Under the pieces are notes generated by a model. It saw nothing but the letters and a program-made list of their open reading frames with translations. It ran no database searches and had not been told where the DNA came from. The position numbers were made by a program, and so were the translations under genes. From Chondrosia reniformis (lineage: Eukaryota; Porifera; Demospongiae; Chondrillida; Chondrillidae): 64,000 nucleotides of DNA. Positions 1-64,000 of the stretch are shown here, in pieces; positions within the stretch are counted from its first letter, which is position 1, and each line of letters starts with the position of its first letter. Location: positions 5,705,673 through 5,769,672 of the forward strand of contig OX359197.1 of the NCBI GenBank assembly GCA_947172415.1, read 5' to 3'.

Positions 1-60
1 ATACAGTTAGGCTTCTTTTCTTCCTTTCTCTATTGGACCATGTAATTTATACATACACAG

Positions 61-1947
61 CTTATCAAATACATCAAGCATAGCAAGAAGTCGCAGTTAC
101 TGGAGTTTAGAAACAAAAGTATGAAGTACCAACATGGGCCACTTTCGGGACATGAGACGGAACTCAGATCTGAGGTTAGGATCCTTTACTAACCTGTTAC
201 TCTCAGCCACTTAGTAGTTCCACTGAACCACTAATTTCTGCTCTGTGCTTTAGGATGTTGATGACGATATGCTCCCAGAAAAGGACCAGGTTCAAGTAAG
301 TACCTGCCCACAGCAAGCAAGAAACTTGCTTCAGCTGCACTCTATTTGTCTAAAGTCCACATTGATGCAATGTAGTAGAACATTTAGCCCTTGAAGATTT
401 GAATAAGTTTGACTACATACTTACAATATAAGAGTTTTAATACATTGCTACAATAGAGATGGATGGCTACATGTATGTAGGAGTCTCTCCTTTCAAACTG
501 CTTTTTACAGATTGCTCGTCTAGTTGATAAGATTCCTCAGCTCCTGCCAAGCTCTCAGGCAGCTGAACAGGAACCAGTGTCAGGAGTAGAAGTAATACAA
601 GAAGAAATGGAGGAGGAAATCCCTATTGATTATGAGGAGGAGGATCCTGGGTATCCTGATGTGCTACCTCCTTATGACAACTCGCATTTGCTCGGTTCCA
701 GTTGGCTTACATCACTTGACTTTGTTCGGATTGATGACCCTCCTGTTGAAGACATGGAAGTGTCTCAATCAGAAGACGCTGCATCACAACATACAAGTAC
801 CGATCCACAGGCTGCTGCCACTCCTGCATCTGCTTTGCAGTTAGGGGCTTTCCCTTCTGTGCTGCTGGCTGTTCCACCAGAACTTCAGTCTATATACACC
901 CCAAAGAAAGACCTGGCCGTCACTACACAAACCATTATTTCCTATTGTGAATACAAGATGGAACCTCCAAAGCCTTTCTCCCCTCTTGTACCAGCCTATC
1001 ATCCTACTTATCATTCAACACCTGGTGTCCATGGTAACCCCCTTCTTGGTTGTCCACCCCACTTCCCACCTCCTAATACCGTTGCCAACAGAGGGATGGC
1101 TCGACCAGTGTATTCTCAATACTTTGGTATTTCTGCTCCAAATGACCAAAAGTTGACCAGGAAGAAAAAGAAGAAAAGGAGTGTCCTGGAAAGGAAATTT
1201 GTCAAGCCCCTCCCACTTTCAGAATTCCACCAAAATGTGCTCGCTCGTGTAACATTTGTCTATGATTATTCTACCAAAAAGTTTGTGGCTTTTAAAGATC
1301 ATCTGACACCGCCCACTCCATACATACCCAGTTACACCTGCATGCCATCAGTGGCCCAGTACTCACAGACCACACCCACACTCTTGGAGGAGGGGCAAGT
1401 GGAGGTGGCTTCCACAAGCATATCTGATTCACCACTTTTGCATTCCTCACACCAGATCTTAATGGAACTGATTCAGCAGAGCACACTCTCAGAAGATGAG
1501 ATAATTGCTCGTTTAGCGCCTCTTTATGGATTAAGCTGCCCAAGCGAGTCCACAGAGATGATTGAAGTGGAGCAGGTAGACTTTGCGTCTGGTGGTCAGG
1601 AAATGATTGTGAATGAAGAAGGACTGAGTTCAGTGGAAGTGGACCAGCAAGATAAGGGAAGTGAAGATGCACCTCAGAGCAGGTCTCTGCCAGTTAGCCA
1701 CTACACTATATCACAGAACACCTCTGCAACAGATCAATACCCATCACCAATCCAAACACAGTTCACAAGTAACCAACAAGAGATGGTTGCTATTGTTTGT
1801 GATGAAGAAATGTCACAGTCAGTCACTCAATCAAGTGAAATAAAGACTTCGCGTAAGAGAGGTGTTTCTGCTCATCAGAGTCCCCAAGTCAGGTCATCTC
1901 CACGAGTGAAGCGCAAGAAAGTTCCCTTTAGTTTTCCTAACAATTGA
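61..1947 (+). CDS. Unrecognised, probably nuclear protein, C-terminal part (5' end outside window)
   Basis: Three exons join in one frame with phase-0 introns: 61-174, 254-295 and 511-1947. The stop is at 1945-1947. The first exon follows a CAG acceptor and is fully open, so the gene starts left of the window. I recognise no domain. The protein has a lysine-rich start (LIKYIKHSKKSQ), a strongly acidic stretch at 600-650, a basic KKKKKR cluster near 1170 and a basic C-terminus (RKRG...SPRVKRKK). The basic clusters look like nuclear localisation signals, so a nuclear role is my inference. The open frame extends back from the GTG at 577 to the acceptor at 511, so 577 is not a start. The stop lies about 160 bp upstream of an AATAAA signal. 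No function is claimed. Confidence 0.8.
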
Positions 1948-2108
1948 CCAGTAAATAACACTTGTGTAGCATGATGTTATGTTAACTTGTAATGTGTAGG
2001 TTGTATATCTTAACAGTCTATGCTTGCACTGCTCGAATTAATAGAATATTTTATTTGGTCTATGTATGCGTACACTATGTTGTAATTTTTATACGTAGTA
2101 CACTTGTT

Positions 2109-2114
2109 AATAAA
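2109..2114 (+). terminator. Polyadenylation signal AATAAA of the first gene
   Basis: Canonical AATAAA about 160 bp after the stop codon at 1947, followed by T/G-rich sequence. It fits as the cleavage/polyadenylation signal of the upstream gene. Confidence 0.6.
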
Positions 2115-2553
2115 ATTCATAGGTTTACTATAGAAACACGTGACCTCTGAATGCATGCTACGCCCATAAAATTTGCAGGGCGTGTTTGCTACGGGGAGCG
2201 AAGCCGCCTACAAGTTTATCTTGCTCGGTAAGTACATGAATGAATACCTCAGCTTCGGGTTTACATTGCTATGGTGACTGTGTGAATTGGTTTCTTTTAG
2301 ATACGAGTTTGCTACTGATCGGACGTCGTTTATACTGTAAGCAAGTAAGTTTGCTTGTATAATACCCTGATCGTAAAGTATTTACGTTTCTTAACACTGC
2401 CATATGTAAAGGTATTTTAAATTTCATAGCGGATAGCTCTTATTTAAACTAGCCGAATAAGTGTACCATAGCTTGATTCCAGTATAGTATACTGTACGTG
2501 TTTTGTAATAGGTTTATACAACTCCCACCTAAGCTGGTGGATCTTTCAGCAGA
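2115..2553 (+). promoter_or_regulatory. Short intergenic region and probable filamin 5' UTR exons
   Basis: About 440 bp separate the first gene's polyA signal from the filamin ATG. Possible 5' UTR splice sites are visible: a GTAAGT donor near 2227 and 2344, and a TTTTAG/AATAG acceptor near 2299 and 2511. This suggests a spliced leader exon. I see no TATA box at a convincing position. The exact transcription start is not determined. Confidence 0.3.
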
Positions 2554-4304
2554 ATGAATCCAGTCAAACAAGATTGGAAGGACATCCAAGAAAAAGCCTT
2601 CACAAATTGGACGAATAATGTTCTAAAGGAAGGAGGAGTAAAGTCGAAAAAAGGAGGCAAAGTATGTATTTGCTATTCCAATTGTGTATGGTCAACTTTT
2701 GTACACTTAAATTGAAATTACAAACTTAAGAGAGAACTAAGGATCTAAAGATCAAAGAAGAACTTTCAGAAAGATTTCAGGATCACTGATGAAATGTTGT
2801 ATTCCCAGAAACAGCTACATAGCCCAGTGGAGCAGAAGAATAAAAGAGAAGACTCTTGTATCCTCAGACAAAGCTCTCATTAGGTTTAATTCCCTACAGG
2901 TCTTTTACTGTAGAATAGATAAGGTATGTAGGAACATGATTACTCATGTTTCTTTATTTACTTTAATAGTTGCAAATTGATAGTCTGAAGGATGATCTCC
3001 AGGATGGGCTAGTCCTAATAGCTCTCCTGGAGACACTTGGCTCTCCAAAGAAGGTAGGACCTTACAACCGCAATCCAAGAATCAAGCCTCAGCTGATGGA
3101 GAACCTCACTGCCATTTTCAAATTTCTATCCAAGGAAAATATCAAAACTGTTGGCATTGGTAAGGAGATGCTTTTTGGTTGTAGTCACAGGAATGCACTC
3201 TGTTCTATTTATCCTTGCATTCATAATATGCTAACCATATGCAGGTTCAGGAAAATAATGAATGTTTTGATATCTCCTTCTTTGGCCTTTTAGGACCTGG
3301 AGATATTTTTGACAAAAATAAGAAATTGATCATGGGCTTGATTTGGACTCTGATTCGCTGCTATCAAATGAAGATGAAAAGTGGAGCTGGAATGAGCTCA
3401 AGTGCAGCCATCCTAAGTTGGGTGAATGCACAAATACCTGATCACAAAGTGGGAAATTTTAAGAAAGATTGGAATGATGGCATTGCCGTGTGCCATTTGG
3501 TTGGCAGACTCCGACCTGGATCAATACCAAACCTGGAAAATTTAAAATCCTCCAATGGATTGGAAAATTGCAAGCTTGGAATGAAAGTTGCTGAGTCTCA
3601 GCTAGGAATTCCTATGATTATTTCACCAGAAGACATGAACAATCCCAATGTAGATGATCTGTCTATCATGACCTATCTCTCATATTTCACTAAAGTAGGT
3701 AACAAGATTCTGCTAATGTGGATCCAAAGTCTCCTCCCTCAACAGAACATCACCAACCTCACCACTGATTGGAACAGTGGCATTAACCTGGCAGCATTGT
3801 TGAATGCCATCTCTCCTGGTCTTCTTCCTGATTGGCGGGAGTGGGACCCCCATCACGGCATTGACAACATCAGTAAGTGCATGAGCGTTGCCGAACAGGT
3901 CTTTGGTGTCAAATCTACTTTGAAACCGGTTGAAATGGCCAATCCGGACTCTGATGAACTACTGATTGCAGGCTACTTGATCGCCTTCATGATTGCTAGA
4001 CCTGTTGACACTACTCGTACCATCACAGCTTATGGCCCTGGTCTGAAGCACGCTTCAGTTGGCAAGGGAACATACTTTCATGTTGACATCTCCCGGGCTG
4101 GGGGAAAGGGCAACATTGAGGTCACTATTCAAAACAGTGTCGTGACTACCCAACAAGAACCAGGACAGGTTGGTCAAATAAGAGTCAATTTCACTCCACG
4201 TACGGGAGGCAAGATGCCCATTGAGGTACGATGGAATGGACAACACATTTTGGGAAGTCCCTACCATATTGATGTGCTGGATATGGAGACCCTATCTGTG
4301 GATG
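2554..4304 (+). CDS. FLN-like: Filamin exons 1-3: actin-binding triple CH module plus filamin repeat 1
   Basis: Exon 1 (2554-2661) encodes WKDIQEKAFTNW, the start of CH1. Exon 2 (2970-3159) carries DGLVLIALLE, the CH1 core. Exon 3 (3294-4304) completes CH1 and holds CH2, CH3 and the first Ig-like repeat (TAYGPGLKH...GSPYHIDVLD). Intron phases are 0, 1 and 1. CH1 and CH2 form the classic actin-binding pair. The third CH copy follows directly with no linker. The intron between exons 1 and 2 contains a dispersed repeat at about 2780-2920 that can look like a small ORF. Confidence 0.9.
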
Positions 4305-7300
4305 GTGAGCTTTGAAAAGCTACAAATTTTTCAACATTGATGTATTATTATAATATATAAATTTTTCCACTTTTGTAGGATACAAAACTGGTATGGCAAT
4401 AGCAGTTGATAAAAGTTTTTCTTTCTATGTAAGAGGGGTGACTGGTTCTCATGGCCTTGTTGCATCTGTGCGACATCCTGGAGGCAGTGATATTCCCAAG
4501 ATTATTCAAAGAGGCAAAGGGGACTTTGAAGTCAGCTATGTGCCAACAAGATTAGGCAACCTAGAATTTGACCTCCGCTTGGGGGAAATCCCCATATATG
4601 GATCTCCTTTTATGGTTGGCATAGTGGACCCTTCTCAATGTCAAATTGTGCTAACTGAACCCACAGAGACCAATACTCTACTAATGGGTAGACCGGCCCA
4701 CTTTCAAATCAAGGCCGATGATGTCAACATGAGGGGGTTAAGCATTGAGGTTCAGACTCCTATTGGATCCAAATATCTCCAACCTCTGTTGAAAAAGAAA
4801 GGACTATACACCACTACATACACCCCTGGAGAAATCGGAGAACATACTGTGATTGCTACCTGTGGCGGAGAACTGATTACCGGCAGTCCTTTAGCTCTGA
4901 ATGTTGTGTCATCAGGAAAATGTTCCTTTGTGACCCCTGTTCCTCGCTATATTGCTTTGGGTTTAACTACTACACTGAAGATAAGCACTAAGCAGGCAGG
5001 TAATGCAGAAGTAGTCTGCCAAAGTGGCAATCCCTCTGTCATATCTGCTCAGCTGAAGCCAGATGTTGGAGGACTCTATAATTTGATGCTTTCTCCAAAG
5101 TGTTTAGGAGAAGCTGAAATATTTGTTACATTTGCTGGTGTTCCACTGGAGCAAAGTCCCTTTCCTCTGGGTGTGGCTGACCCCACCCAATGTTCCTTAA
5201 CTGATCCCAATGTAGTTGACATAGCTGCAAGAGTGAAGCAAACCACAGAGTTCCTGGTTCATGTTGCAGCTGCTGGAAGGGGGGAGATGAAGGTCAAAGC
5301 TAAGGGTCCCAATAGCATAGTGGGAGGGGAGGTGAAGGATAACAGGGATGGAACCTATCGTGTGAGGGTGACCCCAACGGAAGAAGGTAAACACACTGTG
5401 GATGTGCTATGGTGCGGATTTCATATACCTGGGTCTCCATTCACCTGGAATGTCCTCAAGATGGTTCCCCTGAAAGCTTTCTCTCTCGAAGGAGAAGCCT
5501 TCAGGAATTGTGTTGCAGGTAGGGCAGCTAGTGGCCTTTTGAGAGCTCCTGAGCCAGGTCTGTTGCCACGGTTCTCCATCAGAATTGAGGGAGAAGGGCT
5601 TTATTGTAACAAACTGAGTGCTACCCAGTCCATCCAGAAGGGTGAAATTCAGTGTGTTATCCAAGATAATGGTGACTGCACTTATTATGTGAGCTACTTT
5701 ATTCCTAAGCCAGGCAAATTTGCTTTCAGTATTATGGTAGAAGGACAAAATATTCCACTCAGTCCATTCCAAATCGTGGCCCATCCTCCCCCTGATGCAG
5801 AGGGATGTCACATGATTGGAGAGATGCTTGAGCCTAACAAATATTTCAGCATTCAGAAGCCTATAGAATTCAAGCTTGATGTCACATATGGAGGAGCAGG
5901 CCAGCTGGTAGTGAAAGGTAAAGACCCAATGGGCAAAGAAGAACCTCTATACACCAGCTTTGAAACTTATGGAACACAGAAACTGTACACCATAAGATTT
6001 GCCCCAAGGACCATTGGTAATTACACCTGTGAGTTGTTCTGGGATAACACCCCGGTACGAGGTAGTCCTTACACCTTTCGGGTTGTGGATCCGATGCAGT
6101 GCAAGCTAACCGGTCTGCCCCACTACGACTACTTAGGTAGAGTTAATAATGCTATCGAGTTCTTCTGTGACACCAGAAATGCGGGGATGGGTGCTCCTTA
6201 TACTGTGGTAGTGGAACACAGGGACAAACAGGAGGACCACTTTGAGATTAGCCCTGCAGGTGAGATCGGTGTCTTCAAGGCATCATATGTACCAAAGTCT
6301 TCAGGATTCATAACTGTCATTCCAAGATATAACAATGATCCGCTTTTGTATGAATCTCTTAAGTTGGAAGTGGTCAATCCTTCTCACTACACTGTCACTC
6401 CTCCTGCAACAATGGGCAAACTGAAAGAATATGTAAAGTTTCCCATTGAAGGCATCACCAAGGAAACAAAGCCATTGACACTCAAAGCGACTCATCCTAA
6501 CCACAATGCAACAGTCAAAACTGATCCAAAGGGAGAACTGCAAATTGGCCGCTTTACACCAAAGTACACGGGTACTTATTTAGTGGAAGTGATGATTGCT
6601 GGTGGACACATCACAAACAGTCCTTTCCAAGTAGACATCTGTGATCCGGTATCTTGCAAGATCATTGGAGGCTTTCCATCAGTTCTTCTTGTCGGTGTTC
6701 CTCAGATTGTCACCTTTAATTGCAATAATGCAGGACCCGGAAAGCTGTCAGTCCAAGCTGAATGTTCATCAGGTCCTTTGACCATTGAGTCAGAGATCAT
6801 TCCAAAGGAAGATGGAGTTTTTGATATCAGATTTGAAAGCAGCAGCATCAGCAATAATAAGGTCACCATCAAATGGGGTGATTTTGTCATTTGTAACAGT
6901 CCCTTCCCACTCAATGTGGTTGATACAAGCAATGTGACCTTCAAGTGCCCCAACCTGAGGAATAATTCATTTGCCTACACATCAGAGGTCTTTGAAATCT
7001 GGATGGATTCAGCTCAGTCTGGTGGTGTGAAACCTGAAGTGGTTGCACGAGGTCCAAGGGATCAGTATTCTGTGAAGATCAAGGCAGGAAAAGCTAACAA
7101 CTACATCGCCTCCTTTACACCTTGGCAGGTTGGAGAGAACTCTGTGGAGATTTTAATTGGTGGAAAGACGGTTGTCAATACACCCTTTACCTTTGACAGC
7201 GTCAAAAGAATTGATCCGCGTTTGGTCCAAGTGAATGGCCAATCTCTAAAACGCTGTGTTTCTCAGAAAAAGCAAGAGCTCTCCATCGTTACTCCTGAGC

Positions 7301-10300
7301 AAGGATTACTTGAAAGGTAAGCTGAGTCCCATTAAGTTATGACCACAAATTTTATTTTAAAATGGTTTCAAAAGCTTTCTCATTATATAGAAGTACGTAC
7401 TTAGTACAGTTGCCCCATTTGTATTACTGATACTTCTAAATTAGTATATTTTTAGTTTTACTATTAATGTATTTGTAACGACAGTTTACTTATATAAAAT
7501 ATTTCACTGGCTTTTTTATCATATATACTAAACCAGCCTATTTACAGTGGGTCTCGAAATATGATACTCATTAGTTTTACAGTAATTGCATTCATACGTA
7601 GTTCCAGCTTGTTGCTAAAAATAGTAACAAAATCTCTTCCCTTTTCTGTTTGCAGTGGGAGGTTGGTGGCGTCCATTGCTCCTCTCAGCAAAGCAAAGAC
7701 CACGTTAGATGTAGATTATGAGCTGGTGGACAACAATAATGGCAACTATATCCTCACTTTCACGGTGCCTGAGATTGCATCATACGTCCTAAAGATTACT
7801 ATTGATGAACAGTCCTTAAAGGGTAGTCCCTTTACACTCAAAGGTCTACCACCTCCGTCCACAGACAAGATCAAGCTGATTGGTGTCATTAATGACAAGA
7901 ATGCTGCCTTCAAAGTCGGACAGGCTGTAGAGTTTCAAATTGATGTGACAGATGCTGGCATTGGCGATCTTGCTGTCACAGTTACAGATGACTACGGAAA
8001 TGAAGAAATAGTAGACATTCAGGAAATTAAAAAAGGAGGCAAGCGAACTGTCTACAATGTCAGATTCTTCCCGAGGGCTCTTGGTCGTTACACCGTGGTT
8101 GCTACGTGGGGAGATGTCCCACTACCCAGAAGTCCTTACACAGTGTACATCTGTGATCCTAGTAAGTGCATCTTCACTGAACTACCTGACCCACTTCGAA
8201 TTACTCCCATGCTTAATCAGCCTTTTACAATAACCTGTGACACTCGTGAAGGAGGCAAGGGACAATTTAAGTCCTTTATCAAGTACAAGAATGGAGATGT
8301 AGAGGATTTGGAGATCATTGAAGGAGAGGGAGAGAGGGAAGGTGTCTACACCATCTCTGTTGTTTCTCGTAGACTTGGTGAGATACAGGTTCATGCATTG
8401 TTCAATGGCTTCCCACTGCTTAATCCGCCTTGGACTGATGATGTAGCTGATCCAGGAGGATTTAGTGTGATACCACCCATGGGAATCTGGAAGAGACATG
8501 CTTATGTCAAATTCAATGTCTTTGGGATACAACCTACCACACGTAATGTTGTGGTCAAAGCCTATCACCCAGAGCATGATGCAGTAGTTACCATGGAGTT
8601 TGCTGAGGGTCATGGCATTGCACAATTTACACCCAAATACATTGGAGACTACACAATAGAGGCCTACTGTGCAGGGGCTCCCATGGGGGGATCCCCCTTT
8701 GCAGTCCCTGTATGTGATCCAGCTGGCTGCCGAATTGTGGGAGAAGTGCCGGAAATCCTGATAAGTGGTAGAGAAATTCGTTTCATTGTAGATGGTGAGG
8801 ATGCTGGTCCAGGTGAGCTGTCTGTCTCGTCCCAGATCTACAGTGGGTATGACCCGATAACAGTGGCCTTGGAACGCAAGTCTGACGTATCCTACACCGT
8901 TATCATGAACCCTCATGATGTTGGTATGGCCAAGGTCACTCTAAAGTGGTCTAATTTCAATCTGCCACAGTTTCCCCTGGATGTAAAAATCATTGACGTT
9001 GACAGATGCACAATCAGTCTTCCCCAAATGATCAACAACAATTTCCTAAGTGGTGAGACTTTTGAGGTCAGTATTGATGCAAGGGAGGTTGGGAGTGTGG
9101 CTCCTGAAGTTAATCTCCTGGGACCTCAAGGACCCTATCAGGGTAGTCTGATTGATCACAAAAATGGGACATTCACTGCCTCATTCATTCCGTGGCAAGA
9201 AGACAGGCTCTCCAAAACAAGCAAACACCGCTTGGAGATCCTTTTTGCCGGAGTTCTTGTGTCTTCCTGTCCTTTCGAGTTCAATGTGGTCAGGCCCTTG
9301 GATGTCAGCAAAATGGGTATCAACCCTTCTCAGCTTGGTAATGTTGTAGCTGGTCAGAGGACTAATATCCTACTGGTCTGCCACGAAACTGGACTCCTAG
9401 AAAGAGGAGCAATAGTCTTTAGTGCCAAACCTTTGGAGCTTGACAACCCTGTACCCGCCGCTATGGAGCCGATTGAAATTACCATAAAAGACAACGGCAA
9501 TGGCACATATACCGGTTACTTTACCCTTCCATTTGCTGGCACGTACACATTTGAGTGCTTTGTAGATGGCAAACATGTAAATGGAAGTCCCTGTACTGTG
9601 TTTTGCCAGCGTGGCCCCGAGACCGAAAACGTGAAGGTTTCTGGTATAGTTCTAGACAGTACAACTGCCATTACATTGAAGAATGTAATAGAGTTCATTC
9701 TTGACATAGAAGATGCTGGATTTGGTCAACTTACTGTATCAGCTGAGGACCACAACAGCACCCAAACTGCTGTTTATACCAAAGATGGGGTTACCAACAA
9801 GAGAAAGATCCGAAAGGTCCGCATTGACATAACTCATGTTGCCACATATTCAGTTGGAATATTCTGGGGAGGAGAGCACGTCCAAGGTAGTCCCTTCAAA
9901 TTTGATGTGGTCAGTCCTGAAGACACTGTAGTGAACGGACTACCACTGCCCAACAATGGAACCATTGCTCTCGGTCATCCCATCTCATTCGCCATTGACA
10001 CACTGAATGGAGGGAATGTGGAGCCTGAAGTTATTGTAACTACAGCCGGAGAACAGGGAGAGGTCATGCAAAGCTTTTCTCGTGAGGGAACAATCTACTT
10101 TTACAAGTTGGAGACACTTCAAATTGGCACAATTATCATAACCATCAAAATGGGTGGAATTCCAGTTCCAGGGTCGCCGTTCAGATGCATTATTGTGGAC
10201 CCTAGCATGTATGGTATCACAGGAATAGACCTCAGCAAAAAAGCAGCCTTGATTAACCAACCAGTCAATTTTGGAGTCAAAGGTGCTTTCTCTGATAACC

Positions 10301-13300
10301 TGAAGATGCAGGCATTGGCTCATGGGCCAGGTGCTACCATTGACATTGAGAGCATCAAGCAGAGTGATAACTATTACCAATCTTCCTTCACACCAGTGGA
10401 GCCTGGTGTATATAATGTGTTTGTGGAATATGGAGGTGATGGAGTGGCTGGGAGTCCATTTCCTGTGCCTGTGGTTGATCCAAGCAGGGTGGAAATTCTC
10501 GGAACGATTCCAAGCTACTTTCATGTGAGTGAAGATGAAGAGATGGTGATTAAGGTGCGTGGGGCTGGCCAGGGAGATGTAAGGATCTTGATCAATGGAC
10601 TCGTCAACAGCCCACTCATGTCTACCATCCTTGAAGACAGGGGACAGGATACCTATAGTATTGTATTTAAGCCCAAGCAAGTTGGAACTGCCAAAGTTGA
10701 TATCCAATATGGTGGCTACACCATCCCTCAATGTCCCTTTTCTCTGGAGATCTTGAACTCTGCCCTCTGTGTTGTGAACTGCGAGGTATTCAAGGAATGT
10801 AAAAGTGTCATAGGAGACCCCATTCAGATGCAAATTGTCTGTGAGGCCGCTGGTAAGGGAGAACTAGAAATCAGAGCAAAGGGAAGAGCAGCCCAATCCT
10901 TGATCACACTCACAAAGGAGGAAGATGAAGTGACATATAACGGAGAGTTTATCCCCTGGGAGACAGGTGAACACACAGTTGAGATACTGTGGGGCACAAG
11001 ACATGTTCCTGGCAGCCCTTTCCTTATTGTCATCACCATGTCAGACACTGAAACTGTGAAGGCTACAGGAGAAGGCTTGATTAGTGCTGTAGCAGGTGAA
11101 GAGGCCATGTTCACAGTTCTTACTAACGAAATTGGATTGGCTGATAAAGGGTTGCTAAGCGTTACTGTTAAGGGCATCCAGAAAATGGCTGCGGTTACCA
11201 TCAAGGATAACAATGATGGCACCTATGCAGTTACCTATGTTGCACCCTCACCTGGTGCCTATATAGTAGGAATTTTCTACCGCAATAAATCAATTAAAGG
11301 ATCACCTTTCAAGATAAATGTGGAGTCTTGTGAACCAAAGAACGTGGTGGTGTATGGTCCAGCCATGCACCCGAACTCCATCCATATATCTGGGGTCCCG
11401 CTGGAGTTGTATGTAGATGCCACAAAAGCTGGAGCTGGTAAGCTCCAGGTAGCCATTCGTGGACCGAATGACTACAGACCAAAGGTTTACGAGACTAAGG
11501 ACTCTCACGGTGTGTACTCTCTGAAGTTTGATGCACTGGTGTCTGGTAGATACCTCGTGTTTGTGTTGTGGTCCAAAGTGCAAGTCCCAAACAGTCCTTT
11601 CAAACTGAAGGTTTACCCTGCCCCTGATGCCTCAAAGGTGACTGCCTACGGTCCTGGTTTAGAGGATGGGTTGCTCGGCACCGATGGAGAATTCTTTATA
11701 GAGACAAGGGAAGCTGGAATTGGATCCCTTTCCATTCGTGTGCATGGTTTGAAGGATGGGTTCAAGGTGGATGCTCAACCTTTGCCGGATGATTCTCGAA
11801 CCCTGTCTTGCACATACTCACCTCTTCGAGCTGGAGAATATGTCATCTTCATTAGATGGTCAGGACACCACATTCCTGGCTCCCCTTTCAGAGTTAGAAT
11901 TTTCAAGCCGAAACAGAAGCGCGGAGAGGTACCTTCATCGGACGAGGAATCTGAGGTTGTCAATCCACTGACAGCAGAAATCATTGCAGCAAAGGGTAGC
12001 AATGTGATGTCAGTCCTGCAACCTGTGGGTGTGGGAGTGTTAGACCCCACCCTTCCGGAAGATGTAGCTTATTTGGGTAAGAAGAAACTTCCCAAAGAAG
12101 GACGAACCAAGAAAAAGGTTGTCCGCAAGTCATCAAGCAAAGGAGAACTGAAGCAAGTCACAACTGTAAAAAGTGGCCAACAATCTTACACTGGTCCAGT
12201 GGACCATCAAATGCTCATCCATAAGCATCAGACTATGACAGTCACAGGAGGCGGGGAAGCTCAAAAGCATCAGACTATGACGATCACAGAAGAAGGGGAA
12301 GCTGGTCTACAGTATAATGTGGAAGTACAGGGCAGGCAAGCTGTTCTGACAGAACAGGATATGGTCCAACAGGAAGCTATACAACAGGAAGTATTGGCAG
12401 AAATTCACCAACAGGAGGTGAGATATTACATGTACCAGCCAGATCATGTCGATTACATACATACAGCTGTTATTAATCCTCGGCAAGCATGCACCAGAGA
12501 AATTCCAGTACTCAGTCTCTGTGTGTGTGTGTGTTACCATGGTTTTAGTGCACAGGTTCAAAAATGGTATGTATATACCAGTAGGTAATTATTATGAAAA
12601 TATACTTCCTTTGAATGATACGTTTAGTTTTTGTTTGTTTTCATTATCCAGCCACCTAAGAAGAAGACAAGCTTCTTTGGACGCCTTTTTAGCAAGAAGA
12701 AGAGCAAGCAGCCAGATGGCATTAGTGAGGAACCCTTGGGGAGTCAGGCAATCATTGCTGAGCAGAAAGATGAGATGGAGACCAAGGTATGTGTATACAT
12801 GTGTGTGTAATAAAGATAAAGCTTTTATCTGACCAGTAGCATCCATGAATTATAATGTATGTAGCTGCCTTATTCACGGTAAGTAAACAAAAAATAAAAA
12901 CTTCCTACTATCCAGTGTCTTGATTTTTAAGTAACTAATAATGCTATCTTTATCAGTAATTGTTTGAATATCTGTAGAAGGTGATTACTATAGCTTATTC
13001 TGGTGATCAACCACCTGAATTGGATCAACTTGTGAGAGACGGACAGATATCTAGTGACATGTTAAAGGTGGCGGAAGTCAGATTTGTCCGTGATGATACA
13101 CTACAAGGGAGTACTGATCAGGCATCACCTACTGACTCCATTCCTGTGGCTCCGCCCCCTGCCTATCAACGAACTAGAGGTGAAACCCAGAATGTGGAAG
13201 CTAATGCAGACATGCAACTGGAAGTAGTTCAGGATAGTGCATATCAGGTTGGGAAGGCAGATGCTACAGTTGTGGAAGAGCAAGTTCAAGTGAGCTTGGA

Positions 13301-13791
13301 AATGCTGGCTGTCCTCTATATCAATGGCATATGACCCTTTGTCAGTATGACCATATGACCATGCGCACTTTAAAAAACAATTGTAAGGCACCATAGTATA
13401 ATAGCCTCTACAGTATATTTTATAGTATGATACTAGTGTACATGTATTACTATCAGCACTACAGTACACTGTATCCAAGTGTACATGATTTCAGAATTGT
13501 GTTCAGTTTTGGTAATCAGTACAATCCATCAGTTCTGCATATATGTAGCAATACAATTGCATGTTATTAAAGGAAGGGGTAAGGCGATTGCTTTCTCTAA
13601 CTGGCTCAAAGCAAGCTTGACTTGTATGTCTGTTTGTTATGCAGACCAAGAAGAGGGTAACCATTACCTACAGTGGAGAGGAACCTCCTGATATTGATGA
13701 CCTGGTCAGGGAAGGGAAAATCCCTCGCCATTTGGCAGCTACTGCTATCATTGAGTTTGTGAGAGATGATACCTTAGAAGTTGATAGTTAA
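2554..13791 (+). CDS. FLN-like: Filamin, three-CH-domain (Jitterbug-like) type, complete
   Basis: Eight exons: 2554-2661, 2970-3159, 3294-4304, 4379-7316, 7656-12417, 12652-12786, 12978-13289 and 13645-13791. They total 9603 nt, giving 3200 residues. Filamins cross-link actin and anchor membrane proteins to the cortex. CH1 is at about residues 9-125, CH2 (SWVNAQ, DWNDGIAVCHL) at about 137-235 and CH3 (DWNSGINLAALLNA) at about 237-335. About 26 Ig-like filamin repeats follow to about residue 2833, each with the (G)SP(Y/F) turn and a closing VxDPxxC-type strand. A 370-residue tail ends the protein. Vertebrate filamins have two CH domains; Drosophila Jitterbug has three, so this is closer to that type. 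The ATG at 2554 precedes the conserved W of CH1. The order is diagnostic, and only exact UTRs are uncertain. Confidence 0.93.
2780..2925 (-). repeat. Dispersed repeat family B copy in filamin intron 1
   Basis: CCCAGAAACAGCTACATAGC, then TCAGACAAAGCTCTCATTAG and GGTTTAATTCCCTACAGG, align with the 14600-14755 copy and, inverted, with 54240-54370. It lies wholly inside the first filamin intron. Confidence 0.55.
4379..12417 (+). CDS. FLN-like: Filamin exons 4-5: Ig-like filamin repeats 2 to 26
   Basis: Two very large exons (4379-7316 and 7656-12417) encode about 25 consecutive filamin repeats of roughly 95 residues. The recurring landmarks are AGxGxL strands, the G-SPF motif and boundary motifs such as VVDPSxC. 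The intron splits repeat 12: LLER before it joins SGRLVASI after it, phase 2. After the last repeat (SPFRVRIFKP near 11900), exon 5 continues into a low-complexity tail with a duplicated KHQTMTVT/KHQTMTIT motif (12225-12295) and a Q/E-rich segment. The exon ends at GAG before GTGAGA; the frame runs about 170 nt past this donor, so an intron-retained form would add a short alternative end. Confidence 0.9.
12652..13791 (+). CDS. FLN-like: Filamin exons 6-8: basic linker and duplicated C-terminal motif
   Basis: Exon 6 (12652-12786) encodes PPKKKTSFFGRLFSKKKSK, an alternating basic/aromatic stretch like a membrane- or calmodulin-binding segment (inference). Exon 7 (12978-13289) contains ITIAYSGDQPPELDQLVRDG followed by EVRFVRDDTL. 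Exon 8 (13645-13791) contains a second copy, VTITYSGEEPPDIDDLVREG with IEFVRDDTLEVDS, and the stop. All introns are phase 0, so exon 6 or 7 could be skipped without shifting the frame. I do not recognise the repeated ~45-residue motif. It is not the usual Ig-type filamin dimerisation repeat. Confidence 0.85.
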
Positions 13792-14810
13792 TTGCCACAT
13801 TTAAAAAGGTAAATCTTGAGTAATTATAACTGATTGCATTTTAGAAATAATGACAAGCAAACTTTATGGAAAACAAGTATTTCATCCTATTTAAATTTAA
13901 TAATATAGAGACTTTAATAACTTTCTTAAACAAGACAAGTCATTATTACAGTAAATAACTTCCATTTGTTTCTCTCCACTAGGTTTAAACAAGCACTAGA
14001 ATATTAAATAACACTTGAAACACAGAAACTTTACATAATTAGCACTTTATTATCCACTCAATTTCTCTTTACATACGTATATATCCTGCAGTATTATTAT
14101 TAAATGTAGCTATTGAATAACCATATATTATTATTTGTATTAGTATATAATTCTTCACTGTTCCCCAGTTAGATTCATGAACATTATACAGTATGTACAT
14201 GACATTCCTCAAAGTAGCTATAGGATTTAGTGTTCCTTCATAACTACGTATATACAAGAAAGTGATGGTACGCTAAATTTCCATAATATTATGCATATGA
14301 TCTGTATCTATGCATGTGCATGCATTTTGATCACTGATGAAACTAGGTGAATTTCTTTTAACTCCAAGGTGTCAGTGCTTACATGAAGTATTCACATGTA
14401 ATTTATATCTCTCCATTTCTTTGGAGTTTTCAGTATATGTATATTTAGAGCATGTCTGCTCCTAGACATAAAGGAATCATTTTATTTCCAAGTACATATG
14501 TACATGTACTTATATATGTACATGTAATATACACATGTGTGCAAAAATAACTTTTATATAGCCAAAATTATAATGTTATGCATGCATTACAAAGATTCCC
14601 AGTGTCAGGGATGAAGGATAAAATATTCACAGAAACAGCTGTCTGGCCCAGCAGAGCAAAAGAAAAAATAAAGTCTGTATCTTCATCCAAAGCTCTCTCC
14701 AGGTTTAGTTCCTATAGGCTTTTTAATTTATTACAGAGTAGGCATAACATGTATGAAAATGGTGTACATGTGGTTAATTAAGTATCAGTTGATGCATTTC
14801 TGACATCTAG
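13792..14810. other. Intergenic region between convergent filamin and receptor genes
   Basis: About 1 kb of A+T-rich sequence with no open exon that I can support. It holds the filamin 3' UTR and, at about 14600-14750, a copy of a dispersed repeat (family B, minus orientation). On the minus strand an AATAAA lies at 14727-14732, about 80 bp after the receptor stop, and is a good candidate polyA signal for the short receptor form. Confidence 0.5.
14600..14755 (-). repeat. Dispersed repeat family B copy
   Basis: Shares GAAACAGCTGTCTGGCCCAG and the nearby CTTCATCCAAAGCTCTC... GGTTTAGTTCCTATAGG with copies at 2790-2910 (same orientation) and 54240-54370 (opposite). It is non-coding; a 67-codon ORF here is accidental. 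Confidence 0.6.
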
Positions 14811-17800
14811 TTACATGTCATCGTTAACATATTGAGGTGATTGACTTGTTCCTACTTCAGCTTTCAAATTCCTACATTCTTCCAGAGGTACATAAGCTGG
14901 GTTCTGTTGTTCTATAACAGCTTCATCACTGTCAGGAATTCTCTCTCCTTCATCTGATTTTGAAGTCTCAGGTGGACTGGATGGAGCTACGTACGTATAT
15001 ATTATATACAAATTAAAAAAGGCTAAAAGGATAATATATACAGACATTCAAATATAATATAAAAGATAGATATACAGTCCAACCATGTTTCTTTGCACAT
15101 TTTGTCTTTGCAAAGCAAAGGATGATTCCAAGGAGGACGATAGTCACAAATGCAAAAAGGAGAATGCTCTCTATTATTATTATGATGTACAAAGTTGAAA
15201 CAACTTCGTGTTGAGGGTTTCCCAGAAATTCTATATTTCAAAAGAAAAATATTAAAGACAAACTAGGTAGGTTGATTGCTTTTCCAGTACATACATAACA
15301 AAGTGTTCTATAAGACTAGAAGTTATAGTGCTTTCTGACATCATATTACATATACGTATAACAGTACGTCTTGACATCTATATACAATTACTTGGTAAGG
15401 CTGCTTCCAATACATGAATGGTTACTATTTCACTGTCTTCCATCCCTCCGTCATTCAATAAAGCATGACAACTGAAGTTTATTTCCATTACTTTACTGGT
15501 AATATTGACTGCAACTTTTATACTTGATACATGTGGAGTGTATAGCAATTTCCTGTAAGTATCATTAGGAAGTACCTGACCATTCATCCTCCAAAATGGA
15601 TTTCTTTGGTTGAAAATAAAATGTTCTTTGAATTTTGCTTCAATATTATGGTGTCTACATATTAGTGTTACCCAATCTCCGTTACAACTTTCACTTTGAC
15701 CGCAGCTGGTAAACAACTGAGTTGTCTCTGCAAATTGAAAATTCACAAAAGAAACTAGCTGTTAAATTAATTGTAAAGGAATTGAAATCACTGAGACAAT
15801 CATCAATGCATTCAATTCCTTGTACGTATATATAAATTATAATATATGCGGCACTTTACATACTTTTATTATATATATACATACTGTAGCACTAACCTAA
15901 AGTATAGAAGCATTCTCTAACAATCTGACTATCGTGATCAACCCCCCCAAATTCTCCATGACCATATAGGAATACTTCGTACTTGGTTCCTGAACACAGC
16001 TCATTAATGACAGCTTCTGTCTCAGTAGTAATAACTGTCTTACTACACTCTGGTTTAGGAGCTAATGCAGTGAGGTTGTAAGTAAAGGAGAGATCTTCAA
16101 AACATACTTTATTGTGATTCCACTTGAGAGAAATTAATGAACTTCGAAATTGATTATGAGAAGTAGTGAATTCCGGATGGATTGGTCTCACTGCATGTAT
16201 GACATATTTATGTACGTATAATACAGCTCATGCACTTAATAAGTATTATATACATGAATGATGATAGTTGTACATACGTAGTTCCTCTAAAGTATAGATG
16301 TAGCATGCATGCTGAAAACTAGTGTGTCAGATTATTCATGCATATGTCAAACTGATAATAAATGCTGCCAATTGCAAGCTATAGACACAACATTTTACAA
16401 GATTGTTCTGTTGACACAACAGACATGTTATAGTAAAAAAATAAAATTAATTAGCATTCCAAAATTAATAAGTATACGAATACATTCAATTTAAAGTTTA
16501 TATTGTAAAATGTGCTTTTTAGATTGCTGATGAATCTTCACTTCGTATATAAACACATGCAGTACTAATGGTATGTTAACATTTTGATTCCTGAAAAGGT
16601 TTCATGTTTCTTTCTCCCAAGTCATCTAACCTGGTGCTATTGGTCATTCCATCAGACTTCCCTGTGGCTGCCTGTGGAGGTCTAACATTAGCAAGCTGAC
16701 TTTCATTAATCTGTGTGACAGAATGACCATGAACTTCTGTTCCTTGCTGTTGCTGAAGCTTCTTAGGTGATGAAATGAGCTCTGCTTCGGGGGGATGACT
16801 GGAAACAAAGATTTCAGAACTCTGATCATTTATCATTGAGGTGGTTACCTGCTCCTTAAAAGCAGCTTGCATCTCTGTTTCTTTCAAATTTTCTGATACA
16901 CTATTTAATGCAGCCATTAATGTGGAAGTTGATATTAGTTTCTCCGAGGGATCAAGTGTGCCCATTTCTGCAATTGGCTTAATAGGCTTGTCATCAAGGT
17001 TAACATACTTTTCTTTAGCTACTGGCTGTTGTACCGTTTCGATATCTTCAGCTACTGGCTGTTGTACTGTTTTGACAGCTTCAGCTACTGGATGGTGTAC
17101 CGTTTCGACATCTTCAGCTACTGGCTGTTGTACTGTTTTGACAGCTTCAGCTACTGGATGGTGTACCATTTCGACATCTTCAGTTACTGGCTGTTGTACT
17201 GTTTTGACAGCTTCAGCTACTGGATGGTGTACCGTTTTGACATCTTCAGCTACTGGCTGTTGTACTGTTTTGACAGCTTCAGCTACTGGCTGTTGTACCG
17301 TTTCGACATCTTCAGCTACTGGCTGTTGTACTGTTTTGACAGCTTCAGCTACTGGATGGTGTACCATTTCGACATCTTCAGCTACTGGCTGTACTGTTTT
17401 GACAGCTTCAGCTACTGGATGTTGTACCGTTTTGACAGCTTCAGTTACTGGCTGTTGTACTGTTTTGACAGCTTCAGCTACTGGATGTTGTACCGTTTTG
17501 ACATCTTCAGCTACTGGCTGTTGTACCGTTTCGACATCTTCAGCTACTGGCTGTTGTACCGTTTCGACATCTTCAGCTACTGGCTGTTGTACTGTTTTGA
17601 CAGCTTCAGCTACTGGATGGTGTACCATTTCGACATCTTCAGTTACTGGCTGTTGTACCGTTTTGACATCTTCAGCTACTGGATGTTGTACCGTTTTGAC
17701 ATCTTCAGTTACTGGCTGTTGTACCGTTTTGACATCTTCAGCTACTGGATGTTGTACCGTTTTGACATCTTCAGTTACTGGCTGTTGTACTGTTTTGACA

Positions 17801-20800
17801 GCTTCAGCTACTGGATGTTGTACCGTTTTGACATCTTCAGCTACTGGATGTTGTACCGTTTTGACATCTTCAGCTACTGGCTGTTGTACCGTTTCGACAT
17901 CTTCAGCTACTGGCTGTTGTACCGTTTTGACATCTTCAGCTACTGGCTGTTGTACTGTTTTGACATCTTCAGCTTGTGAATGTTGTACCTTTTTGACATC
18001 TTCAGCTACTGGCTGTTGTACTGTTTTGACAGCTTCAGCTACTGGATGGTGTACCATTTCGACATCTTCAGCTACTGGCTGTTGTACTGTTTTGACAGCT
18101 TCAGCTACTGGATGTTGCACCGTTTTGACATCTTCAGCTACTGGCTGTTGTACCGTTTCGACATCTTCAGCTACTGGCTGTTGTACTGTTTTGACAGCTT
18201 CAGCTACTGGATGGTGTACCGTTTTGACATCTTCAGCTACTGGCTGTTGTACCGTTTTGACATCTTCAGCTACTGGCTGTTGTACTGTTTTGACAGCTTC
18301 AGCTACTGGATGGTGTACCATTTCGACATCTTCAGTTACTGGCTGTTGTACCGTTTTGACATCTTCAGCTACTGGATGTTGTACCGTTTTGACATCTTCA
18401 GTTACTGGCTGTTGTACCGTTTTGACATCTTCAGCTACTGGATGTTGTACCGTTTTGACATCTTCAGTTACTGGCTGTTGTACTGTTTTGACATCTTCAG
18501 CTACTGGATGTTGTACCGTTTTGACATCTTCAGCTACTGGATGTTGTACCGTTTTGACATCTTCAGCTACTGGCTGTTGTACCGTTTCGACATCTTCAGC
18601 TACTGGCTGTTGTACTGTTTTGACAACTTCAGCTACTGGCTGTTGTACCGTTTTGACATCTTCAGCTACTGGCTGTTGTACCGTTTTGACATCTTCAGCT
18701 TGTGAATGTTGTACCTTTTTGACATCTTCAGCTACTGGCGGTTGTACTGTTTTGACAGCTTCAGCTACTGGATGGTGTACCATTTCGACATCTTCAGCTA
18801 CTGGCTGTTGTACTGTTTTGACAGCTTCAGCTACTGGATGTTGCACCGTTTTGACATCTTCAGCTACTGGCTGTTGTACCGTTTCGACATCTTCAGCTAC
18901 TGGCTGTTGTACTGTTTTGACAGCTTCAGCTACTGGATGGTGTACCGTTTTGACATCTTCAGCTACTGGCTGTTGTACCGTTTTGACATCTTCAGCTACT
19001 GGCTGTTGTACTGTTTTGACAGCTTCAGCTACTGGATGGTGTACCATTTCGACATCTTCAGCTACTGGCTGTTGTACTGTTTTGACAGCTTCAGCTACTG
19101 GATGGTGTACCGTTTTGACATCTTCAGCTACTGGCTGTTGTACCGTTTCGACATCTTCAGCTACTGGCTGTTGTACCGTTTTGACAGCTTCAGCTACTGA
19201 CTGTTGTACCGTTTTGACAGCTTCAGCTACTGGCTGTTGTACCGTTTTGACAGCTTCAGCTACTGGCTGTTGTACTGTTTTGACATCTTCAGCTACTGGC
19301 TGTTGTACCGTTTTGACATCTTCAGTTACTGGCTGTTGTACCGTTTTGACATCTTCAGCTACTGGATGGTGTACCATTTCGACATCTTCAGTTACTGGCT
19401 GTTGTACTGTTTTGACAGCTTCAGCTACTGGATGGTGTACCGTTTTGACATCTTCAGCTACTGGCTGTTGTACTGTTTTGACAGCTTCAGCTACTGGCTG
19501 TTGTACCGTTTCGACATCTTCAGCTACTGGCTGTTGTACTGTTTTGACAGCTTCAGCTACTGGATGGTGTATCATTTCGACATCTTCAGCTACTGGCTGT
19601 TGTACTGTTTTGACAGCTTCAGCTACTGGATGTTGCACCGTTTTGACATCTTCAGCTACTGGCTGTTGTACCGTTTCGACATCTTCAGCTACTGGCTGTT
19701 GTACTGTTTTGACAGCTTCAGCTACTGGATGGTGTACCGTTTTGACATCTTCAGCTACTGGCTGTTGTACCGTTTTGACATCTTCAGCTACTGGCTGTTG
19801 TACCGTTTTGACATCTTCAGCTACTGGCTGTTGTACCGTTTTGACATCTTCAGTTACTGGCTGTTGTACCGTTTTGACATCTTCAGCTACTGGATGGTGT
19901 ACCGTTTCGACATCTTCAGTTACTGGCTGTTGTACTGTTTTGACAGCTTCAGCTACTGGATGGTGTACCGTTTTGACATCTTCAGCTACTGGCTGTTGTA
20001 CCGTTTTGACATCTTCAGCTACTGGCTGTTGTACTGTTTTGACAGCTTCAGCTACTGGATGGTGTACCATTTCGACATCTTCAGTTACTGGCTGTTGTAC
20101 TGTTTTGACAGCTTCAGCTACTGGATGGTGTACCATTTCGACATCTTCAGTTACTGGCTGTTGTACTGTTTTGACAGCTTCAGCTACTGGATGTTGTACC
20201 GTTTTGACATCTTCAGTTACTGGCTGTTGTACTGTTTTGACATCTTCAGCTACTGGATGGTGTACCGTTTTGACATCTTCAGCTACTGGCTGTTGTACCG
20301 TTTCGACATCTTCAGCTACTGGCTGTTGTACCGTTTTGACAGCTTCAGCTACTGGCTGTTGTACCGTTTTGACAGCTTCAGCTACTGGCTGTTGTACCGT
20401 TTTGACAGCTTCAGCTACTGGCTGTTGTACCGTTTTGACAGCTTCAGCTACTGGCTGTTGTACCGTTTTGACAGCTTCAGCTACTGGCTGTTGTACTGTT
20501 TTGACATCTTCAGCTACTGGCTGTTGTACCGTTTTGACAGCTTCAGCTACTGGATGGTGTACCGTTTCGACATCTTCAGCTTGTGAATGTTGTGGTTTTA
20601 CAACACTTTCTATTTGTACTTCTAAAGGTAAGTCCTTTTCAATATCTGATTTGTTCAGTTTTCTCATCCTTATAAATATATAAGCCAATAACGCTATTAT
20701 AACAGCACCAAAAAGAATAAGAATGACCAACTCTAATATTACTGCAGTAAGAAGCCATTTTGAAAGTAAATTACCTATATTAGAGGAATAAATGAAGAGA

Positions 20801-22294
20801 GTGAATTAATAAGGCTCTACACAACTGAGCTATAGAGCTTACTTTTTGGTTCTCCAATCATTCTACAACAACTATAAGAACATTTATGGGGACACAGTTT
20901 ACCTGAAGAAAGACATAAGTTACTAAATAATAGTATACATGTATGTAGGTGGAAATTTACACCTACCTGATTCTGTTACTTCCATTTCTAAAGTCTCAAT
21001 CAAAATATCAACAGATTGGTTCATGCTTAGACCAGTAATAGTGATTAGGATATCAACAGCAGATGACAATCTCTTCCATAAATAAAATGTTGTATCTGTT
21101 ACATTTATGTACTGATTAAATGTTCCATCAGCATCCCAAAAGCGGATTGTAAGAATAAATTTGAAAGTAGTGTTCTTAAAGCAACTTTCCATAACCTTCC
21201 ATGTCAGGTTACATTGATTTAGCAGTAGATTGCACAGGTTTTCAATGGCCACATGAGCCTTCACTGTGATAACAATAAGTTAAACATAAAAGGACAAGCT
21301 TAAAAATGATAGGTAAGTAAACAATGTATACTAATATTTTGATAGGATTATATTAAAGTCCACCATTATTTCGGAAATAAGACATCACAAGATGTCACTG
21401 GTCCTTCACTCTTCTTTGCAGGGATACCAGAAACTAAATTAACTATCTCTAAAATTGTCCTTTTTTGTCAAAAAATGTATTATCTATGGATGCTTCAATA
21501 ACAAAAAGTCCCAATCTCAATCTAAATACATTACTTACCCAGAGCAATACTAAAATATAATAGGCCAACATAAAACAATAAGTATGATGCTTGACATTTT
21601 AGCAAGTCAGTGTCTGAAAATCTTCACGCCAGACATCAGGAAAAAGAGAAGTTGTGGGATCATATTCAAGGCAAAACAAACCAACTATGATGATTTGACA
21701 AAGTATGGAGATGCACAATTGATAAAGGGGAGAATATTGGTGAATATCACCAAGTTTCTGTATATAGCATAGAAAAGATCTATTTACCTATTGAGATTAA
21801 TTACCCAATGTTAGCAATTCCATTCCAACTAGTAATAAAATCTCTCACCTTGTGGATCAATAATAATTTCAGCACTGATTTCGGTTTTATCGCGGAAAAG
21901 CAAAACACACGAGTAGTTAACTGCCATAGTAACGGGTGTTCTTAAAACAGTGGCCGTGTCATTTTCACTGAAAGCCTCTTCCTGTACACCATTACCATCA
22001 GCAACAAATGTAACTCCATTTCTCCTCCATTCAATAGAAGTGTGATGCACTTCCGGATCAAGCTTTGGGTGAACACACGTCAGTTCGTACGTTTCTCCAA
22101 GGCAATATGGCAAAGAAGGGCCAGTTAGAGTAACAGCCGATTTACCTAAAGAAAACAATACCAATAAATCCATAGATGCCGGGTTATAACTCCCTCCCTA
22201 TGGCAATCAATGATCGTCATGAACCACATACAAAGTAGCTACTTAACTTACCATATTGGAATAAAGTTAAAGTTGCCATCAAAAGCAGGAGCAT
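14811..22294 (-). CDS. Ig/FN3 transmembrane receptor, short-tail form
   Basis: Seven exons on the minus strand: 22294-22252 (signal peptide MLLLLMATLTLFQY), 22145-21849 (Ig), 21263-20967 (FN3-like), 16190-15897 (FN3), 15727-15392 (Ig), 15230-15084 (TM) and 14986-14811 (tail). They total 1590 nt, giving 529 residues. Every intron is phase 1, typical of shuffled ectodomain exons. The first Ig has the C-W-C core (ELTC, IEWRRNG, VNYSC). The second FN3 shows GTKYEVFLYGHG. The TM segment reads YIIIIIESILLFAFVTIVLL. The tail has NPAYVPL and QYVNDD, possible phosphotyrosine docking motifs. Joining exon 3 to the FN3 exon at 16190 skips the giant exon of the other form; this splice is inferred from phase. 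Function is probably cell-surface recognition or signalling. Confidence 0.65.
16191..16575 (-). other. Non-coding gap between repeat-tail exon and second FN3 exon
   Basis: 385 bp with no signal-peptide exon or promoter that I can see for a separate downstream gene. This is the reason for proposing that the FN3-Ig-TM exons are alternative 3' exons of the upstream receptor. Confidence 0.4.
16576..22294 (-). CDS. Ig/FN3 transmembrane receptor, giant repeat-tail form
   Basis: Exons 22294-22252 (signal), 22145-21849 (Ig), 21263-20967 (FN3-like) and 20774-16576. They total 4836 nt, giving 1611 residues, all phase-1 introns. The last exon starts with a membrane span (WLLTAVILELVILILFGAVI to YIFIRMRK). 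A cytoplasmic tail follows of about 108 tandem 11-residue units of the type VKTVQQPVAED. The end is unique: KYVNLDD, a QQQQ run and a stop at 16576. The true exon begins at the acceptor before 20774, not at the TTG at 20730. Ectodomain exons are shared with the short form, so these are probably alternative terminal exons of one gene. The tail looks disordered, and its partner is unknown. Confidence 0.75.
17020..20590 (-). repeat. 33-bp coding minisatellite, about 108 units (11-residue repeat)
   Basis: Near-perfect head-to-tail 33-bp units encode VKTVQQPVAED with limited variation: K/E at position 2, T/M at 3, QQ/HH/QH at 5-6, A/T at 8, D/A at 10. All units stay in frame; one near 17384 is 3 bp short, losing a single Q. 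Units QHSQAED recur at 17970 and 18696, exactly 726 bp (22 units) apart, showing a higher-order repeat. Because 33 is a multiple of 3 and no unit carries a stop, long open frames also appear on the plus strand; these are artefacts. Confidence 0.95.
21264..21848 (-). other. Receptor intron containing duplicated block X
   Basis: Intron between the first Ig exon and the FN3-like exon. About 21403-21800 is nearly identical to 23515-23900, with only a handful of differences. A 62-codon plus-strand ORF (21584-21772) recurs in the second copy but has no recognisable domain and is not supported as a gene. Confidence 0.6.
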
Positions 22295-23512
22295 ATTTGT
22301 AAAATATCTGTTACGTGTGTCATAAAGTTAAATACAAGTCTCCTAGTACCAGGGAATCTCTTCGAAGCTGTTGAAAATGGGTCTCTTACTAGGTACAGCC
22401 AAAGATAAACGAACAACAACAAGTTCCGTTGAATGGGTAACTCTTACGCGAAATATTCCATTACCGTATATGGGAAATTGAATGCGTGTGTCAAAAGAAT
22501 GTAAACACTGTGGTTAAAGGAAAAAAAATAAAGCTTAGGTGTACGGGACTTGTTTTGCAATCTTTTACTGCTCAATTTCTGATATACCGTACTTCATCAC
22601 TCAACTATTTTCTTTTATCATTCTGTTTACTGTTTAATGCATGAATCACTGAAACAAACACCGGGGATTGCTCAGGCTCACCCCACAATACCTTGCATTC
22701 TCTAGTAATAATAGTCTTTTGAGCACAGTGTGATCAGACAGCTTCACCCTAGGGGCCTTCTTCAGCAACTGACTGGTATATTTAGCTGGTCATTCCAGTC
22801 ACTCATTCTCTTTCATAAGTTATATAATAATAGTACTAAGAATTTGCATAATTCCAACCAATCAATGTCTTTTAAAGTTAAACTTTATTAAAGGCAGCAA
22901 TATCTACAGACTGGACAAGGTCTTCAAAAGCTGTTATTGATTCTTCCAAAAAGTCCGTACCAATCTGTAAAAAGAAAAGCATATACGTATATAACAAAAA
23001 AACATAAATTGTGGTTTAGGGAACTATATATATAAAAATCACTTTATCATCTTCAACAACGCAACTGATTTGCAGCTTCTTGATGCCATAAGCAAGAGGA
23101 ACCAGCTTAGCTAAGGAAATAGACATGATAGAAGGGTGATGAAACCCAAGTGGAGAAGTAAATTAAATGGCTACTCACATGCCCCCCACAAGAGCCCATC
23201 AGCTTCAATGCTTCGTACCATCTTCTCAACCTCTGCCATATCTGCATAAATGTTTTAGGTTAGAATAATAATATCTGCATAAATGTTTTAGGTTAGAATA
23301 TCACATGCACCTATGGAACTATTGCCCAACACTTACACCTATGAAACTATTGCCCAACACTTACCTGTTTCATCATCCCATGGTTTCACGTCTAGAATAA
23401 TGTTTGACTTTGCAATCAATGCTGGTTCTAAAAATGACAGATTTGTTGTCTCAAATGTCACAGAAATAGTAACCAGGTTGCTTAGTTAAGTTCCAGTCAC
23501 TTGCCTCCCTCA
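21403..23512. repeat. Tandem segmental duplication, left copy (blocks X and Y)
   Basis: Block X (about 21403-21800) plus block Y (about 21800-23455: first Ig exon, signal exon, intergenic DNA and the last four eEF1B exons) is followed by a second X (about 23515-23930). A second Y starts near 30385, after inserted retrotransposons. The order X-Y-X'-Y' indicates tandem duplication by unequal exchange. The left Y ends at about 23455 inside the eEF1B gene, which truncates that copy. Confidence 0.85.
22878..23427 (-). pseudogene. Truncated eEF1B beta copy (last four exons only)
   Basis: Minus-strand exons 23427-23365, 23241-23179, 23110-23043 and 22964-22878 match the last four exons of the complete gene at 32344-33893. 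They keep identical lengths (63, 63, 68, 87 nt) and splice sites. They encode the [37 protein letters not shown] and FNKV-stop part of the guanine-exchange domain. Exons 1-4 are absent: homology stops near 23455. One replacement is visible (EDLVQ against EDHVQ in the complete gene). The frame is open, but without a start or N-terminus it is best called a duplicated gene fragment. Confidence 0.85.
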
Positions 23513-24115
23513 CTCTTCTTTGCAGGGATACCAGAAACTAAATGAACTATCTCTAAAATTGTCCTTTTTTGTCAAAAAATGTATTATCTATGGATGCTTC
23601 AATAACAAAAAGTCCCGATCTCAATCTAAATACATTACTTACCCAGAGCAATACTAAAATATCATAGGCCAACATAAAACAATAAGTATGATGCTTGACA
23701 TTTTAGCAAGTCAGTGTCTGAAAATCTTCACGCCAGACATCAGGAAAAAGAGAAGTTGTGGGAACATATTCAAGGCAAAACAAACCAACTATGATGATTT
23801 GACAAAGTATGGAGATGCACAATTGATAAAGGGGAGAATATTGGTGAATATCACTGTTTCTGTATATAGCATAGAAAAGATCTATTTACCCATTGTACCT
23901 ATCTTAATCCCAATTTTACATGTATGTCTCCCTCCACTAAATTACAATATCTTTTAAGCTCAGACAATACAAAAGTCATTAACTTTTTTTATAGAATGTA
24001 TAATCTCAGACAATCCCTTTTATCTCCATCATAATTTATTGTAAACACCCTCACCAATCTTTTTTGTGACTAATAAGCCAAACCTGGCTGGTCAGCTTGT
24101 ATACTGATAGTCACT

Positions 24116-24117
<2 letters not shown>
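23428..24117. other. Duplication junction and block X' without genes
   Basis: From about 23455 homology to the eEF1B gene stops. From about 23515 to 23930 the sequence is the second copy of block X. The rest, up to the AAT microsatellite, shows nothing I can identify. Confidence 0.6.
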
Positions 24118-24185
<68 letters not shown>

Positions 24186-24186
24186 G
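24118..24186 (+). repeat. (AAT)n microsatellite at 5' end of retrotransposon 1
   Basis: About 23 perfect AAT units directly abut the first bases of the retrotransposon (AAGATGGCGGC). The same arrangement, inverted, marks the 5' end of the second element. Confidence 0.9.
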
Positions 24187-27159
24187 ATGGCGGCTTGCGA
24201 TTGACAGCTGCTTGTGTCTCACAGATTGTAACCGATAGCCGTGATGCCAGAACCTTGTTGTCCTTGTATGAGTAAAGGACGCTGCGTTCGTTGTTCATGT
24301 GTCAAAGCGGGACGTCGTTGTGTTGACTGTCGGCCTTCACGGTCCCTTCCAGCCAGGTGTGAAAACCAAGTTCCATCTCACAATAACGACGCTTGTTCAG
24401 CCGCTTCAGAGTCACAGAACGCAGGTGATACCCCACATCAGGATGAGTTTCCAGATAGTTGGAGCGAGTACTTCGCAAATGGTCAGCCTAGAGTTAACAT
24501 TTTGAGAAGAATCCCGAAAGCGTCTCGCGATTTGTGTGCGAGGAAATTAGCGACTATCATCGAGGTCTTGGTGGCAAATAAGTCTGTTACATCTTGGAGA
24601 CGCTTGATGGATTTCCCAAGGAAGTGTCTTAGAGTCCCCAGGAGAGGTAGTCGACGTAGGGATCTATCTAAATTGCTCAATAAGCAAATTATTGATGAAG
24701 AAGATGAGCCAGCACCACCTGTAGGGTTTGCCAGGAATAGAAAAGGTTCCTCTGATTTGCAATTAGTTGCTAGACGTGTTTCCAGGAAACTGGAGGAAGG
24801 TAACATCAAAGGTGCTGTGAGGTTAGCTACATCAGAGGATATCATAGCTGAAGAAAATGACTCCACCATTTCTGCTTTGCAATCAAAGCACCCATCCCCT
24901 CACCCTGAATCATCACCCATCCCAGCTCCTGACAAAAGTCATCTTAATAACGCCATAATAGTGAGTACACTAGATCTCATTAAGGCAATTAAAACATTTC
25001 CTAGGGGCTCTGCTGGAGGTCCTGATGGACTACGACCCCAGCATCTCCTTGATCTGACGGGATTTAGTGCTGGTGAAGGCGGTGCTCTTCTTATTCAGGC
25101 CTTGACAAACTTTACCAACCAGGTTCTAGCAAATGAAACCCCTGAAACTGTTCGCCCATTCTTTTTCGGAGCATCTATTACTGCTCTCACTAAGAAGGAT
25201 GGTGGAATTCGTCCTATTGCTGTAGGTTGTACGCTACGTCGCCTAGTTGCCAAACTGGCATGTAGGAGCATTCAAGATCGTATGATTGCCTACCTTTCTC
25301 CAGCCCAACTTGGTTTTGGAGTACCTCATGGAGCCGAAGCTGCAATACACGCAACAAGGTTATACCTGAGTCAGCTACCACCTAGTCACATTCTTATGAA
25401 GCTTGATTTTGCCAATGCTTTTAATTCCATCAGACGTGACAAAATGCTTGTCTCTGTCAAAGAGATAGCTCCTGAAATTTTTCCCTTTGTTTTTTCATCT
25501 TATTCCAGTACTTCCTATCTCCAATTTGGAAACACCACCATCTTGTCAGCTGAGGGCATTCAGCAAGGTGATCCCTTGGGTCCTTTGCTTTTCTGTCTCA
25601 CCATCCACTCCCTTGTCAGTGAGCTGAAGTCAGAACTGAAGTTTTTCTATCTTGATGATGGTACCATTGCTGGCACGGAATCAGACATCTTGGATGACCT
25701 CAAATCCATTGAAAGAAATGGCAGAGATCTAGGGCTACACCTCAATCATAGTAAGACAGAACTGATTGGTAGTACAGACTGCAGCTGTGGAGAACAAATC
25801 TTCTCCTATGCCCCTGACATCCGTAGAGTTGACCCTTGCAATGCAGAGCTTTTAGGTTCCCCCATTGGTGACATATCACATACAGATAATGCCATCCTTG
25901 ATAAGGTAAATAAGTTAAAAATCCTTAGTGACAGATTACCACACCTGTCAAAGCAAGATGCTCTCTTTTTGATTCGTTGTGCATTAGCTATTCCTAAAAC
26001 TTTGTACCTCCTCCGCACTGCACCATGCTTTCACTCGCCCCTCCTTGAGGTGTTTGACCAGGAGCTTCGTTCCTTACTGAACTTGACCCTTAACATCCCC
26101 TTTGAGGACCACCATACTTGGTTGCAGGCAACTCTCCCTGTTGGCTGTGGTGGCCTTGGTGTTAGAAGGAGTGTTCAGCTGGCACCTTCTGCCTTTTTGG
26201 CCTCTGCTGCTGCCTCCTCACCACTGATCCAACAACTTCTACCAGGTAGGCTCACTGGTGTATCTTATGTCCCTAAAGAGGATGCTCTTAATCTTTGGCT
26301 TCAATCAGTGGATTGCCCTCCTCCATCTTCACCAAGGGACAGGAAACAACAGGCCTGGGATGAACCCCAGTATAAAGCCACTTATCACACCTTAATTAAA
26401 AGTGCTGGAAATAGCGTCCTGGCGGCGAATGTGAAAGAATCTGGTGCATGGATCAATGCCCTGCCCATCTCCGATGTTGGGTTACGTATGAATGATGATG
26501 AGGTACAACTTGCAACAGCCCTTCGTCTTGGTGCTCCAATTTGCCATCCATACAAGTGTCATCTTTGCGGGCATGATGTTGACCAATACGCTACTCATGG
26601 CTTATCTTGCTATCGTAACACTGGACGGCACTTCAGACATGCTGCTATCAATAACATCATCCATCGATCCCTTGCAACAGCTAATATTCCATCTCGGCTG
26701 GAACCATCAGGTCTCTTTAGGTCAGATGGGAAACGACCTGATGGTGTAACCATCACTCCCTGGACAAGAGGTCGCATCCTTATATGGGATGCTACATGCA
26801 TTGACACATTTGCTCCATCCTATGTGGAAGAAGCAACCAGAGAGGCTGGTTCAGTGGCTGCTATAGCCGAAAGCAGGAAAAAGAAAAAGTATGAAGAGCT
26901 TTCAACCATTCATGAATTCACCCCAGTGGCAATCGAGACTACTGGCGTGATGGGACCAGAAACCATGGAGTTTATTCGTAATCTGACAACCAGAATTAGA
27001 TCCATCACAGGGGAGGACATGGCACACTGCCATCTCATCCAGCAGCTGGCAGTTGCCACTCAGAAGGGGAACGCGATGTCCATCATGTCAACAATGAACT
27101 AAACAAATTTATATTATTATTATTATTTATCCATTATCCATTGTAAATTTAAATTTTAT

Positions 27160-27160
<1 letters not shown>
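24187..27160 (+). mobile_element. Non-LTR retrotransposon 1, full length, RT plus restriction-like endonuclease type
   Basis: One long ORF lies between AAT/TTA microsatellites. There are no LTRs and no apurinic-type endonuclease domain upstream of the RT. The C-terminal CCHC finger followed by KRPDG...WDATCIDT is the arrangement of elements with a restriction-enzyme-like endonuclease, as in the R2/R4 (Dong) group. Dong-type elements are known to insert in TAA repeats, which fits the flanking AAT here. The clade placement is an inference. The element sits inside the X'-Y' junction of the duplication. Confidence 0.85.
24241..27102 (+). CDS. Reverse transcriptase / restriction-like endonuclease polyprotein, intact
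   Basis: An open frame of 953 residues; a likely true start is the ATG at 24244. The N-terminus has a dense cysteine cluster (CCPCMSKGRCVRCSCVKAG, then CVDC). RT motifs appear in order: GGPDGLRPQ near residue 259, RPIAVGCTLRR near 323, KLDFANAFNSIRRD near 386, QQGDPLGPLLF near 441 and the catalytic FYLDDG near 469. A Cx2Cx9Hx3C finger begins near 773. KRPDG near 831 and WDATC near 850 fit a PD-(D/E)XK nuclease. It would copy element RNA at a nicked genomic site (target-primed reverse transcription). The frame has no stops or shifts, so the copy may be recent and possibly active. Confidence 0.88.
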   Translation: MMPEPCCPCMSKGRCVRCSCVKAGRRCVDCRPSRSLPARCENQVPSHNNDACSAASESQNAGDTPHQDEFPDSWSEYFANGQPRVNILRRIPKASRDLCARKLATIIEVLVANKSVTSWRRLMDFPRKCLRVPRRGSRRRDLSKLLNKQIIDEEDEPAPPVGFARNRKGSSDLQLVARRVSRKLEEGNIKGAVRLATSEDIIAEENDSTISALQSKHPSPHPESSPIPAPDKSHLNNAIIVSTLDLIKAIKTFPRGSAGGPDGLRPQHLLDLTGFSAGEGGALLIQALTNFTNQVLANETPETVRPFFFGASITALTKKDGGIRPIAVGCTLRRLVAKLACRSIQDRMIAYLSPAQLGFGVPHGAEAAIHATRLYLSQLPPSHILMKLDFANAFNSIRRDKMLVSVKEIAPEIFPFVFSSYSSTSYLQFGNTTILSAEGIQQGDPLGPLLFCLTIHSLVSELKSELKFFYLDDGTIAGTESDILDDLKSIERNGRDLGLHLNHSKTELIGSTDCSCGEQIFSYAPDIRRVDPCNAELLGSPIGDISHTDNAILDKVNKLKILSDRLPHLSKQDALFLIRCALAIPKTLYLLRTAPCFHSPLLEVFDQELRSLLNLTLNIPFEDHHTWLQATLPVGCGGLGVRRSVQLAPSAFLASAAASSPLIQQLLPGRLTGVSYVPKEDALNLWLQSVDCPPPSSPRDRKQQAWDEPQYKATYHTLIKSAGNSVLAANVKESGAWINALPISDVGLRMNDDEVQLATALRLGAPICHPYKCHLCGHDVDQYATHGLSCYRNTGRHFRHAAINNIIHRSLATANIPSRLEPSGLFRSDGKRPDGVTITPWTRGRILIWDATCIDTFAPSYVEEATREAGSVAAIAESRKKKKYEELSTIHEFTPVAIETTGVMGPETMEFIRNLTTRIRSITGEDMAHCHLIQQLAVATQKGNAMSIMSTMN

Positions 27161-27193
<33 letters not shown>

Positions 27194-27225
27194 TAATAAA
27201 AAAAAAATAATAATAATAATAACAG
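27160..27225. repeat. AAT microsatellite between the two retrotransposon 3' ends
   Basis: AATAATAAT with A-rich interruptions separates the 3' end of element 1 (plus) from the 3' end of element 2 (minus). Both elements therefore end in AAT-type sequence. Confidence 0.8.
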
Positions 27226-30200
27226 CAACTCATGGTCAAAAAAAACAGTCATCACTATGTGGCCTTGCGGATGGGGTAAGGGAGCCCTGGACTGAAATTG
27301 CATTTCCTGTCTGGATGGCAACATAGATTCTTTGGATGAGAAACTCATAGGCTCTTTGATCCCATGTAGCGTCCTTCAATCTGTGGCCAAGGTTCCTAAG
27401 GAAAAACCGGGCTTGGGGGCCAAAAGACCCATAAGTTTCAACAGCGATGGGGGCAAATATATAGGGTGAGCCTAGATCAGCATATTTCTTCTTCTTCAAG
27501 GTTTCTGCATGGGCTGCTGCAGCACCGGCTTCTGTGGCCGATCTCTGTAAGTTGGAAGCGCAGAGGGTGTCAGTACAGGTTGCATCCCATACAAGGAATT
27601 TTCCTTGTGACCAGGGGGTCATGGTCATCCCATCTGGACGTTTTCCGTCAGATCTGTGTAAACACAAAGGCTCCAGTCTAGATGGGATTTTAGAGGCGGA
27701 CAAGGATTGATGGATAATGTCATTGATGGCATTGTGTCGAGGTATTCTACCTTGGCTATGTCTGCAGCTCAGACCATGTGTGGCTAGGTGGTCAACATCC
27801 ATGCCACAGAGGGTACACTTGTGGTGTAGACAAAGGGGGTGCCTAGCCTTAGGCCTATGGCAATGCGAAGGGTATCATCGGACATGCGAAGCCCAAGAGA
27901 GGAGACAGGTAGGGCATTAAGCCATGCACCTAATTCCTTAGTTTGAGCGGCCATGAGACGTGCCCTAGCTTGAGGGTCTACACAGTTGGTGAATAAAGAG
28001 TCCCATCTTGATTGGACTCTCGGTTTGTCCCATGCCTTCTGTAGATGGGAGGTTGGAGATTCAGGCTGGAGTGAATCCGATGGCAGGCACTCCCTCCAGG
28101 AGCGCAATGCAAGATCCTGTTCTATGTAAGTGGTTTTCTGAAGATGTGGGGGAAGAGGTTGCTCTATGAGTGAGGAGGCTCCAACAGCAGAGGCTAAAAA
28201 AGCAGACGGCGCAAGATGGGCAGCACTCCTCAGTCCAAGACCACCTGAACCCACAGGAAGAGTAGCTTGCGTCCAGGCAGGGTCATCAATGTGGAAATGG
28301 ATGTTGGTGATTTGAGAGACAATGGACATTAGGAGCTGGTCGAAGGGGAGCAGTGTGGGTGATAAGAATGCTGGAGAGGTACGTAGAATATGTAGCAGTT
28401 TAGGAATAGCAAAGGAGTGCCGGAGTAAGGTGATGGCATCATGTGAGTGTAGGTAACAAATGCGCTCACCTATTAATTTCAGCTGGTTTGTTTTGGCCTC
28501 TAGGGTTTCATTGATTGAGGCAATGTCACCCAGAGAGGAGCCCAGAAGAGTGGCATCATTAGCATTGACAAAATGTAGACCAGGGAATGAGGACAGAAGT
28601 ACTTCAACCGATGACTGGTCATGGCTGATAAGTTTGGACTTTTCAACATTGAGATGTAAGCCAAGCTCCTTACCCTTCTCCTCAATTGATTTGAGGTCAT
28701 CGAAGATGTCATCAAGGTTACCGCCAATTGTACCATCATCTAGGTAGAAAACGTTGAATTCAGCCTTTAGATTAGAAATTAGCTTGTGGATTGTGAGACA
28801 AAAAAGCAAGGGGCCAATAGGGTCTCCCTGCTGGACTCCCTCTGAAGAATTCACATCCACGTCATCCCATAACAAGATAGATGGTGAAGAATAAGCTGAA
28901 TGGACATAGGGTAGGAGTTCAGGGATGAAATCTCTTACAGCTGTAAGCATTTTGTCCCGCCGGATACTGTTGAAGGCGTTTCTGAAGTCCACTTTCAGGA
29001 GGGCCTGATGTGATGATAGTTGTTCAGACAAATTCTTGTTGCATGAACAGTAGCTTCTACTCCTCTGGGGATCCCAAAGCCTAGCTGATGTAGTGCTAAC
29101 AAATGTGGGATTGTCTTCAATGCGTGGAGGCTAGCACACTTTGAAGCAAGCCTTCTGAGAGTGCATCCTACAGCAATTGGGCGGACACCTCCGCCCTTCT
29201 TCCTGAGGGCAATGAGGTTGGCTCCAAAGAAGTATGGTCGTATGGCAGCTGGAGTTCTGCCTTCTAAGATCAATGTAGCTAAACCCACCAGAGCTCCCCG
29301 CAATAACTGACCTCCTTCCCCTGCAGACTGACTGGAGAGATCCTTCAGATGTTGAGGGAGAAGACCATCAAATCCTCCGCCTGAGGAGTTAGGAAAGGAA
29401 ACAATTGCTTTCATTATTGTCTCTATATCTAGAGGGAAAGGCAGGGGGTTAATAGAGTCGTGATGTACGAAGTGGGAGTCCGGGTTGGGAGAGGGGTGCT
29501 TGAGCCTCAAGGCATTGAGGGTGGCCTCCGAGTGATCAGCCAGGGTGTCTTTGCTGCATGCTAGTCTCACTGCCCCTTTAAAATTGCCTTCCTCCAATTT
29601 GCTATAAACTCTACCTGAAAGCCACTTGATGAAACTATTGGGTTTAGCTGTCGCCCGTCTAACCTTGTCGTGTTGCCTAGACATCTCTACTGAGGAGCAA
29701 TCCTCAGAGATTTGTTCATTGACTAGGGTGGTTAGGTTCCAGCGTTTACCTCCTCTGCGAGGCACCCGAAAGTACTTTTTTGGAAATTGGAGAAGGTGCA
29801 CCCAGGAAGGGATATCATTATGAAGGATAACTTGGTCGATTGCGGAGGCCAATTTCATTGCAGCAAGCGCTCTAGAACTGCGGGGTATTCTTTTCAGAGT
29901 TCTGCAAGGCTGAATCAAGATGCGCTTTAATTGAAGAATGTCGTCGTCGTGAGCATCAATAGACCTGGTCTAAGAGGGGGGAACCGGGTCCCCCGGGCTT
30001 GCACTGTGGGCTGAGTGAGTGCTGCAATGGTTTGGATCAGAGGCGCGCACGATCGGTGAAGCGGGAAGGTGCGTGGTAGGGGGAGGTGCACTAATGTTGC
30101 TAAAATTGACGCATCTGGCAGGAATCGTCGAAGACGGTCGACAATCAACACATCTTCTACCATTCTTTACGCATTGACATCGGATACAGCGACCGTTGGG

Positions 30201-30226
30201 CAACATCGCGGCGGGAATCTTGACGC
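27226..30226 (-). mobile_element. Non-LTR retrotransposon 2, tail to tail with element 1, decayed
   Basis: Same domain order as element 1 but on the minus strand and clearly divergent in protein sequence, so a different subfamily. Its 5' end (AAATGGCGTCAAG on the minus strand) directly abuts an AAT microsatellite at 30227 onward, mirroring element 1. The coding region is broken by frameshifts. Confidence 0.85.
27236..30206 (-). pseudogene. Frameshifted reverse transcriptase/endonuclease gene of element 2
   Basis: The protein is spread over several minus-strand frames. 30206-29970 holds the N-terminal cysteine cluster (RCIRCQCVKNGRRC, CVDC). 29918-28995 holds the region up to the palm (GGFDGLLPQHL, RPIAVGCTLRRL). 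29031-27784 holds LKVDFRNAFNSIRRD, QQGDPIGPLLF and catalytic FYLDDG. 27802-27236 holds the C-terminal THGLSC finger end, KRPDG and WDATCTDT. The overlaps at about 28995-29031 and 27784-27802 locate small indels, and a stop separates the cysteine cluster from the rest. At least three breaks make it inactive. Catalytic residues are still visible. Confidence 0.88.
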
Positions 30227-30269
30227 CATTTATTATTATTATTATTATTATTTATTATACGTTTCTCCA

Positions 30270-30304
<35 letters not shown>

Positions 30305-30325
30305 GTAATAATAATAATAATAATA
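30227..30325. repeat. AAT/TTA microsatellite at 5' end of retrotransposon 2
   Basis: A TTA run followed by an AAT run with few interruptions. It marks the original microsatellite target and is followed within 70 bp by the start of duplicated block Y'. Confidence 0.85.
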
Positions 30326-30442
30326 TAGCAGCTGTATATATGTATGGCTACATGAGACTACTTCTACAATCACTAGGTCATTGAATCAATTACCCAATGT
30401 TAGCAATTCCATTCCAACTAGCCTAGTAATAAAATCTCTCAC

Positions 30443-30888
30443 CTTGTGGATCAATAATAATTTCAGCACTGCTTTCGGTAGAATTGCGGAAAAGCACAAC
30501 ACACGAGTAGTTAACTGCCATAGTAACGGATGTTCTTAAAACAGTGGCCGTGTCATTTTCACTGAAAGCCTCTTCCTGTACATCATTACCATCAGCAACA
30601 AATGCAGCTCCATTTCTCCTCCATTCAATAGAAGTGTGATGCACTTCCGGATCAAGCTTTGGATGAATACACGTCAGTTCGTACGTTTCTCCAAGGCAAT
30701 ATGGCAAAGAAGGGCCAGTTAGAGTAACAGCCGGTTTACCTAAAGAAAACAATACCAATAAATCCATAGATGCCGGGTTATAACTCCCTCCCTATGGCAA
30801 TCAATGATCGTCATGAACCACATACAAAGTAGCTACTTAACTTACCATATTGGAATAAAGTTAAAGTTGCCATCAAAAGCAGGAGCAT
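30443..30888 (-). CDS. Second copy of receptor signal-peptide and Ig exons
   Basis: Minus-strand exons 30888-30846 (signal peptide, identical to the first copy) and 30739-30443 (Ig domain, 297 nt, same splice phases) duplicate 22294-21849. The frame is open and splice sites are intact. The Ig domain differs from the first copy at ten residues: S/P, V/I, V/A, T/A, G/D, P/S, L/V, D/N, K/S and I/S, with a new N-S-T glycosylation sequon. No FN3, TM or tail exon follows before the retrotransposons. It is either a truncated duplicate or an alternative first-exon pair that could splice onto 21263 or 22145, both phase-compatible. Confidence 0.7.
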
Positions 30889-31015
30889 ATTTGTAAAATA
30901 TCTGTTACGTGTGTCATAAAGTTAAATACAAGTCTCCTAGTACCAGGGAATCTCTTCAAAGCTGTTGAAAATGGGTCTCTTACTAGGTACAGCCAAAGAT
31001 AAACGAACAACAACA

Positions 31016-31888
31016 AGTTGTTGTTCGTTTATCTATGGTACAGCATAGCACGGATGCCGCTTCCTGTTTTGTTTCGATATAAATGAATATCATTATAAAA
31101 TATGAATATCATTATAATATATGAAGTTTTCCAAGTGGAATTCAAGAAGCTTCCAAAGTATCCACCATCTAATTTGCTCAATATCTTCCTAAAGGTAATA
31201 TAAGCCATATTGAAATTTGGTTTTAGCATTATTCATCGCTAACCATTACAATGGTGTTTACATAGTAAACGAAGTTAATGAATAAACGGAGTAGTACGTC
31301 TAGGATGATTTCGTAATCGCGTAGTGTAAATTAATACATGTATATTATTGGTCATATTATGTTGTCAAGATGATTAAAGGACCAATGAGGAACGAAAGGA
31401 TCGTAATAGTAATTGGCTAAAGTGTTGCTAAGGCGATATAACCCGACCTACCTTTACGAGGCGAAAGAGGTGAAAGCGTGTCTCCTGAAATTCCCCACCC
31501 AATAGCTATATATTGATTTATAGCTCCCTCCCTTGATAGCTACAGTTTTCAATGTAGCAATCTCAGATATGTCGCCCTCAACCATCTGCCTTAGGCATCA
31601 AGATGAAGGAAGCTGCGCCCCTCCCAAAGCCGGTTCGGGGGTGTGGCAGAATTTCACCTAGCCGGACCGCCAAAGCCTAATGGCATCTTGATGCCTAAGG
31701 CAGATGGTTGAGGGCGACATATCTGAGATTGCTACATTGAAATCGAGGTTGGCGGCAGAAACCAGGACAAACGACGCTCTGCTCTTGTTAGCGCAAGTGC
31801 CATTCATTAAACGATATTCATATTTTATAATGATATTCATTTATATCGAAACAAAACAGGAAAGGGCATCCGTGCTGTACATTGTAAG
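31016..31888. mobile_element. Foldback/MITE-like insertion with long inverted termini and nested hairpin
   Basis: Present only in the right duplication copy. The left copy has CAAGTTCCGTTGAATGGG uninterrupted at 22430-22447. Ends near 31040-31110 and 31790-31878 are inverted repeats (CCTGTTTTGTTTCGATAT... ATTATAAAATATGAATATC). Inside is a second perfect palindrome with 59-nt arms, 31547-31605 and 31684-31742, around a 78-nt G+C-rich loop. No ORF encodes a transposase, so it would be non-autonomous. Confidence 0.75.
31547..31742. repeat. Perfect 59-nt inverted repeat with 78-nt loop
   Basis: The arm starting TTTCAATGTAGCAATCTCAG at 31547 is exactly complementary to the arm ending at 31742. 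The perfect match suggests recent origin or selection for the hairpin. Confidence 0.85.
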
Positions 31889-32343
31889 ACCCTGTTGAAT
31901 GGGTAACTCTTACGCGAAATATTCCATTACCGTATATGGGAAATTGAATGCGTGTGTCAAAAGAATGTAAACACTGTGGTTAAAGGAAAAAAAATAAAGC
32001 TTAGGTGTACGGGACTTGTTTTGCAATCTTTTACTGCTCAATTTCTGATATACCGTACTTCATCACTCAACTATTTTCTTTTATCATTCTGTTTACTGTT
32101 TAATGCATGAATCACTGAAACAAACACCGGGGATTGCTCAGGCTCACCCCACAATACCTTGCATTCTCTAGTAATAATAGTCTTTTGAGCGCAGTGTGAT
32201 CAGACAGCTTCACCCTAGGGGCCTTCTTCAGCAACTGACTGGTATATTTAGCTGGTCATTCCAGTCACTCATTCTCTTTCATAAGTTATATAATAATAGT
32301 ACTAAGAATTTGCATAATTCCAACCAATCAATGTCTTTTAAAG

Positions 32344-33893
32344 TTAAACTTTATTAAAGGCAGCAATATCTACAGACTGGACATGGTCTTCAAAAGCTGT
32401 TATTGATTCTTCCAAAAAGTCTGTACCAATCTGTAAAAAGAAAAGCATATACGTATATAACAAACAAACATAAATTGTGGTTTAGGGAACTAATTCAGCT
32501 GTATATAAAAATTACTTTATCATCTTCAACAACACAGCTGATTTGCAGCTTCTTAATGCCATAAGCAAGAGGAACCAGCTTGGCTAAGGAAATAGACATG
32601 ATAGAAGGGTGATGAAACCCAAGTGGAGAATTAAATTAAATGGCTACTCACATGCCCCCCACAAGAGCCCATCAGCTTCAATGCTTCGTACCATCTTCTC
32701 AACCTCTGCCATATCTGCATAAATGTTTTAGGTTAGAATAATAATATCTGCATAAATGTTTAGGTTTAGAATATATGGTACTTTAAGAACAACAAAAATC
32801 AGGTACATTATAGGGTGTTTCAAAATCACTTGAATTTCACATGCACCTATGCAACTATTGCCCAACACTTACACCTATGCAACTATTGCCCAACACTTAC
32901 ACCTATGAAACTATTGCCCAACACTTACACCTATGCAACTATTGCCCAACACTTACACCTATGCAACTATTGCTCAACACTTACACCTATGAAACTATTG
33001 CCCAACACTTACACCTATGAAACTATTGCCCAACACTTACACCTATGAAACTATTGCCCAACACTTACACCTATGAAACTATTGCCCAACACTTACCTGT
33101 TTCATCATCCCATGGTTTCACGTCTAGAATAATGTTTGACTTTGCAATCAATGCTGGTTCTAAAAACGACAGATTTGTTGTCTCATTTATGATACAATGG
33201 CAGGTTACTTTACTGATATATTTTTTCATTTCATTTTCATTTAATCATTTCATTTCATTTATCAAATGCATTTTAACTCACTCTTTGCCTTCTTGGCAGC
33301 ATATGCTTCTAGCCGCTCCTGCTTCAACCTTTCAGCTTCAGCTGATTCCTAAAATATGTTGGAACACTCAGGTAAAGTAAACCGGATGACAAAATTAAAA
33401 GTACACCAAAATCTAACTCACTTCTTCATCTTCACTTCCAAAGAGATCAAAATTATCATCATCCTCGTCATCGTCGTCATCTTTGGATGAAGCTGTCCCC
33501 TGTGGTCCATACTCTTCAAGTGCTTTCGCAACACCAGGCCAACTGCACATACAAGACACACTTGCGTTAACATTAGTCAGTTCCGTTGAAACAACGTTAT
33601 ACACCAGTCTCACCAGGGCCACTCGCTTTTCTGATACGACGCTATTTGGTTGTACCACCTCAACACATGGACGAATTTACCATCTGGACTTCCAGATAAA
33701 GCATTGAACACGACCACGTCGCCTTGCGAGGGAGTCCATCTGCACGGCGAATCAATTAACACTTCCCTTCTTACGACTGAAACTTTAAATGTCTCATTAG
33801 CAAGCACACGTACCCGTCGATGTAGCTCTTGTTCGCCAGGAAGTTGTGAAGCGCTTCCAATCCAGCCGGAGACTTCAAGTTTCCAAAGCCCAT
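32344..33893 (-). CDS. EEF1B2: Elongation factor 1-beta (eEF1B beta), complete
   Basis: Eight minus-strand exons: 33893-33814, 33739-33614, 33542-33422, 33348-33282, 33159-33097, 32714-32652, 32583-32516 and 32430-32344. They total 675 nt, giving 224 residues, the usual family length (about 225). It is the guanine-nucleotide exchange subunit that recharges eEF1A with GTP. The N-terminus [15 protein letters not shown] is family-typical. The acidic [20 protein letters not shown] block, the [20 protein letters not shown] linker and the C-terminal exchange domain ([36 protein letters not shown] at the end) follow. An AATAAA overlaps the last codons (F-N-K), a possible very proximal polyA signal. 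The exon 2/3 junction (WP-C-WPG) is the least certain splice. Confidence 0.93.
32840..33096. repeat. 28-bp minisatellite in eEF1B intron, nine units
   Basis: Direct repeats of ACTTACACCTATG(C/A)AACT plus ATTGCCCAAC run without spacers up to the splice donor of exon 33159-33097. On the coding strand each unit carries GTAAGTG, a copy of the donor motif. The truncated paralogue has only two units at 23310-23364. This is not a CRISPR array, because there are no spacers. Confidence 0.9.
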
Positions 33894-34418
33894 CTTCGAC
33901 CACCGCAACACGTGTAGGATGAAATATCACGTGACTAGCAGCTGATTAGTTTGGCGGCTATGCTGTAATGCTGTAGTTCGGAAATTGTATGCTTTGAACT
34001 GGTGATAGACTTAGAGCGATGCTCTTATCATTATTGATCGCATACCTTACATACCACGCATTGTCGCAAGTATAGGAGTGGTAGAACTTCCTACTTAACT
34101 TGAAGCGTGTAGGAAATGTTATACAACCCTACTCTGAAGTATTCATATTTCATAGTGACTGGTAAAGGGTACATGTTAGTCAGTCGAGTAGCATTTGAAG
34201 GAACATAGATGGCAGATGATAGCACAAGTTTAACGGAATGACGAAACAGGTTGGCTGTGTGGGCTGGCTTAGAGATTTTAGAGGACGCATTCCATCATGC
34301 ACTTGTAAGTCTTCTTTCATTACTGAAATTCCTTGTACTTCTTTAAGTAGCAGAGCATGCGGATGATGACACTATACTGATCTGCACAGCCTTACCCAGA
34401 GTCGATTGAGTGCGAGCT
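33894..34418. promoter_or_regulatory. Bidirectional intergenic region between eEF1B and the Calx-beta gene
   Basis: 525 bp separate the two divergently transcribed start codons, so it should hold promoters for both. For the Calx-beta gene a 5' UTR intron is suggested by a GTAAGT donor near 34303 and a TCTGCACAG acceptor ending at 34389. I see no clear TATA box. Confidence 0.4.
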
Positions 34419-34542
34419 ATGATGGCTGTGAAGAGATCAGCCCTTGAGCATAGGTCTAGCTGTGCCTTCAGACCGTCTCTGCTAGTGTTTTTAATTGGCA
34501 GTTCCCATCTCTTTCTCTTTGTATCGGGTCAAACTGTGATAA
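34419..34542 (+). CDS. Calx-beta protein exon 1: signal peptide
   Basis: Tandem ATGs (34419, 34422), a basic start ([14 protein letters not shown]), then a 17-residue hydrophobic core ending VSGQT. The donor GTGAGT comes after phase 1 and joins exon 34820 (NPTVLISF). The long n-region is slightly unusual for a signal peptide. Confidence 0.75.
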
Positions 34543-37500
34543 GTGAGTTGCATTAAATGATAAGTGTTAGATATCTCATGCAGCACAAGCCATAGCAGAT
34601 ATATTAGCTATGTCCCATTATCCACAGTTTATACCTCCTAGCATTGTCATAATTAAACCAAGCTTATCTCTCTCTTTTTAGTTTTTTTTACATTTTACTT
34701 TATTTATCTTTTGTACTGTTTTAATTGTTTAATCAAAAAGTCAGGTCCCCTCTATACAATAATCAACAGCAAAATGTATGTCTAGGTGCTGCTACGTATA
34801 TCCTATTCTGTCCCTGTAGACCCCACAGTTCTGATATCATTCCAGCAGAGCAATTATGCAGTAAATGAAGCAGACGGTAATTTAAAAGTTACTTTGATAG
34901 CAACCAACTTGGCTACGCTGGAGTTCAAAGGTAGTATTAATGTCACCATTAGAACATCTCCCCCTCTTTCACCGGAACAAAGACCAGCTACTCTGTTTGA
35001 TAGTAAGTTCATACACTTGCACGACTCTGAGTCTGAGCTCCTGTGTCTCTTGTGTGTGTATCTCATTTTTGTATTTCTATTTTAGCTATTGGAGGAGATT
35101 ATACCTTGACTGGAGACCTCTCAAACGATTCAACTACTATCATTTCCTTCACTGAGGGTGTGACAACTGTTGATCATACTTTGATAATAGTCGGTGATAA
35201 TGTTTATGAGGGTAATGAAGTGTTTATTTTAGAGATTGTCGACATTAAGGTGCCAGACAGTGTGATGGCAGATGTCATTATAGGTATACAGGACAAGGCT
35301 GAAGTTATCATAATTGATGATGACAGTGAGTAGGGGATATCGAATCATTAACTTTTCCCTTTATCAATACAATCTCTTAATTGTACACTATACTGTGACA
35401 CAATGTTTAGTTGTGTGTACTGTATTTACATTTCTTTGCTTTGCTTTAGTCCTAGCTGTGAAATTCCAGACTGCAGCTGTGACCGTAAAAGAAGGGTCAT
35501 TTGTAGACCTTATGGGAGAGACATCTGAGAGCCCTTTTGTAGTGCCATTTGACATAGGAGTCATTTGTTTTCCAATTAGAGCCTCCGGTATCAAATCTGG
35601 TAAGGCGATGGGGATATTTGCATACCTTGCTAGCTATTAGGTCTAACTTTTCTCTCATAAGTACACTGTAGTCCTAGAAATAGCGAAAATGTCTTGAAAT
35701 ATTTTTTGATTTGGTGTTATTGACATTCAAATACGTAGCTGGACTATTTGAAACACTACAATAGAGCTCCCAATATTAAGTTATATATATATATATACAG
35801 TAGAGGTCCCAAATTATGTGTCCTCGTGTATATATATGTATGTATATACGTAGTAATGATTCTGCAGTTTCCCAAGGCCTTTAAGTTAACATTGCATCTT
35901 GTTTCCTCAGCTTTGATTCAAGAGGATTACACTCACAAATCAGACCTATTTCTGTTTTTTGATCGCGTGGGCCTGCCTCCTCCAGTAGTGTCTTCGACTC
36001 AGGCTAGAGTGAGGGCTAAAGCTGATGGCTGTGTCGAAGGACCAGAGTCCTTTCTATGTGCTCTCCAGTTGAGCATTGCTGAAGACGACCAGCTACAGTC
36101 TGTTGACCCTGATACTGTTACTGTGACAATAATGGATAGCGATTGTAAGCAATCACATCACGTCTCAAATTGTATTAAATTAAACTTATAAATTGATACT
36201 AATACAATTAAAGTTTTCTTTCAAATAAAGTATGTATTTCCTATGGACATATCCATCAATTTACACTATTTTCTTAATTACACACAGCTTTAAAGGTTGA
36301 ATGGGATAGAGAAGTATACGAAGTAGAAGAGGATGATGGCATTGTAAACCTAATTTTGCAGGCACAACAGCCCTTTTCAATCAACTTTACCCTTCCTGCT
36401 ACACCTCAAGCAGCCAGCACTCTTATGATAGCCGGAATGCAGTACAATGCAGCCATTGCCTCAGCTGGTGAGCTCATTTAGTATGTAGAAATGTGACTCT
36501 TTCATGTATATCCTCTGGACGCAACGCAGGAACACTCACGGGAGATTACAAGTTTGACATTGTCGACTACTTCTTTTCGGCAAACTGCAAAGTACTTATT
36601 ACATCAGTTCCAGGCCAACTTGCAATTGAAGACGATGATGTCTTGGAAGGTGATGAAATCTTTGAGGTACAGTTTACAATTCCCGGTGGCATTATGGATG
36701 AGTTCCCGATAAGTAAAGGAAATCGTACAACAGCTTTTGTTGTCATTAAAGACAATGATTGTAAGCTTTAGGCATATGTAGCACCATCTCTTGATCTAAT
36801 GAGGAAATTAACTGTCCACATGTAGTTGTTACAGTCAGTTTTGCCAATGACTCATGCCTTGTGGCAGAAGAGGATGGAGTTATTGAAATTACACTGAAAA
36901 TTGAAGGAAAATTCTTAGTTAACTTTTCAGTAACAGTTGAATGTTCACCTGTCTCTGCAGGTACACATAAATCAGTGCATTTAATTGTACATGCATGTAC
37001 TTACTGGCTGTCAGTTGATATATATATATAGACTACGTACGTATGATCGGATTTTAGCAAGAGGATTAAAATTACAATGCAATTGTTAGTGTGTATTGTA
37101 GGGTGACATTCTAGTTCATTCATGGATCTAGTTACTTATAATTGAGCTATCAACAACATTAATTTGATGAAACCAAAAACCTTTTTTATTATTGATTTAT
37201 GAGTTAAAGACATGGAATAGGGTAGCCATATTTCATTAATTACAGGCTTGATCCATAGGAAATTCATGTCTTAAAATATGTCACCATTTTCCTATTTACT
37301 GTAACTAGCTATTCTTAATATTCTGTGTATACGTTTCACAGTAACTACATATACGTACGTATACATATGTATACTTATGTTTATATATACTGATAGTGTA
37401 TATTTTTGTTGTCTCAGATATAGATGATGCTGAACTGGTTAACATTACTGTTAATGTCTCTCCTTTGACAAATGCACTATTTGCTGAGAATATTCCCAAT

Positions 37501-40500
37501 GTCACCATTGTTAACCCTTTCTCTGTTGTTCTGAAAGATGATGATAAAGTGGAAAATGATGAGATGTTTACATGTGCAATCATTGAGGCCTCGCATGATG
37601 GAGTTCGAATATCAAGCAGCAATAATGAGTCTTCACTACACTGCACTATAGTGGATACAGACAGTGAGTGCCTCTATTCTATGTTGTCTTCAGTATCTTT
37701 GTTGGCAGTTCATCTTTAGTCTTTTGAAAGTCTAGAGACATACGTAGTTGTTTTCTTGATAATTGGATGTTTCAATCCTGGGGATCTTCTACAGTGATTT
37801 AGGAATCCCAGGATCGAAATGTCACAGTTAGAAGAAATTCCCATCATCTAATTGCCTCTTTAATCATTTTGAAGCTTTAAATTCCCTGTTTACTTTGGGG
37901 AAGGAAATATCTCCTTATAAATATTAAGATGATCTTAATTATATTTATTGATTTAGTATCAACTGCATATACGTAGGTGTTCAAGAATGTAATTATATAG
38001 GTATATATTTGTGTATATATACATTCTCTTTATATATCCCAATGTCCTTATGTAATATATAAAACTTGGTTCAGGTGTAAGGTTGGTGTCCAGTAGATGT
38101 TGACCTATGTGCTTAGAAAAAATCTGTTATGAATTTATTACTATGGAAATCCTGCATACCACACCTTTAAATATGGGCAAGGCAGTTCAGTTGTCTGTTC
38201 ATTGAAAAGTATTCAATAACCATTCCACATCTCTTAGTAGTATATACATACCTACACCTGTTTACCAAAGTATAGTGCCAAATAGGACAAACGGACAAAC
38301 TATATAGTATATACGTACGTACACCTGTTTACCAAAGTATAGTGCCAAATAGGACAAACAGACAAACTATATAGTATATACGTACACCTGTTTACCAAAG
38401 TATAGGGCCAAATAGGACAAACGGACAATCTATAGTATATACATACCTACACCTGTTTACTAAAGTATAGACCAAATATGACCAACTATTATAGCATATA
38501 TGTTGAAAAGGGATGGGATTCAGGTAACCCAGTATATATACACATCTGACAATAATTAACTAATACCAGCTATTTCTTGAAATAAAACCTCTTTACTAAT
38601 TAGATTATATTTCTTTCACACATTAAAGATTCTGGGAGTGCTTCTTAATGTAAAGCATTTTAATTGCTCAAATTACCTCTAACCCCAAAAAAGCATATAT
38701 TTGATTATACAATTAAATACTTCTTTCACAATATGGCCAGCACCGTATTTGTTTAATTAAATTTTTGGTTTATTATACCCTCCAAATCATTAGTCTTATT
38801 TTCAACTGAAACTTGACAGACTAGAGACAAAGTGTAAATGATTAAGAAATAAGGTGTTCTTTAAGACCGTAATGTATCCATATATGGAACGGCCATAATA
38901 TGAATGATTATGATGTAATGGCAGCTCTACATCTACCTAACGGTATGTATCTATACCTTCCTCATCAGTGAAAACAGAACCCACATTTATTTATAATGAT
39001 TCAAGCACAGATTGTTCTAATATGGTGTTGCCATTGACCTTACCCCTTGACCCGCCCTGTTCTGGTATTCTTAATCATCTTGTTGTCATGGTAAGTCATG
39101 TTGTTTGTGAAATCAACTGGCAGTGAAACTGTGTGCATGATACTGACCAGTTGACATCATTGTCTATTGTCAAGTTTGGTTTCCAAGAAGCAACATAAAA
39201 GTTATCACTGAGGAGGTCATCCTTGTAGGTTCTCTATACATCATAATGTAGTGAAACTATCACATTGAAAAGGTCAGTATCTCAAGGCTGTAAGAGTTAT
39301 AAAACTGTTTGTAAAATGGTATCTGTTAGCAGTAAGTAGACACAAAGCCCTATAATCTTACTGATTGAGTGAGCTTAGTAATTTTCCTCAATGTTTTGTA
39401 GTGTTTGATATAAGACTGAATACATCACATGAAGTTAATTGCCTAAAGCCTGTACAAAGGCTACCAATCGATCAGTCAATTGGCCAGTTGATGTAATATC
39501 TTCCAGTGATTATTATTTAATATATTCACTCTCCATGAGAGCCAATCCAATGAATAAATGCTGCATTTACTGTATAAAGATAGGACTTTGAAGTACATTG
39601 TTATTAAATGGTGTTTCTGTATGCACCTTATGCACTTCAGTCAATGGACAACTTCTTTCCTGAGTAAAAGGTGATTGGGTGTTTCTGTGTACACATGGTT
39701 ACAGCCAGGCTGCTCTGGGATTGGTTCTGATTTCAAATTTAAATTATTAATTGAAGAAACATGGTACTTGTATACAGATAGTGCTAGTACCTTGTTAAGC
39801 TTTGAATCCCATCCAATGCAAGAATAATCCAATTACCACTTTCCTGTAGAAATGGCTGACGTGCATATACCTATATAGTGCAAGTTACAATATACTAAGG
39901 TAATCTATATAAGGCTAATGAATAGGAAAGACTATATATAAGTCTTCTTTGATCTCGGTATAAAGGGAAACCCCAGTATAGAGCTTTGGATGAGGATTCA
40001 GTTAGAAATTCCTTTATTCCTTCCTCCATTGGTGCATGCTCATATGTTATATCTATGCTCTCCCTTAGAAATTGGAATTGGAAGTTACATATAATTACTC
40101 TAGTTACATTTCCACATTTTTCAGGCTAACTACAATTATGCAGATAGTAATGTACGTACATAGCTATAGATGTACTGTACTTATATACATACTGGTCATA
40201 TATACAGTAAGTTGTATTACACAGCAATGTACACGCAACCTATGATGAATATTTACTTATGTATATGATAGTTTTGTGTCCTAATTTCTGATTATTACCT
40301 ATCAATGTATTTCATTTATTGTCTATATTATTTTGTGATTGGCACAATTGGGTCATGTAACCTACGTATAATTACTAGTTTTTCAAATATGTGTGTGATT
40401 ACTAGTTTTTCAAATATGTGTGTGATTACTAGTTTTTCAAATATGTGTGTGATTTAATAGTTTCAAGTCTACAATTAGTTTTTCCCATGCTTCACCTAAC

Positions 40501-43500
40501 AACTCAAGTACACCTACCCACAATTATGAGGATGCCCTTGTTATTATGCAATGATTAAATGAAGAGGTTATATTTGGTGCAAAAGGCTAAGAAAAGTTTT
40601 AAGCCTGCCTGATAATGGGTAGATTCTGTGAGGCCTTTCTACAATTAACCAAAAACAGCCTCCAGCGTCTGATAGCCAGTCTAGATCCTGAACTACCACC
40701 AAGTCCCACAATTCTTCTGGAATTGGTGTTGGAGATCGATGTGGTCCACTTTTTATTGTGTCTCCTTGTTGACTGTGTTGCTGTGCCTATATTATACAAA
40801 GACTAGATGTGGATGCCTATTATGCAATGGTTAGATACAGTAGCTTATTTGTCTAGTAATATCCTCCAAACAAACTACGTATGACACTTTAGAAGTGTAA
40901 ATTTCTACAACCTTTGTACTGCTTTCTCAAATAAACGCATTCTTGTAATTGTTCGCCTTTTAGGTAGACCTTACGCCAAATTCACATAGTTTGATTTATT
41001 ATCTATCAGTTTTTAAAGCAAACAGATATGAAGGGAATGAGCCTGATAAAGATATAGAATGGATAAACAACATTCCACTATGAGGCAATGGTCTCTAATT
41101 TCTAATCTCCTAACCAGCCATTACCAATTAGTAAATCTACTTATTATCATTTTGAAGGGTAATTCTTAGGAAATATTTAATCTTTTATGTCTATACAATA
41201 CATTATGGTTACACATTGCCACCACTGGTCTAGACATTTGAGGATTCTGTAGTTATTGTGTATGTCATTTTGTTTGAACCCTTTGCATACGCCCTCTGAA
41301 TTCCAAGTTGTCCTGTCTCTGTAAAAGAATTACAAAATTTGAATGAATAAGATATTTTATACCTTTAAATTTACAACCTGTGAAAACAGTCTTATTGCCA
41401 TCAAGTGTTTTTAATAAACCCAGTCAGACTAAAAATAGATTACCAGATAGTGCATACATACATTCTGGCTGAAAGGGAATAACAATTTAGTTGTTATCCA
41501 AGATTTACCCATAATGTATGCATTAAGAAGAAGTCTTTGTAGCTGTTGGTGTAGACATGGTTACGACTATCAATGTATACATTCTTTAGGTATCCGAGGG
41601 AAGTTTAGACTAAGCTTATTATGTGGTACCTGTAGCTGGATGACGTATACTGTGATATCACAGATTTTTTTATCTATACTAAGTAATATATGTAGATATA
41701 GTCTATGTCTGACTCAACATACTACACTGTAGTTAAAGTCAGTGATGACTACTTTTTTACTTTATTTTCTTAAGATTTCTGGTAGGTAGATCATCTACTA
41801 ACTTTCTACATTTTTCATCTCTTCTTATGATGCAGAAATAACAGTAGCCTTTTCTCAGACACTCTACAATTCTAGTGAGGGTCAGGGATATGCCACAGTT
41901 CAAGTGGTTGTATTGGAGGGACAACTGTCAATTCCTGTGACTGTGCAAGTGTTTACCTCAGATCTCACAAATACGTCAAACTTTCTGCCTGCATCTGGTG
42001 AGTGTTTGAAAGCTATGAAATGTAATAAAGCAAATCTTAGTGTCACATCTCAAAACAATACATGTATGTACATCTGGGAATTTCACCCTTCATCAGTGAT
42101 CCATTGTCCTCTTAATCTTTTGTGAGTCCTTGGCTCTCCATGTTTACTGGCACCTTTTATACAAATATTGGCGCCAACAGTTGAGATTAGATTCCCCTGG
42201 TTGAGCAGCTGGATATCATATGTTAAAGAACTCTGAACGTCTTATGGACCAACTTAATAGAATAAGGATTTCTTTTAACTGCGTCGAACTTATCTTTGGA
42301 AAGGGTCATCTTTCGACTTTGGGAGCGTCTAGAGACGCAGTTTTTTTAGTTCTTCTTTCTGCCAAACGTTTCGACTCTGGGGGTCTTCTTCAGTGCAAAG
42401 ATATGGACCAACTTATTGACTTAGTTTGCCATCAAAGCAGCTTGTAACTACGTATGTATTATTGTTGTTATTATTATTATTTTTATTATTATACAAATTG
42501 TATAAATAATAATAATATGAAATGATAAGGGGTGCTTGTTGCAATCATTGAAATTGATAATCATTTTGAACATCAATAACACTTAATTATTGAACAGTTT
42601 TGATCCATAGGTCTTCATCAGTAATAATAGGTACCATTACCTTTTAAGGACCTCTGTATGTCTTATGCGTATCAGGTGTATACGTTTAAGAAGGTATGTA
42701 TGAAATGTATACATATAAGTGTCAGATAGGCCTGACAATGATGTACACACTTAAAGTGAATCTGGTTGGTATTTTAGAAGTGTGTTTACAGTATTATCTA
42801 GTCCTAGTTCCATGGGAACACTTAGAGAATGCCTTCTTGGAAACCATTTAATAGAAAGAATAGCCTACCTATGTCAAAAATGATTTGTTCTTGAGGAAAT
42901 ATTTGATCATCAAAGCTAAGGTTTCTGTTTCACAACCAGCAGAAATATCATGTCTCTATTCTCATTTGTGACTTATTAGCTGGTCTGGATTATACAGCTC
43001 TTGTTGGCCATCAGTTAACCTTTCAACCCGGACAAAATGCCATCAGCTTCAACATCTCCATCATGGATGACCTAGTTCCTGAACTGACGGAATACTTTCA
43101 GGTTAATTTGGCTAACTTTGATACCTCAAATGACACTGTTGTGATTGCACAACCATCAACACTTGTTGCAATAGAGAGTCAAGATGGTAGGTAATACATA
43201 TTATGCAATGCTGTTTATATATTTTATAGCATCTGTCTTAACACAATTCTCATTTGATATAATTCAACAGAATTTTAAATATGTCTTTTAAAAGCTGTAC
43301 CTGGTACATATATACTAATACGTAGTTAAGTATGTATATGTATACGTATGTGTAAATAAGGTAATCACTAAAGTTATTATGCCAAACAATGTGTATGTAT
43401 TATACATTGGTATTGTACATATATTATACATCATAATATATTTGTTCAATTATTTGTAGAATTTGTAAGCATTTCATTGGATCAGATAACTTATGATATT

Positions 43501-46500
43501 TTCGAGAGTGAGGAAAGTGTGGAGGTTTGCGTGGCTCTATCTGCTTCCTATTTCCAAGACATAATTGTCTCCTTGGAGCCGACTGCCATTGTTGGAAGTT
43601 AGTTAACAGACATACTGCTCAGTTCATTCAATCCACACATACTCACTAGCACTTTATGGCTGCATAACTAGGAAATTCTCAATCTTGGTCACATAACCAG
43701 ATGGTTGTTCTAGAATGTTGCTCATTCTTGGGAACACAGCACTTTCAACTTCTCTATATACACACCCCCACAGTATTTACTGTATGTACACATTGTAATA
43801 TAATACTCTGGCTTTATATGTACTGTACGTACGTACATACGTACATAACTTGCCTATATAAACCGTACATTTACATGTATATAAGTACAGTATATCATTC
43901 TAGGTCATTTAATGATAACTGCTCTCTCTTCTTTGTTCTCGTAGACCCTGAATATGTGGCCATCAGTAAGTATATATTCTCTCTTTATGTATATACGTAT
44001 ATTGTTTTAATGTCTTGAGAATGTGTATGTATATACGTATATACATACATACGATAAATGTGTATGTTTTCATAATATATATGTGAGTATAATTTCATGT
44101 TTGATTGCTGTTTGTATACTGTACATACATAGGTGCAGACTTTGATGATGCAATATTACAGATAACGGTTCCATCTGGCTCAACGGGTGGTTGTGCTAGC
44201 ATTGACATAGTAGATGATGCATTAGTTGAGAGAACTGAAAACTTCACTGTAGAATTTACATACACCGGAGCTCAGGAAGGTGTGACATTTTCAGGAGGAT
44301 CGTTGGCTACAGTGAATATCAAAAATGATGACAGTGAGTTAGCATTCACTACTAGAGTGTAGAAGTCTAATTGAATCAGCATAAAGGAAGATAATAGAGG
44401 CATTTATTGGTATGACTAATAGCTATGTATCTTCCATATTTCCACTTTGTACATATTGTGGTATCCCATGACAACATGCTATCATTTAATTGTTCCCATA
44501 GCTCTCCTTCTGATGTTTGATCCATCAATGCATACCTTCATAGAGGGTGTTGGTCAAGTAAATTTCACCATAGTAGCCTCTAGTCTGGCATCTTTTGATT
44601 ACAATTTTATTGTTACTGCTAAAGACATTTCAGCAACTAGTAAGTATTGTTGTTTATTCTGTTCTTTGTGTATCTACACCCTTTAATGTTTTGGTTCTCT
44701 CCCTCTCTCCTATCTTCTCTCCCTTCCCCTCCCTCTCTCTCTCCCTTCCCCTCCCTCTCTTTCCTCACTCCCCCTCCTCCCTCTCTCTCTTATGCTTTCA
44801 CTTGTCCTGTCTCCCCCTCTCATTCACCTTCCCCCTTCCTTTTCTCTGTCTCTTTCCCTTTTTCATCTTAATCTCTCCTTTTCTACATATTCTTACAACA
44901 TTTCAGTTGGACTCGACTATCAGTTTAACTCAACAACAGTCTACTACACTGCTGGTTCAGGAGTGACCATGTTCTTTGTTACTGCCAACATTTTGGGGGA
45001 TAGTATCTTTGAACTGGCAGAAACTTTCAATCTAAACCTCACTACTGACATGAATTTTTTGTCTATGGGTATTATTACTTTAGAGAGTGCCATTGTAACC
45101 ATTCAAGAAGGTGAAAGTAAGTTTCCTGCACAAAGTTAATTATTCAAGCTTCCATTCCAGAATAAACAATTTCTTGAATAATACTTTTCTACTCTTATAA
45201 TATATCATAATGTCCTTTATGTCTTTGCTTTGATCTCTCTAGGTATTGCTGTGTCCTTTGAGACCTCCTCTTACACTGTGAATGAAGGTGGATCTGTGAA
45301 CCTGACCATAGTAACCAATAGTACACTGAGCATGGAGATAGTTGTCACGGTAACTCTAGACCACATCACTACAGAAGGTACGTACGTATATCCACGTAGT
45401 ATGATTCAAGTTCATCTATTTAATTTGAAGCTGTCCGCTTCCTCTATCTTAATAGATGGAGATTATGTTCCTGGCTCTTTCAATGTGACAATTGATCCAG
45501 TGACTGGAGAAGGGGTAGTTACCATAGCAACACTGCCGGATAACATTATTGAAGGCTCTGAGGTCTTCTCTGCCACACTATCTATCCCAGTACCCATACC
45601 TGGAGTAGTTACTGGGGATCCTTCTGTTGCCATGGTTACCATTATTGATAACACCACAGCAGAAGTGCGATTTGTGTCTGACATGTACAGTACGGTGGAA
45701 GGGGACAGTGTTACTTTATTCTTAGAATTGAGTGCTGATTTGGCACCCAATACAACTGTAGAGGTTGTCATAGTAACTGCAGATGGATCAGCCAATGGTG
45801 AGTTTTATATGTACATGTATTATATGTAATTGATGGTTAATTATGACAAAATGTCTATTCTTGTATGATTTAGATGATTCTGACTACACACCTCTTGTGG
45901 CAACAACAGTGCTGTTTACTGGAAGAACTGCTTCTGTGGTTGTCATGACAACAGAAGATGACCAAGTTGAAGGCATTGAAGATTTCCTTGTTAACATTGT
46001 TTCCATTCCAATGTCATCACTTAATTTGGGAATCTCAATTGGAAACCCTTCCACGGCAACAGTAGATATTAATGATGATGACAGTGAGTAGTGTACATAT
46101 ACAAATATAGTCATTTAAGTTTGTTTCCATGGTGATACTGCATCCCAACCAGGTGTTGTTGTGTTCCTGACTATGAATGTGTTTACTGTGAGGGAAGATG
46201 CAGGCTTTGCGAACATCACTATTCAAGCAACAAAAGCAAACTTTGAGGCCTATATTGTGGTAGTCACGGTAACTGAGGGAAGTGCCACAGGTATGCATAA
46301 CTAAAATTTATTACATGATTTCATTCTCCTTAAATCCCTCTTTGATAACCTCTTTCATACTAACTCAATTCTATAGAGGGTAGTGATTATACAGGAAAAC
46401 AGTTCAATGTAACTTTTGGACCTGGTGATTTGGTCAAAATGTTACGAATACCAATTATAGATGATACAATCCTGGAGGTTCAGGAGTCCTTTAGTGTGTC

Positions 46501-49500
46501 CATCAGTCTGCCATCAAATGTCTTCCAAGTTACCACCGGGCTACCTGACAGGGCAGAAGTCAATATTGAAGATGAAGACAGTGAGTGATGGGCCATATTA
46601 CATTAAATAACTCTTTAGCCTTGGTGTTCTTCTTCAGCCGTCACAGTATCACTTTCAACAAGCAGCATTACAGTAGGAGAAGGTGGAAATGTAACAGTAA
46701 CTGTGTTAATCAATGGTGAATCTTCCGTTCCGTTTGACGTGACTATCTCACTGAGTGATATTTCAACAACTGGTAGGGACTATGCCACTTCACCAAGTGA
46801 ACTCTATTAATTATATACTGCTCTATATGTATGTATGCATCTATAGGATCTGCAGATTACATGACTGGGGACTTTCCCTTCACATTTACAATTACACCTG
46901 GACAAACTGAATATAATGTTACCATAGTAACCACAGATGATACAGAGATAGAATGTGACGAATCCTTGATGGCAGACCTAAGTGTCCCTCCGTCCAGCAG
47001 TAGTCTGGGAGTCCAACTGGGGTCACCTTCACAGACTGAAGTGACAATCACGGATGATGATGGACGTAAGTATTACATTAATCTTTTCCACCTCTTTTAT
47101 TGGTGTTTATGCACCTTGCTTTATGCATACCTTACGCTGTTCTACCTGTATCATTCCTTTAGCTGTGTACGTATCATTTGTGTCTGCTGAACACAAAGTG
47201 GAGGAAGGTGGAACTGTGGGGGTTCTACTGAAATGTGAACCAGCTGATTTTGATTTTCAGTTCAATGTGACTCTCATGTTTGTTGATCAAGAAGCCATGG
47301 AAGGGTCGGACTACATAGCCGCACCTGAAGTGGTAACCATCCAATCAAATACAGCCAATCACATGTTTGCAGTGGAAACTGTAGGAGACGATGTAGCAGA
47401 GCTCCTGGAAAGGTTTTCGATCAAACTGACTTCCATTTCTGTGCAAGACTGTGTTGGAGGTCTTGTTGAAATATCAAATGATCTTAACACAACTTTCATC
47501 ACCATTGAAGATGATGACGGTAGATATGAAGATAAAGCTATTGACATGATTGTTCATCATTAATCTTTACTAATTCTGTAGAGCTGATAGTCAGTATAGA
47601 CCCCACAACATTCACTGTAACAGAGGGAGGCGTGGCAACCTTCTCCATAGTAACCAACATTCCTCATGACTTTGAAGTGCAGGTTACCCTAGCAACAGTG
47701 AATGGAACAGCTACAGGTATATACATTTTATATTATGTGAATGAGGAATGCTCTTACTAACACAACTTTGCCTTCCCTATACAGGTGGTGTTGACTTTGG
47801 GACAATAATGACCACAATTGTCCTGCCACCTTCACTTAATACACCCTCCATGGCGACTGTTACTATAGTTACACTACCTGATACAATAGTTGAAGGTTCA
47901 GAAGAATTTACTGTTGTGATATCTAAAAATGATGGAGACCCATTCCAGGTCTCTCCTGATAATGCTACAATTTCAATTTTAGATGATTCTTGTGAGTTAG
48001 TGTATCTATTGCATAACCAACTGGTCAAATTGCATCACTAATATACCTCCCAAACTGTAGCCCTGGTAGTATCGCTAACACAGAGCAGCATTAGTGTCAC
48101 AGAAGGTGGTGACGCTGTGATCACAGTGAGAGTAACTGGTGATTTTAGTGTTCCCTTTGATGTGACAATTTCATTGGAAGATATTACTGCTGAAGGTTAG
48201 TGAGATAAAATTAGTTGTTTGCACACAAAACAATAATTATTGTCTTCTATATTATATATTATATATCATATACATGTTATATACAGTACAGTACATGTCT
48301 TATATATAAATATACGTACATGTCTTATAAACGTACATGTCTGCTATATAAATGTCTATTATATACGTGCATGTCTACTATACATACGTACGTATGTCTA
48401 CTATATACGTAAATATCTATTGTGTACATGTATACATTACTATATGAATGTCTCATGCAGGGTCTATGGATTACGTGAATGGAACTTTTCCCTTCACATT
48501 TACAATTACACCTGGACAAACTGAATATAATGTTACCATAGTAACCACAGATGATACAGAGATAGAATGTGACGAATCCTTGAGGGCAAACCTAAGTGTC
48601 CCTCCATCCAGCAGTAGTCTGGGAGTCCAACTGGGCTCACCTTCACAGACTGAAGTGACAATCACGGATAATGATGGACGTAAGTGAGATTATCAATAAT
48701 CTTACATGCTACATCTCCAACCTGTCCAAAATAAAACCTCCCTAGTCTATTGGTTTAAATTTACACATATCCTTACACTGCATCAGTTGTATGTGGCAAA
48801 AGAGAACATTACATATTCATGATCAGTAGACTTAAGAATAAAAACATTAAAGGATTATTTTGATGGGAGATACAGATAGTAAAAGGCCTACAGGGAACCT
48901 AGTGAGAGCTTTGGATGAGGATACAATATAGTTTTCTCCTTCTCTTCTTCTTCACTGAACCATAATGCAGTTGTTTATATCAACAAATGCTTATGTATGA
49001 AGGAACTCATTTAAATTTAACTATGCTAAAGCTCCTACTCATTTTAATCATTTGTAGGATGCACTGTGACATGTATAGTAGAACCTTCCCTATGTGGTCA
49101 GCTACGTATATTCTATTTGGCTACATTGGGTGACTGACTAGACTATAAAGGTGTATAGACTTCATTCATTTCTCTGTAGAATTTCTTCATGTTTCAACTT
49201 ATTTCATTCAATTTCAATGCCCACGAAGCTAACAATTTCTCCACATTACCTGTCAAGTATATACGTATGTTTGTATTGTATATATTTATGTAGCTCTTGA
49301 AGTCTGTCTCAAAGAGAGGCTTGTTGAGGTGATGGAGGGAGAGAAGGCTAACATCACACTTGTAACTAATTCAGCAGACCACCGCTTGTCATTCACCCTG
49401 ACACTAGCATACAAGGATATGTCTGCTGTTCTGAACAAAGACTACTTAACTTTGACAGACAAAGTTGTCTTTAAACCTGGTCAGCAGGAAGCTACAGTAC

Positions 49501-52500
49501 AAGTTGACACTGTTGATAACGGCATTGCAGAGCTTTTAGAAATGTTTTCAATTATGATAACACTTGACAGCCCGTGTCCCACAGTCGTGACTTGTGCTAG
49601 TCGTACAGACATGACAGTTAACATTAAGGATGATGATGGTGTGTTCAATTGAGCCTCCAAGTTTTACTGGAATTTTATTCCAAGTTCCTCATTTTGTAGA
49701 TTTGGTAGTCAGTATCATTCCTGATAGTGTGAATGTAAAGGAAGATGCTTCATTCACCGTTGACATAGTTACCAATGTTCCATATGACTTTGAGTTTGAA
49801 GTTATATTAACTTATGCAAATGGAACTGCAAAGGGTTAGTCAGGTGCAAAGTATGTTTGTATATGTATGTACGTAGTTGTAATTGAATGGAGTGCTTATA
49901 GTGTGGCATATAGTAGGTTAGTATATGTACGTACATACGTACGTAGTTGTAATTGATGGAGCACTAAAACATGAAAAGACTATCTCTCTATTTTAATGTC
50001 CCTTTTCTGATTATTTTAGCGGGGATTGATTTTAATGCTGTTACTACCTCTGTTGTATTTGGAGAGTCACCTGACTCACCAGGTTCAAACACTGTTACTA
50101 TAACAACACTAGAAGATGGTGTCATTGAGGGAACTGAGACCTTTAGTCTTTTTCTACTTGGTAGCCGGCCAATTACAGTATCCAACAGTAGTACTACAGT
50201 TAACATACTTGATGGTACCGTTGTCAAGGTAGCATTTGAATCTGAATCATATGATGTTACGGAAGGAAATACAGCAAATGTAGTGCTTTACCTGCTCCCT
50301 GGATCCTCATTGACGATGGAGACAAACATTTCCATTCGAGTGTTTACAAGTGATAGGACAGCAATATGTAAGAATATACTATTGCACGAATACAAATTAC
50401 ACTTATAATCAAACCACAACTTCTCGGTCTATATGCTGCATATATACATCTTTTAAGAAGTAAGTGTCCTTGATATGACTATTTACATACAACTCTTTTG
50501 TTCCCCCAGCTCCAGATGACTACCAGCATACTGTGACCATTCTGACATTTTCCTCTGGAGTTACCGAGGTGACGGCTGCCATTCAAACCGATGATGACTC
50601 AGAGTTTGAAGTAGCTGAGATTTTTCAGGTTGACTTTGAGTTTTATAATGTAGCAGATGATATTTTGACCATGGAAGCACTACCCAATACATCTGTAGTC
50701 ATGATATTGGACAATGATAGTGAGTGGTATTGATAACAATGCATTAGAGTTGTATTCCCCTTTATATTGAGAATAAATATATATTTAGAAAGATAGTGCA
50801 TGGATCAATAAATATTTATTGCATAAAAAGAAATGAATTATAGCAAGTAAGGAGTAGATAAAGAAATTAAATATAAATACGTAAATAATGAAAGATAGGA
50901 CTTAACAAAAGTAATATAATATTCTGTTTATGTGTTTGTTTATGTGAACTGTTTATCACTTTGGGTACTTGATCGTTTACTAGTGCTAACAGTATGCTTT
51001 GAGCAACCAGTCTACACTGTGAAAGAGGATGGTGGTATGCTTGAGGTTGCCTTGGTTACCTCTCAAAGTATCAAATTAAATCACAATAGGCCTGCAGTTC
51101 AGATTCTTCCGATAAATGGATCTGCACATTGTAAGAAACTATAATATTATGAGTAGACCTCTTTCACCCAAATTCTACAATTCTATTTTTTAATTCCATC
51201 CCTATAGTATTTTATGACTTCATCCTTGAGAATGACTTTATTGAGTTTGCTGTTGATAGTTCACGAAGTACGTTCCAAGTACTAATCACAGATGATACCA
51301 TCTTTGAAGGACTAGAAGAATTTCAATTGCAGTTGAAGATAACATCATATGGAGATCTCATAGGTTTGAGTGCCTGTCAAAATGACACAACCATCATCTT
51401 CATTGAGGACAATGAACGTAAGTCTTTTAGTATGTACAGAATGTCTCTCAAATTACTTGTATCAATGCACTTGTTACTGTAGCGGTATGTCAAGTTAGCT
51501 TTGAGGAGGCAGAGTATGTGGTGCCTGAGGATATTGGTCAAGTGGAGGTGTGCCTCACTAGGAACTGTACAGACAGTACACATCCTTTGATATTTTTTGT
51601 CAGACCAGAAGAATTAGCAATGGCTCCGCTTGATATTGCTAGCGGAAGTGGATTCTCAATAAATGAGGGCCCGGCTATTGGTATGTAGGTCTATCCATCC
51701 ATCCATCCATCCATCCATCCATCCATCCATCCATCCATCCATCCATCCATCCATCCATCCATCCATCCATCCATCCATCCATCCATCCATCCATCCATCC
51801 ATCCATCCATCCATCCATCCATCCATCCATCCATCCATCCAGCCAGCCAGCCATCCATCCAGCCATCCATCCAACCATCAATCCATTCATCCATCCATCC
51901 AACCATCAATCCATTCATCCACCCATCCATATCCGCCCATCCATCCGTCCATATACGTAGACATATATAATAGACATACTATTCTCTTTTACTTTATAGC
52001 CAATGATGACTTTGACGATGACTCACTAATGTCAATGGTCCAGCCAGGCTTATTCGGTCTAACAAACTGTGTCAACATTACTATTATAGATGATGCTATA
52101 GTAGAACCAACTGAGTTTTTTAGAGCTGTACTTTTTATACCTAGTAATCAAACAGCTATCACTTCAGGAGAGTTTACGCTGATTGACATTGATGTTCCTA
52201 TAAGAATAATTGATGATGATAGTAAGTTTAATCATACTGGGGCATAACTCCTCATGCATGAATTATCTAAAACATCATATTCCAGAAACTATATATGGTT
52301 ATACCTATGAAGATAAGTAAACATCAATTTCATCCATTAATCCATCCATCCACTCATTTACGTATCTATTCATTTGTCCATCCATTCAACAAATCATCCA
52401 TCCACACAAAGTAATCTGTTTGTAACTATGGTAAAAATCAGTGATAGTAACATGGTTTCATTACAAAGAACTGGCTCTACCTTACTCCCTCTTTTTAAAA

Positions 52501-55500
52501 TAGATTTGACCGTATCTTTTGAGAGAGTGAGATATGCAACCAAAGAAAGCTTTGGAATGGCGGAAGTAAAGATTGTTGTAAATGGAATTGCTTCATATCC
52601 ATTCGATGTAAATATATCTGGAATGGGAGTTACTGCTACCGGTACATAATTATAGTCAAAGACTTTGTGTGCATAATAAGAAGTAGATTGCATAAAAAGT
52701 GTCTCTTTTTTTCAATTTTAGAAGACCTTGATTTTGTGTTTATACCAGCTGTCCTAACTTTCCAGCCTGGAGAAACTATGAAGATTGTTTTGATTCCAAT
52801 TATAAATGATAATATTACCGAACAGAATGAAACATTTACTCTAACAATAAATGTTCTCCCACAATTCCAACCTGCCATTAGCATAGGAACAATAAAACAG
52901 ACGGAAGTTATAATATTTGATGATGGTGAGTTCCTACCTAAGTACGTATGTATGTAGCTCAGCAGTTCTAATTCTACCTTTGGATAAGCAGTCTTGAATT
53001 TTCCAATATCTAAATCTGTTTAATTGAAGGGTTATACTCGAATATTTCGTCTTTCTTTAGTCTACATAGTAACATTTGATCCAGTGAACTACAGGATAAC
53101 TGAAGGTGATTCAGTTATGATTACAGCAGTGTTAGATGGCCCTGCCAAAGAAACAGTTACTGTACAAGTCATGATAATGGACATCAGCATTTCAGGTGGG
53201 AATTTACATACGTACGTACATAGGTGGGAATATATATGGGACAATAGTAGAGTATATATTTGAGATGGTTCATCTTGAGAATTTAAGTGTCTAAGAACGC
53301 TCAAAAGACTAAAGATGAACCATCTCAAAGATAAGTCTGGTGCAGTTAGAAGAAATCTCTATCGTCTATATATACTCTAGTAGTACAGCACATATAAGGC
53401 AATACAATACGTACGTATACATTACGTACATATATACACATAATAATTAACACTAATTGTAATTGAATGTGTTCATGAAATGTTGCCTATTTCTTTTGTA
53501 GATTCCGATATCAGCAGTAGTTCACGAGTCATTGATTTAACCTTTGACCCTGGAATGATTGCTGTTAATTTTACAGTGTCAAGCATATTGGATGAACTGT
53601 GTGAATGTGAAGAAACATTTAAAGTAGTATTTCTGGATCCAACTGATGATTTAATTGTCATAGGAACAGACGATACTGCTTATGTGACAATTGTTGATAA
53701 TGAAGGTGCGTATATTCACTGAAAGACATATAATGTCATTTCAAGCACGCATGTCTACCATGACCACATATGTATACATGTTTAGTAAAATAACACTTTT
53801 GTGTGTTGTAGCTTGCAGTGTTACTGTGCAAACTGGTGAGGTCATTGAAGGGGAGGTTGCTATGGTAACATTAAATGTTACAGGAACATTAGTGGCACCA
53901 CTTAATGTAACCTTGGAAACCAGAAATGGTGATGCCATGGCTAGCTCAGACTATGTCCCTCAAACAGTGATAGTGGCTATTCAGCCTGGACAGAAGAGTG
54001 TGGTCATTAAAATACAAACACTAACTGACTCCGAAAGAGAGATGAAGGAGACTTTTGACGTTATTGTCACCACAGCAGATTGTGTGGGCGGGGTGAACCA
54101 GCAGATAGGGACCATACCAATCATTGATAATACTACTGGTGAGGTTGCTGTCCTAATAGTGGTGTCCTTGTATGGCTGCTTTATTCCTTATATGAAAACC
54201 CTGATACACCATTTTCCTACATGCTATGTCTATTGTGTAAAAAAAGCCTATAGGAAACTAAACCTGGAGAGAGTTTTGGATAAAGATACAGGAGTCTTTT
54301 CTTTTCTGTCTTCTTTTCTTCTCTTCCTTCTTCTACTCCACTGGGCCAGACAGCTGTTTCTGGGGATTCCCCCCTTCATCAGTGACCCTGGGAATCTTTA
54401 TCTTTTTCTTGATCTTTCGTGAATCCTTGGCTGAATGAATGCCATTACCCTTATGTCGACTGTAATACCTGTATGTGAACTGTATTATTCATTGCCCATA
54501 TATTACACTCATATATTATCTTCATTAGAATTTGTGCAAGTGCAGTTTGAAAAGGATCTTTATACAGTTAAGGAAGGCGAAGACTTCACTGTTCGTATTA
54601 TAGCGATTGATAACACAGTTTCACAAAACTTTGAAGTGATTGTGCAACCGATAAATGGCACAGCTGAAGGTATAGAAGTAATATAAATGTGTTCTGGAAC
54701 TATTGATTACCTTATATTGGCTCAGGGTGTGGTTTAATCACTCACACTCAGTGCTTAATCCCCCAGTGGGTGTGTTTTACCAGTTGTGGGTGCATATAAT
54801 CCAGTTTGCCTCTGGTTTTAGAGGCTATGGCCACAAATGTAAAATGTGTAGTGTTCTAGGAGGGTATATTGAATTAGCTAATGGTAATGGAAAATTAATG
54901 AAGCTCTTACAATTTTTTATATTGCTTCTTTTTCACTTACATAATATACCACTCTAAGCTATGACCTTTGACCTCTGTAGGAGAGGGTGTGGACTTCAAT
55001 AGTGAAAGAGTTACAGTTATGATATTGGCTGGAAGTACAGAATCAGTGGTTTCATTTTCAAGTCCAACTGATGATGGTGTGTTTGAAGGAGTTGAAACAT
55101 TCACACTTGTTCTTCAAGAACCTATGGATTCCAGAGTGCTACTTGGCAACCCCAATGTAGCAACTGTTCAGATTATTGATATGCAAAGTTAGTCTATTAC
55201 AGCATTTACATTGAAAATCACTGAAATGAATGCACTTTCAGTAAAGCAATGATTGATGAATTTCTGTATTTGAATAAGTATTTTGTATAATGACATATTG
55301 ACTTATTCCAACTGGTACCCTAATTGAGAATTTAATAATAGAATAAGGATTTCTTCTAACTGCATCAAACCTATCTTTTGGATGGTTCATATTTCGATAA
55401 TCTGAGCATCTAAAGACGCAGTTTTTCGTTCTCTTTTCCGTCAGACGTTTCGACCCTGGGGGTCTTCTTCAGCGACAGTGTCTCTAGATGCTCAAATTAT

Positions 55501-58500
55501 CAAAAGATGAGAATTTAATGTATGGAATATGAGATATTTACCGTATGCAGGATATTGTTCTTTTTCTTTTAGAATAATTTGTGAAATTTCTCATTTCTTT
55601 TTGTGTAGGTTTGCAAGTATACTTTGCTTCAGTTAACCTGACTGTATCGGAGGATCATCCCTCATCTTCCGTCCTAATCTCCATAAGTGCCACAAATCCA
55701 GCTTCATTTGAATATTCAGTTGTGGTTACACCTATTGCAGACACAGCTCTTGGTACGTATGTAACATGTGAAGAATCTAATACATGCTATACTCCTACTC
55801 TGTAATAAATTAAAAAACCTATATGGAACTAAACCTGATAAGTACGTACTTGGGATGAGGATACAGGAGTCTGTCTTCTTTTGCTTTATTTACAGTCATG
55901 TGACTGTCATGTGACCATTCTTTATTATACATGAACTTCCATAGGAGGTGAAGATTTTACTGCAACACCCTTAATTGCTACATTTGCACCTGGTAAAACA
56001 AGTGTGACTGTCCGACTAAACATCACAGATGATGATGTACTTGAGGACTTTGAAGAGAGGCTGTTCCTAGATCTTATGGTAGATCCTTCTGTTGCTGATA
56101 AAAACATCACAATTAAGGGGCCAGTTAGGACTATGGTGACAATCCTAGACAATGATGGTATGTTTGATGTAATGTGTTGTTTATGATATATGTATTTAGT
56201 ATTGGGAAGATAACCTTTAAGTATTTTATGTTTTTGCGGCTATCAGCAAATGTTTTCTCCCAAAAATATTTCACCAATTCATAAAAAATTTCTCCCTTGA
56301 AAGATATCCACTATACGATATATGACATATCAAATGGAATATGAATTTCCGGCTTAACTAATGGTCATTTAATCTGATCATCTTATATCAAGACTACTGT
56401 ACAATCAATCTACCTTTACAGAAAGCGAAATTTCTTCCTGTAGTTGAAGTTTTTTTTTCAGAAACAAAATATGAAGGTACTGAAGAAGATGGGAATGTGA
56501 TAATTACTGTTTTAGCTGAAGGACACCTTAGGGAAACTTTCTGTGTCAATGTAATAACAGAAAATGGGACAGCTTTTGGTAAGACCTCCTCTATTTTGCA
56601 GTCTGTTCTTATGTGCATCTCATGAATATCAGATCAAACCATTAGTCACGCATAATTGAACTTCCTATGTCTTCTGTAGATGATCTGTAATACTTTAATG
56701 TCACCAATTAATGCTACATTTACACATCAGATTACTTTAGCCATAAAACTCACTAGTAACAGAATTTTTTAAACTCTTGTGTGTATTAGAATCTTCTCCC
56801 AAAGCGAACATTCCCAGTCACCCAAAATCTCACAATACCTAAATCACTGTCAACTCCATTTTGTGTCCATGCTATGGTTGAATGGGGTTTTGCTACACAT
56901 TTTTCTCTTCTATAGAGATTAAAGACTTTACCGCTGGACCACATAAAGTGACTTTTGGTCCTGATGTAACCCTAACATCCTTCCCCCTCCCCATCACACG
57001 AGATTCAGAGGATGAAGAAGCAGAGCACTTTACCATCCATCTAATAGCCATACAACCTCATCCTGAATCTCCAAGTATTGCAGTTGGAAAGCCCTCAACA
57101 GCGACTGTTATCATCACAGATAAGGGCAGTGGTAGGTGCTTAGTTAATAATGTGCAGTCAGCGGATGTGGTATTTTTGTAGGAAAGAGATAGTTCTGATT
57201 CATCTTTTGTCTTTTGAGCATCTAGAGACGCAGTTTGGTTCTTGAGAATCAGGCATTTTAGGGTCTTCTTCAGTGACTGGTGATGCTCAAAAGACTAAAG
57301 ATAAACTATCTTAAAGATAAATTTGGCACAGTTAGAAGAAATCTTAGTAACTACATGTAATAGTTATACACTCCACCCCTAGACTTGTCAGCGTTTACTG
57401 AGTTATAATATAATAAGAGGCCAAAATGCCTCTTATTATAGTTATACAACAGTTGTGGAATATAATTTGCCTTGGTTACCCCAGCAATGGAGTGTATACA
57501 TACGTATATGTAACATGTCTATATTAATTAATATAGATAGACAAACTTTACTTCACCTTGTATACTGTTACATATAATCTGTATTGTGGTTCAATTGTGT
57601 AGCAACTTAGGATTGGTGCACACTATATTTGTTATTAGGTGAACCAAAACAGTCCTGTAGACTGAATTCAAACAATTGCATTCAAATTAATGCATCTTTA
57701 TTTTGTATTTTCAATGTATTAATGGTATTGTTTGTTACAGATACACAAACAAGATCTGTAAACACAACAATAACAGGTGATCCCCTGTTTACTGTTCCTG
57801 TGAGTGGGAACACAGAAGACATATTTGATATGGACATGATATCGCTATGCTATGAGATCCATGGAACTGCTGATCGATATTTTAACTTGATATCCGATGC
57901 ATGCGTCTCTGTCAATGCTCTATTCCAAGCTGCCACTCCCTATTTGAATGTAATGTCTGAAATTTCTATAAAGACGGAGGGTAATAATGGAAGTTGCCAT
58001 CAAATATCTGTCTCCTTGGATTCATGTGGAGTAACACTTAACGGTGAAGAAATAGAATCTGTAACAATTGATGGAGTTGCCATCCGCAAGTTTATTAGGA
58101 GAGTGTATGTAAGTGTACCTAATTGTGGAGACAATGGATTGGCAATGTTTATACACTGCATGCAAAGGCAGCTGCGGGATCCGGTGACCAATGATCCAGT
58201 AACTGTAGATTTGATACAATTCAGAGTTGCCAGAGGACTTGGGTTGGCACCATCTTCTCATGGGCTGGCTGGTGAGAATTTGTTTTATAAACCTTGATCT
58301 CCCTTTATCAATTTGGCATATGACAGTTCATTTGTACATACAGTACATATACACGTACATCAATACATCCATAACTACATACGTATACATACATGCATGC
58401 ATACATTTTAATATCATTTCTATGTTTTACATGTAGGTCAGTTCTGGAATATTCCACTGGAATTTTCACCATACCTCGGTCCTTTTACAAATGGCAAAAC

Positions 58501-58765
58501 TTTTAATAACTACTACTCTGTTAGGTATTTTTTTCCTGAACATGTTGAAGAAGAAAGAACATTCACTGGAATGTATTACAAGTTGAATTGGGAATTAGAG
58601 AGACGACCTTGTATATATGTTGGCAATCGACAAGGAGGTCCTGTCTATGAAATAGCTGATAAAGATTTTAACGATGCAGTAATTGAAGGAGTTTACTCAG
58701 ATTACATAATGAGATCAGCTTTTAGCCACACGTTCAAATTCAGTCAATTCACCAGTCAGTGTTGA
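34419..58765 (+). CDS. Giant secreted Calx-beta repeat protein, aggregation-factor-like
   Basis: 49 exons total 9975 nt, giving 3324 residues. All 48 introns are phase 1. Exon 1 (34419-34542) is ATGATG... with a hydrophobic [17 protein letters not shown] signal peptide. About 25 Calx-beta domains follow (residues ~42-3038). Each is usually split into an exon of about 135-180 nt ending near (A/T)G, and one of about 200-240 nt with DDxxxExxExF and a closing (I/V)xDDDS, the acidic residues expected to bind calcium. Exons 57741-58271 and 58437-58765 encode a 286-residue C-terminal region I do not recognise. There is no TM, so the product should be extracellular. Sponge aggregation-factor core proteins are built from Calx-beta arrays. 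The match is architectural; no VWD domain is seen here. Confidence 0.85.
34820..37663 (+). CDS. Calx-beta domains 1-4
   Basis: Exons 34820-35002/35086-35325 (domain 1), 35450-35599/35911-36144 (2), 36288-36467/36530-36760 (3) and 36826-36960/37418-37663 (4). Domain 1 shows NYAVNEADG then VYEGNEVF and IIDDDS. Domain 3 shows YEVEEDDG and [10 protein letters not shown]. Domain 2 is atypical: its second half has VEGPESF but a cysteine-rich ending (DSDC). All splice phases are 1. Confidence 0.85.
37664..41835 (+). other. Large 4.2-kb intron of the Calx-beta gene
   Basis: No exon with phase-1 boundaries is visible here. It contains a family A fragment (about 37725-37845), a ~70-bp tandem repeat (38240-38510), a family B fragment near 39960-40020 and three units of ATTACTAGTTTTTCAAATAT type near 40372-40450. 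Small ORFs at 40599-40806 on both strands are unsupported. Confidence 0.7.
38240..38510. repeat. Four imperfect ~70-bp tandem repeats
   Basis: Each unit reads ACACCTGTTTACCAAAGTAT, then AGTGCCAAATAGGACAAAC, then GGACAAACTATATAGTATA. The last unit has decayed. Confidence 0.85.
41836..43186 (+). CDS. Calx-beta domain 5
   Basis: Exons 41836-41997 ([20 protein letters not shown]) and 42980-43186 ([33 protein letters not shown]), phase 1. The ~980-bp intron contains pieces of dispersed repeat families A (about 42205-42430) and B (about 42060-42135). Confidence 0.85.
42205..42430 (+). repeat. Dispersed repeat family A copy
   Basis: ATAAGGATTTCTTTTAACTG, GCGTCTAGAGACGCAGTTTT and GTTTCGACTCTGGGGGTCTT CTTCAG match 55340-55475 with few changes, and parts match 53262-53375 and 57185-57345. 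A 75-codon ORF across it is accidental. Confidence 0.75.
43460..44333 (+). CDS. Calx-beta domain 6 with a 21-nt microexon
   Basis: Exons 43460-43597, 43945-43965 and 44133-44333. The middle exon is only 21 nt (PEYVAI plus split codons) with CGTAG acceptor and GTAAGT donor. It keeps the phase-1 pattern, so skipping it would leave the frame intact. The third exon carries [15 protein letters not shown] and KNDDS. Confidence 0.75.
44502..46580 (+). CDS. Calx-beta domains 7-10
   Basis: Exons 44502-44639/44907-45116 (7), 45243-45377 and 45456-45797 (8 and first half of 9 fused in one exon), 45874-46083 (second half of 9), 46153-46290/46377-46580 (10). The fused exon means one inter-domain intron was lost or never gained. 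Domain 8 is classic: [15 protein letters not shown] then [14 protein letters not shown]. All junctions are phase 1. Confidence 0.88.
44700..44880 (+). repeat. Pyrimidine-rich intron tract
   Basis: About 180 nt almost entirely C and T (CCCTCTCTCC repeats) between the two exons of domain 7. Small ORFs across it are low-complexity artefacts. It could form triplex DNA, but nothing supports a function. Confidence 0.8.
46638..47991 (+). CDS. Calx-beta domains 11-13 (first triple-domain block)
   Basis: Exons 46638-46772/46847-47065 (11), 47163-47519 (12, whole domain in one 357-nt exon), 47582-47716/47785-47991 (13). Domain 11 ends in TDDDGP across the splice. Domain 12 shows [12 protein letters not shown] and LLERFSIKL. 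Exon architecture (split, single, split) matches the next three domains, indicating a tandem duplication. Confidence 0.9.
48061..50367 (+). CDS. Calx-beta domains 14-16 (second triple-domain block) and first half of 17
   Basis: Exons 48061-48195/48461-48679 (14), 49294-49638 (15, single exon), 49700-49834 and 50020-50367 (16, with the first half of 17 fused to it). Exon 48461-48679 is nearly identical to 46847-47065 over about 200 nt, both 219 nt long with the same odd DGR-type donor (GGAC|GTAAGT). Domain 15 parallels 12 ([29 protein letters not shown]). Confidence 0.9.
48680..49293 (+). other. Intron between domains 14 and 15
   Basis: 614 bp without coding signal. At about 48885-48965 there is a family B fragment (GAGAGCTTTGGATGAGGATA). 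Confidence 0.6.
50510..52221 (+). CDS. Calx-beta domains 17 (second half) to 19
   Basis: Exons 50510-50719 (17b), 50984-51130/51208-51417 (18), 51483-51680/52000-52221 (19). Domains 18 and 19 are diverged but keep the Y(T/V)V(K/P)ED opening, [13 protein letters not shown] and a closing acidic end. The intron in 19 is filled by a CATC microsatellite directly after the donor. Confidence 0.82.
51689..51955. repeat. (CATC)n microsatellite in Calx-beta intron
   Basis: About 150 bp of perfect ATCC/CATC units, then 110 bp of decayed units. It begins eight bases after the splice donor of exon 51483-51680. The long SIHP/MDGW ORFs in it are artefacts. Confidence 0.95.
52504..54138 (+). CDS. Calx-beta domains 20-22
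   Basis: Exons 52504-52641/52722-52925 (20), 53061-53195/53502-53705 (21), 53812-54138 (22, single 327-nt exon). Domain 20 shows [12 protein letters not shown] and [10 protein letters not shown]. Domain 21 shows [11 protein letters not shown] and [10 protein letters not shown] with two cysteines. Domain 22 shows [20 protein letters not shown]. Confidence 0.87.
53262..53390. repeat. Dispersed repeat family A, compact palindromic copy
   Basis: GAGATGGTTCATCTTGAGAA on the left pairs with GATGAACCATCTC at 53315-53327. GCAGTTAGAAGAAATCTC follows, the complement of the GATTTCTTCTAACTGC end seen at 55345. It looks like an inverted-terminal-repeat element with its centre deleted. Confidence 0.65.
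54235..54440 (+). repeat. Dispersed repeat family B, longest copy
   Basis: AGCCTATAGGAAACTAAACC, TTTTGGATAAAGATACAGGA, GGGCCAGACAGCTGTTTCTG and CCTTCATCAGTGACCCTGGG occur in order. Parts recur at 2780, 14600, 42060, 48885, 55810 and 63200. It lies in the intron after domain 22. Confidence 0.7.
54529..57131 (+). CDS. Calx-beta domains 23-25
   Basis: Exons 54529-54669/54981-55187 (23), 55609-55752/55945-56157 (24), 56444-56578/56916-57131 (25). Domain 23 has [14 protein letters not shown] and [10 protein letters not shown]. Domain 24 has [13 protein letters not shown] and ends LDNDG. Domain 25 ends ITDKGS, without the acidic triplet, so its calcium site is probably degenerate. Confidence 0.87.
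55325..55515. repeat. Dispersed repeat family A copy with terminal inverted repeats
   Basis: ATAAGGATTTCTTCTAACTG through AGCATCTAAAGACGCAGTTT to ACGTTTCGACCCTGGGGGTC, then TCTCTAGATGCTCAAATTAT as an inverted end. It lies in the intron before domain 24. Confidence 0.75.
57185..57350. repeat. Dispersed repeat family A copy
   Basis: CTTTTGAGCATCTAGAGACG on the left and GATGCTCAAAAGACTAAAG on the right form inverted arms, followed by GCACAGTTAGAAGAAATCTT. It is in the intron before the C-terminal region. Confidence 0.7.
57741..58765 (+). CDS. C-terminal region of the Calx-beta protein, unrecognised domain
   Basis: Exons 57741-58271 (177 residues) and 58437-58765 (108 residues plus stop TGA 58763-58765), joined at phase 1 inside HGLAG|QFW. 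The first exon has paired cysteines ([40 protein letters not shown]) and beta-rich segments. The second has [27 protein letters not shown] and a final SQC. The HGLxGQF motif recalls the C-terminal region of inter-alpha-trypsin-inhibitor heavy chains and VWD-like modules, but this is a weak resemblance. It could be the sponge-specific wreath domain of aggregation factors, which I cannot confirm from memory. Confidence 0.8.
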
Positions 58766-59956
58766 GATGTTGCAGTTATATATATAGGAATCATTATTTA
58801 CCAGCTGCTGTACAAGGCAGCTGCTTTATTAACATGCACATTTTGAATACTTTATATAAATTGACAGTTTCTATATCTAGACCTTTAATTGTAATTGTAA
58901 ATAATGACAATTTAGCAGATTTGTAAATTGATCCACTTTCAAATTTTTTTAATTCAATATTTGTCTTAAATTTGCGCATTTTGTATATATTTGCAGTATA
59001 TTAGAAGTATCAAATCGAGTCATATATAATTAATGAAGTGAGAATATCAAAATACATATTATCCAATGTTTTATATTATTCATATGCATGTATCCTGCAG
59101 CTGCTTATAGGAAGTCCGACACTCAATATTTATATTACAAGCATAATAAGAAATCCACATTGCACTTTATTCAGTGGACCAAAACCCAACAACGCTAGCG
59201 CTCCAAGGGTGATAACCCGTAATACATTTTTCATGTCATCCCTATATACTTAGAGAGTACGGCAGTACTCCCCGATATATGTATATGCCTTTAAAGATAT
59301 GGATTGCCATGTGACATGCATCATCGATCATATATGTAGGCAATTGCAATCTTTTTTGCTTTTGTAATTAGCTGCTATTTCATATATATGTCCACCATTC
59401 TACAGTACATGTACATAAAATTATATATACTTTGGTCTCCCATGCAACCAAGATCAGACTTTGGTTACAGGTGTGATATATATGTATAAATTATCTTGCA
59501 CTGTACACATGATTGTTTCTAATTAAACATATATATATATATTATGTATATACAGTATGTTTAATTAGAAACAATCATGTGTACAGTGCAAGATATACAT
59601 ATATATCACAAGTGATCAAAGTCTGATCTTGGTTGCATCGGAGACCAAAGTCCTATTATAATGGTAACCATGGACAGTGATCACCTCCCATGAGGTTAAC
59701 CAATATATATATGACAAAAATTATGCACAAGAATTAACCAGACAGTCGACGTCGTTTCACACTATTTAGGGTTCATCAGTGTGGTATATATACTTCTGGT
59801 GGCAATTATTTTTATCACATCATAGCCATTGTACGTATACATGCAGCCATGACTAAGGTGCAATTAACCCCTTTTCAAAATTACATGAACACCATGCTAT
59901 AGATATAACAAAGTCTCTTGCAGTTAATTAATTATTAATTGTTTTTATGACATTTG
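58766..59956. other. Intergenic region between convergent Calx-beta and GTF2H4 genes
   Basis: About 1.2 kb, A+T-rich, with no supported exon. It contains a 220-bp palindromic element (59431-59650). I found no canonical AATAAA close to the Calx-beta stop. Confidence 0.6.
59431..59650. repeat. Long hairpin (MITE-like), arms about 95 nt
   Basis: CTTTGGTCTCCCATGCAACC at the left is complementary to GGTTGCATCGGAGACCAAAG at the right. The inner arms AATTAGAAACAATCATGTGT and complement meet around an AT-repeat centre near 59545. A few mismatches are present. Confidence 0.85.
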
Positions 59957-62396
59957 CTATCTTCCCTGCCTGACATTCTTCCAGAACCTCTTGACTTGAT
60001 CATGACCCCCTCGTGACACAACCAGTAACCTTTTACTGTCATTTTGCCACACAAGCACCCCAATCTCCTATATAATTTAACAGGATGCAGTCATGTGATA
60101 TTGTTAGGTGACAGTCATGTGACATCTCATCTATAGCTAGGCCATACCTGAGCATACTGCTTAACAGTTTCAAAATCTACCATTGACATAAATTGATCGT
60201 AGAGAACTCCATCACTAAACTGCAGTCTATCCCTCTCTCTCTCCCACAGTCTAATTTGATCTGTAATGGTAGGTGGTATAATCGGTTGCTATGGAGATAC
60301 AAAAAGACAGAAAATGGTGTGAGACCTCACATTTACAATCATTTTCAGTCTATATGTTTGTTTTGGCTCACTTTGGAGAGCATCTGTGTATGAGCATGAC
60401 TCCTGATAAAGGAAAGAACCTACACAGTTAATAAAACATCGAGAGATCAGAAATCACTCACTTTCAGACAAAAATATTTAATGAAAATGAATACCTTTTA
60501 GCTACAAATCATAACAATAGACAACATTATTCTGTAACTTTACATGGATCAGTTATTAATGTTATTACAGGGTCACTTGTTTATGCAGTTAATATGAATG
60601 AAAAATGAAATTTGTCACTCTTAACTTGCATACTTGTCTATTATTGCATCTACAAAGGTTCTGTATGCAAAATTGTTCTCTGTGTGAATTTGATTAGCAC
60701 ATTTGTTCACAATGGCACTTTGCCAAAGATGGCAATTCTATACAGAATGTCATACTCTGTCATATCTGTGATGGCCAAATTGTATCACCTTACTACAGTC
60801 ACTAGAACACATTGAGGGACCAAAGACTAATTTATTACACTTTTACAATGAGTCTCTTCTAATGAAATCTCCAAGTAGCAGAAACCACACGACTACTAAA
60901 TCCTTTTGCATAATAGTTTCAAATTACCAAAATTCTATTTCTATTACTATGAAATCAGAAAATTTCCCTTAAGGATAAACTGTATTAAATCAATATAGAT
61001 ATCTGTATTGTAGAGGATTCACTATATACAGTACAAGTTACAATATACTAAGGTAATCTAATATAAATAATACAAATAATTCATATGGCTCCAGGAAAGG
61101 ACCTAGCAACAGAATGGGCATAGTTTCATAAAGTTTAGGGTATAAAACTCATTTTTAATTAAGGGATTTTTTATTTAGGTCTCGGTTTGGTAGAAAACGA
61201 AGGACAAAGTCTGCATATAAAATGCCATAGGACTATAGAAAACCTATAGGAAATTTATATTGAAACCAGGTGTTATATTAATAAAAATGATCAATTGGTC
61301 AGATCACTGTGAAACCGACATATATCATGATACATGTGTATGTCAAACGTCTGGCGAAGTTTTGCTTAATTAAAGTTGCAAAATAATCAAGATATAATGA
61401 AGAATGCAAGTTTACGATTGTGCAATCTAGTGATGTATTTTGATGTTGCTCCAGTGCGTCACCAACACCCTCGTATGTCGCTCCGTACATATATATACAT
61501 ATATATATAATATGCATAGCTCAGTGGAAGAAATAGCATATGGATAGAGCTCTAAGGTGTTACCATGACGACTGCTTTTTGTCTTCCAAACATGTTTAAT
61601 TCAGTTGTGGTTTGTTTATCACATCAATTATTAACATGCTCTTTGAGTAAACAAAACAGACAGTTGACTTTACATTCAACTGTAATGTATCCGTGTTTAC
61701 TCTTTCACTTTTAGTATGCAATCATGCAAATGGTGTTACAACTCACTTGTTCTGCTGTAATGCCGTTTTTTAAAGCCTAGAAAGGAAAGGAGAGATAAAG
61801 ACTATGAATCTCATTATACTCTTCTATTTCAGTGTATACAAGTTTTTAAGCCATACCTCATGAATACTGTCACGTGTTATGACTCCCATTACCATATTTG
61901 GAAATCTGGTGATGGGGAAAGCATTAAAAACAATAGTTTTACAGATAAAGACAGTTTCCATGGAAATAAGCATACCTATATTGTAGCTGACAAAAGAGTC
62001 CCAAAATTGCAATTTGGAGTTCAGAATCTGAGAAAACAAAAGATAGCTCTAATGGCTTAAAGTAAGGTCATTACTGTATCTGTGTCAATTATCCATAGAT
62101 CAGCCCCTTCTAATGTATCTAACAATAATGAAAAGGGCCTCTGATGGGAAGTCATTAGCTGTGGTCACTTGCAATTTAACCATTAGCCGCATTCATATCA
62201 ATACTCATTAAGGGGTGTTGGGATTTTCAAAGGCCTCTAAAATTTCTTTAAAAGGAAGAATAAACATAATATCACTTCCTGAGGAAATTCCTCTCGCCTA
62301 GCAACAGTTAGTTACCTGTGTAGGCAGTGATGTGGTAGTTTGTCTCCAAAACCAGAAATCCATGTCTCTTCTCTCCTTCCTCGGTTGACTTAGCAC
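59957..62396 (-). CDS. GTF2H4: TFIIH subunit 4 (p52/Tfb2), C-terminal exons; 5' part beyond window or not found
   Basis: Seven minus-strand exons: 62396-62316, 62027-61976, 61905-61857, 61776-61747, 60419-60372, 60288-60148 and 60067-59957, with a TAG stop at 59959-59957. Together about 170 residues, the C-terminal third of p52. p52 anchors the XPB helicase in TFIIH for transcription and nucleotide-excision repair. Diagnostic stretches in order: [102 protein letters not shown] and VKRFWK. Phases chain correctly (1, 2, 0, 0, 0, 0). The upstream exon must end in phase 1; it was not identified with confidence up to 64000. Confidence 0.9.
60420..61746 (-). other. GTF2H4 intron
   Basis: 1.3-kb intron between the NGITAEQ and [11 protein letters not shown] exons. 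It is A+T-rich with no coding signal that I can support. Confidence 0.7.
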
Positions 62397-64000
62397 CTAC
62401 ATGATAAAGGGCAAGTATACAAAGAAACTGCTGAGTTGGGCTTTTACAGTAATAAGTCTGCCTTATAATGATATTCATTTGTTGACCTTCGGGAGTTGTC
62501 TAGGCAGGAACAGGTAGGCCTTCGGGCCCCTCCCTGGGGAATAACCTATATGGTGGGCTTCTATAAAAAGCGATCACTCGCGCGTAGAGACAACCGGTGG
62601 TGTGGAAGAATGGAGAAGTTGAAGACGCAAATCGTTGTAGATTGGGCTTGGTCGGCAGGCAGCAGTGCCAAACCGATAAGGTAAAACCTGCCAAACAAGT
62701 CCAATCTACAAGGACACGCGTAAGGCCATCACCGTGAGACGGGACGAGACGACAGAAGCAAAGACGCTGTGCCAGAACGAACGGAAGAGGATTCGCTATA
62801 GTAAATTGTTACTAGTAGCTTTATTCAAAGGAGCCAGGTGAAAGAGAAAGACCTGACTGGGAGTGATTAAAGAATGCAGGGGCGTGGCTTGGTGAAGATT
62901 ATATCTCCACTAAGGACGATGATATGACCAAAGTTTAGTCTTACGCATGTTTCAAAGAATTGGACTCATCCATCTTTTTAGATTCAAATAATCTTGCTAT
63001 GTATTCTCAAGGAAATTGAATACATACCAATGCCTGCAAGGCCATTACTATATGAGTCATTGTATGATGTACAGATGACATCATATTTGGAGATGTGACT
63101 GTCAGGTGTGCCTATGAACTCATAGGTAGGTATGGTAACTACAAGATGTAAGGAATCTATTGTGAAGTATTACACAATAGTTCAATAGATCTTAATCTCT
63201 TGTATATATCCTCATCCAAAGCTCTCACTAGGTTTAAGTATCTATAGGCCTATTTGTAGCATGTAAGAAAAATGGTGTGTTAGATAATCCATATGCAAAC
63301 AGTTAAACAAGAGACTCCAAGGAAACAGTAAGCAAGATCTATTGCACTATTGCATAATATTTCACAATATTCCAGGCCAGACAGCTCTTTCTGGACATAC
63401 GTATACATGGACTCTTGGGACAGCCAGTGAGACATTTATGAGTTTGTGTCATAATACCAGTTGTATGCCTCTATGCCTTATGAGACTAGGTTTACATCTA
63501 CCAAAGAATAGTTTCCTCATCTTTAAAGGAATTCTCACAGTTAATTGCCTCGTGCAGCGAGCTGTATCCTACAAGTTTACTATTCATTTCATTCATCAAT
63601 TACAGCTTCCCTGATACGAGGTTATGGTCAACAAGACACCACACTTGACCACATAATAACATTACTTCTCTTGAATGAAGCAGGAGGAAGCAAGGCTCTC
63701 ACAGACTACACAACCAATCATTTTATGTTTTATGTAACCTTATAAAATTGTGTCTATTGTACTACTGTGCATAAATGAGATTTGAAACTCGTTTTCCTAG
63801 TTCACATGACTAAGTCAATTAAACATTTTTGTTCAGTGTTTACTCCAAAAAGAGGTTCTTAACACATTATATGACAGTCAACTGGTTTGTCTATTTAGAC
63901 TGCCAATGAATGCATACGGACAAATACTACAAGGGCTAACTGGGTATTTGCAACCAGTAATCTATAGAATTCTGCTATCCATTAGAACAAGGCTATTTCT
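62397..64000. other. Right end: probable GTF2H4 intron or upstream region with inserted repeats
   Basis: Contains a G+C-richer block (about 62490-62800) unlike its surroundings, probably a transposon remnant. A possible minus-strand exon lies at 63138-63028. Family B fragments lie at about 63205-63260 and 63375-63400. The p52 exons upstream of residue ~290 are not seen here. Confidence 0.4.
63028..63138 (-). CDS. Possible exon, unassigned
   Basis: A 111-nt stretch open on the minus strand, bounded by CTTGTAG acceptor and GTATGT donor, both phase 1. It encodes TIPTYEFIGTPDSHISK then YDVICTSYNDSYSNGLAGI. It would join in frame to the p52 exon at 62396, but the sequence does not match what p52 has there. 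It may be a chance open frame or belong to another gene. Confidence 0.3.

What the first reader, a model, noticed from the sequence alone, without database searches (positions are those of the whole stretch)
21849..30739. Duplicated Ig exons differ almost only by amino-acid changes
Seen: the two 297-nt Ig exons (21849-22145 and 30443-30739) differ at 13 bases. I count 12 as non-synonymous (10 residues changed) and 1 as synonymous. About 290 bp of adjacent non-coding DNA, including the signal exon, differ at a single base, and the next ~400 bp are similarly conserved. A coding exon changing over ten times faster than its own introns is the reverse of neutral decay. It fits strong diversifying selection, or conversion from a divergent allele. 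Changes cluster in RDKTEIS/RNSTESS, which creates an N-glycosylation sequon, as in a ligand-contact loop.
Basis: seen in the sequence. Interest (0 to 1): 0.92.

Follow-up and report, generated by a model that had tools for sequence, protein, structure and literature searches.

The report
Duplicated V-like Ig receptor module, sponge
Two copies of the start of a sponge cell-surface receptor gene differ mostly by amino-acid changes; they are outlying members of a very large family of immunoglobulin-type receptor genes whose variable segments appear shuffled between genes, a candidate for how sponges tell self from non-self.

Summary
The counts are right; the contrast drawn from them is one-sided. 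The two 297-nt exons differ at 13 bases (12 amino-acid-changing, 1 silent; 10 residues), and the signal-exon side is nearly identical (2 of 733 bp). But the intron on the other side (8/400) and eEF1B sequence in the same duplication (17/573) diverged too. Against those, the exon is not clearly faster (p=0.08, 0.33), and 12:1 is not significant for this pair alone (p=0.10-0.22).

The genome is the sponge Chondrosia reniformis. A tandem duplication of about 2.1 kb copied the upstream region, signal exon and Ig exon of a membrane-receptor gene. The exon encodes a V-like Ig domain of a large family: 122 Ig1 matches, 101 within C1:7.70-9.45 Mb; members read in detail run Ig-FN3-Ig(-FN3)-TM-NPxY tail. 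Family dN/dS is about 1, the C'-E and F-G loops vary most, and loop segments have conflicting histories (r 0.26 against 0.69 simulated without recombination), as gene conversion would leave them. Four of ten changed residues fall on sites inferred positive in the family (p=0.02). The pair is N-rich but third of 34. The family is the real finding: a candidate sponge recognition-receptor complex; function is inferred.

The parts
22252..22294 (-). signal-peptide exon, copy 1 (MLLLLMATLTLFQYG)
   Evidence: donor GTAAGT, phase 1
21849..22145 (-). Ig1 exon, copy 1 (V-like Ig domain, 98 whole codons, phase 1-1)
   Evidence: fold
20967..21263 (-). FN3-like exon (D2); one match in the genome, itself
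   Evidence: in-frame splice; FN3-like by eye only (W-x-CF pattern of the family's FN3 exons), no Pfam hit
16576..20774 (-). transmembrane exon plus long cytoplasmic tail, about 106 copies of an 11-residue repeat, stop at 16576
   Evidence: 1611-aa open reading frame when spliced
15897..16190 (-). FN3 exon of family type, in frame with the Ig1 exon
   Evidence: (weak fn3, E=0.075); exon end read by eye
15392..15727 (-). Ig2 exon of family type
   Evidence: 89 matches in the genome, itself included; boundaries read by eye
14814..15237 (-). second TM exon and short tail with NPAYVPLE and SPQYVND
   Evidence: NPAY motif seen also in a C1 and a C10 member; this tail was not among the matches
30846..30888 (-). 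signal-peptide exon, copy 2 (same sequence as copy 1)
30443..30739 (-). Ig1 exon, copy 2
21394..21793 (.). intron block X downstream of Ig1 exon copy 1; 8/400 different from its duplicate
23496..23895 (.). block X', the duplicate of X that belonged to copy 2
22881..23453 (-). 5'-truncated eEF1B fragment carried along with copy 1
32347..33598 (-). eEF1B exons beside copy 2 (3' exons inside the duplication, further 5' exons outside it)
   Evidence: upstream exons identified by eye and by blastn to the C7 eEF1B locus
24232..29969 (.). two facing reverse-transcriptase elements between X' and copy 2 (ORF 24232-27102 +; ORFs 27236-29969 -)
   Evidence: RVT_1 1.6e-20 for the + ORF; the - ORFs by eye and by the inverted match
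31020..31893 (.). 874-bp insertion in copy 2, absent from copy 1

Best explanation
SHOWN: a tandem duplication of about 2.1 kb copied the 3' half of eEF1B together with the upstream region, signal exon, Ig1 exon and part of the next intron of a receptor gene. Copy 1 kept the rest of the gene (FN3-like, transmembrane, 106-repeat tail); copy 2 is an orphan 5' module behind inserted RT elements, with intact splice sites and reading frame. The Ig1 exon belongs to a large V-like Ig receptor family concentrated on C1. SHOWN BY STATISTICS: family Ig1 domains change at dN/dS near 1, vary most in the C'-E and F-G loops, and their segments have conflicting histories. INFERRED: the window pair is one recent case of this process, substitutions tolerated or favoured at contact positions plus short conversion tracts. 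A later conversion homogenised the signal-exon side, which makes the exon look exceptionally fast. INFERRED: the proteins are surface recognition receptors signalling through tyrosine tails; copy 2 may still serve as an alternative 5' module, since splicing it to the Ig1 or FN3-like exon keeps the frame.
Against: No donor tract for the divergent loop in this assembly. The quiet tract could instead be conserved regulatory DNA. In 27 of 31 other pairs the exon is less diverged than its upstream flank, many of these flanks being hardly alignable, so the window pair is not typical in that respect. Recombination can create false positive sites, and a second subfamily of 12 gave only one such site. 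No expression, allele or protein data were available.
Confidence: 0.68

Rival explanations
1. One reading: strong diversifying selection on these two exons drove point substitutions at ligand contacts, over ten times the neutral rate.
For: 12:1 replacement to silent changes; 4 of 10 changes at sites positive in the family; 5 changes in 14 bp of the F-G loop.
Against: N:S p=0.10-0.22; not faster than eEF1B sequence in the same duplication (p=0.33). Two of the other 33 pairs are more N-rich.
Confidence: 0.3
2. Conversion of the exon, or just the loop, in one copy from a divergent allele or paralog; the flanks show the true young age of the duplication.
For: Clustered changes including a whole codon (AAA/TCT); family-wide segment exchange; loops have raised silent as well as replacement divergence (pS 0.100 vs 0.051 in framework).
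Against: No donor in the assembly within 3 mismatches; divergence in X and eEF1B needs a second explanation.
Confidence: 0.35
3. Neutral decay: copy 2 lost its downstream exons, is dead, and the exon drifts at the 2-4% seen elsewhere in the duplication; the quiet tract was recently homogenised.
For: No FN3 or TM exon of its own was seen beside copy 2; exon rate not distinguishable from the eEF1B rate and 12:1 compatible with chance.
Against: At sites the C7 paralog can polarise, 4 changes fall in copy 1 and 6 in copy 2, 3 of those 6 in the uncertain loop, so copy 2 is not alone in changing; changes avoid conserved positions (p=0.013); frame and splice sites intact.
Confidence: 0.22
4. Assembly artefact: two haplotypes placed in tandem.
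For: Curators removed four haplotypic duplications from this assembly (PMC12181767, passages).
Against: Copies have different flanks: truncated vs longer eEF1B, RT elements, an 874-bp insertion; reported QV 69.8. A database protein identical to copy 2 is listed on a contig of 8,107,507 bases, where C9 has 7,702,672, so possibly from another assembly.
Confidence: 0.03

Closest known systems
Hydractinia Alr1/Alr2 and the allorecognition complex (ARC)
   Different: Here Ig-FN3-Ig(-FN3) ectodomains, over 100 Ig1 exons, tail with an NPxY-like motif; no polymorphism or genetics known. Homology to Alr was not tested.
RAGE V domain, VHH and TCR V-alpha domains (fold only)
   Different: 10-19% identity in the rows listed; shared fold shows no function.
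Sponge aggregation factor genes (neighbours in the window)
   Same: Calx-beta domains and a C-terminal domain family, 29 of 35 matches on C9.
   Different: The receptor gene is not one of them; calling the neighbour an aggregation factor rests on recall.
Sponge SRCR proteins combined with Ig and FN3 domains
   Same: Expanded sponge surface proteins with Ig and FN3 domains (PMC4772301 passages).
   Different: No SRCR domain was seen in the members read here; the paper's passages do not describe this family.
Geodia cydonium Ig-domain receptor tyrosine kinase and adhesion molecule (kinase recalled; adhesion molecule in a review passage)
   Same: Sponge membrane proteins with Ig-like domains.
   Different: No kinase exon seen in the members read; large tandem family instead of single genes.

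Membership tests
Immunoglobulin superfamily, V-like domain | B- and F-strand cysteines and C-strand tryptophan | tested here: met
   C23, W39, C79 invariant in 52 aligned members
Immunoglobulin superfamily, V-like domain | Ig fold | tested here: met
Family of the C1 cluster receptors | Ig1 exon homologous to the C1 exons | tested here: met
   best C1 match E=2.5e-12, 47% identity
Family of the C1 cluster receptors | Ig1-FN3-Ig2-TM-NPxY tail in one gene | tested here: inconclusive
   all parts lie in order on the minus strand 22.3-14.8 kb, but another TM and repeat tail lie between; no transcript data
Hydractinia Alr family | Linked cluster of Ig-superfamily membrane protein genes | tested here: met
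   101 Ig1 exons in C1:7.70-9.45 Mb; the window gene itself is outside the cluster
Hydractinia Alr family | Sequence homology to Alr1/Alr2 | not tested
   no Alr sequence was compared
Hydractinia Alr family | Polymorphism that controls fusion and rejection | not testable with these tools
   no alleles or crosses held
Gene with alternative or mutually exclusive Ig exons (Dscam-like use) | Symmetric exon phase that allows either copy | tested here: met
   both Ig1 exons are phase 1-1; joined frames open
Gene with alternative or mutually exclusive Ig exons (Dscam-like use) | Transcripts using each copy | not testable with these tools
   an RNA run is listed in PMC12181767 but not held

The most novel reading that the evidence does not exclude
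The C1 cluster is a sponge recognition complex: over a hundred V-like Ig receptors whose C'-E and F-G loops are recombined between genes in the germ line like exchangeable cassettes. The window's receptor, lying among aggregation-factor-like genes on C9, is an outlying member with duplicated, diverging 5' modules that can be spliced alternatively; it may read aggregation factors or kin.
Probability: 0.27. Interest if true: 0.92.

Novelty: new variant of a known kind. Interest (0 to 1): 0.62.

Why it matters
Sponges reject grafts with fine specificity, which implies an underlying polymorphic genetic system (PMC5450542 passages); that no sponge receptor locus has been established is my recall. 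A clustered, hypervariable family of V-like Ig receptors with tyrosine-bearing tails in a sponge gives a concrete locus to test, and would place large diversified Ig receptor clusters in one of the earliest animal branches. The duplicated exon pair in the window is a small, clean example of how such genes diversify.

Tried and rejected
Pfam on the window exon alone finds nothing; the domain is recognised through relatives and fold. No conversion donor for either loop was found. I first took both eEF1B pieces for relics; one search showed the copy-2 side continues into further eEF1B exons, so only copy 1 is truncated and the eEF1B baseline is partly constrained. The flank comparison for the window pair is not valid (its simple alignment runs into the 874-bp insertion and the RT elements); searches are used instead. 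One search compared 32 of the 34 pairs; two were left out. The eight co-duplicated pairs were chosen by me for well-aligned flanks. Of 85 distinct pieces, 81 entered the alignment, 49 the site analysis of group A, 12 that of group C (one positive site). The site analysis is my own grid method with fixed kappa 2 and an approximate tree; recombination weakens it. The first control of the segment test counted gaps as differences, which inflates the control; one search repeats it without gaps, with a simulation and a PHI-type permutation, and the result holds. Loop boundaries were set by me after seeing the family alignment. Head-to-head Ig1 exons were not followed up. PMC5450542 reports no significant enrichment of aggregation-factor genes in the Amphimedon graft response (passage), which speaks against tying the novel reading to aggregation factors. 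Literature: the listings showed no title or abstract start on this family; passages were read in PMC12181767, PMC11999971, PMC5450542, PMC8129030, PMC11067881, PMC4772301 and PMC12723187; none in whole. Grice 2017 and Huene 2022 are not held, so absence from print is not shown.
Full report
ORGANISM. The window is C9:5705673-5769672 of a 117,379,552-base genome in 15 contigs. This fits Chondrosia reniformis odChoReni1.1: 117.37 Mb, 14 chromosomes plus mitochondrion, longest scaffold 10.41 Mb (search listing; passages); C1 here is 10,409,357 bases.

OBSERVATION. The two exons are real: minus strand, same splice sites, 13 differences, 10 residues changed and one silent codon. The 733 bp on the signal-exon side that can be compared differ at 2 bases. 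These diverged by 2.0% (8/400) and 3.0% (17/573). Heterogeneity is significant without the exon (p=0.002). The exon exceeds all other sequence together (4.4% vs 28/1759, p=0.005), but not the eEF1B part (p=0.33), and the downstream intron only marginally (p=0.077). One silent change or fewer of 13 is expected by chance in 10-14% of neutral draws (22% counted by codon). The statistically most unusual feature beside the exon is the quiet tract: two long difference-free gaps, p=0.001 (all).

ANATOMY. In minus-strand order: eEF1B with upstream exons; copy 2 (signal exon 30888-30846, Ig1 30739-30443); two facing RT elements; intron block X'; truncated eEF1B; copy 1 (22294-22252, 22145-21849); FN3-like exon 21263-20967; TM and 106-repeat tail to the stop at 16576; then FN3 16190-15897, Ig2 15727-15392, TM and a short tail with NPAYVPLE (some boundaries by eye). 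Spliced, copy 1 gives an uninterrupted 1611-aa protein. Joining copy 2 to copy 1 Ig1 (1710 aa) or directly to the FN3-like exon (1611 aa) also stays open, and Ig1 joins the FN3 at 16190 in frame. No transcript data were available, so which joins occur is unknown.

FAMILY. A protein search of the own genome with the Ig1 exon gave 150 matches at E<=1, 150 of 157 candidates being scored. Of these, 122 are at E<=1e-3; 106 are on C1, 101 within 7.70-9.45 Mb, the outermost at 7,707,052 and 9,440,228. None of the 122 coincides with one of the 88 other Ig2 matches. Ig2 of the window gave 89 matches at E<=1e-3; a C10 member's tail gave 63 at E<=0.01, the window tail not among them. Of the 122 Ig1 exons, 56 have an Ig2 match within 4 kb downstream on the same strand, 52 a tail match within 7 kb (random strands: mean 36.8, maximum 47 in 500 trials), 27 both; so fewer than half show each further part at these thresholds. 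Members read in detail: Ig1-FN3-Ig2 (L007) continuing into TM and a tail with NPAYIPIE (L090); and on C10 Ig1-FN3-Ig2-FN3-TM and a tail with NPAYVPIE (L017, L091). Counts are lower bounds by the tool's own statement.

SELECTION AND EXCHANGE. Changed residues sit at more variable family columns (mean entropy 2.18 vs 1.64, p=0.013, 81 sequences); this also fits constraint on the rest. In 34 non-overlapping closest pairs, replacement and silent changes total 510 and 178. The pN/pS ratio is 0.97 in the two loops, 0.82 in the B-C segment and 0.85 in framework, and loops have twice the silent divergence of the framework (0.100 vs 0.051), which points to exchange with divergent copies. The window pair has the third highest replacement share of 34. 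Eight co-duplicated pairs give omega 1.12 (kappa 1) or 1.27 (kappa 2); without the window pair 1.05 or 1.19. In 27 of 31 other pairs the exon is less diverged than its upstream flank, many flanks being hardly alignable. A grid analysis of 49 paralogs finds 14 sites with posterior >=0.9 for excess replacement and 20 for deficit; average replacement rate 1.01 against silent 1.27. Twelve of the 14 align to the window; four (44, 45, 70, 86) are changed between the window copies (p=0.019 over 98 positions; 0.022 over 94 testable). A second subfamily of 12 gave one such site.

SEGMENT EXCHANGE TEST. In the 49 paralogs, distances in the three variable segments correlate at mean r=0.32 against 0.755 for random thirds of the same columns. 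Without gap effects: r=0.37 against 0.62 (gap-free columns, 0 of 200 shuffles as low) and 0.26 against 0.67 (columns at least 90% filled, 0 of 200). Simulation on the inferred tree without recombination gives 0.69, sd 0.05, minimum 0.55 in 100 runs. A PHI-type test on 160 informative sites gives 3 of 2000 permutations as low. One shared history does not produce this; segment exchange between paralogs can.

POLARITY. Against the C7 paralog (70.5% identity), 4 changes are assigned to copy 1 and 6 to copy 2, 3 of the 6 in the loop, with 3 undecided; loop positions are unreliable. The C7 paralog has RNSS where copy 2 has RNST and copy 1 RDKT, so a new sequon in copy 2 is not indicated. Neither loop has another source in the genome within 3 mismatches over 22 bases.

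OTHER DATA. Among 5.8 billion proteins the exon alone found one relative at E<=1 (4 candidates): P0001, identical to copy 2, listed on a contig of 8,107,507 bases and standing for three sequences at 90%. The family profile found 11 at E<=0.01 (336 candidates), three of them identical to C1 members here (P0002, P0008, P0010); the others may be alleles or loci I did not fetch.

VERDICT. The pair is a real, modest case of paralog divergence, overstated by its yardstick. The wider family, a large clustered and mosaic V-like receptor family in a sponge, is the result worth following. Its role in self or microbe recognition is inference.

Noticed in passing
16576-20774: Cytoplasmic tail of about 106 near-identical 11-residue units (VAEDVKTVQQP type); the opposite strand is open too (1285-codon frame).
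   Followed up: partly
35314-58765: Plus-strand region: Calx-beta hits in all four pieces tested between 45.2 and 54.4 kb, then a domain (57611-58297) with 35 matches in the genome, 29 on C9, and 42 in public proteins, one of them named (Geodia barretti); aggregation-factor-like by recall.
   Followed up: partly
G000:C1:8832581-9437352: Ten head-to-head pairs of Ig1 exons 1.03-1.13 kb apart, nine of them between 9.30 and 9.44 Mb, suggesting repeated divergent gene pairs with a shared promoter region.
   Followed up: partly
31020-31893: 874-bp insertion in copy 2 with an internal inverted repeat seen by eye (about 31535-31745), like a hairpin transposon.
   Followed up: no
24232-29969: Two related RT elements face each other; the + strand one has a 956-codon open frame with RVT_1.
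   Followed up: no
L010:2305-2682: A canonical I-set Ig exon (E 2e-19) lies beside a C1 cluster member, so other Ig gene types are mixed into the cluster.
   Followed up: no
4354-7320: Filamin repeats on the plus strand, part of a larger open region of about 3-12.6 kb.
   Followed up: no
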